From Aquirufa aurantiipilula (GTDB taxonomy: Bacteria; Bacteroidota; Bacteroidia; Cytophagales; Spirosomataceae): a DNA stretch of 64,000 nucleotides. The position numbers and the translations under genes were made by a program. The stretch's first letter is position 1. The number at the start of each line of letters is the position of its first letter. The stretch covers positions 62,001 to 126,000 of the forward strand of contig NZ_JAANOG010000005.1 of the NCBI RefSeq assembly GCF_019923745.1, written 5' to 3'. The notes under the pieces are model-generated. The model was given only the letters and a program-made list of their open reading frames with translations, did not search any database and was not told where the DNA came from. Positions 1 through 64,000 of the stretch are shown here, in pieces.

Positions 1-448
1 CACCACTTATTGTATCTTGTGCATTCTTTTCAAGTAAACCCTCATAAATTGTACCTTTAATATCGGCTCCCATGGTGCTCCATTGCTCCTTGGCAATCAT
101 GTCAATGAGCTTAAAGAGCTTGGCAGGGTCTTGTATCTTATTCTGACTCTTGGTAAATATCTGTCCAAGGAAGCCCTTTGCATTAGCTAACTCACGTAAT
201 GTCTGAGTGTAATGCTCCTCTAATTCTGCACCACGCTTATCTACCAATGTCTGCCAATCATAGCCTGCTGGAATGTGTAATGGCCTATTATATGGAGGCT
301 TACTAAACTCATCCGCCATTTTTAAAAACAGCAGGTAAGTTAATTGTTCTAGGTAATCTCCATATCCTACACCATCATCTCTAAGTACTGTGGAGAAACT
401 CCATACCTTACTAATAATGCTGGATGTGTTATTATCTTCTGTGCTCAT
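1..448 (-). CDS. hsdM: Type I restriction-modification DNA methyltransferase subunit HsdM, N-terminal part (cut by window edge)
   Basis: The first 149 codons are present; the rest lies beyond the left edge. The translation begins MSTEDNNTSSIISKVWSF and contains DYLEQLTYLLFLKMADE and, near the edge, GTIYEGLLEKNAQD. These are typical of the helical N-terminal domain that precedes the adenine-methylase domain in HsdM. The catalytic NPPF motif would lie outside the window. HsdM and HsdS form the modification enzyme that methylates adenine at the recognition site. The ATG is two bases past the hsdS stop, so the genes are probably translationally coupled. M comes last in the R-S-M order. The identity is secure; whether the gene is intact cannot be judged here. 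Confidence 0.93.
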   Translation of the reverse strand, partial: MSTEDNNTSSIISKVWSFSTVLRDDGVGYGDYLEQLTYLLFLKMADEFSKPPYNRPLHIPAGYDWQTLVDKRGAELEEHYTQTLRELANAKGFLGQIFTKSQNKIQDPAKLFKLIDMIAKEQWSTMGADIKGTIYEGLLEKNAQDTISG

Positions 449-449
449 A

Positions 450-1727
450 TTATTTTACCTTTTTAGTTGTCTTCGCTGGTTGTAGGGCAGCTCTATCAGC
501 CTTTATCTTCTCTAGAAGTACTGAGGCAGGCTCATCATTGGGGTCTTGGGGTACCAACTTACCCTCAAAAGCTTTCTTAAGTATACTTTGCCGCAATGCT
601 TCTGCTTGTTGTAGACCCTCTTCTAGGCTTTCTTCTATCTTGTCACAAACAGAAAGCCGGAACTCTATTTCATTTATAACTTCTGCCTGTAATTTTAGCG
701 ACTCTGGAATAGGGATCAACACTTTCTTTAGGTCATTTGGGGAGAGGTTTGGCTGTAAGGTTTCAGTAAACTTTGCCTTTATAGCTTTTTTGAATTCCTC
801 AGTCATACAGAAATAGAAAATATATTTGGGCAGACAAGTAATATCCTTGAAGCAAGCAACACGCTGATTGAGTAAACCACTCAAATCATTATTGGGGTAG
901 AAACAAATTTTAGTCGTATTATTAGTTATGGGCCTTGTAAGCGCGAATAAGAGATCTCCACTGTTTATTATATACTTACTGTGCGCTAACAAAAATGACT
1001 CAGGTAGATATTGTTGGTCTTTATACAAAAACTGTGAATACCCTATGTTGGAAATTTTAACAACCTTTATTCCAGAAGTTAAGAAATCTGAGCTTTTAAA
1101 GGCAAACCCATTAAGTAGCTCACAAACACTTTCCACACTTTTTTTACCCCACCCCTCTGGCAACTCCCCTTCTGGTAAATCAGGGTTGGTTAACCTACCC
1201 TCAAAGGCATACTTTAAAACAGATTGTCTGTATACCTTAAGTTGTTGCTGTGCTGTTTTAAGTAAATCAACACCCTTGTCCAATTCACTAAAAAGCTCTT
1301 CTATCTTGGCTACAATTCGGTGCTGTTCTGCAAGGGGTGGGAGGAGAAACTCTATTTGTAACAAGTCAGATTTTGCTAAACTGGGTATTGTAGTGCTTTT
1401 ATCTAGCTTCTTAAAGTTATAGAATAAACAGTAATAGTAGAATAGCTTTTTATGCACTCCAAAAGGTGAAAGGCCAAAGGCTGTATCCACATTCCAGAAC
1501 CTTTCATTAACATAAATTGGAGAGTTAATAGTGCCTTTTCTGCCAATTATTGTTGTCCCTGCTTCACATAAATACTGGTCTGCTTTACTCATTACACCTC
1601 CGCTACCATATATTGGATATTGCCCTTTATTACTCTCAACATTTTTCTGGTTTTTACCACTAATAATGTCAATTACATCACCAAAATGTACAAGCTCCCA
1701 GCCATCAGGCAAACTTTCCTCTATCAT
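450..1727 (-). CDS. hsdS: Type I restriction-modification specificity subunit HsdS
   Basis: A 425-residue specificity subunit with the normal two-half layout. Target recognition domain 1 (about residues 1-135) opens with LPDGWELVHFGDVI. A central conserved helix follows (PPLAEQHRIVAKIEELFSEL), then TRD2 (from about LPEGWGKKSVESV) and a C-terminal helical repeat. The two related segments YRQSVLKYAFEGRL and LRQSILKKAFEGKL show the internal duplication. HsdS chooses the bipartite DNA target for both methylation and cleavage. Its ATG overlaps the hsdR stop as ATGA, and hsdM follows after one base. I saw no long internal repeats or inverted spare hsdS gene that would suggest shuffling. The target sequence cannot be read from the protein. 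Confidence 0.95.
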   Translation of the reverse strand: MIEESLPDGWELVHFGDVIDIISGKNQKNVESNKGQYPIYGSGGVMSKADQYLCEAGTTIIGRKGTINSPIYVNERFWNVDTAFGLSPFGVHKKLFYYYCLFYNFKKLDKSTTIPSLAKSDLLQIEFLLPPLAEQHRIVAKIEELFSELDKGVDLLKTAQQQLKVYRQSVLKYAFEGRLTNPDLPEGELPEGWGKKSVESVCELLNGFAFKSSDFLTSGIKVVKISNIGYSQFLYKDQQYLPESFLLAHSKYIINSGDLLFALTRPITNNTTKICFYPNNDLSGLLNQRVACFKDITCLPKYIFYFCMTEEFKKAIKAKFTETLQPNLSPNDLKKVLIPIPESLKLQAEVINEIEFRLSVCDKIEESLEEGLQQAEALRQSILKKAFEGKLVPQDPNDEPASVLLEKIKADRAALQPAKTTKKVK

Positions 1728-4516
1728 GCTACCAACACATCATTTAGTTCTTCAATAATTACCTGCATATCTGCTCCAAACAACTGGCTAAGCTTACCTC
1801 TTCCACCCAAAGAGTCAAATGGAGTAAAATCCAAATCTTCCACATCCAAGTGTACACTAGTGGCAATATGCTCCTTAATAAGGTGAAGCCACTGCATCTG
1901 CTCTGGGGTAAACTTGGTGGCATTACCCTGATGTTTCTTCCACACCCATTGTTGAAAATTCTGGTCCACTGTTTTGTCAAAAGCTGTCAAAGTGGTATCT
2001 AAGCCAGCGACCCTTCTAATTAAAGACACTAAAGCTATTAGCTCATTTTTAGGTTGACCTGCTACATCCTCCAATTGCTCATAAGCCTGCCATACCCTTA
2101 GAGGGGCAATCAATGGCTTGTTCCTAATAATCTGTTCAGCCAAGTCTTTCAGCATTTTAAAAGTAAGCTCCCTTCTTCTGTATGGTTGATCATAGAATAT
2201 CTGCAAGGCTGTAATTTCATCTTTATGCTCCAGCATCCATGTCTTAAAGTCCATGATTAACTGCTCTGCTTCCGCCTTCTTATCTTTTACCCAGCCTTGG
2301 TTAATAACGGTATCAATATTAACTGAGTCAATAATTTGGTCATACTTCTTACGAACATCCACAATAAACTCCCTTAGCTCGGGGTTATGAAATACAGCTA
2401 CAGCATGTTCTAAAATGGCTTGATGCTGTTTCTCTGCTTGTTCTTCCAACAGCTTAGGTGCTATCCCGGGATTATATACCAGAATACTCTTCATGATAGA
2501 ATCCTTGGTATCTGGGTCATGTGCATACAATAATTGCCTTACAACCTCTGTAATACCTTTACCTTCTGCTTTTTCCTCAAATAACTGCTTCTCGTGCTCA
2601 TTTATCTGCTTGTCTAACCTAAGTAGCCTGTTGGCTAATGTAGACATCATTTCCTCACTTCTGTCACCCACAGCTATTCTTTGTAACACCTCCTTCAATG
2701 AAACAGTTGGTGCTTTTTCCAAAGGCCTACTATCCGTCTTTTGAGACTGCTCAACTCCAATGGCATCAATGATAACAAAATGGTCCTTATTGAACTTAGC
2801 AGATGGTGTACCTTTAGCTCGCAACTCCTCCAGCGTACAAGTTCTCGTCCCTCGACCCTTCATTTGTTCATAGTAACTTCGACTCTTGACATCACGCATA
2901 AAAAGCAAAACTTCCAAGGGTCTGATGTCTGTACCAGTAGCAATCATGTCTACAGTTACAGCTATTCTGGGGTAATAATCATTTCTAAACTGTGATAATA
3001 TGGTCTTGGGGTCTTCCTTACTTTGGTAGGTTATCTTCTTACAAAAGTCATTTCCTTGATCAAACTCCCCCCGAACTATGTCAATAATGTCTTCTGCATG
3101 GCTGTCCGTTTTAGCAAATATCAACATCTTAGGCACTTCAAATTCTCCTTTGCTGTCAATCCTATCAGGAAACATAGATGGAAGTTGGGTCTTTACCTCC
3201 CTAATAATGGTGCGTATTGTGCTTGGGTTGACTATGTCCTTATCAAGCTGTTTTCCGTGATACTCCACATCTTCATCAATGGCTTCCCAGAACTTCTTAC
3301 GTGTAAGCCTTTCCCGCTTATCCACCATTTCGCCCATCTTGATGGCTGCACCATTTTTGGTAATTTGAGTCTCTATGGTATACACATTGTAGGGTACTAA
3401 AACCCCATCAATAACAGCCTTTTCATAGCCATAGTCTGATACAACATTCTGGTTAAAGTAACCAAATGTCCTGTTATCAGGGGTAGCTGTCAAGCCTATT
3501 TGAAATGCATCAAAGTAGTCCAATACTTGCTTCCACAGGTTATATATACTTCGGTGACATTCATCAATCACTATGTAGTCAAAGAACTCAATTGGCAGTT
3601 TTTCACTGTACACCACAGGTAATGCCTCCTTTGCAAAAGACTTTTGCTCATTGGGGTTATCTTGTTCAGCACTTTCATCAAGTTCCACACCTTTTAATAT
3701 GCTGTATAAACGCTGAATGGTACTAATATATACTTGGCTATCCTCTGGAATAAATGAACTGGTTAATCTGCTAACCCCATACAATTCAGGGAATAGCCTG
3801 TTGTCATCCTGCGGAAGGTATTTCCTAAACTCTCCTTCAGCTTGCTCCCCAAGGTTTTTTGTGTCTACTAAAAATAATATCCTTTCTGCCTTGACATGCT
3901 TGAGTAACCTATATACAGAAGTAATAGCCGTAAAGGTCTTTCCTGAGCCAGTTGCCATTTGAACCAAGGCCTTTGGTTTACTCTTCTTAAAGGAAGCCTC
4001 CAAGTTGTTAATGGCATCTATTTGGCATTCTCGTAAGCCAGTTGGGTCTAAAGCAGGAAAATTCTCTGCCATACGTTTCCTAATAGAAGCCTCTTTTCTA
4101 AGCCATTTAGCCATGGTTTCAGGCCTATGAAAAGTAAATACCTCCCTAAACCTTGGGCTGGGATCTCGACTATCCAAAAATTTTGTCAGGACACCTGTAC
4201 TCAGATATAGGAAAGGTAGTGGTTGATGGTCAATTAACTTAAGCTTGGCCTTGGCATAGTCTTCTATTTGACTCTCATGGGTGGAAAACTTAACTGCTTC
4301 CTCCTCACGCTTGGCCTCAATTATACCTACAGGCTTTTGATTGACAAAAAGCACATAATCAGCTGGCCCTACATTGGTCGAGTATTCACGTACAGCTACA
4401 CCTATCCCTGCTACAAGGTTAAGCGTCTTCTTATCTTGAATAAGCCAACCGCAGGCTAATAATTGCCTGTCAATGTTATCTCTAGCTTGTTGCTCTGGGT
4501 TCTGGTTTATTAGCAT
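1724..4516 (-). CDS. hsdR: Type I restriction endonuclease/translocase subunit HsdR
   Basis: A 930-residue motor and nuclease subunit, complete for a compact EcoEI/EcoKI-like HsdR. The N-terminal PD-(D/E)xK nuclease is seen as D53 in GPADYVLF and E67-A-K69 in GIIEAKRE. The SF2 helicase core follows: Walker A ATGSGKT (about 188-194), DECH box (318-321), GLTATP (341-346) and a motif-VI-like GRGTRT. The C-terminus is helical and would bind HsdM/HsdS. The complex translocates DNA using ATP and cuts unmethylated DNA at a distance. It is the first gene of an hsdR-hsdS-hsdM operon and overlaps hsdS by four bases. All key motifs are intact, so the system is probably active. Confidence 0.96.
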   Translation of the reverse strand: MLINQNPEQQARDNIDRQLLACGWLIQDKKTLNLVAGIGVAVREYSTNVGPADYVLFVNQKPVGIIEAKREEEAVKFSTHESQIEDYAKAKLKLIDHQPLPFLYLSTGVLTKFLDSRDPSPRFREVFTFHRPETMAKWLRKEASIRKRMAENFPALDPTGLRECQIDAINNLEASFKKSKPKALVQMATGSGKTFTAITSVYRLLKHVKAERILFLVDTKNLGEQAEGEFRKYLPQDDNRLFPELYGVSRLTSSFIPEDSQVYISTIQRLYSILKGVELDESAEQDNPNEQKSFAKEALPVVYSEKLPIEFFDYIVIDECHRSIYNLWKQVLDYFDAFQIGLTATPDNRTFGYFNQNVVSDYGYEKAVIDGVLVPYNVYTIETQITKNGAAIKMGEMVDKRERLTRKKFWEAIDEDVEYHGKQLDKDIVNPSTIRTIIREVKTQLPSMFPDRIDSKGEFEVPKMLIFAKTDSHAEDIIDIVRGEFDQGNDFCKKITYQSKEDPKTILSQFRNDYYPRIAVTVDMIATGTDIRPLEVLLFMRDVKSRSYYEQMKGRGTRTCTLEELRAKGTPSAKFNKDHFVIIDAIGVEQSQKTDSRPLEKAPTVSLKEVLQRIAVGDRSEEMMSTLANRLLRLDKQINEHEKQLFEEKAEGKGITEVVRQLLYAHDPDTKDSIMKSILVYNPGIAPKLLEEQAEKQHQAILEHAVAVFHNPELREFIVDVRKKYDQIIDSVNIDTVINQGWVKDKKAEAEQLIMDFKTWMLEHKDEITALQIFYDQPYRRRELTFKMLKDLAEQIIRNKPLIAPLRVWQAYEQLEDVAGQPKNELIALVSLIRRVAGLDTTLTAFDKTVDQNFQQWVWKKHQGNATKFTPEQMQWLHLIKEHIATSVHLDVEDLDFTPFDSLGGRGKLSQLFGADMQVIIEELNDVLVA

Positions 4517-5342
4517 ACTACAAACACAATTGTCACGCAGAGTTAACCGCAGGTTATTTCAAGCTGGCTTTTTCTGCAATAGGTTTAAGAGGTACATGCC
4601 ATATTCCTATAGGATGTACTTATGCCTAAGTTACAACCAAATTTATAATATATGTGAATATGTAGAGTGAAAGCTATAGAGGTGGAGGGTATTTATGTGG
4701 AAATAATTACCTTGCGGTAACCATTGTTTACATATTTACTCTGTATCTGCTTACTAACATTTGTTAACTACCTTCCTTGAAAAAAGGCAAAGGTTCCCCT
4801 AAGGCTTAGAAAAAAAGCCTATCTAACTGGATCAGTTGACAATTTCAGCAGTGCCGTACGTTAGCTTTCGCCTACACCTACATGGACTCTAAACCCCCTG
4901 TTAATTCAGGACACCTTACCCGTGTGTTTTGAGCCCATCCACTTGCCTTATATGGCAACCATTTTCGTACCTATCGGAGAAACCTCTTCCACTATCCTTG
5001 CATGTTATTTCAATGCTGCAGAATACTATCCGACTTCTGAACCTCTATATATCCCCTGGACCTTAATAGGCTGTAATAGCATTTCTATGCTACTAGTACA
5101 TTATAATATATACAAAATTACCCACTGAGGCAATCAATAGCAACATAAAGTTTTGCACATGTGTTGATAACTTTTCACACAAGCTCCCCAAAAAATTTCC
5201 CCGGAAAATTGGCACTTGCGTGTTTAGCTCTGTTTAGGCCGCCGCCATCCCTTCCCCTCCCTGTGAATGATTTTGAGGGATACCCCGACTCAGTCTAGAG
5301 GGTCAAACTCATGTTCCCTTTCACCCTATAAACAATATTATC
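4517..5342. other. 826-base stretch without a credible gene; possible structured RNA inside
   Basis: No open frame here looks like a gene. A 68-codon frame at 4922-5128 (plus) has no recognisable motif. Structure seen: AGGCTT/AAGCCT hairpin at about 4801-4821; TAGCAT/ATGCTA hairpin with a four-base loop at 5077-5092; and, between them on the minus strand, RNA-like text such as GGCGAAAGC and AAGTCGGATAGTA, which reminds me of group II intron domain I-IV segments. No domain V or reverse transcriptase was found. A DnaA-box-like TGTTGATAA is at 5162-5170. The stretch separates the divergent hsd operon from the plus-strand element genes and must hold both promoters. Confidence 0.5.
4638..4645 (-). 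promoter_or_regulatory. Possible -7 promoter element for the hsd operon
   Basis: On the minus strand this reads TAAATTTG, matching the Bacteroidota -7 consensus TAnnTTTG. It lies about 120 bases before the hsdR start. No good -33 TTG sits at the usual distance, so this is a weak assignment. Confidence 0.28.
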
Positions 5343-5720
5343 ATGGTTATTATCACAGATTACATTGAGCTGGAAAATGCTCAAGGAGAGCACTACATTG
5401 CTCTTGAATTATCAGGAGACTTAGAGCTTGTTCAGTCAAAGACAACAAACAAGATGTATGCCACTAGTCGTCGAACACGCATCAGTTCAACTTTCACTAA
5501 AGAGGTTGCCCAAAAGATGATTGGTAAAGAGCTGAATGGCTCACTGGAAAGAGTAGAGGTTGAGCCCTATGATTATGTCATTCCTGATACAGGAGAAGTC
5601 ATTAGATTGGCACACCGTTATGAATACTTTCCAGCAGGTAGTATGCCAACAGAAACATTTCAAAAGCCCGAAACTTCTACAGAGAATGGTGCAAGGAAGT
5701 TGTCTCTTTTGAAACGTTAA
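5343..5720 (+). CDS. Small unknown protein of the integrative element
   Basis: A 125-residue protein that I do not recognise. It has no signal peptide or membrane segment and appears soluble, with alternating beta-like segments (YIELENAQGEHYIALELSG). A basic, Thr/Ser-rich stretch (TSRRTRISSTFTKEVAQ) lies near the middle, followed by an acidic segment and a polar tail ending KLSLLKR. It is transcribed alone: an intrinsic terminator follows directly, before the Sak4-like gene. Its position at the head of a recombination and maintenance block suggests a mobile-element accessory role, possibly DNA-related, but this is only contextual. Coding potential is supported by the tidy frame, the ATG start and the terminator just downstream. 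Confidence 0.7.
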   Translation: MVIITDYIELENAQGEHYIALELSGDLELVQSKTTNKMYATSRRTRISSTFTKEVAQKMIGKELNGSLERVEVEPYDYVIPDTGEVIRLAHRYEYFPAGSMPTETFQKPETSTENGARKLSLLKR

Positions 5721-5730
5721 TTAGTAAAAC

Positions 5731-5766
5731 GAGGTGTAGCACTTATCTGTTACACCTCTTTTGTTT
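5731..5766 (+). terminator. Intrinsic terminator after the small unknown gene
   Basis: A perfect 8-bp stem, GAGGTGTA (5731-5738) with TACACCTC (5751-5758), is followed by TTTTGTTT. It ends the upstream gene about ten bases past its stop and separates it from the next operon. Confidence 0.85.
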
Positions 5767-5786
5767 AACCTTTTAAAGTTTATTAC

Positions 5787-6641
5787 ATGGAACTTATTAC
5801 AGCAGAAAAGAAAAAGGCTAAGATCAAGATGTGCATTACAGGACCTTCGGGTTCAGGTAAGACCTATTCAAGTATACTCTTAGCTAGTGGCCTGTATCCA
5901 GACTACTCCAAAATAGCAGTCATTGATACAGAAAATGAAAGTGCTCACCTGTATTCACACCTTGGCCCTTATCAGGTTGTCAGTATTAGTGCACCATTCA
6001 CCCCCGAAAGGTATATAGAAGCCATTGAGCTCTGTGTTTCCAAAGGCATGGAAGTAATTATACTGGATTCAATTACACATGAGTGGGAGTACTTGTTGGA
6101 ATATCATTCCTCTCTACCAGGGAACAGTTTTACTGCGTGGGGGAAGGTAAATCCACGCCATCAGGCTTTCATACAGAAAATGCTTCAAGCACCTGTACAT
6201 ATCATTGCTACTACTCGTACCAAGACAGAATATGTGTTGGCCGATAAGAATGGTAAAATGGTGCCAGAGAAAGTAGGCATGAAAAGTATACAACGTGAGA
6301 ACATTGAATACGAGTTCGTTATTGTACTAGACCTTGACATCAGACACAATGCCACAGCTAGCAAGGATAGAACAGGCTTATTCATTGAAAAACCTGAGTT
6401 TAAAATTACCCCCCTCGCAGGATTGCAAATTGCAAAATGGGCCATGGAGGACTTACAGCCAAGAATAGAGCACATCAAAGCACGAATTAGTGGTTGCAAT
6501 ACTTCATTTGAGCTTTTAGGGCTCTACAACCAGTACCCTGAATTTAGAGACCTGCTATTACCATTTTTTGAGAGTAGAAAGCAGGAGATTTTGTCACATC
6601 AAATAACCCCCAAAAAACAGCAAGAACATGTTAACAGATAA
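5787..6641 (+). CDS. RecA-like P-loop ATPase, Sak4-type single-strand annealing family
   Basis: A 284-residue ATPase. Walker A is GPSGSGKT (residues 19-26), preceded by the short strand KMCITG. The Walker B-like strand ends VIILDS (Asp94). A later segment, HIIATTRTKTEYV, resembles the sensor region of RecA-core phage ATPases of the AAA_24/Sak4 kind. Such proteins help anneal single-stranded DNA during phage or element recombination. The final 14 bases overlap the DUF3871 gene, a pairing that I know from Bacteroidota mobile elements. The fold assignment is firm; the exact role, annealing partner or other DNA maintenance ATPase, is inferred from family and context. Confidence 0.82.
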   Translation: MELITAEKKKAKIKMCITGPSGSGKTYSSILLASGLYPDYSKIAVIDTENESAHLYSHLGPYQVVSISAPFTPERYIEAIELCVSKGMEVIILDSITHEWEYLLEYHSSLPGNSFTAWGKVNPRHQAFIQKMLQAPVHIIATTRTKTEYVLADKNGKMVPEKVGMKSIQRENIEYEFVIVLDLDIRHNATASKDRTGLFIEKPEFKITPLAGLQIAKWAMEDLQPRIEHIKARISGCNTSFELLGLYNQYPEFRDLLLPFFESRKQEILSHQITPKKQQEHVNR

Positions 6642-7596
6642 TATCATACAAGAAATTGCAACAGAACAAGTTACAAGCAGTAGCAAATGCTTTATTGGAG
6701 CAAATACCATAGAGGCTTCTTTGGCAGAAATACAGCATAATCATATTGTACCAAGCTATACGAAAGATCTAGAGCCTCTAATAAGTATTGGAGACTTTGT
6801 TCAATCTACATATGACGTGGTGAAACATTACCTTGAGGGAGAAGAAATCCTTGCTCCTAGCATTCTTCTGAGCCACCCTATCAAAGGTCGTATACCTGAG
6901 GCAAGGCACAAGCAAGCTTCTGAATTACTGGAACATGAAAAGACCATCTTTTACGAACGAGCTATGTTTGTCATAGACATCCCTTCTATTACCCAAGAAA
7001 TTGATGGCCAGCCAATGCACTTAAGTATTGGGGGAGTGAAATCCTACAGTGAAGATAATTTCAATGCCAAGAAAGGTGCTCTTGAGTCCTTCAAGCTATT
7101 TGTGGGTTTCCAAGTAAAAGTCTGCAACAACATGTGCATTTGGACAGATGGAACTAAGCTGGGAGTCAAGGTAAGATCCATTGGTGAGCTCATGGACACT
7201 ACCATGGAAATGCTCAACAACTACAATCCCCAAGAGCATATTGAGCAGTTAAATAGCTTTACTAATTACTATTTGACTGAAAAGCAATTCGCATTGATGC
7301 TTGGAAGAGCTAGGTTGTACAATTTCTTACCCTATGCCCTCAAAAAGCAAATCCCCCCTTTGCTGTATACCGACACACAAATAAGTAATGTAGCCAAGGA
7401 CTATTTCCAAGACAAGAGCTTTTGTAGAAATGAGCAGGGGGATATAAGCTTGTGGAAAGTTTTCAACCTTTTAACGAACTCCAATAAGGCAAGCTACATT
7501 GATCAGTTCCTTGGTAGAGCTGTAAATGCCTACGATTTTACCCAGCAGATAGCAAATGCAGTACAAGGGAAGCAGGAGAGCTGGTATCTAAGCTAG
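6628..7596 (+). CDS. DUF3871 family protein
   Basis: A 322-residue cytosolic protein with the look of DUF3871: an opening FIGANTIEASLAEI-H-IVPSYTKD, a central IPEARHKQASELLEHEKT segment, then HLSIGGVKSYS and FQVKVCNNMCIWTDG. DUF3871 proteins occur on Bacteroidota conjugative or integrative elements and resemble DUF932-type proteins that plasmids and phages carry. Their biochemical role is not known to me. The gene overlaps the 3' end of the Sak4-like ATPase and is followed five bases later by a small unknown gene, so these three form one operon ending at the terminator at 7848. Placing it in a recombination or single-strand DNA handling module is inference. Confidence 0.8.
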   Translation: MLTDNIIQEIATEQVTSSSKCFIGANTIEASLAEIQHNHIVPSYTKDLEPLISIGDFVQSTYDVVKHYLEGEEILAPSILLSHPIKGRIPEARHKQASELLEHEKTIFYERAMFVIDIPSITQEIDGQPMHLSIGGVKSYSEDNFNAKKGALESFKLFVGFQVKVCNNMCIWTDGTKLGVKVRSIGELMDTTMEMLNNYNPQEHIEQLNSFTNYYLTEKQFALMLGRARLYNFLPYALKKQIPPLLYTDTQISNVAKDYFQDKSFCRNEQGDISLWKVFNLLTNSNKASYIDQFLGRAVNAYDFTQQIANAVQGKQESWYLS

Positions 7597-7601
7597 CATT
7601 T

Positions 7602-7841
7602 ATGGAGAATAAACAACAAGTTGGAGCTCTCCATCCAAACTTACTTCTGCTTGTAACACCTCAAGGCTTGCTAATTCAGCTTTTCACTCCCATCAAGGGA
7701 GTTGTAATTGAGCAGTCAGGTACATTACAACGGGGTACAACAGTATGGATAGAGGCTATTATGCAATCCAAGGAGCACAAAATCATGTATTTGGTTCTAG
7801 GTAAATGGCTTCCTTACTTTCACATTAATGTAATTAACTAA
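7602..7841 (+). CDS. Small unknown protein, last gene of the Sak4-like operon
   Basis: A 79-residue protein, not recognised. It is rich in hydrophobic beta-like strands (LLLLVTPQGLLIQLF, IMYLVLGKWL) with conserved-looking glycines and could be a small beta-barrel fold. There is no signal peptide. It starts five bases after the DUF3871 stop, and an intrinsic terminator follows its own stop, which supports translation as the final cistron. A function cannot be proposed. Confidence 0.65.
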   Translation: MENKQQVGALHPNLLLLVTPQGLLIQLFTPIKGVVIEQSGTLQRGTTVWIEAIMQSKEHKIMYLVLGKWLPYFHINVIN

Positions 7842-7847
7842 AACACG

Positions 7848-7875
7848 GCCACTCAGAAATGGGTGGCTTTTCTTA
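7848..7875 (+). terminator. Intrinsic terminator with GAAA tetraloop
   Basis: The stem GCCACTCA (7848-7855) pairs with TGGGTGGC (7860-7867), with one G-T pair, around a GAAA tetraloop, and is followed by TTTTCTTATT. It sits between the small unknown gene and the RadC-like gene, and it argues against the upstream GTG start (7863) for the latter, because that codon lies inside the hairpin. Confidence 0.9.
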
Positions 7876-7877
7876 TT

Positions 7878-8339
7878 ATGAAAAAAGAACATTTTGTAGC
7901 TGAAATTCAGCTAAAGTACGTCCCTAAAAATAAGAGGGTCACTAGCTTGGGTAAAATAGTAACATCACCTGAAGCTTACAGCTTTGTTTTTGAACTCTTT
8001 AACCCTGATACCATCAGACTGCAAGAAGAGTTCCTTGCTGTCTACCTGAATTATGGTTGTGAAGTAATAGGTTATCACTTCCACTCTAAAGGCTCTGTAT
8101 CTGGAACTGTGGTGGACATCAAGTTGATTGCAGCTACAGCCCTTAAAAGTGCTTGTAGCAATGTCCTTATTTGTCATAACCACCCATCAGGTAACATTAA
8201 ACCTTCAAGAGGAGACAAAGACATTACCCAAGAGCTAAAGCAGGCACTGGGGTACTTTAACATTAAGCTTCTAGATCACATTGTCATTAGCCCAGACAAA
8301 CCTTCCTACTACAGTTTTGCGGACCAAGGTCTGCTGTAA
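7878..8339 (+). CDS. RadC-like JAB/MPN-domain protein
   Basis: A 153-residue protein from the ATG at 7878. An in-frame GTG at 7863 falls inside the preceding terminator hairpin and is unlikely to be the start. The JAB metalloprotease signature is intact, with HNHPSGN followed by PSRGDKDIT. This supplies the His-x-His...Asp zinc site, with a Glu in the helix before it (LQEEFLAVYLN). The helix-hairpin-helix part of full-length RadC is absent. Such short RadC proteins are common on Bacteroidota integrative elements and phages. Their real activity is unsettled, and the old DNA-repair label is doubtful. It is likely transcribed separately from the upstream operon. Confidence 0.9.
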   Translation: MKKEHFVAEIQLKYVPKNKRVTSLGKIVTSPEAYSFVFELFNPDTIRLQEEFLAVYLNYGCEVIGYHFHSKGSVSGTVVDIKLIAATALKSACSNVLICHNHPSGNIKPSRGDKDITQELKQALGYFNIKLLDHIVISPDKPSYYSFADQGLL

Positions 8340-8340
8340 T

Positions 8341-8356
8341 ATGGCAAATTTGCCAT
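8341..8356 (+). promoter_or_regulatory. Perfect 16-bp palindrome, possible operator for the XRE regulator
   Basis: ATGGCAAA directly followed by its reverse complement TTTGCCAT, with no spacer. It lies just after the RadC-like stop and 37 bases before the XRE start. There is no T-tract after it, so it fits an operator for a dimeric repressor better than a terminator. The link to the adjacent XRE protein is inferred. Confidence 0.45.
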
Positions 8357-8393
8357 TGTGAAGATTTCTCTGATAGCTCAATTTTGTAGAGTT

Positions 8394-8621
8394 ATGCTTG
8401 AAAAAAAAGAGGTTTGCAAAAGGGTAGGCAGTAAAATAAGGAAAGCTAGGACAGAAAAGGGGTTGACAATTGAAGAGCTTGCCAATGAAGCAAATTTGGA
8501 ATATTCTCAGCTAAGTAGAATTGAGCTAGGTAAAATAAACACCAGCATTTTTCATGTCTACCAGATAGCACACTGTCTCCAAACACCCATTCCAGAGCTT
8601 TTTACTGATTTACACAAGTAA
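8394..8621 (+). CDS. XRE-family helix-turn-helix transcriptional regulator
   Basis: From the ATG at 8394 this is a 75-residue protein that is almost entirely a Cro/CI-type HTH domain: KIRKARTEKGLTIEELA, then NLEYSQLSRIELGK as the recognition helix region, then the closing helices IFHVYQIAHCLQ. A GTG at 8358 would add twelve residues that do not belong to the fold, so the ATG is preferred. Small XRE proteins of this type usually bind an operator as dimers. A perfect palindrome ends 37 bases upstream, which suggests self-regulation. The gene may control the RadC-like or the secreted-protein genes of the island. Confidence 0.88.
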   Translation: MLEKKEVCKRVGSKIRKARTEKGLTIEELANEANLEYSQLSRIELGKINTSIFHVYQIAHCLQTPIPELFTDLHK

Positions 8622-8682
8622 GGGAGAATGCCGAAAATCCCATGACAGAGTAGGCACTAACTATTTTACTATTTATTTATCC

Positions 8683-9195
8683 ATGAAAAAAATCATTTCA
8701 CACACATCCATCTTAGTTCTTGTAGTGATAAGTATGTTTGTCACACACCGTGCTTCTGCACAAAATGAGAAATTAGCCTTTGGTCTACAGTATCAGACAT
8801 TGACATACGGTCTAAGTGCTAAGTACAATATTAACATGAACTCAGCTATTCAAGCTACAATAAACCCAATATCTACTAACAACCTTAATTTAAACTTCTA
8901 TGGTGGAAGGTATTATTACAACTTTGCTGAGGGGGGAGATCACATTGTTCCATATCTTTTTGCCGGGGCAGGTATTATAAGCTATAAATATGAATTGGCT
9001 AAACTGACTAGTGGCTATGTAAAAGATATCTCTGGCTCATTCTTTGGCTATAATGCAGGAGGAGGTCTATCAGGCCGTCCTACAAAAAACTTAGAGCTTT
9101 CTTTGGACTTAGGATATGGTAAGCTAAATGTGGAAGATGGCCTGAGCATAGCTGGGTTAAACTTAGGATTTGGTATACATTATTACATCAACTAA
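8683..9195 (+). CDS. Small outer-membrane beta-barrel protein
   Basis: A 170-residue protein with a clear signal peptide (MKKIISHTSILVLVVISMFV, cut near ASA-QNE). The mature part is made of alternating amphipathic strands with Gly and aromatic residues (FAGAGIISYKYEL, LELSLDLGYGKLNVEDG), ending in the aromatic-rich IHYYIN. This matches small porin-like or OmpA-barrel proteins of about eight strands in the outer membrane. It lies 18 bases before another secreted protein gene, so the two probably form an operon. What it binds or transports is unknown. Cargo of this sort on an integrative element may alter the cell surface. Confidence 0.8.
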   Translation: MKKIISHTSILVLVVISMFVTHRASAQNEKLAFGLQYQTLTYGLSAKYNINMNSAIQATINPISTNNLNLNFYGGRYYYNFAEGGDHIVPYLFAGAGIISYKYELAKLTSGYVKDISGSFFGYNAGGGLSGRPTKNLELSLDLGYGKLNVEDGLSIAGLNLGFGIHYYIN

Positions 9196-9213
9196 ATAGC
9201 AACAATTACGTAC

Positions 9214-9783
9214 ATGAGAAATATACTGACACTAGGCATTCTATGCTTAATGGGGCTGTTTCATACTACAAATGGGCAAGACCTTGCTTTAAAGGAACCA
9301 GATTTTGTAGGAGAAGGCCTACTTATAAATGACACTCAGGCAGTCTCTTTAGAAAAGAATAAGGTAAACATTGAAACTAGAATGTACTGGTCTGCTGTAG
9401 GACTGAATATTGTGGTTAATGGCTGCTGTTCTAATGTTTCTACTAAGGCAGGAACTGTAAAATTACTTGTCAAAGTGCAAGATAACTCACTATCTCCTAG
9501 TTCTTCTATTGAGGTTTTCCGCTTGAACAGTAATGCTAAAAACAGGATTGTAGAGTATATGAAGCTAGGTAACTTTGGTAGAATGAAAGAAGGTACTAAA
9601 ATGGAAACCTTGACCTTTGTAGGGACAAAGTATGGAGTAAGCTCGTACATTTTAACCCTGCAAGATGTTAAACCAGGGGAGTATGGACTAGTACTTGAAA
9701 GCGAGAAAAAGAATGTTGGTGGTGGAGGAGCACTAAAAAGTGTGGTAGGACCAACTAGCATACTTTGCTTTAGTGTTAAGTAA
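9214..9783 (+). CDS. Secreted protein of unknown function
   Basis: A 189-residue protein with a signal peptide (MRNILTLGILCLMGLFHTTNG, cut before QDL). It is not recognised. The mature part is beta-rich, has a paired Cys-Cys (NGCCSNVS), a Gly-rich run (VGGGGALKS) and a segment TLQDVKPGEYGLVLE like those in small Ig-like secreted domains. It follows the beta-barrel gene closely and is followed by an intrinsic terminator, so the two are likely co-transcribed and exported together. Interaction with the barrel protein is possible but unproven. Confidence 0.75.
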   Translation: MRNILTLGILCLMGLFHTTNGQDLALKEPDFVGEGLLINDTQAVSLEKNKVNIETRMYWSAVGLNIVVNGCCSNVSTKAGTVKLLVKVQDNSLSPSSSIEVFRLNSNAKNRIVEYMKLGNFGRMKEGTKMETLTFVGTKYGVSSYILTLQDVKPGEYGLVLESEKKNVGGGGALKSVVGPTSILCFSVK

Positions 9784-10131
9784 TACTTTACTGCCTTAAT
9801 GTGCATGAGAGAATTGTCCTTTCTGAAATGACATTCCCTAATTTTTGAGATAACTTAGAGCTGGTGCAGTTAAATTGTACTGGCTCTAAGTTTTTTTGTT
9901 TGTAACACCTTAGTTTTATTAGCTCTGGGCAGACCATCTAGTTGAAAAATTTGCCAGCTTCAAGGAATGGTTAATTGTCTAAACTTCAAAATAAAGTAAC
10001 AACTTTACATGAGTCTGTCTGTAGGTGATACCTCAAAACACCAGACTTTTATAAGTACCTCGAGCTGTTAATTTTTAGGGCTAAAGTACACATATAATAG
10101 CTATAGACTTTTTTTCTTAAACAAATACCCC
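9784..10131. other. 348-base gap before the last island gene
   Basis: Apart from the terminator at 9852-9897 I see nothing convincing here: no open frame of note, no long repeat and no clear promoter match. The AT-rich stretch at about 10090-10120 just before the next gene is the most likely promoter position. Confidence 0.5.
9852..9897 (+). terminator. Intrinsic terminator after the secreted-protein operon
   Basis: AACTTAGAGC (9852-9861) pairs with GCTCTAAGTT (9883-9892) around a 21-base loop and runs into seven T residues. It ends the two-gene secreted-protein operon. Confidence 0.82.
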
Positions 10132-10449
10132 ATGAAAACTTACATATTTACTGCCTCGGATGGAAGTACATATCAGGTATTTCCTCAAGTAGGAGAATAT
10201 AAAAACAGCCAAACTGCTTTGGAGCTGATTAGCACACTTGATGGCTCAACTGTTCTTACAGCTTCCATTTCAATACCCGAAATTGCTTTAGGAAAGAATG
10301 AGCTTATTATCAAAGACTATAGTGAGAATGAAGGGGTGCTAAGCTTTTTAGTGGAAAATAACATAGTTCGGCCACTGGGTAAGTACATTGAAAATGGGTT
10401 AATAACTGCTGAGATTGTAGAGCTTGTACCTGAAAATCACTGGAAGTAA
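10132..10449 (+). CDS. Unknown 105-residue protein at the island edge
   Basis: A 105-residue soluble acidic protein beginning MKTYIFTASDGSTYQVFPQ and ending VPENHWK. I do not recognise it. It has no signal peptide and no membrane segment; short strands alternate with a helix, and the C-terminal half resembles small proteins of Bacteroidota mobile elements (LSFLVENNIVRPLG). It is the last gene before the direct repeats and tRNA-Phe, where an integrase or excisionase gene is often found, but neither family's motifs are present. Expression from its own promoter is likely, since a terminator lies upstream. Confidence 0.65.
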   Translation: MKTYIFTASDGSTYQVFPQVGEYKNSQTALELISTLDGSTVLTASISIPEIALGKNELIIKDYSENEGVLSFLVENNIVRPLGKYIENGLITAEIVELVPENHWK

Positions 10450-10453
10450 TTAG

Positions 10454-10575
10454 GTGAGTCAAATTTAATATTAGGCTTCAAGTCTGCAAGTCTGCAAATG
10501 TGGCCAATAGGCCGCCCTAGGGCACAAAAAGAGGTCTCTTATAACTTCACCCCGTGAGTCAAAAGTGAGTCAAAA
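10454..10575 (+). repeat. Three copies of an 11-bp direct repeat GTGAGTCAAAA
   Basis: Copies start at 10454 (last base T instead of A), 10554 and 10565. The last two are exact and abut in tandem, and the first two are exactly 100 bp apart. They lie about 170-290 bp from the tRNA-Phe 3' end. Short direct repeats beside an attachment site often act as arm-type sites for a tyrosine recombinase; here that is inferred. Confidence 0.6.
10479..10497 (+). repeat. Tandem 8-bp repeat CAAGTCTG
   Basis: CAAGTCTG occurs twice in tandem and is followed by CAA. It sits within the same repeat-rich stretch at the island edge. Its role is unknown. Confidence 0.6.
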
Positions 10576-10700
10576 TGGTACTTAAATTGCCCCATTTTTC
10601 AGTATATTTACCTTTGTAGAGTTTAAAGGTAACCTTTGAACTACTAACTATTTTTTCACTACTCTATCTGGGAAAAGTGGCTAAATAGGCTCTAGAGCAT

Positions 10701-10732
10701 AAAAAAAGACCCTAACTTTCGTCAGGGTCTTT
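10701..10732 (-). terminator. Terminator of tRNA-Phe, probably bidirectional
   Basis: AAAGACCCT (10705-10713) pairs with AGGGTCTTT (10724-10732). On the minus strand the stem is followed by more T residues, thirteen bases past the tRNA 3' end. A short T-run on the plus side could also stop transcripts leaving the island. Confidence 0.85.
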
Positions 10733-10744
10733 CTAAAATTGAAG

Positions 10745-10817
10745 TGGTAGAGCCCGGACTCGAACCGGGGACACACGGATTTTCAGTCCGATGCTCTACC
10801 AACTGAGCTACTCCACC
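10745..10817 (-). tRNA. tRNA-Phe (anticodon GAA)
   Basis: The minus strand folds as a full cloverleaf of 73 bases. The acceptor GGTGGAG pairs with CTCTACC with one G-T pair at the fourth position. The D arm carries AGCTCAGTTGGTAGAGC, the anticodon loop reads CTGAAAA (GAA, Phe), and the T arm is CCCCGGTTCGAGTCCGGG. CCA is not encoded. The 3' end points toward the accessory island, as expected for an integration site in the tRNA 3' end. A promoter lies upstream and a terminator just downstream. Confidence 0.97.
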
Positions 10818-10843
10818 TCAATTGCCCGATTGCTTTCGGGATT

Positions 10844-10852
10844 GCAAAAGTA
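10844..10852 (-). promoter_or_regulatory. -7 promoter element of tRNA-Phe
   Basis: On the minus strand this reads TACTTTTGC, an exact match to the Bacteroidota TAnnTTTGC consensus. An ATTG lies 22 bases upstream (10875-10878), slightly far for the -33 element. The leader contains a small CCCGA/TCGGG hairpin at 10825-10840. Confidence 0.6.
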
Positions 10853-10956
10853 GGAATATTTTTTAAAAATGGCAATCCCCAAAATAAAAAAAATGGAAAA
10901 AGCTTGGAATGTGTATTCTACTTGCTGACCCCAACTCTTTTCCCTATTTTTGAAAT

Positions 10957-11688
10957 ATGATCCTAAGAACAGAAAATCTGGTAAAAAAATATGGCCAACG
11001 ATTGGTCAATGACCACATTAGCTATCAGGTTGCCCAAGGAGAAATTGTTGGCCTTCTAGGACCTAATGGTGCTGGGAAAACAACCTCATTCTACATCGCT
11101 ACAGGCTTAGTTAAGCCCAATGAAGGTAAAGTTTGGTTAGATGATTTAGATGTCACCCACCTTCCTATGTACAAACGAGCCAGGTTAGGAATTGGATATT
11201 TGGCTCAAGAAGCATCCGTTTTCAGGACATTGACAGTTGAGGAAAATATTTTAGCCGTACTAGAAATGACGGCTTTGACCAAAGCAGAACAAAAAGAAAA
11301 AACAGAATTACTCTTAGAGGAATTTTCTTTAACGCATGTTCGAAAAAGTTTAGGTCAAGTACTATCAGGAGGAGAACGTAGAAGGACAGAAATCGCGAGG
11401 GCTTTGGCCGTAGACCCCAAGTTTATCCTATTAGATGAACCCTTTGCTGGAGTTGACCCAATCGCCGTAGAAGAAATTCAAAGCATAGTGGCTAAACTAA
11501 AATACCGCAACATTGGTATCTTAATAACTGATCACAATGTGGATGAAACCCTTTCCATTACGGATCGAGCCTATTTGTTATTTGAAGGTAGAATCCTAAA
11601 AGCGGGCACGCCTCAAGAATTAGCTGATGATGAACAGGTTCGTCGACTGTATTTAGGTAAGAATTTCGAATTAAGAAAGAAGAACTAA
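10957..11688 (+). CDS. lptB: LPS export ABC transporter ATP-binding protein LptB
   Basis: A 243-residue ABC ATPase of normal LptB length. Walker A is GPNGAGKT (35-42), the signature is LSGGERRR, Walker B is [13 protein letters not shown], and the switch histidine is in [10 protein letters not shown]. The spacing and the closing segment [14 protein letters not shown] are typical of LptB. As a dimer with LptF and LptG at the inner membrane it powers lipopolysaccharide extraction toward the outer membrane. It is core genome directly next to tRNA-Phe and is followed by a PLP-enzyme gene. The presence of lptB fits the neighbouring surface-glycan locus but does not require a link to it. Confidence 0.95.
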
Positions 11689-11689
11689 A

Positions 11690-11717
11690 TAGTTATTAGG
11701 GATTAGTTATTAGGGAT
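11690..11717 (+). repeat. Perfect 14-bp tandem duplication
   Basis: TAGTTATTAGGGAT occurs twice without a gap, two bases after the lptB stop and just before the next gene. It may be a simple tandem duplication; no function is known. Confidence 0.7.
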
Positions 11718-11746
11718 ATTGAATGAGGAATGTAGAATTTCTATAT

Positions 11747-12874
11747 ATGAAAAAAGAAACACTAGCCATACACAGTAGCAACTTAAAAGATGAAACGGCA
11801 GCGTCCATTGCTGCTCCCATCTTTCTAAGTACCACTTTTGAGCGTTCTGAAGATGGAACATATCCAAAAGGTCACATGTATGCTAGAAATTCTAGTCCTA
11901 ATAGAGATGTCTTAGAAAAAGCCTTGGCTGCTTTGGAAGGTGGAGAAAAAGCTTTTGCTTTTGGCTCGGGTTTAGCGGCGGTAAATGCTGTTTTTCAATG
12001 CCTACAAACAGGAGATCATGTGCTTATGCCTGCTGTTGGTTATTATGCTAGCTATAAATTAGCGGAAGAAATTTTAGGTCCCTGGGGTTTAGAAGTTTCC
12101 CAAGTGGATATGACGGACGTAGATGCGGTAAAAAATGCGATTCAACCCAACACCAAATTGATTTGGGTGGAGTCCCCCGCGAATCCTATGTTGAGTATTA
12201 GCGACATAGCAGCAATCTGCCAAATTGCCAGTAAATTAGGTATTAAAGTAGGTGTTGATAATACCTTGGCTAGCCCCATTTTACAGAACCCAATTGCCCT
12301 TGGAGCGGATATCGTGATGCATGCGACCACCAAATACATTGGTGGACATTCTGACATATTAGGTGGAGCTATTATCCTAAAAAAAGAGGATGAATGGGCA
12401 CAAAGAATACAACGAGTTCAGATTTTAATGGGTGCTACGCCCAATCCGCTGGATTGCTACTTGTTGGCTCGAGGACTAAAAACATTACCTCTTAGGATGA
12501 GGGAACACAGTAAAAATGCCGCCATTTTGGCAGGAAAACTAGAAAATCATCCTGCAGTAGAAAAGGTACACTACCCAGGACTACCTAGTCATCCTCAATA
12601 CGAATTGGCGAAGACGCAAATGCCAAACGGACAAAGTGGCATGATAGCCATTCAGCTAAAAGCTTCAGAAAATGCTACTCAAAAGTTCGCATCTACCCTA
12701 ACTTTATTCCAACAGGCTACTAGTTTAGGAGGAGTTGAGAGTTTAATAGAACATCGTAAATCTATTGAGGGTCCTCAAAGTAGTACACCAGGAAATTTAT
12801 TGCGTCTTTCCATCGGTTTAGAACATGTCGACGATTTATGGGATGATCTACATGCTGCGTTAAATAAATTATAA
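11747..12874 (+). CDS. Cys/Met-metabolism PLP-dependent enzyme (cystathionine gamma-synthase/lyase or methionine gamma-lyase type)
   Basis: The start is taken as the ATG at 11747 (375 residues); an upstream ATG at 11723 would add eight residues before the usual KKETLAIHS opening. Fold-type-I motifs are present: YARNSSPNRDVLE, the GSGLAAVNAV cofactor-phosphate segment, VDNT (Asp binding the pyridine nitrogen), and ATTKYIGGHSD with the Schiff-base Lys (Lys196 from this start). Members of this family make or break cystathionine or cleave methionine. Motifs alone do not separate these activities. The enzyme is cytosolic and probably core genome. The adjacent lptB may share a transcript, since only about 58 bases separate the genes. 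Confidence 0.92.
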   Translation: MKKETLAIHSSNLKDETAASIAAPIFLSTTFERSEDGTYPKGHMYARNSSPNRDVLEKALAALEGGEKAFAFGSGLAAVNAVFQCLQTGDHVLMPAVGYYASYKLAEEILGPWGLEVSQVDMTDVDAVKNAIQPNTKLIWVESPANPMLSISDIAAICQIASKLGIKVGVDNTLASPILQNPIALGADIVMHATTKYIGGHSDILGGAIILKKEDEWAQRIQRVQILMGATPNPLDCYLLARGLKTLPLRMREHSKNAAILAGKLENHPAVEKVHYPGLPSHPQYELAKTQMPNGQSGMIAIQLKASENATQKFASTLTLFQQATSLGGVESLIEHRKSIEGPQSSTPGNLLRLSIGLEHVDDLWDDLHAALNKL

Positions 12875-12961
12875 AAGGAAGATGTTCGTTTATTCGAGCA
12901 TATTAGTAAATTAACCGTATAGATTAATTAATTTTTCTGTCTATACCAATCAGTTCTATAC

Positions 12962-14371
12962 ATGCTTCTTTCTATATTACTCAGTACATTTATTGGTTTT
13001 TCTAGTCCATCCTTATCCAAAGACACACTCAGACACACTACCGTGGATGTCATGGCTGTTGGTTCTACCAATGGTATCAATCCTTTTTGGACCAGAAGTT
13101 TACAATATGGTACCGTTCCCGTAGAAAATTCAACTGGGATAATCCGTATAAAGAATGGCAAATGGTACAACCCCAAAAAAGATGTTGACTGGATGTACCA
13201 GGTTGAAGGAACTGGATGGCTGGGTAAAGAATCCAAATTTTTATTATCAGAAGCTTACCTTGGACTAAAAAAGGGGGCCTTTGAAATTTGGGGGGGATCA
13301 AAAAGAGAAGTTATTGGCTTAGGAGACACCACGATGACGGCTGGTTTTTTCATCTGGTCAGGCAATGCCCTTCCATTACCTAAAGTTCATGTAGGTACCC
13401 GAAATTATGTGAACGTACTTCATGATTGGGTGGGAATCAATTTCCAATTTGCCCATGGCTGGTTTGACAATCAAGGGTCAATAGGTGATTCTTATCTTCA
13501 TCAAAAATCTCTTTATTTTCGTTTAGGTCAACCTATTTCAAGTCTTAATCTTTTTGTGGGATTCAACCACCAAGCGCAGTGGGGAGGTAGTAGGCGAGAT
13601 CCTAAGGGAGGCTTTTATGATGTGTATCCATCAGATTTCAATGCCTTTACCAAAGTTCTTCTAGGCGCTGGGGAAGGAATACTTCCTGATGATGACGAGA
13701 ACAATAAATATGGTAATCATTTGGGAAGTTTGGATTTGGGCATACGATATCAAAACGACCAAATGTCAGTCCTACTTTACCGCCAAAACCCTTATGAATC
13801 AGATAGAATTTGGTCACTAAATACCATTAATGATGGATTAACCGGACTTTCATTCACCATGAAAGAACCCAATATCATTGAAGGTATAAGTTTAGAATAC
13901 CTATATACGGGAAACCAAGGTACATACCAGTCCATATTAGGGAGCTTATTGAATAAACAAGATCATGATTACCCCAATATGGTCAATTATCTAAATGTAC
14001 GTGGGCGAGATGGATGGATTTACTCGGGAAGAGGATTAGGTACGCCTTTAATTATTATGGACAAAGAAAGTCAACAAGGAGGCGGACTAAGTTTTGCTTA
14101 TAATGCAGTGAGGTCCATGTATGTTGGAATTCGGGGGACATTGCCTCAACAAATTCACTGGATGGCAAGGCTCTCATCCACTTCGTATGACTATCCCGTA
14201 ATCCCAGCCAATAATCCAGAAAGCTATTTAAAGCAAATTTCTGCCTCTTTGAATCTACAAAAGCAAGTCAATAAAAAACTGGGACTTAGTATTCAGATTG
14301 CTGTTGACCAAGGAGACCGAATCAAAAATACCCTAGGTGGCATGCTAGGAATGAAGTATCGATTCCAGTAG
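12962..14371 (+). CDS. Capsule assembly Wzi-family outer-membrane protein, copy 1
   Basis: A 469-residue protein with an N-terminal signal-like segment (MLLSILLSTFIGFSSPSLS). The body shows the Wzi pattern: INPFWTRSLQYGTVP, FIWSGNALPLPKVHVGTR, AHGWFDNQ, FVGFNHQAQWGG, NHLGSLDLGIRY and the closing KNTLGGMLGMKYRF. Wzi is an 18-strand outer-membrane barrel that anchors or organises capsule or exopolysaccharide. It is paralogous to the gene at 18320, with near-identical motifs. Its 3' end faces the SGNH-like gene six bases away. The pair of Wzi genes framing an acyl-modification operon suggests that the modified glycan is held at this surface. The Wzi assignment is confident; the exact ligand is unknown. 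Confidence 0.9.
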   Translation: MLLSILLSTFIGFSSPSLSKDTLRHTTVDVMAVGSTNGINPFWTRSLQYGTVPVENSTGIIRIKNGKWYNPKKDVDWMYQVEGTGWLGKESKFLLSEAYLGLKKGAFEIWGGSKREVIGLGDTTMTAGFFIWSGNALPLPKVHVGTRNYVNVLHDWVGINFQFAHGWFDNQGSIGDSYLHQKSLYFRLGQPISSLNLFVGFNHQAQWGGSRRDPKGGFYDVYPSDFNAFTKVLLGAGEGILPDDDENNKYGNHLGSLDLGIRYQNDQMSVLLYRQNPYESDRIWSLNTINDGLTGLSFTMKEPNIIEGISLEYLYTGNQGTYQSILGSLLNKQDHDYPNMVNYLNVRGRDGWIYSGRGLGTPLIIMDKESQQGGGLSFAYNAVRSMYVGIRGTLPQQIHWMARLSSTSYDYPVIPANNPESYLKQISASLNLQKQVNKKLGLSIQIAVDQGDRIKNTLGGMLGMKYRFQ

Positions 14372-14377
14372 AAAAAC

Positions 14378-15319
14378 TTACCAATTTTTTTCGTTGGCTT
14401 TGATGTATTTGACTAGTCCTTGGGAGTAAATCATTGCACCCTGACTGTTCATGTGATTTTTATTCTCCAAATACCTAGGATTAGCCATTTCCTGTAAAAA
14501 TTGCCCGGTATATTCCCACTTAGACTCTTTTGGTATTTTATTAAAAATGGGGATTTTAATTTCAAAATCATCTTTATTGTTGGAGGTAATTGGGAGTAAA
14601 AACACCACTTTAAATTCATTTTGCTGTTGCATTTTAAGGGCTTGATTTACTCGTGAATACGCATTCATATCTAATTTACTTAATGCAAAAACGTGCAAAT
14701 TTTCTTGGTTCAAAAAAGACTCCTTCGAAACTACATCATTCCTATTCGTCGGAGAATAGCCTATTTCATTATATCCATTATACTCATCTCTAAAAGCTAT
14801 TCTCTTTATTACATTTTGATTTTGAATCATGGTATTCCAAAATACTGCCTCAAAATCATCTAAAAAACCATAATTTTTGGATGAGGGTATTGGTTTGCCT
14901 AAAAATTTATAATATGAATTAGGAAAATCAGGTAGTTCCAAATATTCTAAAGCAGATTCAAATGATTCTGGATAATTAACTAAATAGGATGTCAATTCGA
15001 CAAAAACAACCTTGTTCCCTGGCAAATTCTTAATAAACTGAGCCAAATATAGATTCTGAGCCAAAGTATTTCCTAAAAGACCCATATTATACACTCGCCA
15101 GGTTGTAAGGGAATCTTGAATCAACTTTGAATTAACACTTCGCTGTATTCTACTAGATCCTAAAAAGAAAATTGATTTTGAATTCGAATCAATCTTAGCC
15201 ATTGATTGCCTTAATGTTGAGATATTTGATTTTCCCGAAAACCTACTAAAAAGTACACTAGCACTTGCAAATAGTAGCATTACGAATATCCAAAAAGTGA
15301 GCTTTAGTACAAGTCTCAT
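14378..15319 (-). CDS. SGNH-like membrane-anchored protein, MBOAT partner (DltD/AlgJ-like)
   Basis: A 313-residue protein with one N-terminal membrane segment (about 5-25), placing the domain outside the inner membrane. The SGNH block I serine is in FFLGSSRIQRS (GSS 54-56), and the C-terminal block is NHMNSQGA (His289). The residue three before that His is Asn286 rather than the usual Asp, so hydrolase activity may be altered. The partner MBOAT gene ends two bases upstream. DltD, PatB and AlgJ/AlgX proteins take part in the transfer of acyl groups after the membrane acyltransferase. It is the last gene of the ACP-P450-MBOAT-SGNH operon. Sequence similarity to DltD itself is weak, so that label is by fold and position only. 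Confidence 0.82.
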   Translation of the reverse strand: MRLVLKLTFWIFVMLLFASASVLFSRFSGKSNISTLRQSMAKIDSNSKSIFFLGSSRIQRSVNSKLIQDSLTTWRVYNMGLLGNTLAQNLYLAQFIKNLPGNKVVFVELTSYLVNYPESFESALEYLELPDFPNSYYKFLGKPIPSSKNYGFLDDFEAVFWNTMIQNQNVIKRIAFRDEYNGYNEIGYSPTNRNDVVSKESFLNQENLHVFALSKLDMNAYSRVNQALKMQQQNEFKVVFLLPITSNNKDDFEIKIPIFNKIPKESKWEYTGQFLQEMANPRYLENKNHMNSQGAMIYSQGLVKYIKANEKNW

Positions 15320-15320
15320 C

Positions 15321-16691
15321 TCAAAATGCTAAATAATAATTATTAAGACCTCCACTAAAATCCCCAAAAACGAATAGACTTACAACAAGCTGAGTATAAA
15401 TTAAACGCCTTTCCCATGGTGATACACTTTCTAGAAAAGAATCCATTCTCTCATCTTTAGACCAGAGATGGTATAAATCGACAATAAAGAACATCACAAA
15501 AAATATAAATATATTTCTCCGTTGAATAAACCATACTTCAATGGGGAAGTAAGTAGGCATTTTAATTTTGTTCCATAAATCCCCAAGAGTAGGATAAATA
15601 AAGACAAGCGCAATAAATGAACATCCTAAAATATGATATACTATACCCATACTTTGTTTCAATAACCCACCTTGCCTAAGTTTAGGCAATTGCCAAGCTT
15701 TTTCTAGTAGAATCCATGCCCCATTCAAAAATCCCCAAAATAGGTATTGCCAGCTAATTCCATGCCATAAACCAATAAGCATATACGTTAACAATAGAAG
15801 TAGATAAGGCTTAGTTCTCCAGAACTGAAACTTAATTTGCCAATAAAAAAAATAATCTCTGAACCATTCATTTAAGGTAATATGCCAACCTTTCCAAAAT
15901 TCATGTCGGTTAGAAGAAAAATAAACCCGCTTATGAAAATTATCTTTTAGTCTAATACCAAAGATTTCTGAAATCCCTTGAAAAAAATCAACAAATGAAC
16001 TGAAGCTAAAATATATGTAAAAGAAAAAGACCAAGCCAATTAACAAGGTCCACCAACCTGCTATTTCACTCCCTTTCAGTGAAATTAATAACTGGTTTAA
16101 TCGTTGTGCTAAAACAAAGTTTTTAAATATACCCCACAGGATCAACCTCATTCCATTTGTAAATGATGCTTCTGTGATTTTTGCTTGTTCAAACTGACTA
16201 TTCAAATAACTAAACCGATGTAAAGGACCAGCATGCAATGTGGGGAAATACAGCAAATAGAGCATTAATTTGAAGAAAGAATCTGTCGGCTTAATGAACT
16301 TTTTTTTAATGTCCATCAAATAACTTATGGCATTGAAAACAAAAAAACTTAAACCCACAATTTGCCAAATGCCCGTTTCCTCCCAAATTTCCACATCCAA
16401 TAAAATGAAGTGATCAATCCAAGATTCTTTTAGTTTATATACGATCAAAAATCCTATGAGAATACCGTTACCTAATCCTGTCAAAGGAAATGATGATTGA
16501 ATTTTATTTCCTATTTGATAGGTAATAGCGGTACCCAATAACAAAAAAACCAAAGTAAACGGCATGAAAATACCAAGTGTGAAAATAGAACTAATTAATA
16601 AGGATTTCCATACTTGAATTCTAAAAATGAATATGGAACTAAAAGCGATTAGCAAAAAAAGAACACTAGAAAAAAGTCCAATTTGCGCCAT
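15321..16691 (-). CDS. MBOAT-family membrane O-acyltransferase (DltB/AlgI-like)
   Basis: A 456-residue polytopic protein with about ten or more membrane segments. MBOAT hallmarks are WKGWHITLNEWFRDY (His270) and the catalytic IGLWHGISW (His310). AlgI, DltB and PatA move an acyl group from a carrier across the inner membrane to an exported polymer. In DltB the donor is a carrier protein, and here an ACP gene lies in the same operon. The spacing to the P450 gene upstream and the SGNH gene downstream is one base each, which indicates tight co-expression. The acceptor is presumably an exported glycan, given the flanking Wzi genes. It differs clearly from the second MBOAT in the window (44204-45655). 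Confidence 0.93.
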   Translation of the reverse strand: MAQIGLFSSVLFLLIAFSSIFIFRIQVWKSLLISSIFTLGIFMPFTLVFLLLGTAITYQIGNKIQSSFPLTGLGNGILIGFLIVYKLKESWIDHFILLDVEIWEETGIWQIVGLSFFVFNAISYLMDIKKKFIKPTDSFFKLMLYLLYFPTLHAGPLHRFSYLNSQFEQAKITEASFTNGMRLILWGIFKNFVLAQRLNQLLISLKGSEIAGWWTLLIGLVFFFYIYFSFSSFVDFFQGISEIFGIRLKDNFHKRVYFSSNRHEFWKGWHITLNEWFRDYFFYWQIKFQFWRTKPYLLLLLTYMLIGLWHGISWQYLFWGFLNGAWILLEKAWQLPKLRQGGLLKQSMGIVYHILGCSFIALVFIYPTLGDLWNKIKMPTYFPIEVWFIQRRNIFIFFVMFFIVDLYHLWSKDERMDSFLESVSPWERRLIYTQLVVSLFVFGDFSGGLNNYYLAF

Positions 16692-16692
16692 A

Positions 16693-17886
16693 TTATCTCA
16701 ATGTAATCTTGGCACTTTTTAAAGTCCTCATAAATATTTGATTCCCCCATTCTAAAGGTTGTGTTGAATCAATGTCAAATTTTTGAAGGAACTTTACCAT
16801 AGGTTTAAGGCCAAATTCTATTTCTTTTCTGGCAATCAATGCACCTAAACAAAGGTGCGTTCCTGCTCCAAATGCAAGATGTGGATTAACCTGCCTATTG
16901 GGATTAATTTCATCAGGAGAGTCAAATATTTCCTCATCACGATTGGCACTAGCTATTCCCAAAATAAATCGAGTTCCTGCCAAAAAATGCTGGCCAAAAA
17001 TAGTCTCATCATTTTTATTAATTCTGACAGTAAATTGCAAAGGAGAAACGTAACGTATACACTCTTCCGTTAATAACTTAATTTCTTTTTGATTAGCCTG
17101 AATAACAAATTCTTTTAAGTTTGGATTTGATAATATAGTATAAAGAGTGATGGTTAAATTATCTTTGGAAGTTTCAAAAAATGCCATTAATGTCACTGCC
17201 AAAAGAGAGTAATAATCATCCTCATCAAATTCCAATCCATCTAATTCTCTGATTAATTTGGACTTAAAATTTGACTCTGCAAAAAGCCCTTTCCCTTCGA
17301 TAAAACATTCATTTATTTTGAGATACATTTGTTTTGAAACAAATATATCTTGACTTTTTGCCGCAAGATTAGAAAATTCAACTACTTTCTCTAGACTTGC
17401 AAAGTCCTTTAATCCAATAAAATGACATAAAATATGGTAGATGAAGTATTTAGAAAAATCGACTATATCTAATTCCTTAACATCTTCAAAATGGCGTATA
17501 CAATCCTTTACCGCTTCTTGAATTAACCTGTCATAATCATAGCTAAATAACACCTTGCCCAAAGCAATTCTCAATTTTCTATGAATTTCTCCATTCAAAT
17601 ACATCAGCCATTTACTAGTAGTTTTGGCTAAGAAAGGGCATTGTGGACTATTCTTAAAAATATAATTTTCTTTACTCTCGAAATAAACTGCTAATGTACT
17701 CACCTCAAAATTCGGTGATTCTAAAATAGTCGCAACATCACGATATTTAAACAAAAAAATATTCCCAAAACTGTCTTTTTGGATAGGGTTATGCTGGCGA
17801 CAAAGCTCATAAATAGGATAGGGGTCATTAAAATAATCAGGAGCAAAAGGGTTCCATTTTATTGTTGATTTTCCATCCATACACAA
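16693..17886 (-). CDS. Cytochrome P450
   Basis: A 397-residue bacterial class P450. The heme-binding loop is LAFGAGTHLCLG with Cys346; ExxR is E275-x-x-R278 in EECIRYVSP; the C-helix heme contact is GEIHRKLR (His102, Arg105). The I-helix reads MAFFETSKDN, keeping the acid-alcohol pair Glu238-Thr239 but with Phe in place of the usual Gly. There is no membrane anchor, so it is cytosolic. Its 5' end overlaps the ACP gene by 28 bases (22 if Met3 is used), which suggests coupled translation and perhaps a substrate carried on that ACP, as in P450s that oxidise acyl- or aminoacyl-carrier proteins. No ferredoxin or reductase gene is nearby. Confidence 0.96.
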   Translation of the reverse strand: MCMDGKSTIKWNPFAPDYFNDPYPIYELCRQHNPIQKDSFGNIFLFKYRDVATILESPNFEVSTLAVYFESKENYIFKNSPQCPFLAKTTSKWLMYLNGEIHRKLRIALGKVLFSYDYDRLIQEAVKDCIRHFEDVKELDIVDFSKYFIYHILCHFIGLKDFASLEKVVEFSNLAAKSQDIFVSKQMYLKINECFIEGKGLFAESNFKSKLIRELDGLEFDEDDYYSLLAVTLMAFFETSKDNLTITLYTILSNPNLKEFVIQANQKEIKLLTEECIRYVSPLQFTVRINKNDETIFGQHFLAGTRFILGIASANRDEEIFDSPDEINPNRQVNPHLAFGAGTHLCLGALIARKEIEFGLKPMVKFLQKFDIDSTQPLEWGNQIFMRTLKSAKITLR

Positions 17887-18089
17887 AGCTTGTTTATCGT
17901 ATTGTACTCCGAAAATAAGGAAGGATCGACATTTTCCAATTGAAATTTACTTTCCATTTCAAAAGAAAGTGAAACTATCGACAATGAATCTAAATTAAAA
18001 TGCTCAAATGCTGCATCACAATCAACCTCCTTCTCCGAAATAGATGCCTCTGAGGCAATTTGCTGGATTAACCAATGCTTAAAATTCAT
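17859..18089 (-). CDS. Acyl carrier protein
   Basis: A 76-residue carrier protein. The phosphopantetheine site is FNLDSLSIVSLSFEME with Ser35, followed by the usual acidic helix II. The opening helices (MNFKHWLIQQIASEASISE) and length fit a discrete ACP or PCP. A holo-enzyme would need a phosphopantetheinyl transferase, which is not in the window. It is the first gene of a four-gene operon and overlaps the P450 gene. In the Dlt system a similar small carrier (DltC) hands its aminoacyl group to the MBOAT protein. No acyl-CoA or amino acid ligase (DltA-like) is seen here, so the acyl source must be fatty-acid synthesis or an enzyme encoded elsewhere. Confidence 0.93.
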   Translation of the reverse strand: MNFKHWLIQQIASEASISEKEVDCDAAFEHFNLDSLSIVSLSFEMESKFQLENVDPSLFSEYNTINKLCVWMENQQ

Positions 18090-18263
18090 TACTTAGTGTA
18101 AATCTGATGAAAAGTAAATTTACTCAATGAATCATGTTTTAGACGTATTTTTCCTATAAAATCTATTCCTTAAATTAAAAACTACCAATTATTTCACATA
18201 AAGAATCTACACTTTTCGAGGTTTATAATTTCAATTACCGCTAAATAAGTAGACATTTAATGC

Positions 18264-18297
18264 TTTGTCTTTCAACTAAATATTGATTTACTTTAGC
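18264..18297 (+). promoter_or_regulatory. Likely promoter of the second Wzi gene
   Basis: TTTG at 18264-18267 and TACTTTAGC at 18289-18297 match the Bacteroidota -33 and -7 elements with one mismatch and a 21-base spacer. The ATG at 18320 is about 20 bases past the predicted start of transcription. The ACP operon diverges from the same 230-base gap. Confidence 0.45.
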
Positions 18298-18319
18298 ACA
18301 AATTTGGACAAAATACGAT

Positions 18320-19792
18320 ATGTTCCAATCAAGAAATAACATATTTAATTACATTGGCATTTTATTTACTATTGGGATTCAGGTTGTAATACATTTCAAT
18401 GTAAAAAGTCAACAAGATACTTCTTTCCATGCAAGGATTGAAGCACAAGTATATGCCTCCGATACGGGTATTACTCCTTTCTGGATGCGCAGTTTACAAT
18501 ACGGTCAAGTACCCCTAGAAAACCCAGGAGCTGTTGTGCGAGCTTGGGCAGGGAAAAATTATCAATGGAAGAAAAAATACGACTGGAAATATGAGTTGGA
18601 AGCAACTGGCTGGGGAGGTAAACAGAATGATTTTTGGTTTACCCAAGCCTATGTCAGTGGAAGACGAGGCAAATGGGAGCTATGGGCAGGTAGAAGAAAA
18701 GAAATATACGGATTAGGCGATTCTAGCCTAACAGGAGGATTTTATGCTTGGTCAGGCAATGCTGTTCCAATACCAAAAGTTCAAATCGGAACTAGAGACT
18801 ATATAAACTTAGCTAAAGGGTGGCTAGGAGTACACATGACATTTTCTCATGGCTGGATGGATAATCAGGGTCCAACATTAAATGGATTTTTACATCAGAA
18901 GAGCCTTTATGGTCGATTTGGAAAACCAGAAAGCTTTATCAACGTATTTGCTGGATTAAACCACCAAGTAATGTGGGGAGGAGAAGCCAAGGTAAAAACA
19001 GGTGGAGATTATGATTACTATCCCAGTAGTTTGAATACCTATTTTTATGTGGTTACAGTACTCAAAGATCGCGAGATTGTGCCAACAGATACCATTAGTA
19101 GGTACGATGATTTGGGTAACCAATTTGGTAACCATCTAGGCTCCTTTGATTTGGCTGTTAAATTTCAACCCAAAGGTTGGGAAGTTTTAGTATATAAACA
19201 ATCTGCCTATGAAACAGGTAGAGGATTTGCTTTGACCCAAATTAATGATGGATTAACAGGAATTTCCATCAAAAATAAATCAAGTAGATTCATTGATAAG
19301 ATTACTTTAGAATATTTATACACGGCCAACCAAGGCAATTATATTTCAGGATTAGCTGAATTCTTAAAAATCAAAGATCCACATCAAATAGAAATTGAAT
19401 CCTATTTTTACAATGGCCGGGGTGGATGGCAATATTGGGGAAAGGGAATTGGGACGCCATTGATTATCATTGACCGTGAAAGTCAACAGGGCGGAGGATA
19501 TAATTTTACCCTAAATGCCGTAAAATCATTTTACCTTGGGCTTTCAGGAAGTATAACAAAAACGCTAAGTTGGCAATCCCGAATTTCAAGCTCATATTAT
19601 GCTAGTCCTAGAAATCACTTGTTACCAAGATTATCAGAAAGTGACTTCATATCCCAGTTTTCAGGTATGATTTCCTTCCAAAAAACACTGAATGAAAAAT
19701 GCAGTTTAAACCTTCAATTTGGATACGATGAAGGTCGTAGAGTGAAGAACACACTCGGAGGAAGCTTAGGCATCAAATATAGCTTATTCTAA
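18320..19792 (+). CDS. Capsule assembly Wzi-family outer-membrane protein, copy 2
   Basis: A 490-residue paralogue of the gene at 12962. The N-terminal hydrophobic segment FNYIGILFTIGIQVVIHF serves as the export signal. Matching motifs are ITPFWMRSLQYGQVP, YAWSGNAVPIPKVQIGTR, SHGWMDNQGP, VFAGLNHQVMWGG and the closing KNTLGGSLGIKY. It is expected to form an outer-membrane barrel that binds capsular or exopolysaccharide. The gene is divergent from the ACP-P450-MBOAT-SGNH operon and convergent with the polysaccharide locus (one base between stops). Two Wzi copies may serve two glycans, or one may recognise the modified form. Confidence 0.92.
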   Translation: MFQSRNNIFNYIGILFTIGIQVVIHFNVKSQQDTSFHARIEAQVYASDTGITPFWMRSLQYGQVPLENPGAVVRAWAGKNYQWKKKYDWKYELEATGWGGKQNDFWFTQAYVSGRRGKWELWAGRRKEIYGLGDSSLTGGFYAWSGNAVPIPKVQIGTRDYINLAKGWLGVHMTFSHGWMDNQGPTLNGFLHQKSLYGRFGKPESFINVFAGLNHQVMWGGEAKVKTGGDYDYYPSSLNTYFYVVTVLKDREIVPTDTISRYDDLGNQFGNHLGSFDLAVKFQPKGWEVLVYKQSAYETGRGFALTQINDGLTGISIKNKSSRFIDKITLEYLYTANQGNYISGLAEFLKIKDPHQIEIESYFYNGRGGWQYWGKGIGTPLIIIDRESQQGGGYNFTLNAVKSFYLGLSGSITKTLSWQSRISSSYYASPRNHLLPRLSESDFISQFSGMISFQKTLNEKCSLNLQFGYDEGRRVKNTLGGSLGIKYSLF

Positions 19793-19793
19793 A

Positions 19794-20681
19794 CTATATT
19801 GAAGATTTCGAAAATGATGTCAACGTTTTTAATATCCCTTCACGAGAGCTTAATGGCATTTTTTTTCCAATAGCTTGGGTAATTTTTTCATTACTGACCA
19901 CATAGCTCTCGGTTAATTTTGTCAATCTTTCTGAATTTAAAGGCAGATGAATCCAATCTCCCAATTGGGCCATTCTAGAAATAATTGCTTTAGGCAAATT
20001 CCAAATGGATGCTTGCTTCCCTGCAGATTGAGCCATTAATTGGATTAATTCATTCGTTGATAGCGACTCATCATCCGCTACTTGATAAATCCCTGATGGT
20101 ATATCTTTTCTGTCAATTAGTTCTTGAATGACAAATACTAAATTGTCTATACTGCAAAAAGAACGGTGATTACTAAATGCTCCTAAAGGCCAAGGAATTC
20201 CTCGACGAACTACCTCAAATAACAAATTCAAATTTCCCTTATTTCCTGGACCATGAATCATACACGGTCGCAAGATATAGACTCTTTTCCCATCTGGAAT
20301 GGCATGACTTAGTATATATTCCTCTGCCAAAAGCTTACTTTTCCCATAATGTGTTTGAGGATTAGGAAGGACCTCCTCCGTTAAAATACCTTCCACAGCA
20401 TCCGCAGAAGCTTTAACTGAGCTCATAAGAATAAACGTAGATGCTGTTGATTTCAAAAACGCATCAAACATGCGCTTGCTTAATTCCGTATTGACGGCAT
20501 AATATTCATCAGGCTCACTAACCTTTTTAAGATCATGTGCTTTCCCAGCTAAATGAAGAACAACATCGGATTCAACATTGAAATTCTCTCGGTCAAAAAC
20601 ATGGAATTCATGTGTAGGCGCAAGGCTTTCAATGACATTTTTTCCTACAAATCCAGAAGCTCCTGTTATAAATATTTTCAC
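19794..20681 (-). CDS. NAD-dependent sugar-nucleotide epimerase/reductase (WbpK-like)
   Basis: A 295-residue extended SDR. It has the NAD-binding ITGASGFVGKN at the start and YGKSK as the catalytic Tyr-x-x-x-Lys. The ILRPCMIHGPGNKG segment and the early SSV...A pattern resemble the UDP-4-keto-HexNAc reductases or epimerases (WbpK/WbiG type) that sit beside WbuB-type glycosyltransferases. It probably makes UDP-FucNAc or UDP-QuiNAc from a 4-keto intermediate. Its start overlaps the glycosyltransferase stop by four bases. The matching 4,6-dehydratase is not adjacent; the LegB-like gene at 33875 could serve, or another gene elsewhere. Confidence 0.8.
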   Translation of the reverse strand: MKIFITGASGFVGKNVIESLAPTHEFHVFDRENFNVESDVVLHLAGKAHDLKKVSEPDEYYAVNTELSKRMFDAFLKSTASTFILMSSVKASADAVEGILTEEVLPNPQTHYGKSKLLAEEYILSHAIPDGKRVYILRPCMIHGPGNKGNLNLLFEVVRRGIPWPLGAFSNHRSFCSIDNLVFVIQELIDRKDIPSGIYQVADDESLSTNELIQLMAQSAGKQASIWNLPKAIISRMAQLGDWIHLPLNSERLTKLTESYVVSNEKITQAIGKKMPLSSREGILKTLTSFSKSSI

Positions 20682-21859
20682 AAATATTGAATGATTGATT
20701 CCGCCATGGCGTGGTTAATGTGATCTCTATTATACTTGCTAAAAAACTCCTTTCGGTCTATTTCTTTACCTTCATTGAATTCTTTCACGCCTCTAACCAT
20801 AGCCTCCACATCACAAGGAGAGAAAACAAATGAACAAGTAATTTCCTTCTCAATAAACTCTTTAGCATAGCCAGAAACACCCGCAATCATGGGACTATCA
20901 AACGTGGCCAATTCAAAAATTTTACTGGGTAATACTTTTTTAAACGCATCTAAGTCATTCAAATGAAGAAATAAATAATCCGCTTTTTGGTACTCTTCAA
21001 TTAACAAATTCCTTTGTATCGGCTTTCTTATTTCTACATTGGTTACATGCCTTTTTTGTAATTCCGACAATAACTTACCCTTTGCGCCTCCATCTCCAAT
21101 GATGATAAATTGATACCCTTCTCCTAACATCACTGCTGCTTGAGGTATAATTTTATGAAGACCTTGCCCCTCTCCAATATTCCCAGCATAAACAATTGTC
21201 TTGACTGCATTGTGTTCCTTTCTTAAGCTTACAGGATTCGATTTCACTTGTAAAAACTCATCGTCAATCCCATTCGTGAATTCCGAAAACTCTACGCCCT
21301 TAAATTGTTGAAAATAAGTCTTAAATCCCCCACTAATTAAATTAATGTGTACGGCATTGGAGAAGGTTTGATACTCAATCAGCTTTAACACGGGCAACAT
21401 AAATAACTTAATGATGGGCGATTTGATAACATCACTAATCGTATCCACAAATATGTCCCTAATATCCAAGTACAACGGTTTTTTATACTTGATCGATAAA
21501 ACATATCCCAAAAATGCGGTAAAAAGTCTACTAGAAGAAGCAAATATTAAATCCGCTTTTTGCCCTTTGTTTAACCTAATAACCTCTTTAAAATAGGTAT
21601 AAAAGGATTTTATTTGATCCATCATACCACTTTCATGAGCTGGCAAAGGAATTCGATGAATAATCAAATTTTCTCTCTCTTCATAAGAACTCGCCTCAGC
21701 ATGGTAAGTGTCGTATCGATTAGGCATGGTGGTATAAACTTCTACCACACAATCTTCCTTTACCTTTTCTGCCAAAACCTTGGCTAAAGGACTATTCCTA
21801 AAAGATCCTGCACACAAATCCGGTTCAAAGTAAAACGTTAAATAGACAATTCTTTTCAA
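20678..21859 (-). CDS. Glycosyltransferase family 4 (WbuB-like)
   Basis: A 393-residue GT-B enzyme. The N-terminal half starts RIVYLTFYFEPDLCAGSFRN, as in WbuB-type FucNAc transferases. The C-terminal donor-binding half holds VYAGNIGEGQGLHKIIPQA and the LPSKIFELATFDSPMIAG segment, where the family's donor-contact Glu lies. It is cytosolic or membrane-associated and transfers a deoxy-amino sugar onto the lipid-linked oligosaccharide. It overlaps the downstream epimerase gene. Acceptor and donor are inferred from neighbours, not from the sequence. Confidence 0.85.
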   Translation of the reverse strand: MKRIVYLTFYFEPDLCAGSFRNSPLAKVLAEKVKEDCVVEVYTTMPNRYDTYHAEASSYEERENLIIHRIPLPAHESGMMDQIKSFYTYFKEVIRLNKGQKADLIFASSSRLFTAFLGYVLSIKYKKPLYLDIRDIFVDTISDVIKSPIIKLFMLPVLKLIEYQTFSNAVHINLISGGFKTYFQQFKGVEFSEFTNGIDDEFLQVKSNPVSLRKEHNAVKTIVYAGNIGEGQGLHKIIPQAAVMLGEGYQFIIIGDGGAKGKLLSELQKRHVTNVEIRKPIQRNLLIEEYQKADYLFLHLNDLDAFKKVLPSKIFELATFDSPMIAGVSGYAKEFIEKEITCSFVFSPCDVEAMVRGVKEFNEGKEIDRKEFFSKYNRDHINHAMAESIIQYL

Positions 21860-21863
21860 GTGC

Positions 21864-23504
21864 TTAAAATGTTACATTCAAAATTATTTCTTGAGACTCT
21901 GGCAATGCTACCTCCAAACAAATAGATGGAACAGAAAGCCCAAAATTAGGATGATAAGTTGATTTCACTTGCTTTATATCCATCATTTTCTGACCATCTT
22001 CCGCCGTTATAGTCGCTAAAATTTTCCCATTTTTAAGCATGGATAGTTGCTGCTTTTCTTCCCTCAACGTAATATCAGGGTGCAAGAAATACCTCGCTTT
22101 TGCCGATCTGATTTTCCCTAGTACTCTATCTTGAATCGTTAATTTTCGCCCTTGCTTAGTCCAAGTTCTTCGATGAATTATATCTTTTGAAAATCGTTGA
22201 TAACCCGTATGCGAACAAGCAAGTGTAAAATCAACTCCTTCTTGATTCCAATTCAAATCCATCGGTTCAGCACGACGTGCTACTCTAAATCCAGACCACA
22301 CTTCCGATGAGTTTTCTCCATTAATTTCCACCGTTGAATGAGCGCTGGTACTTCGCTGCCTTAACCTTTCTGGGCTCAGACCATACAGGGAAGTTCCTGA
22401 ATTAACAATGACACGTTCTCCATGTAAGGCTAATTCAAAAGACAATGTATCAGCATGTGCATGTCCAGGTAAATATGTCGGGCCAATCTCCCCAACATCA
22501 GCTATCAGCTTAAATTCCTTACATTCAGAAACAAAAAAGCCTGATGACTTTAATAACTTAGTAGTAGACTCCCCCTCTATTTTATTGACTTGAATCCCCA
22601 AATCGAAGGCAAAAGATTCCAATTGCCCCAGGCTTGGGGCAATACCATTGGCACAATCATTAAAATGAGCCAATTCTCCATGAGCATAAGACATGAGCTG
22701 TAACCAGGTTAATCCCAATTGAATTTTTTGAGCTACTTCACCCCTAGGGAAAGTTGGTATGTTTGCATGGCAAATCGCAAATAGATCCAATAAATCCTCC
22801 ATCCCCAAAGCATGATACATAGGACTTAATTCAAAATGGGCTCCATCTTCTAAAAACTGCTCATTCAACTCTTGGTTAAGGATCTCTAGACCTTGATTCA
22901 AATATTTCTGAGTCTCTAATCCTTTAAAAAATACCCCTGCAAATATCAATGCTTTGGCATTAATGAATAAGTGATTGCCCAAAAGATGATATTCTGGTCT
23001 ATCACCTAAATACCGTACTTGATTCCAAAGACTGATCAGCGCTTTGTCTGTCAACGATTTTGTTCGCCAATGCCATTTTATCCAATTGATAATTCTCAAA
23101 GAGCTTGGATATGGCTCCCAAGCTGTTCCTTTCCCAAATGGGTTTTCATCAATCCACTGATGTATCAGATCCAGTTCTTTTTGAACTCTTGAACCTTCCT
23201 CTCCACAGGAACTATTAATAAAATCAAAATAATGTAGATTATATCTCCACAATTTAGACACTTCAGGATGGTCCCAGCCAGTGGATGACAAACAATTGGT
23301 CTCGGATAAGAAGGTAAAACAATCCAGATCTTTGGTACAGGATTGTTTAGTAATAAACCCTTGATAAGAAGTTTCGGTAGAGATTTCGGGATGTATAGTT
23401 ACCTCTCGAATACTTCTAGGTAAAAAATGAATAAACCGACCTATCAACTGGGTCGGTTTTAAGAACTTAATCGTATGAAATAGTAAAGAAATTTTACGCC
23501 ACAT
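21864..23504 (-). CDS. Heparinase II/III-family polysaccharide lyase-like protein
   Basis: A 546-residue protein. The N-terminal alpha/alpha toroid half is helical (HYFDFINSS, GTAWEPYPSSLRIINWIKW, EYHLLGNHLFINAKALIFAG, MYHALGMEDLLDLF). The C-terminal beta-sandwich half contains the family segment LPGHAHADTLSFELALHGERVIVNSGTS (written here across its positions, about residues 345-372). There is no signal peptide, so it seems cytosolic, unlike degradative lyases. Such proteins recur in Bacteroidota exopolysaccharide loci beside a fused dehydrogenase/oxidoreductase and a UDP-GlcNAc 2-epimerase, exactly the neighbours here. A biosynthetic or editing role at the membrane is likely but unproven. 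Confidence 0.88.
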   Translation of the reverse strand: MWRKISLLFHTIKFLKPTQLIGRFIHFLPRSIREVTIHPEISTETSYQGFITKQSCTKDLDCFTFLSETNCLSSTGWDHPEVSKLWRYNLHYFDFINSSCGEEGSRVQKELDLIHQWIDENPFGKGTAWEPYPSSLRIINWIKWHWRTKSLTDKALISLWNQVRYLGDRPEYHLLGNHLFINAKALIFAGVFFKGLETQKYLNQGLEILNQELNEQFLEDGAHFELSPMYHALGMEDLLDLFAICHANIPTFPRGEVAQKIQLGLTWLQLMSYAHGELAHFNDCANGIAPSLGQLESFAFDLGIQVNKIEGESTTKLLKSSGFFVSECKEFKLIADVGEIGPTYLPGHAHADTLSFELALHGERVIVNSGTSLYGLSPERLRQRSTSAHSTVEINGENSSEVWSGFRVARRAEPMDLNWNQEGVDFTLACSHTGYQRFSKDIIHRRTWTKQGRKLTIQDRVLGKIRSAKARYFLHPDITLREEKQQLSMLKNGKILATITAEDGQKMMDIKQVKSTYHPNFGLSVPSICLEVALPESQEIILNVTF

Positions 23505-23508
23505 GATG

Positions 23509-24597
23509 CTAACCTAATTGAATCAGCTTTTGTATAATGCGCTCTCCTGTTTTTCCATCCCATAAAGGAGGAATTCCGCCCTTCTTCCAATCTCCTTGAA
23601 ACAACTTTTCTAGAGCAGGAGCTATTGCTTTGGGATTAACACCCAACAATTCATTCGTTCCAAGGCTAATCGTCTCGGGTCTTTCTGTATTATTTCTCAA
23701 TGTCATGCAAGGTACTCCCATCATGGTAGTCTCTTCGGTAATTCCACCCGAATCAGTAATGACCGCTTTAGCATGTTTAACCAAATAATTAAACTCTAAA
23801 TAAGACATTGGATCTATTTGAATTAAAGAATCATAGTTTACTTCTAATCGATTCAATATTTGTTTCGTACGAGGATGCACTGGAAATATCAAAGGCAATT
23901 GATTCGAATGAATCACTATTTGATCAATTAATTCTTTTAACTTACTTTCTTCATCCACATTGGCTGGACGATGCAATGTCATCACCAAATACTTCCCTTT
24001 TTCTAGATGGTACTTATCCCAAACATCTGGTTTTTTAAACCTAGCTTGATTTAATAATAAGGTATCAATCATCGTATTACCGACAAAAAAGATTCGATCA
24101 TCTGATATCCCTGACTTTCTAAGATTTTCATTTGCTACCTCAGAAGTAGTGAAAAAATAATCGCTGATACTATCTGTCAACAATCGATTTACTTCTTCAG
24201 GCATACTCATGTCATGCGACCGAATACCTGCCTCCACGTGAGCGACTTTAATTTGTAATTTTTTGGCTACAATGGCACATGCCATAGTGGAAGTCACATC
24301 TCCTACCACCAAACATAAGTCAGTAGACTCTTCTAGTAGGAGCTTTTCATAACCCATCATAATTTTAGCGGTTTGCTCCGCTTGGGTTCCACCGCCAGCG
24401 CCTAGATTAACATCAGGTTCAGGTAAATTTAATTGCTCAAAAAACGAATCACTCATATTTCGGTCAAAATGCTGACCTGTATGAATCAATCGGAATTGAA
24501 TATCTAGTTTTTGCGCTTGTGCCTGCTTAATCGCATGGATGATGGATGCAATTTTAATAAAATTCGGTCTTGCACCTGCTATTAAATCTATTTTCAT
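23509..24597 (-). CDS. wecB: UDP-N-acetylglucosamine 2-epimerase (non-hydrolysing)
   Basis: A 362-residue WecB-type enzyme. It opens with IDLIAGARPNFIKIA and contains RLIHTGQHFDRNMSDSFF, LVVGDVTSTMACAIVAKK, VAHVEAGIRSHD, TLHRPANVDEE and ITDSGGITEETTMMGVP, which are the substrate- and UDP-binding segments of the family. It interconverts UDP-GlcNAc and UDP-ManNAc, or the same change on a 6-deoxy derivative such as in UDP-L-FucNAc or QuiNAc synthesis. It lies between the heparinase-like and fused oxidoreductase genes, each within five bases. A separate NeuC-type hydrolysing enzyme is at 60122. Confidence 0.92.
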   Translation of the reverse strand: MKIDLIAGARPNFIKIASIIHAIKQAQAQKLDIQFRLIHTGQHFDRNMSDSFFEQLNLPEPDVNLGAGGGTQAEQTAKIMMGYEKLLLEESTDLCLVVGDVTSTMACAIVAKKLQIKVAHVEAGIRSHDMSMPEEVNRLLTDSISDYFFTTSEVANENLRKSGISDDRIFFVGNTMIDTLLLNQARFKKPDVWDKYHLEKGKYLVMTLHRPANVDEESKLKELIDQIVIHSNQLPLIFPVHPRTKQILNRLEVNYDSLIQIDPMSYLEFNYLVKHAKAVITDSGGITEETTMMGVPCMTLRNNTERPETISLGTNELLGVNPKAIAPALEKLFQGDWKKGGIPPLWDGKTGERIIQKLIQLG

Positions 24598-24598
24598 A

Positions 24599-26719
24599 TT
24601 AAACGGTAATCCAAGTTCCTTCTCGTAAACTCCTTAATGCCGCGAAGGAAGCTTTCGTTGTGTTATAAATTTCATCAAATGGGATTAGTGGCCCTTTACC
24701 TTGCTTGACACTTTCTATCAACCCCTTAAATTGGTCTTTATGACCTTTATCTAAAGTTCCACCCATGGAACTAAAACCCTTAAATCCATAAGCACTAAGC
24801 TTTCTGAAATTATCTACAATTAATGTTCTCCCTTGTGAATAAACTTCTATCCGCTCTTTGGCATAGGCCTTACTACCATTAGCAAAATAATTAATGACCC
24901 CTTGCGATCCATTCTCAAATTTCAAGGTAATAATCGCATTATCGGTCTGTTCCGTTGGATTTTTGCCTAAAGCGCTCATGGTCACTTCTGCCACCTTGCT
25001 TCCAGTTAAATACACCATCAAATCGATAAAATGGCATGCTTCCCCCACAATTCTCCCACCTCCAACTTGCAAGTCCTGAACCCATACATCGGCAGGAATA
25101 AAGCCTGCATTCATCGTTGCAATGATATTCAACGAATCTGTACTTCCTCCTAGTAATGTTTTTGCTTGTCTAATAAAGGGAGAAAATCTGCGATTAAATC
25201 CAACGGTTAAGGTCAAAGACGCTTCTTTTGATTGATAGACTTGTCTAATGTCTTCCAATTGTTCCTCGTTGATAGCTAAGGGTTTTTCCACAAAAACGTG
25301 TTTCCCAGCTTGCAATGATTCCTTCACCATCTGGGCATGTGCATCATGTCTGGTTGTGATTAAAACCAAGTCTACTTCTTCATCCTGTAATATTTGGTGG
25401 TAGTCTGTGGTACTAAATTCAAACCCATATTTATTGGCCAATGATTTGGCTGTCAGTCCACCAGCACTTGAAATATATTTATACTGAGCTCCGCTATTTT
25501 TCAAGGCAGGCATCATCGTCATTTTAGTAAAATTTCCTGCCCCGATAATACCAATCACCCCCGATGACTTTTGAGCTACATAAGCCTTGCCTGAAACGAC
25601 CGTCTGGTTCCAATCAATGGTGTCAGGATATTCTAAAATAGAGGCAATGGAGCCTCCTCCCATTTTATTATAAATCTGCAAATAATCCGCCAAAGGAACT
25701 CTTTCTGTAATTAAATCGGCTACATGTAATCTTTTGGTAGCTAACGCAGTCAATATGGCTTCAAAATTTCTCTTTTCTGTCCAACGAACATAGCCGATGG
25801 GATAGTCTACACCCTTTTGTTCATAATCTTCATCATATCTTCCAGGACCATAAGAACAAGAAACTTGAAAACTTAGCTCTTTTTTGAAAAAGTCGGCACG
25901 TTGTATATCCAATCCGATGACTCCCACTAGGACTATTTTACCACGCTTCCGGCTCATTTGAGCAGCTTGACTGATGACCTCGTCACTTTTGGTGGAAGCA
26001 GTAATAATAACAGCATCAGCTCCCACTTGGTGGGTTAGGGACTCCACCGTTTTCACCACATCCGTATGATTGGATTGGAAGGCATGAACCCCTTTCTTTT
26101 GGGCTAATTCAACTTTCTGTATATCAAAATCAAAACCAATCACTTGGCAACCATTGGCCAAAAGTAATTCTGCTGTAATCAGGCCGATTAAACCTAATCC
26201 GATTACAACAACTGTTTCTCCAAAACTTGGATTGATTAGGCGGATTCCTTGTAAGCCAATCGAACCAATGACAGTAAACGCTGCTTCTTCATCACTGACA
26301 TTATCTGGGATTTTGGCTACTAAATTTTGTGGAATACACACCACTTCGGCATGATGCCCATTGCTGGCTACACGATCGCCTATGGCAAAATCTTTTACCC
26401 CTTCTCCTACAGCAACCACCTCACCCACATTGCAATACCCAAGAGGTAAAGGTTCATCTAATTTATTAAAAACAGCCTCCAAGGTTGGGATTAAACCTTC
26501 CGTTTTAATTTTATCTAAAACCTGTTTTACCTTATCGGGCTGTTGCCTTGCTTTTGAAATGAGATTCCCTTTCCCAAACTCCACCAGCATTTTTTCTGTT
26601 CCTAAAGAAACTAATGAACGTCTTGTTTTTATCAAAACAGCTCCTTTCCTAACCAATGGTGCAGGAACTTCTTCTAAGAGGGTATCTCCCTTTTTTAAAT
26701 CTTGAATTATTTGAAGCAT
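24599..26719 (-). CDS. Fusion: zinc-type alcohol dehydrogenase and Gfo/Idh/MocA oxidoreductase
   Basis: A 706-residue two-domain protein. Residues 1 to about 365 are a medium-chain dehydrogenase (PLPLGYCNVGEVVAVGEGV; Rossmann segment VVVIGLGLIGLITAELL; GKIVLVGVIGL). From about 390 a Gfo/Idh/MocA domain follows (GVIGIGNFTKM-like Rossmann start at GVIGIIGAGNFTK; VEKPLAINEEQLEDI with the EKP catalytic Lys motif; GGGRIVGEACHFIDLM). Fusions of this type occur in polysaccharide loci next to heparinase-like genes. The substrate is unknown; two redox steps on one sugar are plausible, for example oxidation then reduction to invert a centre. It is the first gene of a tight four-gene run. Confidence 0.92.
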   Translation of the reverse strand: MLQIIQDLKKGDTLLEEVPAPLVRKGAVLIKTRRSLVSLGTEKMLVEFGKGNLISKARQQPDKVKQVLDKIKTEGLIPTLEAVFNKLDEPLPLGYCNVGEVVAVGEGVKDFAIGDRVASNGHHAEVVCIPQNLVAKIPDNVSDEEAAFTVIGSIGLQGIRLINPSFGETVVVIGLGLIGLITAELLLANGCQVIGFDFDIQKVELAQKKGVHAFQSNHTDVVKTVESLTHQVGADAVIITASTKSDEVISQAAQMSRKRGKIVLVGVIGLDIQRADFFKKELSFQVSCSYGPGRYDEDYEQKGVDYPIGYVRWTEKRNFEAILTALATKRLHVADLITERVPLADYLQIYNKMGGGSIASILEYPDTIDWNQTVVSGKAYVAQKSSGVIGIIGAGNFTKMTMMPALKNSGAQYKYISSAGGLTAKSLANKYGFEFSTTDYHQILQDEEVDLVLITTRHDAHAQMVKESLQAGKHVFVEKPLAINEEQLEDIRQVYQSKEASLTLTVGFNRRFSPFIRQAKTLLGGSTDSLNIIATMNAGFIPADVWVQDLQVGGGRIVGEACHFIDLMVYLTGSKVAEVTMSALGKNPTEQTDNAIITLKFENGSQGVINYFANGSKAYAKERIEVYSQGRTLIVDNFRKLSAYGFKGFSSMGGTLDKGHKDQFKGLIESVKQGKGPLIPFDEIYNTTKASFAALRSLREGTWITV

Positions 26720-26734
26720 ATAATATTCATGTAA

Positions 26735-27511
26735 TTAAAAATTGCCCTTTCTTAAAACTTCCCTTTTCTCCAACTTATTAGGGTAATTGATTAATACCGC
26801 CTTGTATTTCCCTTTAAAAACAAATAGACTACCTGCCGCTGCACCAATGACCCCAAACTCTTTCATTAAATTGGATAAATCAGCTAAGGTTGCTGCTCCT
26901 CCTATGACAGTCATGGGTAACGTCAATTGCTTACGCATTTCTCTAATGAGTTTGATATCATAACCCGACATCAGCCCGTCACGGTCCACCGAATTAATCA
27001 CAATTTCACCAGCACCAAAGTCTTGACATTTTTTAGCAAATTCTACTGGGGAAAGACCATGAGATTTTTTCCCATTTAAGGTTACCACCTCTTGTTTGCC
27101 AAATAAACCTTTAGCTTTTACATCAATGACGACCACAATACTCTGTGAACCAACCGCATGGGCCATGGATTGAATAATTTCGGGGTTTTCAACAGCAGCG
27201 GAACTTATGGCTACCTTTTCTATCCCCAAAGAAATGATCTTTTTTACTTGTTCGATCGTCTGTACACCTCCTCCATAACATAAGGGCATCCGACTCTCCA
27301 TAGCCAACATGCGAATCAACTCAAAATCTGGCTCTCTTTGCTCTACTGAGGCATCAATATCCAATACCATGAGTTCGTCTACCTCTTTCTCATTGAATAT
27401 TTTAACCGCGTTTAATGGGTCTCCTACATATTTCCCTTCTTTAAACTTTTCCGTTTTAACTAAGCCTTTATTTCGAATTAAAAGACAAGGTATGATCCGA
27501 GGTCTTAGCAT
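26735..27511 (-). CDS. HisF-like subunit of a sugar amidotransferase system (trio 1)
   Basis: A 258-residue HisF-fold protein (beta/alpha barrel; GAGEIVINSVDRDGLMSGYD). Compared with histidine-pathway HisF, the catalytic Asp11 is Leu here (IIPCLLIRN), while Asp130 is kept (VVVIDVKA). Loss of Asp11 argues against imidazole-glycerol phosphate synthesis. With HisH-like and WbpG-like genes directly upstream it matches the LPS HisF2/HisH2/WbpG systems, in which glutamine-derived ammonia converts a sugar acetamido group to acetamidino. It is cytosolic and is the last gene of the trio, two bases after the HisH-like stop. Confidence 0.88.
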   Translation of the reverse strand: MLRPRIIPCLLIRNKGLVKTEKFKEGKYVGDPLNAVKIFNEKEVDELMVLDIDASVEQREPDFELIRMLAMESRMPLCYGGGVQTIEQVKKIISLGIEKVAISSAAVENPEIIQSMAHAVGSQSIVVVIDVKAKGLFGKQEVVTLNGKKSHGLSPVEFAKKCQDFGAGEIVINSVDRDGLMSGYDIKLIREMRKQLTLPMTVIGGAATLADLSNLMKEFGVIGAAAGSLFVFKGKYKAVLINYPNKLEKREVLRKGNF

Positions 27512-27513
27512 AT

Positions 27514-28149
27514 TTATACTTGGGAAAAATTATAAAAAATATTGATGCCGTTTTGATGACTCTTCTCTGGATGAAATTGCATCCCATAGACGTTTTCATG
27601 GTGTACAGCAGACGCAAATGAAATTCCGTAGTCGGTAGTACTTAAGATATCTTGTGTGTTTTGACAATCAAAATAATAACTATGCAAAAAATAAAATCCC
27701 TCTTCAGGGTCTACCTGATTGAGAATGGTGTGCTCTTGTTTAATATTAACTGTATTCCAACCTAAATGAGGTAAATAAGGCTTTTGCTTAAATACCGATT
27801 CATCAAATTTCCTCACTTTACCTTTAATCCAACCAAATCCTTGGAGATTCCCTTCCTCACTATTTTCTGCTAATAATTGCATCCCTACACATATACCTAG
27901 AATCGGCTTCTTCTCTCCTAAAACCATTTCGTCTAAAAATACTTTTAAACCTGAATCATTCAATGTTTTCATGGTTTCATCAAATGCCCCTACTCCTGGT
28001 AATATTAAATGACTTGCTTTGACCAATTCCTTGGGCTCAGAAGAAATAAAAAAGTCAATATTCCCCTTTTTATAAATATTAGAAATGGAAAAAATATTTC
28101 CAGATCCATAATTCACTATTCCTATTTTAGCCTTTTTATTAAGATCCAT
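27514..28149 (-). CDS. HisH-like glutamine amidotransferase subunit (trio 1)
   Basis: A 211-residue class I glutaminase. The nucleophile is Cys87 in LGICVGMQLL; the His-Glu pair is in GMQFHPEKSH; LPGVGAFDETM is the oxyanion-side strand. It releases ammonia from glutamine for its HisF-like partner, which ends the trio two bases downstream. In WbpG-type systems the ammonia is passed to the PP-loop amidotransferase. A canonical histidine-operon HisH would be flanked by other his genes, and none is present. All catalytic residues are intact. Confidence 0.9.
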   Translation of the reverse strand: MDLNKKAKIGIVNYGSGNIFSISNIYKKGNIDFFISSEPKELVKASHLILPGVGAFDETMKTLNDSGLKVFLDEMVLGEKKPILGICVGMQLLAENSEEGNLQGFGWIKGKVRKFDESVFKQKPYLPHLGWNTVNIKQEHTILNQVDPEEGFYFLHSYYFDCQNTQDILSTTDYGISFASAVHHENVYGMQFHPEKSHQNGINIFYNFSQV

Positions 28150-28150
28150 T

Positions 28151-29290
28151 TTATCTTTTCCCTGCTTTTTCTATCCCCAACATTTTAAACAATTTGGCAC
28201 CGATTTTATAAATGCTTTCTTGCGATTTATAATCCTTATAAGTCTTATTAGGTGCATCGAAATAACCTTGCAATTCCTCTGTTGGGATCCCCAATTTATT
28301 CGCTATATATTCAAAATCATGCTGAATCACAGATGGGTCAAAAGGACTACATTTCAGTTTTTCGAGAGCTTCATCGCGTTTCATTTGCCCAGTCACAATC
28401 AAACTAGAATATTGAACCCTTCGAACATCATAACCAAACTTCTTTGGCAACCAATAGCTCTCATAGAATTTCGTAAATCTAGACTCAAAATGCTTTTGAG
28501 GATATGGTTGCCAACCAAACTTATCTTGCAATAATTGCATGGCTTCCGTTTTAATGTAGGGCACATAATTCAGTGGCTTAATGACTTTAATTCCTCTTAA
28601 ATAAGGTAGAAATAATTTATGCCAAAGGATACTCGTCAACGGATACTTTTTCAAAGGCTTTCTACCAAATTTTTGATGGATATCATTCAACTGAATTACA
28701 TCCGATTGATAATACATCCATTCAATCGGGTTGCGGATGCACTCCGTAGAGAAATTAGCTCCTGTCAATATATATTTCACCTTATACTTGGATGCAAAAT
28801 TGTACATCGTGGCAAAAAAAGCATGGTCTTGTGGGGTATCAATATGAGGAACTCCAGCCTTAAAGTAGGATAACTGGAGATCTTTCATTTCTTCCCAATC
28901 AATCACTTCTGTATACAAATCCAGCTTGAGATGATCTACAATACGTTCGATATTATTCACAGCAATTTGTGAATTCCAGCCTGCATCCACGTGAAATACT
29001 AAAGGTCTTAATCCTAGTACCTCTTTAGCTACATAAACTAAATAAGAACTATCAATACCTCCGCTCATTCCTATGATACAATCAAAGTCTTTCCCTTCTC
29101 CCTCTTTTTTAATTTTTTCAACCACTTTTTGTAGCTCTTTCATCCCCTTTTCTCCAGTATCCCAATGAGGTAAAGTGTGGGTATAATAAGTGTTACAGTG
29201 ATCGCAAACTCCTTTTTCATCAAATACGATTTGGGAGTCAGAAGTATCCATGACACAATTCGTACAAATCTGATAATTAGTATTACTCAT
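28151..29290 (-). CDS. N-acetyl sugar amidotransferase, WbpG/PseA-like (trio 1)
   Basis: A 379-residue PP-loop ATPase from the Met at 29290. An upstream ATG at 29320 would overlap asnB by 20 bases and add ten residues before the usual start. Cysteines CTNC and CDHC suggest a zinc knuckle. The PP-loop is IIGMSGGIDSSYLVY. It adenylates the sugar acetamido oxygen and uses ammonia from the HisH/HisF pair to form an acetamidino group. Targets in related loci are diacetamido-uronic acids or nonulosonic acids. HisH-like and HisF-like genes follow within three bases each. A second version of the trio is at 52592-55121. Confidence 0.9.
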   Translation of the reverse strand: MSNTNYQICTNCVMDTSDSQIVFDEKGVCDHCNTYYTHTLPHWDTGEKGMKELQKVVEKIKKEGEGKDFDCIIGMSGGIDSSYLVYVAKEVLGLRPLVFHVDAGWNSQIAVNNIERIVDHLKLDLYTEVIDWEEMKDLQLSYFKAGVPHIDTPQDHAFFATMYNFASKYKVKYILTGANFSTECIRNPIEWMYYQSDVIQLNDIHQKFGRKPLKKYPLTSILWHKLFLPYLRGIKVIKPLNYVPYIKTEAMQLLQDKFGWQPYPQKHFESRFTKFYESYWLPKKFGYDVRRVQYSSLIVTGQMKRDEALEKLKCSPFDPSVIQHDFEYIANKLGIPTEELQGYFDAPNKTYKDYKSQESIYKIGAKLFKMLGIEKAGKR

Positions 29291-29300
29291 AAAATGAAGT

Positions 29301-31187
29301 TTATATGCCTTTCTTGTCAAGCCATATTTGCTGACAAAGCATCGAAAACAATAAATAAGAATGATCTTCTTTCCCCGAAAATTGTTCGTTCAACAATTGT
29401 TGTACCTGCTGTGGACGAAAAATCCCCTGAATTTCTAATCTCTGTTGATCAAAATAATGATTAATGATAGCGTTTCTCTTGGAAAACCATGATCGAATGG
29501 GAAGGGCAAATCCTGCTTTTTCTCGATAAATCACCTCTTTAGGTAAATAAGGCTCCATCGCTTTCTTTAAAATATACTTCTGTTGTCCATTTTTCAACAT
29601 GAGATTCCTCGGAACCGAGTTCATCAATTGTACCATTTCAAAATCCAAAAATGGCACTCGAACTTCTAACCCCACCGCCATGCTCATTTTATCTGTGTAA
29701 GATAAATTCAATGCAAGCAAATCAAATTGTTGATCTGCTTGTAACATGGTTGAGAAGGTATCTACATGAGCATGTTGATCTAAAAATTCCACTAAATCCT
29801 GTCCAGGTTTTTCCACTTGCTGTTCCACAAACAAGGACTTAATCTGTTCTCCTCCACCCCACATAAAATAGCTGGCTATGCGTTCATGGGAGGGTTGCCC
29901 AGCTGCTTTTGCCAATTTTTTAAATCTCCTGTAAATGGTGCTAAATTTTCCAGATATTGTGGATGGCAATACGCTTCCTATGGTGGCTAATGTCTTCTTT
30001 GTCAAAGTTGACATATCTAAAATCATTTTTTCTGCCTGATAGCGACGATAGCCCGCCAAATATTCATCTGCTCCTTGTCCACTTAGCATGACTTTCACTC
30101 CGTCTTTTCGAGCACTTTGGCAAATTAAAAATGTATTAATGGCTGCTGGATCAGAAATGCCATCTTCCATGAAATCAATGAGCGTTGGGAGCAAACTTAA
30201 AAACTCTGATTCCGCTTGAATGATATGCAATTTTAAACCTAATTTCTTGGCCATTAAGGATGCATAATACAAATCTGAGCTTTGTCCATCTAAAGAATTA
30301 TCTTCCTTAGAAAATGAAATCGTATAAGCTGATTGAATATTTGCTTTTGCCTGAACTGCTTCAAAAGCAATGGAAGATGAATCTAATCCACCACTCAAAA
30401 AAAGTGAAATGGGAACATCGGCTATCAGTTGCCTTCTAACGGCTTTTTCTAAGGTTGCATGCAATTGCTCAGTCAAGACTTCCTCTGAGCATTGACTGAT
30501 TGGCGATTGTAAATGATTAAAAAGTGGTTTGGAATCAACTAATTTACCTTCCGAATATCGATGATATATCCCTGGCTGCACTTTCATAAACTCCTCATAC
30601 ATGGTATAGGGTTCAGGAACATACATAAAGGCCAGCTGTTCTACCAAAGATTGCTTTCTGACGGTTCTTTTTAAATTTTTAAAAGCTAGTAAGCCTTTCA
30701 CTTCAGAAGAAAAAAACACGGAGTCCCCTTGGTCAGAAAAATACAAGGGTTTAATCCCTATGGGATCACGCAAAACGTGTAATTCTTTTGCTTCTTGATC
30801 ATAAATCGCTAAAGCAAATATCCCGTTCAACTGGGATAAAAAGGCATATCCCTCTCGAGCAAATCCCTCCAAAATCACCTCGGTGTCAGAACTTGACTTC
30901 CAAGCTATGGGTCCGTAGGTTGATTCTAAATAGGATTTAAGTTCTAGAAAATTATAGACTTCGCCATTATAAGTCATCACATATCTCCCTGACGAATCTT
31001 GCATGGGCTGATGACCTGCCGCACTTAAATCAATGATGGATAATCGAACCTGACCTAAATGAGCATCTCCCTCTCTGGAATGAAATATACCATCATCATC
31101 TGGCCCTCGATGGTGAATGGCTTGGATGGCTGCATTGATATCAAACTGTCCATTTTGGGAAGAGCTAATTGCTATAATTCCACACAT
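29301..31187 (-). CDS. asnB: Asparagine synthetase (glutamine-hydrolysing), surface-glycan type
   Basis: A 628-residue class II amidotransferase. Cys2 of MCGIIAISS is the glutaminase nucleophile; residues to about 210 form that domain (ERGD-like segments RHRGPDDDG-type IHHRGPDDDG and MTYNGEVYNF). The synthetase domain carries the PP-loop LFLSGGLDSSSIAFEA. Proteins of this family in O-antigen loci amidate uronic acids to uronamides (WbpS-like) rather than make free asparagine. The position between a glycosyltransferase and an amidotransferase trio supports that role. The start directly follows the glycosyltransferase stop. True asparagine synthesis cannot be excluded from motifs alone. Confidence 0.93.
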   Translation of the reverse strand: MCGIIAISSSQNGQFDINAAIQAIHHRGPDDDGIFHSREGDAHLGQVRLSIIDLSAAGHQPMQDSSGRYVMTYNGEVYNFLELKSYLESTYGPIAWKSSSDTEVILEGFAREGYAFLSQLNGIFALAIYDQEAKELHVLRDPIGIKPLYFSDQGDSVFFSSEVKGLLAFKNLKRTVRKQSLVEQLAFMYVPEPYTMYEEFMKVQPGIYHRYSEGKLVDSKPLFNHLQSPISQCSEEVLTEQLHATLEKAVRRQLIADVPISLFLSGGLDSSSIAFEAVQAKANIQSAYTISFSKEDNSLDGQSSDLYYASLMAKKLGLKLHIIQAESEFLSLLPTLIDFMEDGISDPAAINTFLICQSARKDGVKVMLSGQGADEYLAGYRRYQAEKMILDMSTLTKKTLATIGSVLPSTISGKFSTIYRRFKKLAKAAGQPSHERIASYFMWGGGEQIKSLFVEQQVEKPGQDLVEFLDQHAHVDTFSTMLQADQQFDLLALNLSYTDKMSMAVGLEVRVPFLDFEMVQLMNSVPRNLMLKNGQQKYILKKAMEPYLPKEVIYREKAGFALPIRSWFSKRNAIINHYFDQQRLEIQGIFRPQQVQQLLNEQFSGKEDHSYLLFSMLCQQIWLDKKGI

Positions 31188-32318
31188 CTATTCCTGAAAA
31201 TTATAATATTTTTTTGCAACTAATCTCATGGAGCATTCCTGATCAAACAACTCCAAGGCTTCTTTTGAAGGCACATACGGTTTTTTTACAATTTCATTCG
31301 AATAATCAAGCGCTTTATCAAACCAATCTTGATCTTTTAAATCAACTACAAAAATTCTTTCACGCATACATGCTGCAACACTTTCTATCCAAGGGTTATA
31401 CGTGACTACGACACAGCATCCACAAAAGATGGATTCATAAACACTTCTAGGTGATGAATCACTCATAGGTATAGAAATTGCCATTTTACTTTTGGACAAT
31501 ACTTGGTATATGTCATTCTTTGACGGTAATCTACCTAAATGAGTATCCGTCGGTTTTAATTTAGCCAGTATTATGTCTTTATAATGTTGCTCCCAAAACG
31601 GATAAAACATAACAATGGGAGATTTTGACTTACTAGTATCTCGGCCATCTAGAATTTCCTCAATTCTATATAATGGATATAAGGCCCTTATCGAAACAAT
31701 CAACTCTCTATCAAATTTATTTGATACAATTTGCTGTATACTTGCCACATCTATCCCATATTGGATTACATCAGCTTCTTTTCCGCAAAGTTTCTTAATT
31801 CCATTTTTTAAATTCATTGAATCTACAATGATATGCTCTGCCGCTAATAGTGCTTTTATGGAAAAAAAATGATACAATTTGGATTGAAAAGGTCGGATTA
31901 AAATTTCATCTCCCTGGGGCGATCCTATATATTTAATATTGGCTAGCCAGCTAATAAAAAGATAATACATCGTATGAGCATGAAAGACGGCATTGGGGTA
32001 TTGTTTAGCTAATCTTTTAAGTTTCAATACTTGAAGTGGAAAAAACAATAGCTTAATTACATTTCTCCAAATATTACCAAATGATGTTTGACTATTTAAT
32101 AAGAGTTTGTCAATATTAACTAAGCGAAGAATATGGTCCTCATCATTCACTAATTTTGTATGCCCCTCAGATTCTATTAAATCAGTTGCAAATAGAACTT
32201 GTCTGTTAAGACAAATTTTCTTGATCATCCTATACCAATCAATGGCATGAAAATCCCTAGCATTACCTAAAAAAATAATCACATTTTCACTCATCTGTGA
32301 CCTATCAATATCATTCAT
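31188..32318 (-). CDS. Glycosyltransferase, GT4-like
   Basis: A 376-residue protein with a GT-B layout. The N-terminal half has short Rossmann strands (VIIFLGNARDFHAIDWYRM, AVFHAHTMYYLFISWL). The C-terminal half has the donor-site stretch SDSSPRSVYESIFCGCCVVV, typical of GT4 enzymes, where Glu contacts the nucleotide sugar. It is likely to add one sugar to the repeat unit. It overlaps the upstream SDR gene by eight bases; a start at Met9 would remove the overlap. Donor and acceptor are unknown. Confidence 0.8.
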   Translation of the reverse strand: MNDIDRSQMSENVIIFLGNARDFHAIDWYRMIKKICLNRQVLFATDLIESEGHTKLVNDEDHILRLVNIDKLLLNSQTSFGNIWRNVIKLLFFPLQVLKLKRLAKQYPNAVFHAHTMYYLFISWLANIKYIGSPQGDEILIRPFQSKLYHFFSIKALLAAEHIIVDSMNLKNGIKKLCGKEADVIQYGIDVASIQQIVSNKFDRELIVSIRALYPLYRIEEILDGRDTSKSKSPIVMFYPFWEQHYKDIILAKLKPTDTHLGRLPSKNDIYQVLSKSKMAISIPMSDSSPRSVYESIFCGCCVVVTYNPWIESVAACMRERIFVVDLKDQDWFDKALDYSNEIVKKPYVPSKEALELFDQECSMRLVAKKYYNFQE

Positions 32319-33174
32319 TATTCTTGGTTGAATTAAACGTTCTAATTAAACCTTCATGCAAATCTACTAAAGGGAACCACCCTAAATCAGAATTAATTTT
32401 TTTAATATCCGCAATAGTATTTAAAACCTCCCCTTTTCGTTCAATATTGGCATATCTTATTTTAGCAGTTGATTTAGAAATATGTATTAACATATCTACT
32501 AATTCACTGACTGAATAAGATGAACCTGAGCCCACATTATAACTGTTACAACCTTCTTTTTCTAAATCTACTGATAGTAAAATGGCTTCCACCAAATCGT
32601 CAATAAAAATATAATCCCGCTTTGGACGAGAGTCCTGAAGAAAAATTTCTTCATTGTTTAATTGGCTTATAATAGATGGCAATAAAAAAGAGCTTAATTG
32701 ATTTGGCCCATACACATTAAATGGCCTTAATATGACCGAATTCAATCCAAAATCCCTAGAATATGCATGGCAAAGATCCTCACATATTACTTTAGATTGA
32801 GTATACGGATTTAATGCACTTCTTTGATGCTTTTCATCAATAGGTAGATATTGTGGAATTCCATAAACATAAGAACTTATAAAAATAAATTTTGATTGAT
32901 TCTTTCTGGACTTCTCCAATAAATTTAAAGTTGATAATACATTATTTTGATAAAATATACTAGGCTTTTTAAACGATTCAGGGATATAGCTTTTCGCTGC
33001 CAAATGTATAATTATATCTACATCTGGAAGATTTTCAACATTGGTAATGTCGCATAAATCAAACTCGGAACTTGAAGGAATTTGAATAACTTGGTAATTC
33101 CTTCTACTCAATGCTTGACATAAATTTTTCCCTATAAAACCATTACTACCTGATACCAAAATCCGTTTCATCAT
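32311..33174 (-). CDS. NAD-dependent epimerase/dehydratase (extended SDR)
   Basis: A 287-residue extended SDR. The cofactor motif is VSGSNGFIGKN, the catalytic motif is YTQSK, and the substrate-side segment is ILRPFNVYGPNQ with DYIFIDDLVEAI. It acts on a nucleotide sugar as a 4-epimerase, reductase or dehydratase. Its start overlaps the nucleotidyltransferase stop by four bases, and the LegB-like dehydratase is two genes upstream. The three probably make one activated deoxy sugar: nucleotidylation, dehydration, then epimerisation or reduction. The exact product is unknown. Confidence 0.85.
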   Translation of the reverse strand: MMKRILVSGSNGFIGKNLCQALSRRNYQVIQIPSSSEFDLCDITNVENLPDVDIIIHLAAKSYIPESFKKPSIFYQNNVLSTLNLLEKSRKNQSKFIFISSYVYGIPQYLPIDEKHQRSALNPYTQSKVICEDLCHAYSRDFGLNSVILRPFNVYGPNQLSSFLLPSIISQLNNEEIFLQDSRPKRDYIFIDDLVEAILLSVDLEKEGCNSYNVGSGSSYSVSELVDMLIHISKSTAKIRYANIERKGEVLNTIADIKKINSDLGWFPLVDLHEGLIRTFNSTKNNE

Positions 33175-33872
33175 AAATTATTAATTTGTGGAAGTTCCTC
33201 TACAGCTCTTTCATAGTCATCAGGCCGTCCAATATCTAACCAATACCCATTAAATTCATGGATTTTCGGGTAGTGTTTTTTCTCGATCAATGCATTCATT
33301 AAATGATCAAAACCAAAAAAAGTATCAATTGGTATAAGATCTACATTTTTTTTACTCATCATATATACCCCCATACTGACCAAATAATCATTTTCCGGTT
33401 TCTCTTGAAATTGTATGAGTTCAGAGTTTTCATTTCGAATTAATACGCCATATTCAACCTTATCCTTCCTTAAGAAAGATGCAATGGTAAAGTTGGAATT
33501 ATTTGCAATATGCGAATGATAAAACTCTTCAAAATTAAGATCCGTCAAGATATCTCCATTCATCACTAAAAAATCTTCTGGCAAATCGGGAATAAGAGTC
33601 AAAGGACCCATAGTACTCAAGGGCTTTAATTCCAACGAATAATCTATTTTAATTCCCCATTTACTTCCATCACCAAAATAGGCCTGAATAATATCAGCAA
33701 TGTGATTAACAGTTAAGGTCACATGATTAAATCCTGCCTTTTTTAACTGCCTGATGATTATTTCAAGAATAGGAACATCCCCAATAGGAACAAGTGGTTT
33801 TGGCAAAGAAATCGTATATGGTTTTAATCTAGTACCTTTCCCTCCAGCAAGTATAATAGCTCTTTTACCCAT
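33171..33872 (-). CDS. Sugar-1-phosphate nucleotidyltransferase
   Basis: A 233-residue single-domain enzyme. The N-terminal signature is AIILAGGKGTRLKPYT followed by PKPLVPIGDVPI; the metal Asp is in FLVMNGDILTDLN; the C-terminal part has NGYWLDIGRPDDYERA. It activates a sugar phosphate with an NTP. The short form without a beta-helix domain resembles RmlA-like or GDP/UDP-type enzymes of legionaminic and heptose pathways. It lies between an SDR gene and the LegB-like gene with four-base overlap and two-base gap. The nucleotide used cannot be told from sequence. Confidence 0.9.
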   Translation of the reverse strand: MGKRAIILAGGKGTRLKPYTISLPKPLVPIGDVPILEIIIRQLKKAGFNHVTLTVNHIADIIQAYFGDGSKWGIKIDYSLELKPLSTMGPLTLIPDLPEDFLVMNGDILTDLNFEEFYHSHIANNSNFTIASFLRKDKVEYGVLIRNENSELIQFQEKPENDYLVSMGVYMMSKKNVDLIPIDTFFGFDHLMNALIEKKHYPKIHEFNGYWLDIGRPDDYERAVEELPQINNL

Positions 33873-33874
33873 AT

Positions 33875-34870
33875 TTAAATATTATATAAATCGTGTTTGT
33901 ACTTGATCAAATTTTCAGGTTTTTTGAACCAGTCAATCGTTTCTCTTATTCCCTCTTTAAAATCATAGGTTAAAGTCCAATCTGTATTCTCCTTGATTTT
34001 CTGATTGGACCCGTATAACCTAAAGACCTCTGATTTCTCTGGTCGTAATCTTTGCTGGTCAACTTTAATTTTGGCTTTGGGGTTAATTTGCAAAATCAAT
34101 TCATTGGCAATTTCCTCCACTGAAATTTCAGATTGTGTCGCTATGTTACAATCTTCTCCAATTAGTTTTTCTGACAAACTTATTTTTAAAAATCCCGAAA
34201 CGGTATCCTTCACGTATAATAAATCTCTAGTAGGTGTTAAATCTCCTAATTGAATTTCTTCTACGCCGTTTAGCAATTGGGTTATTATGGTCGGGATGAC
34301 AGCTCTAGCAGATTGCCTTGGACCATAGGTATTAAATGGCCTAACAATTGTAATAGGAAGATCAAAGCTTCTGTAAAATGACTCTGCAATGCAGTCAGCA
34401 CCAATTTTAGAGGCTGAGTAGGGCGACTGGGGTTGTCTTGGGTGGTTTTCATCAATCGGAATGTATTTTGCTGTACCATACACTTCTGAAGTTGAAGTGA
34501 CCAATATCCGTTCAACCTGTAAATCTCTAGCCGCCTGAACTACATTTAGCGTTCCCTTGATATTGGTATCAATGTAAGAATCTGGAGAATGATAGCTAAA
34601 TGGTATTGCAATCAAAGCTGCCAAATGAAAAACTACATTGCACCCTTGCATGGCCACTCTGACACCATTGGGGTCACGGATGTCTCCAGCAATTACTTCA
34701 ATCTGTGCCAGCTTTTCTTTAGGTAGTGTGTCTAACCAACCCCAGCTATTAAATGAATTATAATACACAAATGCTCTTACTTGATATCCCTCAATTAATA
34801 GTAATTCTACTAAATGACTTCCTATAAAACCATCTGCTCCCGTGACCAAAACCTTACTTTTTATTTTCAT
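33875..34870 (-). CDS. UDP/GDP-HexNAc 4,6-dehydratase, LegB-like
   Basis: A 331-residue extended SDR. It opens with KVLVTGADGFIGSHLVELL and includes YNSFNSWGWLD, a stretch that I associate with LegB-type dehydratases. The catalytic segments are TSTSEVYGTA and YSASK. LegB removes water from a nucleotide-activated GlcNAc to give the 4-keto-6-deoxy sugar used by the aminotransferase LegC. A LegC-like gene is at the right edge, 29 kb upstream, with the remaining nonulosonic genes. This copy may instead feed the adjacent SDR gene (32311). A second LegB just beyond the edge would settle which. Confidence 0.87.
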   Translation of the reverse strand: MKIKSKVLVTGADGFIGSHLVELLLIEGYQVRAFVYYNSFNSWGWLDTLPKEKLAQIEVIAGDIRDPNGVRVAMQGCNVVFHLAALIAIPFSYHSPDSYIDTNIKGTLNVVQAARDLQVERILVTSTSEVYGTAKYIPIDENHPRQPQSPYSASKIGADCIAESFYRSFDLPITIVRPFNTYGPRQSARAVIPTIITQLLNGVEEIQLGDLTPTRDLLYVKDTVSGFLKISLSEKLIGEDCNIATQSEISVEEIANELILQINPKAKIKVDQQRLRPEKSEVFRLYGSNQKIKENTDWTLTYDFKEGIRETIDWFKKPENLIKYKHDLYNI

Positions 34871-34908
34871 AAATTGTTATTTCTAATTAAAATTTGATTG
34901 TTATTGCA

Positions 34909-35673
34909 TTACCTGTTTAACAATTTCAAAAGTATGAAACGAGCTATACTGAATCCTGTGAAAAACTTTAAAGCCAGTTTTTCTTTCCAACTTAATGCCT
35001 CCGCAAACAATGACATCTTAAACTTGATAATTTTATATTCATTATTTGATCTAGACACACTGCTAAATGAGGTATTGGATACTCGAAATTTCACCAAAGG
35101 CTTTTCTATCATATGAAACTTTAACCCTCGCATCCACAAATTTATCCATAAAGTATAGTCTTCAATACCCGCAAAACCTATATTTTCATCAAATAAAATA
35201 TCATTTGAATTTCTCAATATTACACTTGATAAAGTAACTGGATTATATCCAAAAAATTGAGCCAATGATTTCACGGGTTGATAACAATGAACTTTATTCA
35301 TACCAAATTCATTGAATAAAAGTGTTCCAGAATACACTAAATCAGCTGAATTTGATTCTAACAATGGAAGCTGCAATTCTAATTTATTGGACTCCCATAG
35401 GTCATCATCATCACAAAAAGCGAGATATTTACCCTGGGCTGCTTGTATTCCCGCGTTTCTATTTACTGCTATAATTCCATTATTTTGGTTTTGAATTGAT
35501 TTAATTCTTTTATCGTTAAACGTTGACATAAATTTCAAAAAATCATAATTAGAAAAGTTGTCTACAACGATTAATTCAAAATCTACGATACTTTGAGCCA
35601 ATATTGAAAGAATTGTCTCTTTTAATAATAATTCCCGATTGTATGTAGTTACTATTATACTAATTAATGGCAT
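34909..35673 (-). CDS. Glycosyltransferase family 2
   Basis: A 254-residue GT-A enzyme. It starts LISIIVTTYNRELLLKETI and has the metal-binding CDDDDLWE and the acceptor-side segment ENIGFAGIEDYTLWINLW. It would use a nucleotide sugar in the cytosol to extend the lipid-linked repeat unit. The C-terminus is short and has no clear membrane helix, though an amphipathic stretch (LALKFFTGFSIARFILL) may bind the membrane. It lies between LegB and the polymerase gene. Donor and linkage are unknown. Confidence 0.9.
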   Translation of the reverse strand: MPLISIIVTTYNRELLLKETILSILAQSIVDFELIVVDNFSNYDFLKFMSTFNDKRIKSIQNQNNGIIAVNRNAGIQAAQGKYLAFCDDDDLWESNKLELQLPLLESNSADLVYSGTLLFNEFGMNKVHCYQPVKSLAQFFGYNPVTLSSVILRNSNDILFDENIGFAGIEDYTLWINLWMRGLKFHMIEKPLVKFRVSNTSFSSVSRSNNEYKIIKFKMSLFAEALSWKEKLALKFFTGFSIARFILLKLLNR

Positions 35674-35730
35674 AAAACTATATTGAAATCTAATGCAGAG
35701 GAATTATTAATAAATAAGGAATCCCGAAAT

Positions 35731-36999
35731 TTAAAATATTCTCTTGTATTTGTTCAAATACTGTAATAAAGAAGGTGCATACATCAAGGCAAACAATCCA
35801 CTTTCCCAAATAGTGCTTCGTTGGAAGATAAATGGAAATAATACAATCAAAGAAGAGAAAATGACCTTTTCTTCCTTTAATAAATTACCTTTCAACACTG
35901 CACCAATGGATATAATTAGTGTCATTAATGTGATTACTAAATAGCCAATTAAGGCTAAAAATCCTCCTGTATTGATATAATATCCAACAATGAAATTTGC
36001 AGGGATATAATTTTCCTTTTTTTCAAGTTCAATCGTATTTTCTGCTTGCTCTATACCAAAAGGATATTTTAATAACATCACAGGAATATTCTCAATAGTC
36101 CTTACAAAACTCTGTTCTCTAACTTCACTTGAATTACCTTTTTCTTCATATTCTGTGATAAACTGATCCCTCAGATTAAACCAGCCAACTAATGCCATCA
36201 AAATTGTAATGAATATAGACACGAATAAGAATTTACTGCTCTTGGCAAAACTGATAAAAATAATGACTAGCGCCAATAAGAATAAACTAATCATTCCTCC
36301 CAAGGAAAAAGTAAAATAAAATACCCCCAATAAAATTAATATCCCAATGTATTTTCTATGAAAAAAAGCATAAGATATGGCTGGTAATAAAAACATGGCC
36401 AATGTCCCAGGTTCATAAAAACAAGCATAATATCGCAAATGCGGTAATCCATCTGGCATCATGTAAAGCCATGAAATCTTATTGGCCAAAAATGGGCCAT
36501 AAGGAGTTTCTAAATATTGAAAATTCAAGTTTCCCAAATAAATGGAATAATATTCTAATAAGCTAAACAGGTTAATGATAACAAAAAAATAATAATACCA
36601 TTTCCATAATTGTTGGATATTAATGGCTTTCTTCTTGATAAAATAGGGAACTGATAGACAATACAACCAGGGCAAGGTATTCCCCAACTGTGTAATTATT
36701 TTAATATTTTGTAACGAATAATAAATAATATTAGCTGCCATTCCACCGAAAATCATGATAGCAGGTATTAAATACTGTTTCCATGTTGCTACTGAAAATG
36801 AAGTACCTTGGATAACATAAAATGAAATCAAAAGAAGACTGATTAATATCGAAAAATTGACAAATGTGGAAATTGTGAGTAAAGACCAAATATATTTCAA
36901 ACCTGTAGTTTGAAATATCAGAGTAGAAAAAAACAAAAACATGATGAAATAAGAATTCCGATTCTGAAGAGTCTGGCTATTTCTTGTAAAGAATTTCAT
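35731..36999 (-). CDS. O-antigen polymerase-like membrane protein (Wzy-like)
   Basis: A 422-residue protein with about ten to eleven hydrophobic segments and one large soluble loop in the middle or C-terminal part (about 265-325, LRDQFITEYEEKGNSSEVRE). This is the shape of Wzy or O-antigen ligase proteins, which are poorly conserved. It would polymerise repeat units at the periplasmic face of the inner membrane. It sits inside the glycosyltransferase set, as wzy usually does. No Wzx flippase was found in the window. The family call rests on topology and context. Confidence 0.75.
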   Translation of the reverse strand: MKFFTRNSQTLQNRNSYFIMFLFFSTLIFQTTGLKYIWSLLTISTFVNFSILISLLLISFYVIQGTSFSVATWKQYLIPAIMIFGGMAANIIYYSLQNIKIITQLGNTLPWLYCLSVPYFIKKKAINIQQLWKWYYYFFVIINLFSLLEYYSIYLGNLNFQYLETPYGPFLANKISWLYMMPDGLPHLRYYACFYEPGTLAMFLLPAISYAFFHRKYIGILILLGVFYFTFSLGGMISLFLLALVIIFISFAKSSKFLFVSIFITILMALVGWFNLRDQFITEYEEKGNSSEVREQSFVRTIENIPVMLLKYPFGIEQAENTIELEKKENYIPANFIVGYYINTGGFLALIGYLVITLMTLIISIGAVLKGNLLKEEKVIFSSLIVLFPFIFQRSTIWESGLFALMYAPSLLQYLNKYKRIF

Positions 37000-37065
37000 A
37001 CATTTATTCAGATTTGCTACACTGGGAAATCCAGTTTTTTACTATTTTCAAACCAATGTAGTATT

Positions 37066-38022
37066 TCATTCTTTTTCGAAATAGACAAACAATTCATTAA
37101 TACCTTCTTCTAGGGTCATTTGAGGCAAAAACCCTAGGTCTTGAAGCTTTTTGTTACTAATTATAAATTGAGAAGGTATTTCATTTACTTGTTTCGAATC
37201 AACCAATCCATGGATATTATAAATCGGCAAATTAATTCCAAAACGAAATTCATAAACCTCTTGTATTTTACAGGCTAAGCTTAATAAAGAAATAGTATTA
37301 CCAGAAGAAATATGGTAAACATTATCCCTTATTTTGTCAGCTGATCCAATCACCAAATCCAGTGCCTGACAAACATCATCGACATGAATAAAATCTCTTT
37401 GTGGAGAACCGTCTGACAATAATCTAATTTCTTTCTGATAATAGGCCGACCTACATAAATCATTAATGGCAAGCCACCAACAATTATTTTCTTCGAAAAC
37501 TGGACTTCCATAGCTGTTAGAAAGTCGAACAGAAATGACATTACAGCTTGAATTAGTATTAAAATGTTGACAAATGTTTTCTCCTAGGAAATGTGTCAAC
37601 CCATAAATATTTCCGGTATTGATGGCATAAGTTTCATCTACTTCACCAGTCATTTTTCCTCCATAAACCTGAGCTGTAGAAAAATAGATAAATTTCTTTA
37701 GTCCATTGGGGATACAGGCATGCAATAAACGCCAAGTAGGCAAAACATTCACTTCATTAACTATACTTGGATCTGCTTCTGATTGGCGATGATCCAATGA
37801 TACTAAATGAATGATAACATCCGCTTCTATACTCGCAATACGTTGAATGGTTTCTTCTTCCTTGATATCTCCTTCTATGACATTAAACATTTGAGATGCC
37901 CAAACAAGATGATTCTTATCTAATTTTCGGACCAGCGGAATTACTTGATGTCCTTGCTTGGCAAAATAAGAAGCTAGCCTTGCACCTACATAACCATTAG
38001 CACCCGTAATTAGAATTTTCAT
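37066..38022 (-). CDS. NAD-dependent sugar-nucleotide reductase/epimerase
   Basis: A 318-residue extended SDR with ILITGANGYVGARLA at the start, FSTAQVYGG and an IYGLTHFLGEN segment where YxxxK is modified: the second key residue is not Lys but the spacing to His is kept, so catalysis may differ. DFIHVDDVCQAL is typical of the family. It directly follows a cupin epimerase and the CDP-glucose dehydratase. It most likely reduces a CDP-4-keto-6-deoxyhexose to the final CDP-6-deoxy sugar. The substrate is inferred from neighbours. Confidence 0.8.
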   Translation of the reverse strand: MKILITGANGYVGARLASYFAKQGHQVIPLVRKLDKNHLVWASQMFNVIEGDIKEEETIQRIASIEADVIIHLVSLDHRQSEADPSIVNEVNVLPTWRLLHACIPNGLKKFIYFSTAQVYGGKMTGEVDETYAINTGNIYGLTHFLGENICQHFNTNSSCNVISVRLSNSYGSPVFEENNCWWLAINDLCRSAYYQKEIRLLSDGSPQRDFIHVDDVCQALDLVIGSADKIRDNVYHISSGNTISLLSLACKIQEVYEFRFGINLPIYNIHGLVDSKQVNEIPSQFIISNKKLQDLGFLPQMTLEEGINELFVYFEKE

Positions 38023-38028
38023 GTATGT

Positions 38029-38481
38029 TTATCTGTCTTTTAATGACCAATTGTACTTAATTAAATCATTTTCATGTGGGTCCATTCTAACAATCTCTTC
38101 CGCGTCATGAGGGATATCCGTAAAATTGATGACAAACGCTTCTTCTAATCCAACACCTTTAAATCCATTCCATACAAAAGGTGGAACCGTCACCATCACA
38201 TATTGATTTTCTCCCATCACAAACTCCTGAATTTCTCGGTAGGTAGGAGAATCAGGTCGGTCATCATATAAGACAAACTTGATATTACCTTTTAAAACAA
38301 CATAATTTAATGTCATTTTTTTGTGCATATGCCATCCTTTTACTACTCCAGGGTAAACCGTAGAACAATAAACTTCTCCAAAGGCCGAAAACTGCTCATC
38401 GGAAGATTTCATAATATGCATGATCTTTCCACGATCGTCTGGGATGATTCTTTTGGCTGTAATTTTAACTCCTTCTATCAT
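38029..38481 (-). CDS. Cupin, dTDP-4-dehydrorhamnose 3,5-epimerase (RmlC)-like
   Basis: A 150-residue single cupin. Key segments are DDRGKIMHIMKSS, GVVKGWHMHKKMTLNYVV with the probable catalytic His pair, and VPPFVWNGFKGVG. RmlC-family proteins epimerise C3 and/or C5 of 4-keto-6-deoxy sugar nucleotides. It is shorter than true RmlC and lies beside CDP-glucose genes, so the substrate is probably CDP-4-keto-6-deoxyglucose. Its start overlaps the rfbG-like stop by four bases. Confidence 0.85.
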   Translation of the reverse strand: MIEGVKITAKRIIPDDRGKIMHIMKSSDEQFSAFGEVYCSTVYPGVVKGWHMHKKMTLNYVVLKGNIKFVLYDDRPDSPTYREIQEFVMGENQYVMVTVPPFVWNGFKGVGLEEAFVINFTDIPHDAEEIVRMDPHENDLIKYNWSLKDR

Positions 38482-39536
38482 TTTTTATCTTCTAAGTATT
38501 TACGTATATGATTCATAGAGATTTCTCTTGGGTTAGCTCCATTTTTAAAATCTTTGTACCAAGAGATGGTCTGAAATACTGTTTGCTCAAACCCCCAAAC
38601 TGGATGCCATTCTAATCCATGCTTGGCTTTTTCGCAATTCAAATGCAATAATCCTGCTTCATGTTTTGTGCCATCGGTCTTTCCTACCATTACTTCTCCA
38701 CTACCATATACTTGGATACATGATTCCACTAATTGTAATACGGTTTTGACTGAACCAAACTCAGGACCAAAGTTCCATGCTCCGCTAAATTCCTTTGGCG
38801 ATTCATATAGCCTTTGACCTAATAATAAATAACCAGAGAGTGGCTCTAAAACATGTTGCCAAGGTCTTGTTGAATTAGGGCTTCTTATTTCAATTGGGAT
38901 ATTTCTTGAAATAGAACGGATGCAATCTGGAATAATTCGATCCAAAGCCCAATCACCTCCTCCAATCACATTACCAGCTCGTACACTGGCTACTCCAATG
39001 GCTTCATTTTTACTAAAAAAAGAATCAATATAGGATGAAAAAACAAGCTCAGCTGCAGCTTTTGAAGCACTATAAGGATCATGCCCTCCTAAAGCATCAT
39101 TTTCACGATAACCCCAAATCCATTCATTGTTTTTATAACATTTATCACTGGTTACGTAAATCAATGATTTAACTGATTTTGTCTTTCGAACAGCTTCTAA
39201 CACATTCACCGAACCAGATACATTCGTATCAAAAGTCGTTTTTGGATCATCATAAGACAGGCGAACCAGCGCTTGTGCCGCTAAATGAAATACTATTTCG
39301 GGTTGAAATCGCTCAAAAACATCATTCAACAATTGACTATCTAATAAATTGCCGTCAATATGTTCAATATCATTCGACAAGTTCAACAGATTAAAATGAT
39401 CATCTTCTGAAGTGGGGGCTAAAGCATAACCCAGCACGTTTGCACCCATAGAATGCAACCACAAAGCTAACCAAGAGCCCTTAAATCCAGTATCCCCTGT
39501 TAAGAGAACTCGTTTACCTTGATAAAATTGATTCAT
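38478..39536 (-). CDS. rfbG: CDP-glucose 4,6-dehydratase
   Basis: A 352-residue SDR from the Met at 39536; an upstream ATG at 39551 adds five residues that are not part of the family. The start codon overlaps the rfbF stop as TAATG. It opens with QGKRVLLTGDTGFKGSWLALWL, then VTSDKCYKNNEW, YSASK and GAWNFGPEF, all typical of CDP-glucose 4,6-dehydratase. The product is CDP-4-keto-6-deoxyglucose. The next enzymes here are a cupin epimerase and a reductase rather than the RfbH/AscC 3-dehydrase used for 3,6-dideoxy sugars. A 6-deoxyhexose is therefore the likely product. Confidence 0.95.
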   Translation of the reverse strand: MNQFYQGKRVLLTGDTGFKGSWLALWLHSMGANVLGYALAPTSEDDHFNLLNLSNDIEHIDGNLLDSQLLNDVFERFQPEIVFHLAAQALVRLSYDDPKTTFDTNVSGSVNVLEAVRKTKSVKSLIYVTSDKCYKNNEWIWGYRENDALGGHDPYSASKAAAELVFSSYIDSFFSKNEAIGVASVRAGNVIGGGDWALDRIIPDCIRSISRNIPIEIRSPNSTRPWQHVLEPLSGYLLLGQRLYESPKEFSGAWNFGPEFGSVKTVLQLVESCIQVYGSGEVMVGKTDGTKHEAGLLHLNCEKAKHGLEWHPVWGFEQTVFQTISWYKDFKNGANPREISMNHIRKYLEDKK

Positions 39537-40318
39537 TACCATTTTTTCCATGGGGCATTGTTGTTTTCATACAAACCATTTAATAAGATAAATTCCCGAT
39601 AGGTATCCATGGGTTGCCAAAAACCATCATGATTAAATTGCATCAATTGCTGATCCTTTACCAAATTCATCATAGGTTCTTTTTCAAAAACCAGATCATC
39701 ATTATCGGGCAAATAATCAAACAATTCTTTATTACACACAAAAAAACCACCATTGATTCTGCCCTCAGCAGCCTGAGGTTTTTCATTGAATTCAGAGACT
39801 ACTCCTTCATCTGTACACATAATTTCACCAAATCGTCCTGCAGGTCTTACTCCTGTTAAAGTTAAAATCCGATGATGAGACTGATGATAGGCTATTAATT
39901 TATCAATATTTACGTCACTTAAACCATCTCCATAGGTTAATAAAAACTGAGGATCATCTCCAATGTATTGCTCAATTTTCCTGATGCGAGAACCTGTCAT
40001 GGCTTTATCCCCTGTTTCTGCAAAAGTTATTTCCCAATCACTCTCTTGAATCTCATTCTTAAATTGAATCGATTCTTTCTTCCCTAATTGAAGCGTGAAA
40101 TCTGAGGTATTAATCTGATAATTTAAAAAATACTCTTTGATGACCTTCCCCTGATGACCCAAACAAATGATGAATTCTTTGTGTCCAAATAAGGAATAAT
40201 ATTTCATAATATGCCACAATATGGGATAATTGCCAACGGGAATCATAGGCTTCGGAATATTATCGGCGACATCTCGAATTCGAGTTCCTTGACCGCCACA
40301 AAGAATAACTACTTTCAT
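39536..40318 (-). CDS. rfbF: Glucose-1-phosphate cytidylyltransferase
   Basis: A 260-residue nucleotidyltransferase. VVILCGGQGTRIRDVAD followed by PKPMIPVGNYPILWHIMKYY is the RfbF signature; LTYGDGLSDVNI holds the metal Asp; GFWQPMDTYREF closes the active site. It joins CTP and glucose-1-phosphate to CDP-glucose, the substrate of the next gene. Length and motifs are normal. It is the first gene of the CDP-6-deoxyhexose unit, 34 bases after a methyltransferase gene. Confidence 0.96.
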   Translation of the reverse strand: MKVVILCGGQGTRIRDVADNIPKPMIPVGNYPILWHIMKYYSLFGHKEFIICLGHQGKVIKEYFLNYQINTSDFTLQLGKKESIQFKNEIQESDWEITFAETGDKAMTGSRIRKIEQYIGDDPQFLLTYGDGLSDVNIDKLIAYHQSHHRILTLTGVRPAGRFGEIMCTDEGVVSEFNEKPQAAEGRINGGFFVCNKELFDYLPDNDDLVFEKEPMMNLVKDQQLMQFNHDGFWQPMDTYREFILLNGLYENNNAPWKKW

Positions 40319-40352
40319 TTTATAAACATTTAATTAAATAATACAGTATAAA

Positions 40353-41105
40353 TTATACCCCCTCTTTACGAACAAGTAATGTAAATCCACAAGCGAATTG
40401 ATTTGGGTACTTGTTGGTTAAGCGTTTCACCAAACCTTTCATAAATCCAAATCTCGATAAGAATGGGATAGAACCAAAATGATAACTTAAATCTTTGACA
40501 AGAGAAAAATTCAACTTCTCCAATACGTTTAAGGTATCATTAAATTCATAAAATCGAATATGCGGGAAAGTCCACCTACTTTCATTTTTAAAAAACGAGA
40601 AGGTATCTATATCATTGGTAAATAAAAATTTGACCCTAGCACTTAATGGAAAATGGTTAGGGACATGCAATAAGAAAACTCCACCTGGCTTAAGTACTCT
40701 TTTTATTTCTGAAACAGTATGAGTAGGATTCAATAAATGTTCAAAAACATCTTTACATACAATGACATCAAATGTATCATCATGAAAAGGAATTTTATCG
40801 ACATTCAAATCTTCAACTTGTTTTACTTCTTTGTATCCCCTTTTAATGGCAAGGTCTGCAAAATCAGTATGACCATCTACTCCATAACACTGTGTACAAC
40901 CTTCATTCAATATATGTTTCATGAATAATCCTGTTCCACATCCTACATCTAGGACCGTTGAGTTCTTCAAATCAACCCATTTGGCAAGATCTTTTAATAC
41001 AGGAACAAAATAATTATCTGACTCTGAAATTTCTTCGATTTCTTCAAAGTATTTGCCTGCAAAGTGTACATTCTTTTCGCTTTCAACACCTAGACTCTGA
41101 TCCAT
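40353..41105 (-). CDS. Class I SAM-dependent methyltransferase
   Basis: A 250-residue protein. Motif I is TVLDVGCGTGLFMKHIL, and the post-motif acidic residue is in GVDGHTDFADLA. DVIVCKDVFEHL and KPGGVFLLHVPN are motifs II and III. It may methylate a sugar hydroxyl or a lipid-linked intermediate in this locus. A Class I fold is certain; the substrate is unknown. A second, different methyltransferase gene is two genes upstream. Confidence 0.9.
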   Translation of the reverse strand: MDQSLGVESEKNVHFAGKYFEEIEEISESDNYFVPVLKDLAKWVDLKNSTVLDVGCGTGLFMKHILNEGCTQCYGVDGHTDFADLAIKRGYKEVKQVEDLNVDKIPFHDDTFDVIVCKDVFEHLLNPTHTVSEIKRVLKPGGVFLLHVPNHFPLSARVKFLFTNDIDTFSFFKNESRWTFPHIRFYEFNDTLNVLEKLNFSLVKDLSYHFGSIPFLSRFGFMKGLVKRLTNKYPNQFACGFTLLVRKEGV

Positions 41106-41111
41106 AATTTA

Positions 41112-42329
41112 TTATTCTTTAATGATGGTATTATACTCTCTAGCCATTAGACTGGCATCATATTTATTTGCAAATGTAATCATCCCCTTTTCTCCCATTT
41201 CGGCAGCTATATTAGGATCTTGTAAAATGTCTAACATGGCCTCTGCAAATTCATCAGCATTACTAGCAAAACATACCATTCCAGCACCACTTCCTTCCAT
41301 AACCTCTGGCATTCCTCCCACATCAGTTGTAACAACCGGTATTCCCAAGGCCATCGCTTCAATAATTGTCAGTCCGAAAGACTCCTCAGACTGTGATGGG
41401 ACCACTAACAAGGACGCATGAGCCAGTAAGGATATTTTATCTTCATGAAACTCGTGAAGCTCTACGTTCTTTTCCAAACCCAATCTTCTCACTTCATTGA
41501 TTACTCGCTCTCTTTCATGTTTTTTACCTGAATACCCATAAACCTTTAACTTGATATCAGGTTCTTTTTCTAACACTTTTTTAAAGGCTTGAAGCAAAAA
41601 CAAATGTCCTTTCCTTGGTTCATAGGTGGCCAACATCAAACAATAGGGATGTTCTGGATGGTAATTGGGTTTACATTGATGTGGATTAGGGTTCTCTATT
41701 CCATTGTAAATATACCTTAGTTTTTGTTCCTTGTTGAAAGTAGGCCTCAACTTTAAACTTTGTAGACAATGTTTAGTAACACTAATGAAATAGGAAGAAG
41801 CCTTATCTACTTCTCGGTCTATGACATTTTCAAAAAATGCTTGATACCATTTTATCGGAACAGTATAATTGTGAAAGTTGAATATTACTTTGGATTTTTT
41901 CCCAGAAAATTTCCAAGCTATAGCGGCACATCTACATAATAAACTGGCAGGATATCCACCATTCACGACCATTAGTCGATCGTAATTACTATACCTAAAT
42001 TTAATAGCTAAGGTCAAAACATACCAAGGTAATAAAATGATGTAGGCCAATAATCGATAACTCAATACGAAAAGAGCTCTAACGATTTTCCATTTACTAA
42101 ACGGGAGCTTACTTTGACCTAGGGCTAATGAAGTAGTATAAAAATAGGTATATTCCTCAATGAATATACTCCTCTTTGTTTGGTTTTTAATGGTTTTAAG
42201 ACCAGGATGTGACTGATTGCACAGAAGAGTTAATTCATCTTGTTCGTCTGGCCAGGCATTAAATAGATTAATTAAGAACGTGTCCAATCCCCCCTTGTAT
42301 GAATTTTCAGTAAAAAAAGCGATTTTCAT
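41112..42329 (-). CDS. Glycosyltransferase family 4
   Basis: A 405-residue GT-B enzyme. The N-terminal domain has IAFFTENSYKGGLDTFL, and a hydrophobic stretch at about 90-110 (LLAYIILLPWYVLTLAI) could attach it to the membrane. The C-terminal domain shows LMLATYEPRKGHLFLLQAF, SQSEESFGLTIIEAMALG (donor-contact Glu pair) and PVVTTDVGGMPEV. It is a typical capsule or O-antigen mannosyl/hexosyl transferase. The sugar is not predictable. Confidence 0.93.
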   Translation of the reverse strand: MKIAFFTENSYKGGLDTFLINLFNAWPDEQDELTLLCNQSHPGLKTIKNQTKRSIFIEEYTYFYTTSLALGQSKLPFSKWKIVRALFVLSYRLLAYIILLPWYVLTLAIKFRYSNYDRLMVVNGGYPASLLCRCAAIAWKFSGKKSKVIFNFHNYTVPIKWYQAFFENVIDREVDKASSYFISVTKHCLQSLKLRPTFNKEQKLRYIYNGIENPNPHQCKPNYHPEHPYCLMLATYEPRKGHLFLLQAFKKVLEKEPDIKLKVYGYSGKKHERERVINEVRRLGLEKNVELHEFHEDKISLLAHASLLVVPSQSEESFGLTIIEAMALGIPVVTTDVGGMPEVMEGSGAGMVCFASNADEFAEAMLDILQDPNIAAEMGEKGMITFANKYDASLMAREYNTIIKE

Positions 42330-42349
42330 ATAAGGGTCTTTCCTTTTAC

Positions 42350-43084
42350 CTATAGGTTAAGATTTTTCTTAATCTCTGGTAATATCATTTGAATATCCTC
42401 CAATTTCCAAAGGGCAATCGTCATAGGTGGTGCAGGGGCCACATAATCATTAATCTCCCATAATGGTGAAACTGGGAAATTAAATGGTGCCAATTTCAGG
42501 TTTAAGTCTCTATAATTACCCGTTAAGATATCTTGATTGATGTGATTTGGTCCCGTAATACAATTCGTAGTTAAAATATATCGGACATTCGAATTACAAT
42601 AGTTCTCTAATGCTAAGTATATATCTTTATTAGAAAGGTGAAATAATACATGCCTACACAACCAAACATCTGAATTTGGAAATTGATCTTTAGTGATATC
42701 AAAATGAACAAACTGAGCATTAAGATGTCCAAATTTTTCAGCATTATTGGTTACAATATCTTTAACGATGTCCCCTCCTATATAATCAAAATCATTTGAT
42801 TCAAGTAATAATTGCATCCAATTCAAATCTCCACAAGGAGCATCAAAAACAGATTTAATATCATAAGTTTTCATAAGTTCAGGAAATTTTGATCGCAATA
42901 ATTCTGTTTGCTGAATGGTTGAACCAAGCCCAGAAACACTCTCTGCATTTTCCCAATAATTGGACTTATAAATACCCGTAAATACTGATTCTCTGGAGGA
43001 GATTTTAAACAATACCCTTTCATGAATCCCTCGCTTGATATGATAGATGATTTTACTGAATAATTCAGAAATGATATTTTTCAT
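42350..43084 (-). CDS. SAM-dependent methyltransferase domain protein
   Basis: A 244-residue protein. The SAM-binding segment reads KSVFDAPCGDLNWMQLLL, followed by YIGGDIVKDIV; the middle strand DVWLCRHVLFHLSNKD is the acceptor motif. FDAPCGDLNWM differs from the common VGCGTG form but is known from sugar methyltransferases in polysaccharide loci. The target is unknown. The N-terminal 30 residues are basic and amphipathic. Confidence 0.82.
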   Translation of the reverse strand: MKNIISELFSKIIYHIKRGIHERVLFKISSRESVFTGIYKSNYWENAESVSGLGSTIQQTELLRSKFPELMKTYDIKSVFDAPCGDLNWMQLLLESNDFDYIGGDIVKDIVTNNAEKFGHLNAQFVHFDITKDQFPNSDVWLCRHVLFHLSNKDIYLALENYCNSNVRYILTTNCITGPNHINQDILTGNYRDLNLKLAPFNFPVSPLWEINDYVAPAPPMTIALWKLEDIQMILPEIKKNLNL

Positions 43085-43154
43085 GATTTTTTATTAAAAT
43101 GGTAATTATGATTATCAAATTCTATTGATGCTATCAAATTTGGATATATTCGTT

Positions 43155-44204
43155 TTACTTATTCTTATTTTTACTCTCTATAATCTTTTTTAAAGCATCC
43201 TCTTTACAATGCATCCCATCATAAAAATATGAATTATCCATTCCTAATTTATTTGGATTAAAAGTGCCGAGTACCAAAATTTTATGCAATTTGGCGAATT
43301 CATTAACTTTAACTTCTGTACTTAATACCAAAGGATATTTACTTTCAATAACTTCATAAACAAGAGGAGGAAATGGAGAAAATATAAATTCAATTTCAAC
43401 ATGATTCTTTTCTAATTCCTTTATCAATTTATTGAATGTTATCCAACTTCTCTTAGAAAAAACTTTAAAATTCTCAATACTGTATAAATCCTTAGATATA
43501 TATTCATGTATTCTATTGTCAATTTCTTTAACACTTGACTGTCTAAACAATTGATCATAAACTAAAGCTCCATCTGTTAATTTAGTGGCCGAAATATTGT
43601 GCGAGTTAGAGGTAGGAGTTGGATCTAAATCACCCTTTAAAAATTTGGGCATGAGCTTCAATGAGCTTTGAAAATACGAGAATGAAAATAGCTCTTTGTA
43701 TTTCATTAATTCATACCCTTCCTGAGACTCCAATTGAATAAATCTATTATAATATGTAGCAATCGACTTCCACCGATTTTGATCACTTAAATCATTGAAT
43801 GTCCAAGGATCAATACCAATAATTATTTTTTTGGGTACCTTTTTATACTCTTTGTAAATTTGATAAATACTAACAATATCCTCCATACTTGCCCCACTCA
43901 CTGAATTATTAAAAAACGTTGTTCCGGGAAAATGACTTGAATTGAAAAGCATGGTTCTGCTAGAGCCAATGATAATTGTTTTAGGACTAATTGATTTCAG
44001 CTTAATTAATTCCAATTGACATAATCTTTCATCATAATTTCCAAAATTCGTTACATATTTTCCAGACCCAATAATCTTAGCCATTTTTTGTTCATAATCA
44101 TTGGCAAATAATCTGGCAGCATCTCCGAAATAATTGACAAAAACTAGAATTCCCAAAAATGGAGTGACGAAAAAAATGGTTTTTAAAATAAAGGTCTTCA
44201 TCAT
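43155..44204 (-). CDS. SGNH-like membrane-anchored partner of the second MBOAT
   Basis: A 349-residue protein with an N-terminal membrane segment (about 5-24). The SGNH residues are present: GSS at 80-82 in TIIIGSSRTMLFN, and FYDGMHCKEDA with Asp329-x-x-His332. Unlike the SGNH protein at 14378 the Asp is kept. It directly overlaps the MBOAT stop by one base. By analogy with AlgJ/AlgX or DltD it completes acyl (often acetyl) transfer to the polymer in the periplasm. The N-terminal Met is doubled (Met2 is equally possible). Confidence 0.83.
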   Translation of the reverse strand: MMKTFILKTIFFVTPFLGILVFVNYFGDAARLFANDYEQKMAKIIGSGKYVTNFGNYDERLCQLELIKLKSISPKTIIIGSSRTMLFNSSHFPGTTFFNNSVSGASMEDIVSIYQIYKEYKKVPKKIIIGIDPWTFNDLSDQNRWKSIATYYNRFIQLESQEGYELMKYKELFSFSYFQSSLKLMPKFLKGDLDPTPTSNSHNISATKLTDGALVYDQLFRQSSVKEIDNRIHEYISKDLYSIENFKVFSKRSWITFNKLIKELEKNHVEIEFIFSPFPPLVYEVIESKYPLVLSTEVKVNEFAKLHKILVLGTFNPNKLGMDNSYFYDGMHCKEDALKKIIESKNKNK

Positions 44205-45655
44205 TAAAACTGGAAATAAATGAATTGACTTTCATTATAATTCCCGAAACAAAGAATCATGAATAATAGCACATAATAAAAAATATACCGAATTGGTCTT
44301 TTCCAGGTAATACCTATATGCGAAATGGCATATTGCCCTTCTCTTCCTATCCATTCTATCAGAATAAAAAGGAAAATTATAGGAACGATTACTACTGCTT
44401 TGCTAATTCCTCGAAAATAAGGGATACTCACAAGAGAACTGGAAAATATCTCAGAAATAAAACTAAACGCATGACTCACGTCATTAGCCCGAAAGAAAAT
44501 CCATGCAAAAACAGTCAAACTAAATGTAATTCCTATGGATAATAATTCGCTCAAACTTGGAAAATTTCTTCCGCTAGCAACTATGTCAAGGTTATTTCTA
44601 TTCGTATTAAAAATGATTGAAGGCATGATAAATAAAGCATTGAGAAGTCCCCATACTATAAAAGTCCAATTAGCTCCATGCCATAAACCACTTACTAAAA
44701 AAATCACAAAGGTATTTCGAATTTTGACAAGCATTCCCGATTTACTTCCTCCTAATGGGAAATAGAGGTAATCCTTAAACCAAGATGATAAGGAAATATG
44801 CCACCGCCTCCAAAATTCTGCAATATCTCTTGAAAAATATGGGAATGCAAAGTTTCTTAAAAGCTCTATTCCAAATAAACGGGCAGTTCCAAGTGCAATA
44901 TCTGAATAACCTGAAAAATCACAATAAATCTGAAATGTAAAAAATAAAGCCCCTAAGACTAAAGTACTTCCAGCATATTCTGTAGAATTATTAAAAATAA
45001 CGTTGGCATATTCCGCACAATTGTCTGCTATGACTATCTTTTTAAATAAACCCCACAATATTTGTTTCAAACCATCAACCGCTTTTAAATAATTAAACTC
45101 GCGTTTTTTAATGATTTGAGGTAATAGGTGTGTCGCTCTTTCAATGGGTCCCGCAACCAATAACGGGAAAAAACTAACAAATAAAGAATAATCAATAAAA
45201 TGACGTTCTGGCTTTATCTTACTTTTATAAATATCAATCACATAAGATAAACCGTGAAAAGTATAAAATGAAATTCCAACAGGTAATATGATATTTAAGG
45301 TTTCTACATGGACATTCAAACCTATCTGGGCTAATGAATTGACAAATGAAGAAGCGAAGAAATTATAATATTTGAAAACGCCAAGAAACCCCAAATTAAC
45401 GATGATACTTAACCAAAGCCAAAAAAGCTTCATTTTTTGCGCTTCTGACTGGTATATCATTATACCAGTATAGTAATCAAGCAAAGTAGAAAAAATCAAT
45501 AAAAACAGAAATTTCCAATCCCAACATGCATAAAAAAAATAACTTGAAACTAAAAGTAAGATATTTTGAAGCTTCAAATTGCCTCTAGTTCCGAACCAAT
45601 AAAATAGAAAAACTATTGGTAAAAATATAGCAAAACTATATGAGTTAAATTGCAT
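44204..45655 (-). CDS. MBOAT-family membrane O-acyltransferase (AlgI-like), second copy
   Basis: A 483-residue protein from the Met at 45655 (MQFNSYSFAIFLPIV, the usual AlgI opening); the ATG at 45685 would overlap the upstream gene. The hallmarks are FWRRWHISLSSWFKDY and VSGLWHGANW with the catalytic His, plus GPIERATHLLPQI and the DFSGYSDIALGTARL segment of AlgI. There are about eleven to twelve membrane segments. It belongs to the acetylating AlgI/PatA branch more clearly than the MBOAT at 15321. With the SGNH partner downstream it likely O-acetylates the polysaccharide made by this locus. Confidence 0.95.
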   Translation of the reverse strand: MQFNSYSFAIFLPIVFLFYWFGTRGNLKLQNILLLVSSYFFYACWDWKFLFLLIFSTLLDYYTGIMIYQSEAQKMKLFWLWLSIIVNLGFLGVFKYYNFFASSFVNSLAQIGLNVHVETLNIILPVGISFYTFHGLSYVIDIYKSKIKPERHFIDYSLFVSFFPLLVAGPIERATHLLPQIIKKREFNYLKAVDGLKQILWGLFKKIVIADNCAEYANVIFNNSTEYAGSTLVLGALFFTFQIYCDFSGYSDIALGTARLFGIELLRNFAFPYFSRDIAEFWRRWHISLSSWFKDYLYFPLGGSKSGMLVKIRNTFVIFLVSGLWHGANWTFIVWGLLNALFIMPSIIFNTNRNNLDIVASGRNFPSLSELLSIGITFSLTVFAWIFFRANDVSHAFSFISEIFSSSLVSIPYFRGISKAVVIVPIIFLFILIEWIGREGQYAISHIGITWKRPIRYIFYYVLLFMILCFGNYNESQFIYFQF

Positions 45656-45656
45656 A

Positions 45657-46922
45657 CTATAATTCAAATACTCCTTTAGTATCAATATGCATTATATCTT
45701 CTAAAATAGTTTGGACGTTCGGACGTTGGGACAATGTTGACGTTAAACAAGCCATTTTATAATAATGATAATGCTGTTCATTAACTTTTAAAAATTGATT
45801 AAAACTATCGGGATATTGGTTAATATTTATAGGATTCGTTCCCAATAAATGAGCCATTCCATAAATATCATGCATAGCTAAGTCATCACCTTGGAGTTCA
45901 TCAGAATAAATAAATAAAACTGGTTTATTAAACATAACAGCATAAGAAGTTGCGGCACTAGATCTTGTAATTACATATTCACAATTTTTCACAAGGTCTG
46001 ATGTTTTATGATAATAAACTTCTCGATTCCCAAAACAAGGTGCAATAAAAGGGTGTTTTGCTTTATAATGTCCAGCAATCTTTATTTTAACACCTGTATC
46101 TAATTCCAATTTATCAAAAAATGCCGTTAATGTTGGATACCAAACTTCCGTGGTTAAAAATACTTTTCTTTTAAGTATTGTATAATCACTAGTAAACATG
46201 GGACCTGGTGCATCCAATAAAACGGCATATTTAACTTCAGATAGATTTCCCATTTGTGAAATATTCCTCTTAAGCAATGAATTGGAGTAGTCTTGACAGT
46301 GTAAAAAAACTTTTTGAGCCGTCTTATTCACCGTTTTATCTGAAATTGCTTCTTCTAAATAATGTTCTCCTGCTATCAAAAGGTGCGTAGCTGTACTAGG
46401 CAATAACCTAGCAAAATTAGAAAAAAATAGGGAAGATATTCTTCTTTTGATTTCCTGAAAAGATGTACTAGTTTTTAATAACCTTTTGATCCTTGAAAAA
46501 TAACCTTTTTCAATTAACGAACTTTCGTTTCCAATATTAAAATGTGTGGGTATTCCTCCAAAATAGGCCTTCAAAATGGACAATGAAGGTTTTTTCAAAT
46601 ATACATAAATTAAAAAATTACATATTAAATCTTTAAAAGATTGATTCGGTATAGCATTATAAATACAAATTTTAGCATTTCCAATTTGAGAATTTAACCT
46701 TCTTAGCTTAATAATAAATTCAGAAAAATTTTTTATTTGACAAATTTCATTTGATTCAAATCTTTCAGCCGAATATGAATTTGAAAATTTAGCCGTTAAT
46801 AGTGGAGAAAGATCCCAAACCTCAACTTTAGAGAATTTCTTAAAGACATCTAATTCCAAATAATTATAAATATGCTCAGTAAATTTATATGGATATAATA
46901 CTATGTAAATCGACTTATTCAA
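45657..46922 (-). CDS. Surface-carbohydrate glycosyltransferase-like protein
   Basis: A 421-residue protein without a close family that I can name. The C-terminal third is GT-B-like: KIAGHYKAKHPFIAPCFGNRE, then YVITRSSAATSYAVMFNKPVLF, which resembles the polyphosphate or CDP-glycerol transferase pattern of surface-carbohydrate proteins. There is no signal peptide. It is followed at one base by the MBOAT gene and preceded by a sulfotransferase gene. It may transfer a sugar or a glycerol-type group. Low certainty on the function. Confidence 0.65.
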   Translation of the reverse strand: MNKSIYIVLYPYKFTEHIYNYLELDVFKKFSKVEVWDLSPLLTAKFSNSYSAERFESNEICQIKNFSEFIIKLRRLNSQIGNAKICIYNAIPNQSFKDLICNFLIYVYLKKPSLSILKAYFGGIPTHFNIGNESSLIEKGYFSRIKRLLKTSTSFQEIKRRISSLFFSNFARLLPSTATHLLIAGEHYLEEAISDKTVNKTAQKVFLHCQDYSNSLLKRNISQMGNLSEVKYAVLLDAPGPMFTSDYTILKRKVFLTTEVWYPTLTAFFDKLELDTGVKIKIAGHYKAKHPFIAPCFGNREVYYHKTSDLVKNCEYVITRSSAATSYAVMFNKPVLFIYSDELQGDDLAMHDIYGMAHLLGTNPININQYPDSFNQFLKVNEQHYHYYKMACLTSTLSQRPNVQTILEDIMHIDTKGVFEL

Positions 46923-46951
46923 AACTTATAATTTTAATTCCTAAATAGCTT

Positions 46952-47926
46952 TTACTTTTTGAATCCATATATTTGATTTTCATATCTATCAGAAATCGCT
47001 AATAATTTAACGTATAATTCCTCTGAAATCCCATTTTTAAACTCCTTCATTTTTTTCATCCTTAAAGAAATATCTAACACTCGCGGACATCTGGCATTAG
47101 TTAGTGCATTTCCTAAAGCAAATCCTGGCTCAGTTCCCAAAAATTGACATATTTTATCCATTTCAATTTGAGTATCTTGAACAAAATCTTCAAAGACTAC
47201 ATTGTGTATTTTTGAAGGATATTTCGCTTTATTATATTGATTAATAGTACATTCAATTAAATTTAGAACTGTAAATACGCAGCGCTCCATTGGGTTTAAC
47301 TTAAGCCAAGTTTTTTCAACACCATTACAGTACCATGGTAGGTTTTTACTTTCAAAATCAATTGAAAGTGTAAATGATCGAGGATCATTCAAGAATCGTT
47401 CTCCCCATCCTCTTATAAACCAAGAATGAATCATATCAACTGGATGCCTTAAAACATGAATCATTTTATAGTCAATTTCTAATAAGTCTAGAAATTCCAA
47501 ATTTACCATCATATCATGCGTCATGAATGGGAATAATCGATTTCTTTTCCTCAACTCATCAATTATACTATCTCCCTCTTCTGCTGACAGTCTTTTAAAA
47601 TATTGTTCCGCATTGGGATGTTTTAGTACACTTGTTTGATCTCCAGGTCTAAAGTTCGCATTTCTTGAAAGTAATTGATTGTAAGCTAATTCGTTCATAA
47701 TAGTCCGAACACTTGATTTCGCATATTCAGGACTAATCATTTGAAAAGAAAGAGCTGGGACAATATGTTCTAACAAAACAAAAAATTGTAATTGCTCTGT
47801 GTTTTTTAAAGTAGGCAGAATATTTGAAAACAATGATTTTCCACACCTAGTAATCCCATCTACGAATACAACATTATTTGAAACATTTTCTTGTAATGCA
47901 AAAATAGGTGATTTTGATATATTCAT
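46952..47926 (-). CDS. PAPS-dependent sulfotransferase
   Basis: A 324-residue sulfotransferase. The 5'-phosphosulfate loop is VFVDGITRCGKSLF (24-31), and the 3'-phosphate site is in IHVLRHPVDMIHSWF with the Arg...Ser pair. The C-terminal part has MDKICQFLGTEPGF, as in bacterial carbohydrate sulfotransferases. It would sulfate a sugar of the glycan using PAPS. The genes for making PAPS (Sat, CysC) and for removing PAP (CysQ) are in the same run, which strongly supports the call. Confidence 0.9.
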   Translation of the reverse strand: MNISKSPIFALQENVSNNVVFVDGITRCGKSLFSNILPTLKNTEQLQFFVLLEHIVPALSFQMISPEYAKSSVRTIMNELAYNQLLSRNANFRPGDQTSVLKHPNAEQYFKRLSAEEGDSIIDELRKRNRLFPFMTHDMMVNLEFLDLLEIDYKMIHVLRHPVDMIHSWFIRGWGERFLNDPRSFTLSIDFESKNLPWYCNGVEKTWLKLNPMERCVFTVLNLIECTINQYNKAKYPSKIHNVVFEDFVQDTQIEMDKICQFLGTEPGFALGNALTNARCPRVLDISLRMKKMKEFKNGISEELYVKLLAISDRYENQIYGFKK

Positions 47927-47929
47927 TTT

Positions 47930-48739
47930 TTAAATTAATTCTGTTTTAAATTGCTGCAGTTTAAAATCACTTATTACATATGGGCTGCGAAAAGCAATAA
48001 ATCGACCATTCCTTCTATTGATTTTATTATACCGTAATGGTTCCTTTGTATTCCAGTCGAGCAATTTACCTCCACCAGATTCCATAATTACTTGACCAGC
48101 AGCTGTATCCCATTCTGAGGTTCCTACTAATCGGGGGTATACATCAACATGCCCAAAAATTAATCTTCCGTATTTTAGAGAAGAACCAATAGCCTCACAT
48201 TGTGATATTTCATTTTCTAAGGCAAAGTTATTTGCATCAGCATGATTATGAAATCGACTAATTGCCATTTTCAAAGTTTTCCTCTTGGGCAATAGCTTTA
48301 CTGTTTTTTTAATACCACGTATTATTGCCCAAGCCTTTTTACCCAAAATTCCTACATATAATTCGTCTAGGCCTGGGGCATAAATTATACCAATAATTGG
48401 TGTATCGAAATCGACTAAAGCTATATTAATTGTAAATTCATCATTAAAATCCAAAAAATCTTTAGTACCATCCAAAGGGTCGACTAACCAATAATATCTA
48501 GACTCAAATGGCAATTCACGTTCTTCTTCAGATACAATGGGGAAATTAGTTTTACTTAATGATTTAACAATTGATTGATTAGAGCTCCTATCTGCAATTG
48601 TAAGAGGAGAGCCATCTTTCTTGATTTTTATCTCAATATCTTTCTTATAATGTTCCAATATTAAGTTCCCTGCTAATTTTGCTGCATCAATTGCCAAATA
48701 CGCAAGCTTAATTAAGCTTTTTTTGTCTAATTCATTCAA
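47930..48739 (-). CDS. cysQ: 3'(2'),5'-bisphosphate nucleotidase CysQ
   Basis: A 269-residue inositol-monophosphatase-fold enzyme. The metal sites are FPIVSEEE, WLVDPLDGTKDFL and SEWDTAAGQVIM. It degrades PAP, the product of sulfotransferases, and thus prevents inhibition. The adjacent sulfotransferase ends three bases before the cysQ stop. Dedicated CysQ copies in sulfated-glycan loci are expected. All metal ligands are present. Confidence 0.94.
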   Translation of the reverse strand: MNELDKKSLIKLAYLAIDAAKLAGNLILEHYKKDIEIKIKKDGSPLTIADRSSNQSIVKSLSKTNFPIVSEEERELPFESRYYWLVDPLDGTKDFLDFNDEFTINIALVDFDTPIIGIIYAPGLDELYVGILGKKAWAIIRGIKKTVKLLPKRKTLKMAISRFHNHADANNFALENEISQCEAIGSSLKYGRLIFGHVDVYPRLVGTSEWDTAAGQVIMESGGGKLLDWNTKEPLRYNKINRRNGRFIAFRSPYVISDFKLQQFKTELI

Positions 48740-48743
48740 TATT

Positions 48744-49478
48744 TTAATGATTTAAATAATAAATTTTAATTGCCACTAATAGGATTGCCACAACACGAAT
48801 AAATAACCTTAAATATTTAGCGTAACCTTCACTTTTTATAGCCTGGAACAAATTTTTCCCAATTAATGAATAGGAAATAAAACCTATGAACATACATATT
48901 CCAGTCTTTGAAAAATTAAATTGATAATTATTTAGCAAAATAAAAGCTATTTGAGTTAATTGAAATAAAACATAAATAGCCGCAGTTGTTCCTAATTTTT
49001 GTTCTTTATCGTGACATTTTTGACTGACAATAGTAGGTAATATTGCCCCCCCAAGACTTGTTGTGCCTTGGATAAGACACATAAAAAAAATAACAATTGA
49101 CAATCTTTGTTTTGAAGAATTTGGGGGTAAGATGGCATTAACTGTTGCTTTAAATGATGTAATAAATAGGAATAATCCCATAATTATTCCAACAAATCCA
49201 CCCAGATATTTCGCTAAAAACATCCCAATTATTATCATTGTTATAACAATTGGGAATGATTTTTTAAAAAGTGAAATATTGATGAATTTGTAATGCTTTA
49301 TTACTTGACTGAGGCTAATTATTAGAGAAGTGGGAAGTGTAAGGCTGAGTACGTCAAAATATGAATAACCAAAAAGCATTAATAAGGGTGTTCCCACTAG
49401 TAAAACACCAACTCCGAAAATTGACTGCAATAAAGCAACAAAAAATATTACAGCTAATATATCAAATGGAAGAAACAT
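48744..49478 (-). CDS. TauE/SafE-family membrane transporter
   Basis: A 244-residue protein with seven to eight hydrophobic segments and the TauE/SafE pattern (FFVALLQSIFGVGVLLVGTPLL near the start and IQGTTSLGGAILPTIV in the middle). The family exports or imports sulfite, sulfonates or related anions. Its place between CysQ and the ATP-sulfurylase genes suggests sulfate uptake for PAPS synthesis or removal of sulfite. The direction is not shown by sequence. Confidence 0.9.
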   Translation of the reverse strand: MFLPFDILAVIFFVALLQSIFGVGVLLVGTPLLMLFGYSYFDVLSLTLPTSLIISLSQVIKHYKFINISLFKKSFPIVITMIIIGMFLAKYLGGFVGIIMGLFLFITSFKATVNAILPPNSSKQRLSIVIFFMCLIQGTTSLGGAILPTIVSQKCHDKEQKLGTTAAIYVLFQLTQIAFILLNNYQFNFSKTGICMFIGFISYSLIGKNLFQAIKSEGYAKYLRLFIRVVAILLVAIKIYYLNH

Positions 49479-49524
49479 GCTTATTTTTTGAGTTAAAGAA
49501 AAAATGAGTCTACTAAAGTATCTT

Positions 49525-50958
49525 TTACTTCCAATGAAATGTTTTTGCTAAATCTTTAACTAGATGTGTTTGTATCATATTCATTCTGCTTCCTGAATTT
49601 GGATAACCAACTGCTGTTACTAATATTAAATCTTCATCGGTTAACTCATTGGAATTTCTAAGAAATTCTAATATTTTAATTACATGATCTAGGTTATCTT
49701 TAGGGAATTTTTCTGGAAAATAAATTCCTTTAACACCTGGGAAAAAATTGAAACTTTTTGCAGACATTTCCTCATCACTTATTGCAAGAATAGGCTGAGT
49801 TAAATTACGAGTAGATAGTGCTTTGGCAGCAAAACCAGAACGAGTTATTGCTACAATTTTTGTGACGATTGCTTCATTACATATTACTTCAATAGCATCT
49901 CCAATAGCAACGGGAATTGCTGATGTCAATTTTGTGGAATTTAATAATTTTACATTTTCCTTTTTTCGCAAATAGTTTTCTGACTTTGCGACAACCCTTG
50001 TCATAAGACTAACTGCTTCAACTGGATTCTTACCGATAGCCGTTTCCCCGGATAACATCACTGCTGCACAACCATCCAAAACGGCATTACTTATATCACA
50101 AACCTCTGCTTTAGTAGGAAAGCTGTTCTCAATCATAGAATGTAATAACTCCGTAGCAACAATAACTGGCTTTGCATATCTTCGTGCAGATAGAATAATT
50201 TCTTTTTGCATTAAAGCAATTGAATCAAGTTCAGTTTCCATAGACAAATCTCCTCGATCAATCATAATTGCATCAGAAACTTCAATTATTTCCTCCATAT
50301 TATTAATACCACCTTGATTCTCAATTTTACTTACAATTCTTGGATAACTAAGTGGATTAATAATGTCTCTTATTGCCTGAACATGTTCTTTTGATTCTAC
50401 AAAACTTAGCCCAATAAAATCCACCTCATTTTCTTGAGCAAATTTCAACATTAATCGATCTCTTTCAGTAACTAGTTTTGTATTCAATTTTACATATGGA
50501 ACATTAATGCCTTTTTTACTTTTGAGACACCCTGGGGTTTCAGCTTTTAAATAAATATCTCTCCCTGTAATTTTTGTAATTGTAAACTTAAGTGTACCAT
50601 CATCTGCTAAAACAGTTTGACCAGCCTCTAAGTCATTATGCAGATTTTCATAATTCACAGGTACTTTTTCTTTTCCATCAAATGATATGTCAGTTGTTAA
50701 AATTATTATATCCCCAATATCAAATTGTGGTTCAGATGCCAATTGAGTAGTTCGAATCTTCCTGCCAGGAATATCAAGTAAAATGGGTGTATCAGGTAAA
50801 ACACGATGAATAAGTGAAATAACTTCTTTGTGCCAATCAAGAGAGTTATGAGAACCATTTAATCTGGCAATACTCATTCCTGCTTTTTTTAATTCCAATA
50901 ATGATTTTGCATTATTGGTAGCTGGACCTATTGTGGCAACTATTCTTGTATTATTCAT
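49525..50958 (-). CDS. Divergent pyruvate kinase
   Basis: A 477-residue protein that aligns well with pyruvate kinase. Kept residues (E. coli-like numbering): Arg32, Asn34 and Ser36 in ARLNGSHN, Asp62 in LLDIPGRKIRT, Lys211 and Glu213 in SKIENQGG, Asp237 in DRGDLSME and Thr269 in VATELLHSM. Deviations: FSHG becomes GSHN, TKGPEIR becomes IPGRKIR, ARGDLGVE becomes DRGDLSME, and TQMLESM becomes TELLHSM. It keeps the active-site Lys but seems to be an unusual lineage. It lies inside the sulfation gene run, 30 bases from sat. It may supply ATP or use PEP for a local purpose; housekeeping function is also possible. Confidence 0.88.
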   Translation of the reverse strand: MNNTRIVATIGPATNNAKSLLELKKAGMSIARLNGSHNSLDWHKEVISLIHRVLPDTPILLDIPGRKIRTTQLASEPQFDIGDIIILTTDISFDGKEKVPVNYENLHNDLEAGQTVLADDGTLKFTITKITGRDIYLKAETPGCLKSKKGINVPYVKLNTKLVTERDRLMLKFAQENEVDFIGLSFVESKEHVQAIRDIINPLSYPRIVSKIENQGGINNMEEIIEVSDAIMIDRGDLSMETELDSIALMQKEIILSARRYAKPVIVATELLHSMIENSFPTKAEVCDISNAVLDGCAAVMLSGETAIGKNPVEAVSLMTRVVAKSENYLRKKENVKLLNSTKLTSAIPVAIGDAIEVICNEAIVTKIVAITRSGFAAKALSTRNLTQPILAISDEEMSAKSFNFFPGVKGIYFPEKFPKDNLDHVIKILEFLRNSNELTDEDLILVTAVGYPNSGSRMNMIQTHLVKDLAKTFHWK

Positions 50959-50987
50959 TATAATATTATTTAAAAGAATTTTTAAAA

Positions 50988-52067
50988 TTATTCATTTATA
51001 AAAAGTTCGCACCCCTTAAGTGCTTCTAAGATTTCTGGGCGAAAATATTTTTTATCTGGCTTATTCCCTCCACTTAAAATTTCTCTCATCATAGAACCAC
51101 TGATTTGATTAGTAACTTCAGGATTGAGTTTAAAGTGTGGGCATGTGTGCTCTGTTACTATGCCATCACAAGATTCACAATAAAATGGCCCATGTAAGTA
51201 CATTATTTTTATTCCTATTTCATTTTCAAAAATATGCAATATATCGTGCCCAGCATATTTTTCGTAATAATTACCAACCCCTGCATGGTCTCTACCAACT
51301 ATAAAATGAGTACAACCATAATTTTTTCTAATAATAGCATGAAAAACTGCTTCACGAGGGCCCGCATAACGCATTGATGTTGATAGGATTCCAAGTACAA
51401 CTTTGTCAGTTGGATAAAATCCATCAACTAAAGCTCTGTACCCAGTCATAACTGCTTCAGGTGTATAATCCCCGTTTTTCTTTTGACCAACTAAAGGCTG
51501 GATAAATAACCCATCCACATGCTCTAGTGCTACTTTCTGCAAATATTCATGAGCTCTATGAGGAACATTTCGCGTTTGAAAACCCACTATCGAATTCCAA
51601 CCAAGTTCGGCAAATTTCTTCTTTACTTCTGCAGGAGTTAATTCTAGACTACTGATTCCTTCTTTTACTTGTTTTAAGAAAATCGTTTTCCCTCCAATAA
51701 ACCAATCTCCTTGACTATAAAATCGTGAAACGCCAGGATGTTCAATTTCAGATGTTGAATATATTAATTTAGCTACTTTTTCCTTGTCACATGTATAAAT
51801 ACTTTCGGGATAAACTTTACCTACTAAAATGTCTTTATAAATTAAATCAATGTGAGACACATTTGAGGCCATCTCTGCGGTTTCTTTATTAACATCTAAT
51901 ATCACTGGAATAGGAAATGGGTAACCTGAAGGTAATCTCATTTTTTCAGTAACAGATATAAATTCTGATTCTGTCATAAAATGATCTAATGGCAAAAATG
52001 CCTCAATCCCAATTTTTTCAAGTTCTAAATATTGATCTTGCCTAAGCGTTAAAGAAATACTATTCAT
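50988..52067 (-). CDS. sat: Sulfate adenylyltransferase (ATP sulfurylase)
   Basis: A 359-residue Sat-type enzyme. The active-site motif is GFQTRNVPHRAHEYLQ (HRAH 170-173); VGRDHAGVGNYYEKY and CESCDGIVTEHTCPH (zinc Cys/His) follow, with ISGSMMREILSGG near the end. It converts sulfate and ATP to APS. It is a little short at the N-terminus relative to most Sat proteins. Directly upstream is cysC, giving APS then PAPS. The absence of reductive genes (cysH, sir) here points to sulfation rather than cysteine synthesis. Confidence 0.95.
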   Translation of the reverse strand: MNSISLTLRQDQYLELEKIGIEAFLPLDHFMTESEFISVTEKMRLPSGYPFPIPVILDVNKETAEMASNVSHIDLIYKDILVGKVYPESIYTCDKEKVAKLIYSTSEIEHPGVSRFYSQGDWFIGGKTIFLKQVKEGISSLELTPAEVKKKFAELGWNSIVGFQTRNVPHRAHEYLQKVALEHVDGLFIQPLVGQKKNGDYTPEAVMTGYRALVDGFYPTDKVVLGILSTSMRYAGPREAVFHAIIRKNYGCTHFIVGRDHAGVGNYYEKYAGHDILHIFENEIGIKIMYLHGPFYCESCDGIVTEHTCPHFKLNPEVTNQISGSMMREILSGGNKPDKKYFRPEILEALKGCELFINE

Positions 52068-52075
52068 CTATTCTT

Positions 52076-52582
52076 TTATTTATTGAAAGCTTTTCTATAA
52101 AGAATTTCTGCCATTTCATTTGGAGATAATCCCTCTGAAATATCAAATATTAGCTCTGGGTTAATAGGTTCATTCCATGGAATATCTACACCTACAACGT
52201 CTACTATTTTATTTTCTAAGGCTTGTTTATATAAGCCTTTAATTTCTCTAACTTGTAATTGATCTATGTTACCTTTTAAATACACTTCAAAGTACTCTTT
52301 AAATTCTTTTCTATTATTTTCTAATAATTGCTCATTTGAATAAAGTGCGGCTACTAGAACAATTATTGATTGTTTTTCTAAAAATGCAGCTAAATTATGC
52401 ATCCTTTTAATTTGAATTTCACGATCTGTTTCTTTGTAACCTAGATCATTACCATATAATTGACGAATTACATCCCCATCTAGTAAAACCATATTAGGAA
52501 TACTATTTTTATATTTTTTTTCAAATTCTTGACTCAAAGTCGTTTTTCCTGAAGCGGAAAGGCCTGTTATCCAAATAACCAT
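52076..52582 (-). CDS. cysC: Adenylylsulfate kinase CysC
   Basis: A 168-residue kinase. The P-loop is WITGLSASGKTTLS (7-14), and the segment LLDGDVIRQLYGNDLGYKETDRE holds the APS-binding Arg/Asp residues. Later parts such as IVDVVGVDIPWNEPINPEL match APS kinase. It phosphorylates APS to PAPS, the donor for the sulfotransferase at 46952. It is somewhat shorter than typical (about 190-200), but the key motifs are intact. It is separated from sat by eight bases. Confidence 0.94.
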   Translation of the reverse strand: MVIWITGLSASGKTTLSQEFEKKYKNSIPNMVLLDGDVIRQLYGNDLGYKETDREIQIKRMHNLAAFLEKQSIIVLVAALYSNEQLLENNRKEFKEYFEVYLKGNIDQLQVREIKGLYKQALENKIVDVVGVDIPWNEPINPELIFDISEGLSPNEMAEILYRKAFNK

Positions 52583-52591
52583 AATTATCTC

Positions 52592-53368
52592 TTAGTCTTT
52601 ATTCCAATTAGCAATATTTTCTCCTGATTCCAAAATCAAATTCCTTGCATTAGGCAACCCATTGCCAATAAAATTAAATAAATTTGCAGTGGCTACAGCA
52701 CTAACATTTACAAGTTGAAGACCTTTTAATAGGTGACTCTCATTCCCAGCTCCACCTGCAATGATTAATGGCAAACTGGTGATTTTGTTAATACTCTCAA
52801 TTAATGTTTCATCATATCCAAAACCTGTTCCATCTTTATCTATTGAATTTAAATAGATTTCTCCTACGCCTAAATCTTCTAAATACTTAATATATTCTGA
52901 TAATGAGAAATCCACTTTTACCGTGCCATCTTTAATGAAAACTTCATAACATTCACCATTAGATTTACAATCTATACTTGCGACAACACTTTGACTTCCA
53001 TAATTCCTAATCAAATCTTGAACCATTATTGAATTTTGAACCAATAATGAATTAATAACAATTTTATCTGCGCCACTTTTAAAAAGTAATTCTGCATCTT
53101 CTAATGTTTCTATTCCTCCGCCTGCAGCAATTGGTATAAAGACATCATTAACGAGATTACTTACCGTTTTCGCAAATTCGTATATATTTTTGTTTGATTT
53201 ACTTGCATTTAATAAAATCAATTCATCTAATGCAAAAGATATATTTTGAAACTTATAATTCTTCTCTAACCAATTTAAATTCCCCACTTTCTGAAGTCGA
53301 AAATTTCTACTTTGCATAAAAAACCCTTCAGAATAAATTAATGTGAAAATTATTCGTTTTCTTAACAT
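52592..53368 (-). CDS. HisF-like subunit of a sugar amidotransferase system (trio 2)
   Basis: A 258-residue HisF-fold barrel. Asp11 of true HisF is Ile here (IIFTLIYSE), and the Asp130-equivalent is Asp133 (VASIDCKS). This is more diverged than the trio 1 protein at 26735. Partner genes hisH-like and WbpG-like are directly upstream (one-base overlap with the HisH-like stop). It should channel glutamine-derived ammonia to the PP-loop protein that makes an amidino group, likely on the nonulosonic acid made by the genes upstream. Confidence 0.87.
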   Translation of the reverse strand: MLRKRIIFTLIYSEGFFMQSRNFRLQKVGNLNWLEKNYKFQNISFALDELILLNASKSNKNIYEFAKTVSNLVNDVFIPIAAGGGIETLEDAELLFKSGADKIVINSLLVQNSIMVQDLIRNYGSQSVVASIDCKSNGECYEVFIKDGTVKVDFSLSEYIKYLEDLGVGEIYLNSIDKDGTGFGYDETLIESINKITSLPLIIAGGAGNESHLLKGLQLVNVSAVATANLFNFIGNGLPNARNLILESGENIANWNKD

Positions 53369-53979
53369 TAAAAATTATTTAAAAAGTTTCTAAAAAGATG
53401 TAAACCATTAAACTGGCTTAATTCAGGATGAAATTGAACACCACAGATATTCGCTTTTTCAAAACCTGCGATAAAATCATTTTGATAATTGCAGATACTT
53501 TGATTTATATTATCATTAGAATGCATTCGAAAACTATGTGTAAAATAAAAATCTGAATTGTCCTTTATCCCATCAAATAGTTTACTATTAAAATTGACCT
53601 TTACCTGATTAAAACCAACATGCGGCACTTTAACTTTTGAGCGATCAAACTCTCTTACTTCTCCATTTATAAAAGAAAGACCATTATTATAACCAGATTC
53701 TGAAGAAGAATTCCCCAAAAGTTGCATCCCTAAACATATGCCCAAAATCGGGATTTTTTGTTCTAAAACGGATTTATTCAATGCTATATCTATTCTATTT
53801 TCTTTGATTTGATGAATCGCTTTACCAAAATTACCAACACCGGGTAAAATTATTCTATCCGCTTTTTCAAAATCTTCTATCTTATTAGATAAAATTATAC
53901 TTTGAACATTCAAATAGTTTAGAGTAGTAACTAGTGATCGAATATTTCCCATTCCATAGTCAACAATTACAACATTCAT
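53368..53979 (-). CDS. HisH-like glutamine amidotransferase subunit (trio 2)
   Basis: A 203-residue class I glutaminase. The nucleophile is Cys82 in LGICLGMQLLG; the oxyanion strand is ILPGVGNFGKA; His-Glu is in CGVQFHPELSQ. It is separate from trio 1 in sequence (different opening and tail), so this is not a recent duplication. It is expected to supply ammonia to the WbpG-like enzyme via the HisF-like barrel. The start overlaps the upstream stop by four bases. Confidence 0.9.
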   Translation of the reverse strand: MNVVIVDYGMGNIRSLVTTLNYLNVQSIILSNKIEDFEKADRIILPGVGNFGKAIHQIKENRIDIALNKSVLEQKIPILGICLGMQLLGNSSSESGYNNGLSFINGEVREFDRSKVKVPHVGFNQVKVNFNSKLFDGIKDNSDFYFTHSFRMHSNDNINQSICNYQNDFIAGFEKANICGVQFHPELSQFNGLHLFRNFLNNF

Positions 53980-55121
53980 ATTTCAAAATCTTCTCCTGGT
54001 ACGTATTTAGGTTGCCAAATCCCATCAATTTTTTGAAATAATTCTTTGTTGGCATACTTATCTAAAACTGCATCAAATTCTTCTTTTGTCATTTTATAGT
54101 AATCTAAATAGGTATCAATTAAACTTTCAGGATAAGAGTTATCATACATATTTACCAAATTCAATGCTTGTTCTCGATTCATTGCCCCTCTACGAATTTC
54201 AATTCCTGCATCTTGAGTCGCTCTTCCAAATCCAAATTTTAGATACATCAAATAGGCATGGAGTGCATACAATGCTTGATCATTTTGAGAAAAATTTGTA
54301 AAAGTATCGGCATTCCCTTCATCCTTTTCGATTAGACCACATTTCTCTTTTGCTACTACATAGTTTCGATATGAATCCCATGATTCATAGTATGACCAAT
54401 GAGTAAATGAAAGTCCTATATCTGAAATTTCTTCCTTTTTAGGAAAATTAAAAAACGCTAAATCAGCATCTGATATATCCCCATCTTCCTTGATTCGATT
54501 AAAAACAATATCATGCCCTCCTTCAAGATAGATTTTCTTCATGTAATCAATTCCATATAAAGGATTATTTTTGCTTTCTGTACTACCACCGTACTCAATC
54601 TCTCCGTCTTCACCATAAAATATTAATGGAATTTTAAAGTTAACAGCTGTCTTAATAACAGCAGTATGGATTGCTATTAACCAACCATAATAGGGAAAGC
54701 CCTTTTCTATAAATCCATATTTATTTAATCGATCTAATACTTTAGGATTGGGAGTGATATGTATATGATCATAACCTGAATAAATGAAATTTAATAAATT
54801 TTTATCGCCAATTTCGAGAGATAAAGCAGGCCTAACTGTTACGCAAAGAGGGTTCATTCCATATTTATGCTTTAATTGATATGCAACATATGAACCATCC
54901 TTTCCCCCACTTACTGGAACAATACAGTCAAAACTGCCTGATTTTGATTTATACTTATTTATTAAGCTCTGTAATTCAAATTGCCTATTGCTCCAATCCA
55001 TGTTTTTCTTTTCCTGCATCCATTGACAAGCATTACACCATCCATTTTCATCGAATGAAATTCGTGGCCTAGTTGACATGTTTAAGCAATTCTTACACCA
55101 TGTTATTTTTTTACTGCTCAT
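53976..55121 (-). CDS. N-acetyl sugar amidotransferase, WbpG/PseA/LegA-like (trio 2)
   Basis: A 381-residue PP-loop enzyme. CKNC at the start and CNAC after it form the putative zinc site; the PP-loop is CIVPVSGGKDGSYVAYQL, a variant without the usual Asp-Ser-Ser. RRGAMNREQALNLV and LDYYKMTKEEFDAVL are family segments in the C-terminal part. It lies next to the nonulosonic acid genes, so it probably converts an acetamido group of a legionaminic-type sugar to acetamidino, as PseA or LegA-type enzymes do. A start downstream is possible, but the Met at 55121 gives the normal SSKKITWCKNC opening. Confidence 0.88.
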   Translation of the reverse strand: MSSKKITWCKNCLNMSTRPRISFDENGWCNACQWMQEKKNMDWSNRQFELQSLINKYKSKSGSFDCIVPVSGGKDGSYVAYQLKHKYGMNPLCVTVRPALSLEIGDKNLLNFIYSGYDHIHITPNPKVLDRLNKYGFIEKGFPYYGWLIAIHTAVIKTAVNFKIPLIFYGEDGEIEYGGSTESKNNPLYGIDYMKKIYLEGGHDIVFNRIKEDGDISDADLAFFNFPKKEEISDIGLSFTHWSYYESWDSYRNYVVAKEKCGLIEKDEGNADTFTNFSQNDQALYALHAYLMYLKFGFGRATQDAGIEIRRGAMNREQALNLVNMYDNSYPESLIDTYLDYYKMTKEEFDAVLDKYANKELFQKIDGIWQPKYVPGEDFEI

Positions 55122-55164
55122 AGCTTAAGTATATTTAAGTAACTTTGAAAATTAGAATTGGTAA

Positions 55165-55905
55165 TTAGATTGATGTCCACCCTCCATCAACCATTAGATT
55201 TTGGCCTGTAATATATCCAGAATCGTCGCTTAATAGAAATCCTACAGCAGGTGCAATATCCTCAGGTTGCCCCATCCTTCTCATGGGCACTTTTTTCTCA
55301 TATTGTTGGACAAATAATTCAATTTGGTTATCATAAATTCCTCCTGGAGAAACGCAATTTATTCTAATTCCATGAGGACCATAATATGACGCTAAGTATC
55401 TAGAAAGATTAACAATTCCTCCTTTTATAGCTGAATAAGCCGCAGGCATAGTCATTTCTGTACCATCGTAAATAGTAAAATCTGGACCAACTGTACCATA
55501 TATAGAAGATATATTAACAATTGACCCAGTTCCTTGGATTTTCATTATCTCGAGCACAGCCTGAGAACAAATGAAAACACTGTTCATTTGAGAGTCTATA
55601 TTTTTTCTCCATGAATCAACTGGAATATTTTCGAATTTTAATCCCCAATCTGGAGTTCGAGGATAAGCATTGTTTACAAATCCATCAATTTTCCCATATT
55701 TCTGGTAAATATTTTTTAAAGCTTCTTTAACAGATTCGAGACTTGTAACATCACAACAAATCGAACCTTTTTCTAAATCATTTGGACCATGTAATTCTGC
55801 ATTAATACCAATAGCTCCAGATGATCTAATATATTTTAATATTGCCCTCCCAATCAATCCATTGCCTCCAGTCACGATAATGACCTTATTTTCTAACTTA
55901 TTCAT
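55165..55905 (-). CDS. SDR oxidoreductase, PtmA-like
   Basis: A 246-residue classical SDR. The cofactor motif is IIVTGGNGLIGRAIL, the active site is YSAIKGG, and INCVSPGGIYDN and ITGQNLMVDGGW close the protein. In Campylobacter the PtmA protein has this pattern and helps make the GlcN-1-phosphate precursor for legionaminic acid. It overlaps the Gfo/Idh gene by eight bases. It is the last gene of the nonulosonic set on this strand. Confidence 0.88.
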   Translation of the reverse strand: MNKLENKVIIVTGGNGLIGRAILKYIRSSGAIGINAELHGPNDLEKGSICCDVTSLESVKEALKNIYQKYGKIDGFVNNAYPRTPDWGLKFENIPVDSWRKNIDSQMNSVFICSQAVLEIMKIQGTGSIVNISSIYGTVGPDFTIYDGTEMTMPAAYSAIKGGIVNLSRYLASYYGPHGIRINCVSPGGIYDNQIELFVQQYEKKVPMRRMGQPEDIAPAVGFLLSDDSGYITGQNLMVDGGWTSI

Positions 55906-56818
55906 TAATTGCCAATTTCAAAATCTTTACTGCGTCATCAAATGTGTTCATTGTAGACTCTCCTAACTTAATTTGCTTGGTAAAATAACTCATTTGTTTG
56001 GTGTAGGTATCCAATAAATCAAAATCCCCTTGAAATAATATTTCATCCTTTATAACACTCTTAATAGTATTCAAAAGTAAATCAACTATAATCGTATCTT
56101 CAGATGTAACAATCTCAATTTGACGTTTTGCATCTCTTCTAAAATAATTAAGTGTAATACTTGTTGAAAAATCTAGATATTTCATGAAATATCTAGCAGA
56201 ATCAATTGCATCAATTTCAAGAGAGGAACAACTCATTTGTAAGCTCTCAGATGATATTGGGTTTCCGAAAATCCAACAACAATAATCTATTTCATGTATT
56301 AAATCAAGATGGACTCCTCCTCCCATTTTTCTATTTGCACTATATATATCACGAAAATTTTTCCCTGGACGCCAAGAAGGAAGATAAGATCCACAATAAA
56401 TATTTACCTCATTAATTCTCAATACATTGTCCTTAAGATAGCCCCTAATAAACTCAATTGATGGATGAAATCTCATATTACAACCTATATAAGTTATAAT
56501 ATTTGCATCTTTTAATAGATTTGAAATCCTTTCTGAATTTTTTATATCTGATAATACCGGTTTTTCAATAAACATAGGACACTTAAAATCAATTAAGTCC
56601 AAAATAGTTGATTCATGGTAGGCAGTAATATTAGAAATTACAATAAAATCTAACTCTACTGGAATTTCATTTTTATGGTGTACATTAATAACTGATTTGT
56701 AAAATTCTAAGTTTATCCCAGACCTTAATGCATAAATCTGAGCATTAGGTGACAAATTTAATATGCCATCTACATGTTTTCGTCCGATGGACCCAAGTCC
56801 TACTATTAATACCTTCAA
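55898..56818 (-). CDS. Gfo/Idh/MocA-family oxidoreductase, PtmF-like
   Basis: A 306-residue oxidoreductase. The Rossmann motif is VLIVGLGSIGRKHVDGI; FIEKPVLSDIKN is the EKP Lys motif; GGGVHLDLIHEIDYC marks the substrate domain. Proteins of this type (PtmF) work with PtmA before the guanylyltransferase PtmE in the GDP route to legionaminic acid. The order SDR, Gfo/Idh, CMP-transferase, PtmE-like is the same here. The call is by motif and order; the reaction has not been proven for this protein. Confidence 0.85.
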   Translation of the reverse strand: MKVLIVGLGSIGRKHVDGILNLSPNAQIYALRSGINLEFYKSVINVHHKNEIPVELDFIVISNITAYHESTILDLIDFKCPMFIEKPVLSDIKNSERISNLLKDANIITYIGCNMRFHPSIEFIRGYLKDNVLRINEVNIYCGSYLPSWRPGKNFRDIYSANRKMGGGVHLDLIHEIDYCCWIFGNPISSESLQMSCSSLEIDAIDSARYFMKYLDFSTSITLNYFRRDAKRQIEIVTSEDTIIVDLLLNTIKSVIKDEILFQGDFDLLDTYTKQMSYFTKQIKLGESTMNTFDDAVKILKLAINE

Positions 56819-57528
56819 ATGTTGAAATCAAGTTTATTATTTGAAATCAAATACTCCATAAATTCAAAATCAATTGGGTGGTCAAGATCAAAGCAAATAT
56901 GCTTCATTACAAAAATTAGTGACTTATCATTAATTGTTTTTGGATTTATCTGATCAAAAAACCTTCTTCTAAAAAAATAAAATGAAGCATTTAAATCATA
57001 AATATCCGGAGCTGATTGCCGAGTAAGAAAATTGCCCTCTTTTACTAATCCAAAGTACCCATTATTTTTCTTCTCAACCATATTAAAATATGGATTCCTT
57101 TGAGCTGGGTTTACCGAAAACAAGTTCATGGCCTCTTCATCATTTCTGATTATTTCAAATCCTTTCAGTAGATCTTCTAAATTGCGAAGAGGAGATGAAA
57201 TATCTAGATCAATGATAAAATCATATTTTTTATTTTTTTTATTTTCTTCAAAATTTAAAATATGAGAAATAGTTTCCATTTTACCTGTGCTATCCAAAGA
57301 GATATTTTCAGGTCTTATATAATCAGTCTCTACTCCATAAAATTTAGCTACGCTACGAATATCGTCACTGTCAGTAGACAGAGCGATATCAGCTTTATAC
57401 TTTGATGAGAATGCATTTGCATGAGCAATACTGTAAGCGATTAATGGTATACCATTAATTAATCTAATATTCTTACCTGGTATACCTTTAGATCCACCTC
57501 TGGCACATAAAGTAATTAAAATTTCCAT
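56815..57528 (-). CDS. Acylneuraminate (nonulosonate) cytidylyltransferase, LegF/PtmB-like
   Basis: A 237-residue CMP-sugar synthetase. The signature is LITLCARGGSKGIPGKNIRLINGIP, seen at the very start, followed by ALSTDSDDIRSVA and FIIDLDISSPLRNLED. It activates the nonulosonic acid as CMP-sugar for transfer. It overlaps the PtmE-like gene by one base and the PtmF-like gene by four. This family is specific for nonulosonic acids, so a sialic, legionaminic or pseudaminic product is certain. Confidence 0.93.
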   Translation of the reverse strand: MEILITLCARGGSKGIPGKNIRLINGIPLIAYSIAHANAFSSKYKADIALSTDSDDIRSVAKFYGVETDYIRPENISLDSTGKMETISHILNFEENKKNKKYDFIIDLDISSPLRNLEDLLKGFEIIRNDEEAMNLFSVNPAQRNPYFNMVEKKNNGYFGLVKEGNFLTRQSAPDIYDLNASFYFFRRRFFDQINPKTINDKSLIFVMKHICFDLDHPIDFEFMEYLISNNKLDFNI

Positions 57529-58574
57529 TAAAATTTAATGTTTTTGATGTCGTTTTGTGCTTTTTGATAGTCTTGTGGGTTGCCAATATCTAACCAATAA
57601 CCAGCAAGTGGATATGATGTTACTTTATACCCCTGATTAATTAATAATTCCATTAAATCAGTAGCATTAAAAAATTTATTCTTAGGAATTAATTCATGAA
57701 CTGATTTTTTAATTAAATAAATTCCCCCATTCGAATAATACGTATATGTTGGTTTTTCAATAAAACTCAATATGTTTTCATTCTCTGTTTCAAGAACAGC
57801 ATATGGGATATTTACCTGATATGGTATAGTTACAACAGACATATCTGCATTTTTATCAAGAAATTCAAGAAAAAAATGTTCATAATCTAAATTAGTTAGC
57901 ACATCTGAATTACTTACTAAAATATAATCATGCTTAAAATTACTAACTTTTGAAACTGCACCAATAGTTCCGAGTGGTTCATCTTCCCAAAGATAATTCA
58001 CATGAATATTTCTATTTTCCCCATTTCCAAAATATTCTTCAATTTGTTCTCCTAAGTATTTAACAGAAATCCAAAAATCATCTATTCCATAAACAGTTAA
58101 TCGTGTAAGATTATGATCAATAATTGGCTTATCTCCAACTCTAAGTAATGGTTTGGGTACAAACTCAGTGAATGGCATTAATCGTTGGCCTCTACCACCC
58201 GCCATAATCACAGCATCTATAGGCAAATAAGATTTTAACTCTCTGAAATTTATAACATTAACTACTTTGTCCTCATTGTCCAATATTGGAATTATTCTGT
58301 AATTACTTTCTCTGTATTCTATTATTTTATTAATATCAGATTCTCCCTTTCGGATAAATCTAGGATTAGCTTGAATGATTAGTTCAATATTTTGATAAAT
58401 CGATACTCCTTTTATTAATCCTCTTCTTACGTCACCGTCAGTCAAAGCACCCACTAAAATTCCTTTGTCGTTGATAACAAAAAGTATAGCATCTTTACCA
58501 AGCTTATTTAACTGTATTAAAGCATTTTCTATCGAACTACCAACATTAATTAGATGATCCTTATATGAAATCAT
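57528..58574 (-). CDS. CBS-domain sugar-1-phosphate nucleotidyltransferase, PtmE-like
   Basis: A 348-residue two-part protein. Residues 1 to about 115 hold a CBS pair (AILFVINDKGILVGALTDGD; YRIIPILDNEDKVVNVINF). From about 120 the nucleotidyltransferase follows: DAVIMAGGRGQRLMPFT, PKPLLRVGDKPI, VSNSDVLTNLDY and GYWLDIGNPQDY. This CBS-plus-NTase layout matches PtmE, which makes GDP-GlcN(Ac) for the GDP-linked legionaminic acid route. The CBS part may bind adenosyl nucleotides and regulate the enzyme. Confidence 0.9.
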   Translation of the reverse strand: MISYKDHLINVGSSIENALIQLNKLGKDAILFVINDKGILVGALTDGDVRRGLIKGVSIYQNIELIIQANPRFIRKGESDINKIIEYRESNYRIIPILDNEDKVVNVINFRELKSYLPIDAVIMAGGRGQRLMPFTEFVPKPLLRVGDKPIIDHNLTRLTVYGIDDFWISVKYLGEQIEEYFGNGENRNIHVNYLWEDEPLGTIGAVSKVSNFKHDYILVSNSDVLTNLDYEHFFLEFLDKNADMSVVTIPYQVNIPYAVLETENENILSFIEKPTYTYYSNGGIYLIKKSVHELIPKNKFFNATDLMELLINQGYKVTSYPLAGYWLDIGNPQDYQKAQNDIKNIKF

Positions 58575-59242
58575 TTATCTATAAATTTAATAATTTGAAA
58601 TGACTCAGCATAGTTTACCCCAACAGAAGCCCCTCTAAAAGTCGCTAATGACTCGATATTTCTATTACTTCTTGGAAATGGATGTTCTCCTAACTCTGAT
58701 TGATAAATCTGCATTATTTCTAATTTTCTATCAAAAAAATCAGAAATGTCTACGAAATAATTTGGAATAAATACTTTTTCAGGAAGTTGAGGAGCAAATT
58801 CTGTTTCAGAAATACATTCATACATCAAAACCTTTTTAATGAAAGGATATCTAAATGATTTAGTACAAGCCATTACTGCATCGAAAGTATACCTATGATC
58901 AGAATGAGCGTCTGATCGATTCATAACATAAATTACTTCTGGCTCAAATTCCAAAAATATAGATGAAATTTTTGGAATCATTTCATTTACTATGTCTGAA
59001 TTTAAGCTCATAGTAGGATAATTTAATTGATATACCGAAGTAAATCCTACCATTTTCGCTACCTGATCAATTTCAACTTTACGAGAATTCACTCTCTCTT
59101 TAGTAAATCCGTATTCTTCGGAAACACCCGTGACAATTAGCCAAGCTAATGAATCTCCATTATTTTCATGCTTCAAAAGTGTCCCTCCTGCACCTAAAAT
59201 TTCATCATCAGGATGAGCCGAGATAACTATTATTTTTGCCAT
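58571..59242 (-). CDS. PIG-L family N-deacetylase
   Basis: A 223-residue zinc deacetylase. The motif AHPDDEILGAGGT (start) and the later NRSDAHSDHRYT supply the metal ligands and base. PIG-L/LmbE enzymes remove acetyl from GlcNAc-type amines. Beside the formyltransferase gene (one base away) it suggests a swap of N-acetyl for N-formyl on a nonulosonic or amino sugar. It overlaps the PtmE-like gene by four bases. The substrate is inferred from the operon. Confidence 0.92.
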   Translation of the reverse strand: MAKIIVISAHPDDEILGAGGTLLKHENNGDSLAWLIVTGVSEEYGFTKERVNSRKVEIDQVAKMVGFTSVYQLNYPTMSLNSDIVNEMIPKISSIFLEFEPEVIYVMNRSDAHSDHRYTFDAVMACTKSFRYPFIKKVLMYECISETEFAPQLPEKVFIPNYFVDISDFFDRKLEIMQIYQSELGEHPFPRSNRNIESLATFRGASVGVNYAESFQIIKFIDK

Positions 59243-59243
59243 G

Positions 59244-60125
59244 CTACTTTAAATATGACCCTAGTGGGGGAATAGTTATAAATTCATGTTTTGTTAAAAT
59301 AATTGCACCATCAAATGTTTTCACTTTTATATTAGCTTCATTAACTTCCAAAACTTTACCTGGTTCCAAATTTTCTTCATGTGAAATTGATAATTCGACA
59401 TTCCAAATTTTAATTTCTTCTCCCATAAAAAGACAATGAGCCCCAGGATATGGCTTAGAAAGGCCTCTTACTAAATTACAAATTGATTCGCTAGTCATTC
59501 TAAAATCAATCAACCCATCTGCTGCATTTCTTTTTCTCCATATATTACCCAAATTCGACTGCTTGCATTTTGAAAAAGTCCCATTTTGCAATTTTGGTAA
59601 AAACGACTGAATTTGTTGAAGAGCATTAGATATCATTTTTTCGTACAAAACTGCTGCATCATCTTCAAACAATATCTCAAATTCTTTTTGATCTAATAAA
59701 TCACCAGTATCTGCTCCTTCATCCATGAAAAAAAAACTTGTTCCAGATTTCTTTAAGCCTAAAACTTTTGCCCAAATTAAGGGATGCCTTCCTCTGTTTT
59801 GGGGTAAAAGCGATGGATGAAATCCGATAACACCAAGTGGACAGGTAGTTAAAACATCCTTTTTTATCAAATTTGACCACCCAAAACAGAAGATTATATC
59901 TGCATTTAAATTTTTAATCCATTCTATACTAGATGATTCATTAATATTTTGAACATAGTTAAAAGGAATTCTATTTCTAATTGCAATAGATGATAAATCT
60001 TCAAAATCTGCATTAAAAGATGATTTCTCTTTTGTTATTACACCAACAACTAGAGCATTTAGTTCAATTAACTTTTCAAGCATCACTTTTGAAAAATAAA
60101 CAGATCCTATAAATATAATTCTCAT
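59244..60125 (-). CDS. Formyltransferase-family protein (methionyl-tRNA formyltransferase-like)
   Basis: A 293-residue protein with the formyltransferase core (IIFCFGWSNLIKKDVL; GVIGFHPSLLPQNRGRHPLIW; FFMDEGADTGDLL) and a smaller C-terminal domain. His103 and Asp139 match the catalytic His and Asp; the usual Asn of N-x-H is Gly101. The same GFHP pattern is, to my memory, seen in formyltransferases of sugar loci. It probably N-formylates an amino sugar using formyl-tetrahydrofolate after PIG-L deacetylation. The substrate is unproven. It is not the housekeeping fmt, judging by context. Confidence 0.87.
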   Translation of the reverse strand: MRIIFIGSVYFSKVMLEKLIELNALVVGVITKEKSSFNADFEDLSSIAIRNRIPFNYVQNINESSSIEWIKNLNADIIFCFGWSNLIKKDVLTTCPLGVIGFHPSLLPQNRGRHPLIWAKVLGLKKSGTSFFFMDEGADTGDLLDQKEFEILFEDDAAVLYEKMISNALQQIQSFLPKLQNGTFSKCKQSNLGNIWRKRNAADGLIDFRMTSESICNLVRGLSKPYPGAHCLFMGEEIKIWNVELSISHEENLEPGKVLEVNEANIKVKTFDGAIILTKHEFITIPPLGSYLK

Positions 60126-61285
60126 CTGTTGGGTAAATTAAAAAACTCCTTTTTTAAAATATTTCTTGTGAGGGAATTTTGAATAGCTTCTACTATTTTA
60201 ATCGATGAATTCCCTTTACCATATGGATTTTCTATTTTCTTTAATTGTTGCTGGAATTCATCTGAAAGTGCTAACTGAATGGATTCGATAATAGCATTCT
60301 TTTCTGGTTCACAAGAAATTACACTTTTTGCTTCAATTCTACCTTGTTGCCTATCACCAATATTTACAGTAGGCTTTTTGAAACTTGGCACTTCAATTAG
60401 ACCACTTGACGAGTTCCCAATAATGACTTGACAATGCTTAATTGCAGATAAATATCTTAATTGACCTAATGAAACAAATGAAATAGCATTACCGCTATTT
60501 TTTCTTATAAACTCATCAATTAATTGAATGATTACTCTTCCATCATGATCAGCATTGGGTTTTGTAATAATAATTTTAGCTTCTTTAAATTCTAATAATG
60601 CATTCAATAATTCTTTAAATTGATGCTCTGCAGAGGCATAATCTAATGTTACTGGGTGAAATGTAACTAAAAAATTTAAAGTTGAAAGTTGAAAATCTAT
60701 CGATGATTCAAAATCTTCTTTGTTTAATAATTTCAGTCGATTTATATTTTCAATTCCTAATGCTCCAACTTGAAATACACTTTTTGGTTGTTCTCCTAAT
60801 TGAATTACCCTATTTCTATATTCACTTGTTGATGTAAAATGTAAATGAGACATTTTTGTTATTGAATGCCTGATTGCTTCGTCAATTAAACCCTCTGTTG
60901 CTTCACCCCCATGACAATGAGCAACAGGGATACGAGCAATCATAGCGGCAGTAACTGCTGAAAATATTTCAAATCTATCTCCCAATACCAAAATCCAATT
61001 AGGCTTACTTCTTTCAAAAAAATCGGCAAATCCGATTAAACCCAATCCCATACTTTTTGTAATTCCAACTGAAGTATCTGAAGACAATAACATTTCTACT
61101 CTACCATCTATTTGGAAACCGTCAGATTCAATTTGTTTATAAGTTAGGCCAAATTCCGGAGATAAATGCATCCCTGTTACACAAACGGATAACTCAAAAT
61201 TAGGGTGTTCCTGAATCGCTTTCATCGTCCAAAATAATAGACCATATTCAGCTCTTGTACCCGTAATAACGCAAATTTTTACCAT
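60122..61285 (-). CDS. neuC: UDP/GDP-N-acetyl sugar 2-epimerase (hydrolysing), NeuC/LegG-like
   Basis: A 387-residue enzyme. The start ICVITGTRAEYGLLFWTM is the NeuC signature; LVLGDRFEIFSAVTAAM, VAHCHGGEATEGLIDEAIRH and IIGNSSSGLIEVPSF are nucleotide and base contacts. It hydrolyses the NDP-sugar while inverting C2 to give the free N-acetyl mannosamine-type sugar that the synthase uses. It overlaps the formyltransferase-like gene by four bases and neuB by seven. Being next to a LegC-type aminotransferase makes LegG the better functional name. Confidence 0.94.
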   Translation of the reverse strand: MVKICVITGTRAEYGLLFWTMKAIQEHPNFELSVCVTGMHLSPEFGLTYKQIESDGFQIDGRVEMLLSSDTSVGITKSMGLGLIGFADFFERSKPNWILVLGDRFEIFSAVTAAMIARIPVAHCHGGEATEGLIDEAIRHSITKMSHLHFTSTSEYRNRVIQLGEQPKSVFQVGALGIENINRLKLLNKEDFESSIDFQLSTLNFLVTFHPVTLDYASAEHQFKELLNALLEFKEAKIIITKPNADHDGRVIIQLIDEFIRKNSGNAISFVSLGQLRYLSAIKHCQVIIGNSSSGLIEVPSFKKPTVNIGDRQQGRIEAKSVISCEPEKNAIIESIQLALSDEFQQQLKKIENPYGKGNSSIKIVEAIQNSLTRNILKKEFFNLPNR

Positions 61286-62304
61286 ATAAATTGAGTATGA
61301 TCAACCATAGAAAAAGCATTTACATTTTGGTTTAATTTCTTCCCAATATACATTTCAATGTCCATAGGACTAACACCAAATCCTGGCCTTAATGCAATTA
61401 AATCACGAGCGCATATGATATGATCAATAGGTAAATCATTTCTGAAATGTAAACTCTTCCTAACAATTGCGATATTTTTTATCTCTGATTGACTTGGCTC
61501 CTTAAATCCAGTTCCTGCAATTGCTAATTCAATATTTCGAATGGCTTTTATCATGTTTTTTAATTCCAATGGTTCTAAGGATGCAATATGATCTGGGCCA
61601 GGCATACTTTTGTCTAAAGTAAAATGTTTCTCGATTACCTTGGCACCTAATGCAACTGCGGCAATTGGCACCTCTATTCCTAAGGTATGATCTGAATATC
61701 CTACTTGAACTCCTAAATCCATATGAATTTTATTCATCGCTGTCAAATTCACATCATTCATCGGTGTAGGATATTCGGTATTACAATGTAAAATGGTAAT
61801 ACGATCTTTATCAATACCTGCATGAATAAAGACTTCCATGGCATCTGAAACTTCTTTCATATTTGCCATTCCCGTTGAAAAAATAACCTCCTTTCCTTTT
61901 TCTGCGATATGAATCAAATATGGCTTATTGGTTATTTCGCCAGATGGTATTTTAAATAAATCAATTCCCAATTCTTCCAAAAAATCAATTGATTCTTCAT
62001 CAAATCCCGTAGAAAGAAATTTAATCCCAAGACTCTTTGCATAATCTCTTAATTCAAAATGCCATTCATATGGCATTTCCAAATTTTTTAACATTTGAAA
62101 CTGAGAATTGTCGCCATCGTTGATATTCTTAACCTGATATGCTGCTTTATGTGCTGATTTTGTTACTAAATTTTCTGCTTTAAAAGTTTGAAATTTAACA
62201 TAATCTGCTCCTGCATCTGCCGCTGCCTCAATTAATCTTTTTGCAATAGACAAATCTCCGTTGTGATTTACACCCGCTTCTGCAATAATAATAACTGGTT
62301 TCAT
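61279..62304 (-). CDS. neuB: N-acetylneuraminate/legionaminate synthase, NeuB/LegI-like
   Basis: A 341-residue synthase. IIIAEAGVNHNGDLSIAKRLI and ADYVKFQTFKAENL are PEP and metal contacts; FKIPSGEITNKPYL, HCNTEYPT and GYSDHTLGIEV follow; the C-terminal antifreeze-like SAF domain is SLHFRNDLPID...RPGFGVSPMDIE. It condenses PEP with the six-carbon sugar to the nine-carbon nonulosonic acid. The neighbouring LegC and PtmE-like genes favour legionaminic acid over sialic acid. All motifs appear intact. Confidence 0.95.
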   Translation of the reverse strand: MKPVIIIAEAGVNHNGDLSIAKRLIEAAADAGADYVKFQTFKAENLVTKSAHKAAYQVKNINDGDNSQFQMLKNLEMPYEWHFELRDYAKSLGIKFLSTGFDEESIDFLEELGIDLFKIPSGEITNKPYLIHIAEKGKEVIFSTGMANMKEVSDAMEVFIHAGIDKDRITILHCNTEYPTPMNDVNLTAMNKIHMDLGVQVGYSDHTLGIEVPIAAVALGAKVIEKHFTLDKSMPGPDHIASLEPLELKNMIKAIRNIELAIAGTGFKEPSQSEIKNIAIVRKSLHFRNDLPIDHIICARDLIALRPGFGVSPMDIEMYIGKKLNQNVNAFSMVDHTQFIW

Positions 62305-62951
62305 GATATAATTTGAGCTGGGATTCCTCGTAGAGCTAATCCAAATCCAATAAAAGTTTTAGTAACTACTGCCCCCGAATAAACTATAGATTGCTCAGGT
62401 ATTTTAATACCTCGATTTATCACAGCGTGACTACTCAAAAAAGTACTATCTCCAATTTCACAATCTGCATTAACTGTTGCCATGGTAGAAATATGACAAT
62501 TATCACCAATAATAGAATCATGTTCTATTATTGCTCCAGTATTTATAATATTATTTAACCCAATTTGGGCCCCTGCATTAATTACTGCTTTATGCCCAAT
62601 AAATGTCCCAGCTTTTATACTTGCAAATGTAGAGACATAAGCATCATTTGCTTTGATAATAGGAAATTCTCCACCAAGTTCAGATACCAATTGAAATATT
62701 CTTACCCTATTTACATTAGATAAAATATGACCAAGTGAGATGTGAAAATATGTATATCTTTTTACCAATGATGGAATTTCTTGATCAGTTCCAATAAATG
62801 GAATTCCAAATAAATTAGACCCAATTTTTTCTTTTACATCTATAATACCTTCAATTCTAAATTCGTGATTATCTTCAATAATATCTATGACAGACTTACA
62901 ATGTCCTCCACCTCCAATTAATACGATACCTTTTTTTTGTTTATCTAACAC
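62301..62951 (-). CDS. NeuD/PglD-type sugar O/N-acetyltransferase
   Basis: A 216-residue acyltransferase. The N-terminal GIVLIGGGGHCKSVIDII is a PglD-like UDP-sugar binding fold; from about residue 95 a left-handed beta-helix of hexapeptides follows (AFIGHKAVINAGAQIG..., IIGDNCHISTMATVNADCEIG). The role here is acetylation of the 4-amino sugar (LegH) or O-acetylation of the nonulosonic acid (NeuD). It overlaps neuB by four bases and the LegC-like gene by eleven. The position directly after the aminotransferase favours LegH. Confidence 0.9.
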   Translation of the reverse strand: MLDKQKKGIVLIGGGGHCKSVIDIIEDNHEFRIEGIIDVKEKIGSNLFGIPFIGTDQEIPSLVKRYTYFHISLGHILSNVNRVRIFQLVSELGGEFPIIKANDAYVSTFASIKAGTFIGHKAVINAGAQIGLNNIINTGAIIEHDSIIGDNCHISTMATVNADCEIGDSTFLSSHAVINRGIKIPEQSIVYSGAVVTKTFIGFGLALRGIPAQIIS

Positions 62952-64000
62952 TACTTGGAATATTTACAAGTCTATCAGAAAGCCATTCACTATTTGATAG
63001 ATCAGCTCTAAGAGAATTCTCAAACATTGGGAGTTTATGCATTAATTCCCATGCTGGTCTAGACATAACTCCATTATTATTTGCAAATTTCAAAAAATCA
63101 TCTCTCTCCTCTATATTTCTAAATAAAATAGCATTTAACCAGTAATTTGCCTTTGCTTGATCAATTTCATCTATATATTTTAAATTTATACTGGAAAAAA
63201 AGTTTGAATATTCTTTAGCTAGACCCCTCTTATTCTCTACAAATTCAAATAATTGTTCAAGTTGAGCGCATGCTAGAGCAGCATTTAAATTTGGCATTCT
63301 ATAATTATACCCAATTTCATCATGTATAAATGCCCATTGATGTGGAAGTTTAGCTTGGGTTGTTAAATGCTTTGCTTTAATAGCCAAGTCTCTATTATTA
63401 GTAATCAGAGCTCCACCTCCTCCACAGGTAATAGTTTTATTCCCATTAAAACTAAATACTCCAATTTCCCCAAATGAGCCCGTATGCTTTTCTTTATAAT
63501 AACTTCCTATAGATTCAGCCGAATCTTCGATTAGTTTAATATTCCATTCTTGACATATTTCCAACAATTCATCTATTCTACATGGCAATCCAAAAGTGTG
63601 CATTGGGACACAAGCTTTTATTCTTTTTCCAGAAAGAGTATTATAACAATATCCATCTTTTCTTATTTCTGCATTATTCTTCAAATAGTTTAACAAGGAT
63701 TTAGGTGACATACCCAAGGAATCTATATCTACATCAATAAAGATAGGAGAAGCCCCCAAATAAGAAACTGCATTACATGTAGCAATAAATGTTAAACTTT
63801 GAGTCAATACTTCATCACCTTTCTTAACATTAGATAAAAGTAATGCCATATGTAAAGCACTAGTTCCATTAACAATTGCAACAGCATATTTAGAACCTGT
63901 GATTTTACACATCATCTCTTCAAATTGACTTACAAATGAACCTACAGAAGATACAAAAGTAGAATCAATGGTTTCATTCACATATTGTCTTTCATTTCCT
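62941..64000 (-). CDS. DegT/DnrJ/EryC1-family aminotransferase, LegC-like (cut by window edge)
   Basis: The frame continues to the window end, so the N-terminus is missing; the last visible codons read GNERQYVNETIDST, which precedes the first in-frame GTG and is typical of LegC. Motifs include VNGTSALHMALLLSNV, LIEDSAESIGSYYKEKHTGSFG and GVFSFNGNKTITCGGGGALITNN with the PLP Lys in NGNKTIT. It adds the 4-amino group to the 4-keto-6-deoxy sugar. A LegB partner should lie upstream, beyond the edge, or be the gene at 33875. About 353 codons are visible. Not a pseudogene: truncation is by the window only. Confidence 0.92.
   Translation of the reverse strand, partial: GNERQYVNETIDSTFVSSVGSFVSQFEEMMCKITGSKYAVAIVNGTSALHMALLLSNVKKGDEVLTQSLTFIATCNAVSYLGASPIFIDVDIDSLGMSPKSLLNYLKNNAEIRKDGYCYNTLSGKRIKACVPMHTFGLPCRIDELLEICQEWNIKLIEDSAESIGSYYKEKHTGSFGEIGVFSFNGNKTITCGGGGALITNNRDLAIKAKHLTTQAKLPHQWAFIHDEIGYNYRMPNLNAALACAQLEQLFEFVENKRGLAKEYSNFFSSINLKYIDEIDQAKANYWLNAILFRNIEERDDFLKFANNNGVMSRPAWELMHKLPMFENSLRADLSNSEWLSDRLVNIPSSVR

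Follow-up and report, generated by a model that had tools for sequence, protein, structure and literature searches.

Within the window, as we call the whole 64,000-nucleotide stretch of the Aquirufa aurantiipilula genome analysed here, four minus-strand genes follow one another with little or no spacing, in the order carrier protein (ACP), cytochrome P450, MBOAT acyltransferase and SGNH-like protein (Table 1). The ACP and P450 genes overlap by 22 bp, and gaps of 1 bp separate P450 from MBOAT and MBOAT from the SGNH-like gene, which confirms the layout, coordinates and junctions given in a preliminary description of this DNA. For the P450 we use the ATG at 17880; the ORF list begins it at 17886, with a TTG that precedes this ATG by two codons. 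The ACP, P450 and MBOAT proteins all exceed their Pfam cut-offs (27 bits for MBOAT). It is from the overlaps and 1-bp gaps only that we infer transcription of the four genes as an operon, because a promoter scan gave 12 matches against a mean of 19.2 in shuffled sequences, fewer than in the shuffles. The G+C content of the unit is 32-33%, compared with 35-41% in the measured neighbours; it was set aside as a sign of transfer, since the window's other MBOAT-SGNH pair is lower still, at 29-31%.

Table 1. The four-gene unit (14378-18089) and the genes on either side of it, in positions of the window
Feature	Position	Strand	Remarks
Carrier protein (ACP)	17859..18089	-	76 aa; phosphopantetheine site Ser35; Pfam PF00550 34.5 bits
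Cytochrome P450	16693..17880	-	395 aa from ATG; Pfam PF00067 53.8 bits
MBOAT acyltransferase	15321..16691	-	456 aa; catalytic His310, C-terminal shuttle Tyr453 (NYYLAF); Pfam PF03062 44.3 bits
Membrane-anchored SGNH-like protein	14378..15319	-	313 aa; Ser56, His289, Asn286; from alignment and predicted fold
Wzi-like protein, left flank, outside the unit	12962..14371	+	Pfam PF14052 61.7 bits
Wzi-like protein, right flank, outside the unit	18320..19792	+	Pfam PF14052 48.3 bits

The key residues named in the preliminary description are all in place. The carrier serine (..LDS35L..) is invariant in the 16 sequences aligned. The heme and ExxR motifs of the P450 are intact (A235-F-F-E238-T239, E275-C-I-R278 and FGAGTHLC346LG), and the heme ligand Cys346, together with Glu275/Arg278 and Ala235/Glu238/Thr239, is invariant in 18 of 18. 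Both histidines of the MBOAT, His270 and His310, are present in the window protein; His310 and Tyr453 are invariant in all 17 aligned members of the unit, and His270 is replaced by Asn in eight of them.

A P450 search of 222 genomes of the family returned 35 places at E <= 6e-32, and 32 of these, the window's included, were examined. Although P450 identity falls to about 25% across them, ACP adjoins the P450 in 32/32 and MBOAT in 29/32, and an SGNH gene is present in 18 of the 20 wide loci. Three of the 32 consist of a fatty acyl-AMP ligase (FAAL), ACP and P450 without MBOAT; L023, L025 and L027, which lack MBOAT, were left out of the set of 29. In G015, a genome of the same genus, the two wzi genes adjoin directly and all four genes of the unit are absent, leaving an empty site. 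Because this arrangement persists across relatives and all four genes come and go together, it is not due to chance: the four genes are one module, and co-conservation, put forward earlier as a check, was found. Named relatives that carry it, among the best 80 of 592 candidates, are Mucilaginibacter, a Chitinophagaceae MAG and Dyadobacter. In a phylum-wide sample of 395 genomes, no P450 other than the window's scored above 260 bits; the next two (G432 and G347) adjoin a ferredoxin-like ORF, with no ACP or MBOAT. A single-protein query of viral contigs, which reaches close relatives only, found none.

The genes that accompany the unit elsewhere bear on how its carrier is loaded. Among the 30 best P450 loci, 19 have a FAAL-type ligase gene as a neighbour. 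This gene is present in 22/24 Dyadobacter carriers of the unit (14 linked, 8 unlinked) and in 1/16 tested Dyadobacter without it (Fisher p 5e-8, for genomes that are related and not independent); in Dyadobacter G064 the ligase is present and the unit absent. Together with the window, the two Dyadobacter carriers that lack the ligase fall in a branch without it, type B: no such ligase was found in the genomes of the ten type-B loci, these three included. The window's unit has no ligase as a neighbour, and no match in the genus scored above 72 bits. In a P450 tree the ten type-B loci group together, as do 19 Dyadobacter loci of type A (support 1.0 in each case). Type A overall is not one clade; L015 falls with the g21 loci that have no MBOAT, and the pairing of P450 with MBOAT may therefore have arisen more than once.

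The preliminary description had placed the P450 in the position of the ligase. That idea is not supported, since ligase and P450 coexist in one branch; moreover, P450s are not known to charge carriers. The co-occurrence of the FAAL-type ligase with the unit in Dyadobacter points to a fatty acyl group as the probable cargo. Since this ligase is of the fatty acyl-AMP type and not DltA-like, the carrier is unlikely to bear an aminoacyl group.

The same observations bear on the Dlt system (DltA-DltC-DltB-DltX-DltD), which D-alanylates teichoic acids and which the locus resembles in its carrier-MBOAT-SGNH gene logic and in an MBOAT fold nearest to DltB. Membership in that system fails. The DltA model NF003417 exceeded its cut-off in 0/38 genomes of the genus (the best, G000, scored 137 bits against 476), the unit MBOAT reached 120.9 bits with the DltB model TIGR04091 against 375, and the carrier scored 18.3 against 68 with NF003464 and 14.9 against 52.35 with TIGR01688, both DltC models. 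The locus also differs from Dlt in its added P450, in the FAAL type of the ligase found in some relatives, and in a shuttle Tyr that lies inside the MBOAT rather than in DltX, for which, as a separate peptide, the junctions leave no room within the unit. In the formation of some peptide antibiotics P450s hydroxylate amino acids tethered to a carrier, and a system of DltC-DltB-DltD logic could in principle place such a hydroxy-aminoacyl ester on a glycan; the type of the co-occurring ligase and the DltA and DltC scores make this very unlikely. What survives of the Dlt-like transfer proposed earlier is that the MBOAT and SGNH genes are laid out like membrane-crossing acyl-transfer pairs.

In this respect the unit resembles the O-acetylation pairs of the PatA/PatB and AlgI/AlgJ type, with which it shares an MBOAT bearing a C-terminal shuttle Tyr motif and an adjacent membrane-anchored SGNH protein. 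The Y..F end is found in 29/29 unit MBOATs. A full FXYXXF end occurs in 18/29, plus the FYYFQF of L044, which supplies the full MBOAT end of L015, cut off by the edge of its locus; the window's NYYLAF keeps the Tyr and last Phe but not the first. The unit differs from these pairs in encoding a carrier and in having no GG loop. This loop is missing from all 29 unit MBOATs but present in 33/33 others (the three others of this genome and 30 loci from among the best-scoring places in 121 genomes, a set that leans towards typical family members), and the unit MBOATs form a separate clade (support 1.0). DltB is reported to dock DltC at the GG-loop segment (PMC11035591). The missing loop and the separate clade, in a unit that encodes its own carrier, lead us to infer that the unit MBOAT takes acyl-ACP as its donor. 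We dropped the DltB-like score as proof of this, since an ordinary MBOAT of the window (44204-45685) scores about as high as that of the unit (85.9 against 91.6 bits by phmmer; 151 against 121 with the DltB model); the GG-loop and shuttle-Tyr comparisons were used in its place. For the predicted fold, DltB is the closest solved structure among the matches listed, which include no PatA or AlgI structure.

Because the GG loop is missing while the C-terminal shuttle Tyr, absent from DltB, is retained, these comparisons suggest a third configuration of MBOAT/SGNH acylation. A 2025 PatA/PatB paper presents pairs of the PatA/PatB and AlgI/AlgJ type as working with acyl-CoA and no carrier protein, and states that MBOAT/SGNH pathways other than Dlt lack one (PMC12148441). 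The groups moved by described pathways, in the accounts we draw on, are simple: either an acetyl group supplied by acetyl-CoA or a D-alanine that arrives on a carrier. The combination of carrier, P450, MBOAT and SGNH protein was found nowhere in the literature searched, which excluded preprints and most subscription papers, in agreement with the preliminary description, whose author knew of no such system.

In a sequence comparison with the PDB, the P450 matches BioI best (its chain in 3ejb, E 2.2e-27). This nearest solved P450 reportedly works on a fatty acyl chain carried by an ACP, cleaving long acyl-ACP to pimeloyl-ACP (PMC7645780). The unit P450 is distant from BioI in sequence and is encoded together with its own ACP and a pair of export proteins. 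It is best read as acting on a carrier-bound acyl group; of the acyl and aminoacyl substrates proposed earlier, this keeps the first, the second being disfavoured by the FAAL-type ligase. The P450 might, as a variant of the model favoured below, cut a long acyl chain on the ACP as BioI does, so that a short dicarboxylic half-ester would be exported and confer negative surface charge. This would suit type-B units, which have no ligase beside them, but low overall similarity does not fix the reaction and hydroxylation is equally possible; we consider cleavage distinctly unlikely.

Relatives of the P450 in cyanobacteria point in another direction. In two loci, judged by eye, a related P450 has a FAAL-ACP fusion on one side and a PKS-like gene on the other, and the one plasmid record with a related P450, from Nostoc, has only AMP-binding, P450 and NRPS/PKS genes, the P450 beside the others. 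In such FAAL-ACP-oxidase starter modules ligase, ACP and P450 adjoin one another. The unit might likewise prepare an oxidised acyl group as in lipopeptide or polyketide starters, with MBOAT and SGNH protein releasing it or transferring it to a lipid or a diffusible small molecule, and not to a surface polymer. Consistent with this, the g21 loci L047 and L048 have FAAL, ACP and P450 but no MBOAT, an ABC-transporter-like gene lies beyond their ligase, and most Dyadobacter loci lie outside recognisable glycan clusters among the ORFs listed. However, the window's unit differs from a starter module in having no ligase beside it and an MBOAT-SGNH pair after its P450, and neither there nor among the bacteroidete ORFs listed did inspection by eye reveal a PKS or NRPS gene. 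The shuttle Tyr of the MBOAT and its membrane-anchored SGNH neighbour are, moreover, the layout of envelope-polymer acylation. Overall, a small-molecule product seems to us rather unlikely.

We consider it slightly more likely than not that the P450 oxidises a fatty acyl group on the unit's own carrier and that this group is then passed across the cytoplasmic membrane to an acceptor on the outside. A phosphopantetheinyl transferase would first arm Ser35 of the ACP. The genome contains a candidate, although such matches are not diagnostic because they occur once per genome in 35/38 genomes of the genus, with or without the unit. In Dyadobacter-type relatives the FAAL, which co-occurs so strongly, would load a fatty acid on the ACP; the window's branch would use another route, perhaps directly from fatty acid synthesis. 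The P450 would then oxidise the chain while it is ACP-bound, and the acyl-ACP would dock at the cytosolic side of the MBOAT, where His310 would transfer the acyl group to the MBOAT's own Tyr453, a step suggested by residue conservation and by the PatA/Dlt mechanism as outlined in the same PatA/PatB paper (PMC12148441). Finally, Tyr453 would pass the group to Ser56 of the SGNH-like protein, which would esterify an external acceptor.

The fuller proposal, to which we give slightly less than an even chance, is a third architecture of transmembrane acylation. In it an MBOAT with its own shuttle Tyr would receive the fatty acyl group, already oxidised by the P450, from a dedicated carrier, and the rapidly diverging SGNH protein would attach it to surface polymers, so that the bacterial surface would bear esters of hydroxylated or cleaved fatty acyl chains. 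Here a carrier comes together with an MBOAT that has its own shuttle, and an oxidising enzyme is present as well, so the acyl group could be modified before it is exported. If true, this would broaden the chemistry of bacterial surface modification and link acyl tailoring of the secondary-metabolite type with envelope modification. With only four genes and a natural empty site, the unit would also be a compact system for studying the docking of a carrier on an MBOAT.

The preliminary description took the Wzi genes on both sides as support for a surface-glycan acceptor. Both flanks are indeed Wzi-like (Pfam cut-off 30.1), but they are local to the genus: the pair stands without the unit in G015, the right gene is missing in the carrier G004, and tblastn (E 1e-3) found no Wzi-like sequence in 19 loci of other genera. 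In other genera, inspection by eye also revealed no polysaccharide cluster next to the unit, except at L043, with a glycosyltransferase-like ORF about 4 kb away, and L044, with a ManC-like ORF beside the ligase. Position points weakly to a surface polysaccharide of the adjoining cluster as, perhaps, the acceptor in this genus.

The acceptor side varies between relatives within the genus. Identity to the window in G012, G003, G004 and G022 is 89, 88, 80 and 75% for ACP and 79, 75, 73 and 73% for P450, compared with 82, 77, 61 and 60% for MBOAT and 74, 53, 37 and 39% for the SGNH-like protein. The last gave no Pfam match above cut-off and no NCBIfam match. Its predicted model is of moderate confidence (mean pLDDT 68.6, with residues 25-42 and 114-195 below 50). 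TesA-type SGNH enzymes head its PDB matches, at E 1.5e-4 but with a query TM of only about 0.4, and DltD comes at rank 12 (E 1.8e-3). Together with the conserved residues, among which Ser56 and His289 are kept, this fold supports the earlier naming of the fourth protein as SGNH-like.

The Asp of the DxxH motif, found in 15/18 aligned members, is Asn286 in the window, as in G012 and G003; the G022 protein bears the Asp. Because of this replacement, the last transfer step may be impaired or altered in the window. That the unit is degenerate or co-opted in this genome, with final transfer dead, nevertheless seems extremely unlikely: all four reading frames are open in the five carriers within the genus, ACP and P450 are well conserved, and Glu285 adjoins the changed site.

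The four minus-strand genes of the preliminary description (ACP, P450, MBOAT and an SGNH-like gene, together called the unit) are present as described there, joined by one 22-bp overlap and two 1-bp gaps in a source genome of 3.08 Mb and 70 contigs. We used the P450 as query against 222 genomes of the window's family, Spirosomataceae, which in this search includes Dyadobacter. It had a match of any kind in 71 genomes, and 35 places reached E <= 6e-32. Profiles were examined in 32 of these, the window's own included: an ACP adjoined the P450 in all 32 and an MBOAT was present in 29, the three exceptions (L023, L025 and L027) all belonging to one genus, g21. In one g21 genome (L015/L044) the P450 has a unit-type MBOAT next to it and clusters with g21 P450s from places that lack an MBOAT. 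An SGNH-like gene was found in 18 of 20 wide loci chosen from the 35, so the four genes are co-conserved in relatives. Among the best 80 of 592 named candidate loci, six had ACP-P450-MBOAT-SGNH (Mucilaginibacter sp. Bleaf8, a Chitinophagaceae MAG, and Dyadobacter diqingensis, alkalitolerans, fermentans and sp. 50-39), and the remaining 74 gave no MBOAT or SGNH match.

Features of the unit and of its surroundings in the window
Feature	Position	Strand	Basis or remark
tRNA-Phe gene	10744-10817	minus	about 3.5 kb from end of unit
SGNH-like gene	14378-15319	minus	conserved residues and AlphaFold model
MBOAT	15321-16691	minus	passes Pfam cut-off
P450	16693-17880	minus	passes Pfam cut-off
ACP	17859-18089	minus	passes Pfam cut-off
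WbuX-type N-acetyl sugar amidotransferase	28151-29320		over cut-off
Second MBOAT and neighbouring SGNH-like gene	43155-45685		SGNH-like gene by eye
Sulfation-type genes	46952-52582		
Probable sulfotransferase (presumed)	46952-47926		no NCBIfam match
Pyruvate kinase, among sulfation genes	49525-50958		407 bits, over cut-off
WbuX-type N-acetyl sugar amidotransferase	53976-55121		over cut-off
NeuC-like and NeuB-like genes (nonulosonic acid)	60122-62304		both over cut-off

Five genomes of the window's genus carry the unit. In another, G015, two wzi genes lie 108 bp apart with none of the four unit genes between them. The flanks are those of the window: lptB-like and cystathionine-synthase-like genes on one side, and epimerase, glycosyltransferase and heparinase-like genes on the other (named by inspection and from their likeness to genes of the window). 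This empty site, together with the conserved gene set, implies that the four genes are acquired or lost as one block. The unit is real and conserved.

The unit had been read as a Dlt-like transfer system with the P450 in the ligase's place. A ligase lies directly upstream of the ACP in 9 of the 20 wide loci. It scores 352-418 bits against NCBIfam's two general fatty acyl-AMP ligase (FAAL) models, below the cut-offs of both (775 and 600). The closest chains of solved structure carry the labels polyketide synthase (594 bits) and saframycin synthetase B (507 bits), both of which we take to be FAAL-type domains; the FAALs FadD23 and FadD32 come next. Among 24 Dyadobacter carriers with a P450 at E <= 6e-32, the ligase is linked to the unit in 14 and lies elsewhere in the genome in eight, each time with an adjoining ACP, which is a second ACP in the five whose P450 locus was examined; it was not found in G057 and G092. 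Of 16 tested Dyadobacter genomes in which the P450 search gave no strong match, only one (G064) has it. The comparison of 22/24 with 1/16 gives a Fisher p of 5e-8, or 1e-9 without the two Dyadobacter genomes of the ligase-free branch, although neither is a clean probability, the genomes being related. That branch is a single P450 clade (support 1.0, 10 loci) comprising the five window-genus genomes, G057, G092, G102, Mucilaginibacter and Chitinophagaceae. No FAAL-type ligase was found in the window's genus (best match 72 bits), nor in G057, G092 and G102 at E <= 1e-30, or in the Mucilaginibacter and Chitinophagaceae genomes at 1e-10 and 49.5 bits. Because the ligase co-occurs with the unit and the ligase-free members form one clade, we reject the P450 as a stand-in for the ligase.

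A 491-aa AMP-binding protein (G000:C50:192038-193486) has counterparts across the window's genus, in carriers and non-carriers of the unit alike. In the two inspected (L251 and L254) of the eight unlinked Dyadobacter loci (L248-L251 and L253-L256), ligase and ACP lie beside a symporter-like gene that elsewhere flanks the complete operon; the arrangement looks like a remnant from which the P450-MBOAT-SGNH part has moved away. In G055 (L022) the hits of the ligase profile are spread over two frames that overlap, so this split gene may be broken.

A fold search with the unit MBOAT model (pLDDT 74.6) returned DltB first (E 1.4e-10); the DltB score does not discriminate the unit MBOATs and was discarded for that use. 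A GG loop follows the W-x-R-D-Y segment in 33/33 other MBOATs (LGG[SN] in 29, otherwise FGGN, LGGT, MGGN or LGGR) and in 0/29 unit MBOATs; in the alignment, DltB likewise has no GG at that point. The helix just after this position holds DltB residues Met302, Val305, Ile306, Met309 and Lys312, which are described as contacting DltC (PMC11035591). In the tree a single branch (length 0.86, support 1.0) separates the unit MBOATs from the others. All 29 unit MBOATs have a Y..F end; that of L015, incomplete at the locus edge, was read from L044 (FYYFQF). According to PMC12148441, the acyl group is accepted by the Tyr of an FXYXXF motif at the C-terminal end of PatA-type MBOATs; DltB is described as lacking this motif and relying on DltX, and MBOAT/SGNH pathways other than Dlt as lacking a Dlt-like carrier protein. 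The unit thus seems to combine a carrier, as in Dlt, with a shuttle Tyr in the MBOAT itself, as in PatA and unlike DltB. All 17 aligned unit MBOATs keep His310, and eight of them have Asn at the His270 position. The window's second MBOAT, in the same cluster without carrier or P450, has the usual GG loop and ends in FIYFQF; it served as internal comparison.

The best solved relative of the P450 by sequence is BioI (3ejb), which is reported to cut long acyl-ACP to pimeloyl-ACP (PMC7645780). In cyanobacterial loci L058 and L060, a related P450 is flanked by a FAAL-ACP fusion on one side and a PKS-like gene (by eye) on the other, and on a Nostoc plasmid another (27.9% identity) accompanies annotated AMP-binding and NRPS/PKS genes. 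This relatedness, these neighbours and the adjoining ACP point to acyl-ACP as the substrate; the reaction would be hydroxylation or chain cleavage.

The SGNH-like protein has no Pfam or NCBIfam match above cut-off, and its assignment comes from conserved residues (Gly54, Ser56, Arg57, Asn78, Gly80 and His289) and from the PDB matches of an AlphaFold model of moderate confidence (pLDDT 68.6 on average and under 50 at residues 25-42 and 114-195), the best of which are TesA-type SGNH enzymes (E 1.5e-4, query TM ~0.4), with DltD at rank 12. It diverges far faster than the donor side: in G012, G003, G004 and G022, identity to the window is 74, 53, 37 and 39% for SGNH, compared with 79, 75, 73 and 73% for P450 and 89, 88, 80 and 75% for ACP. 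Such divergence would fit an acceptor that varies from strain to strain in the manner of surface glycans; relaxed constraint is another explanation. The DxxH Asp (residue 286), kept in 15 of 18 aligned members, is Asn in the window, G012 and G003 but not in the other two carriers of the genus, which counts against function of the protein. Overall, the unit is a new form of putative MBOAT/SGNH acylation, and we slightly favor a scheme in which the P450 would oxidize a fatty acyl group on the ACP, the MBOAT Tyr would shuttle it, and the SGNH-like protein would esterify an external acceptor.

The flanking wzi genes, previously cited in support of a surface-glycan acceptor, are a weak argument for it: in G015 they occur although the unit does not, carrier G004 lacks one of them, and none turned up in the 19 loci of other genera that were searched. 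A glycan acceptor is therefore plausible by position only. Glycan-gene hints in other genera, by eye, were confined to a glycosyltransferase-like ORF ~4 kb off in L043 and a ManC-like ORF beside the ligase in L044.

To the right of the unit the window holds a long polysaccharide-type cluster. Among its sulfation-type genes, sulfate adenylyltransferase and adenylylsulfate kinase score over cut-off, and a CysQ-like phosphatase below it (201.5 vs 228.8). The genes adjoining each WbuX-type amidotransferase are presumably hisH and hisF.
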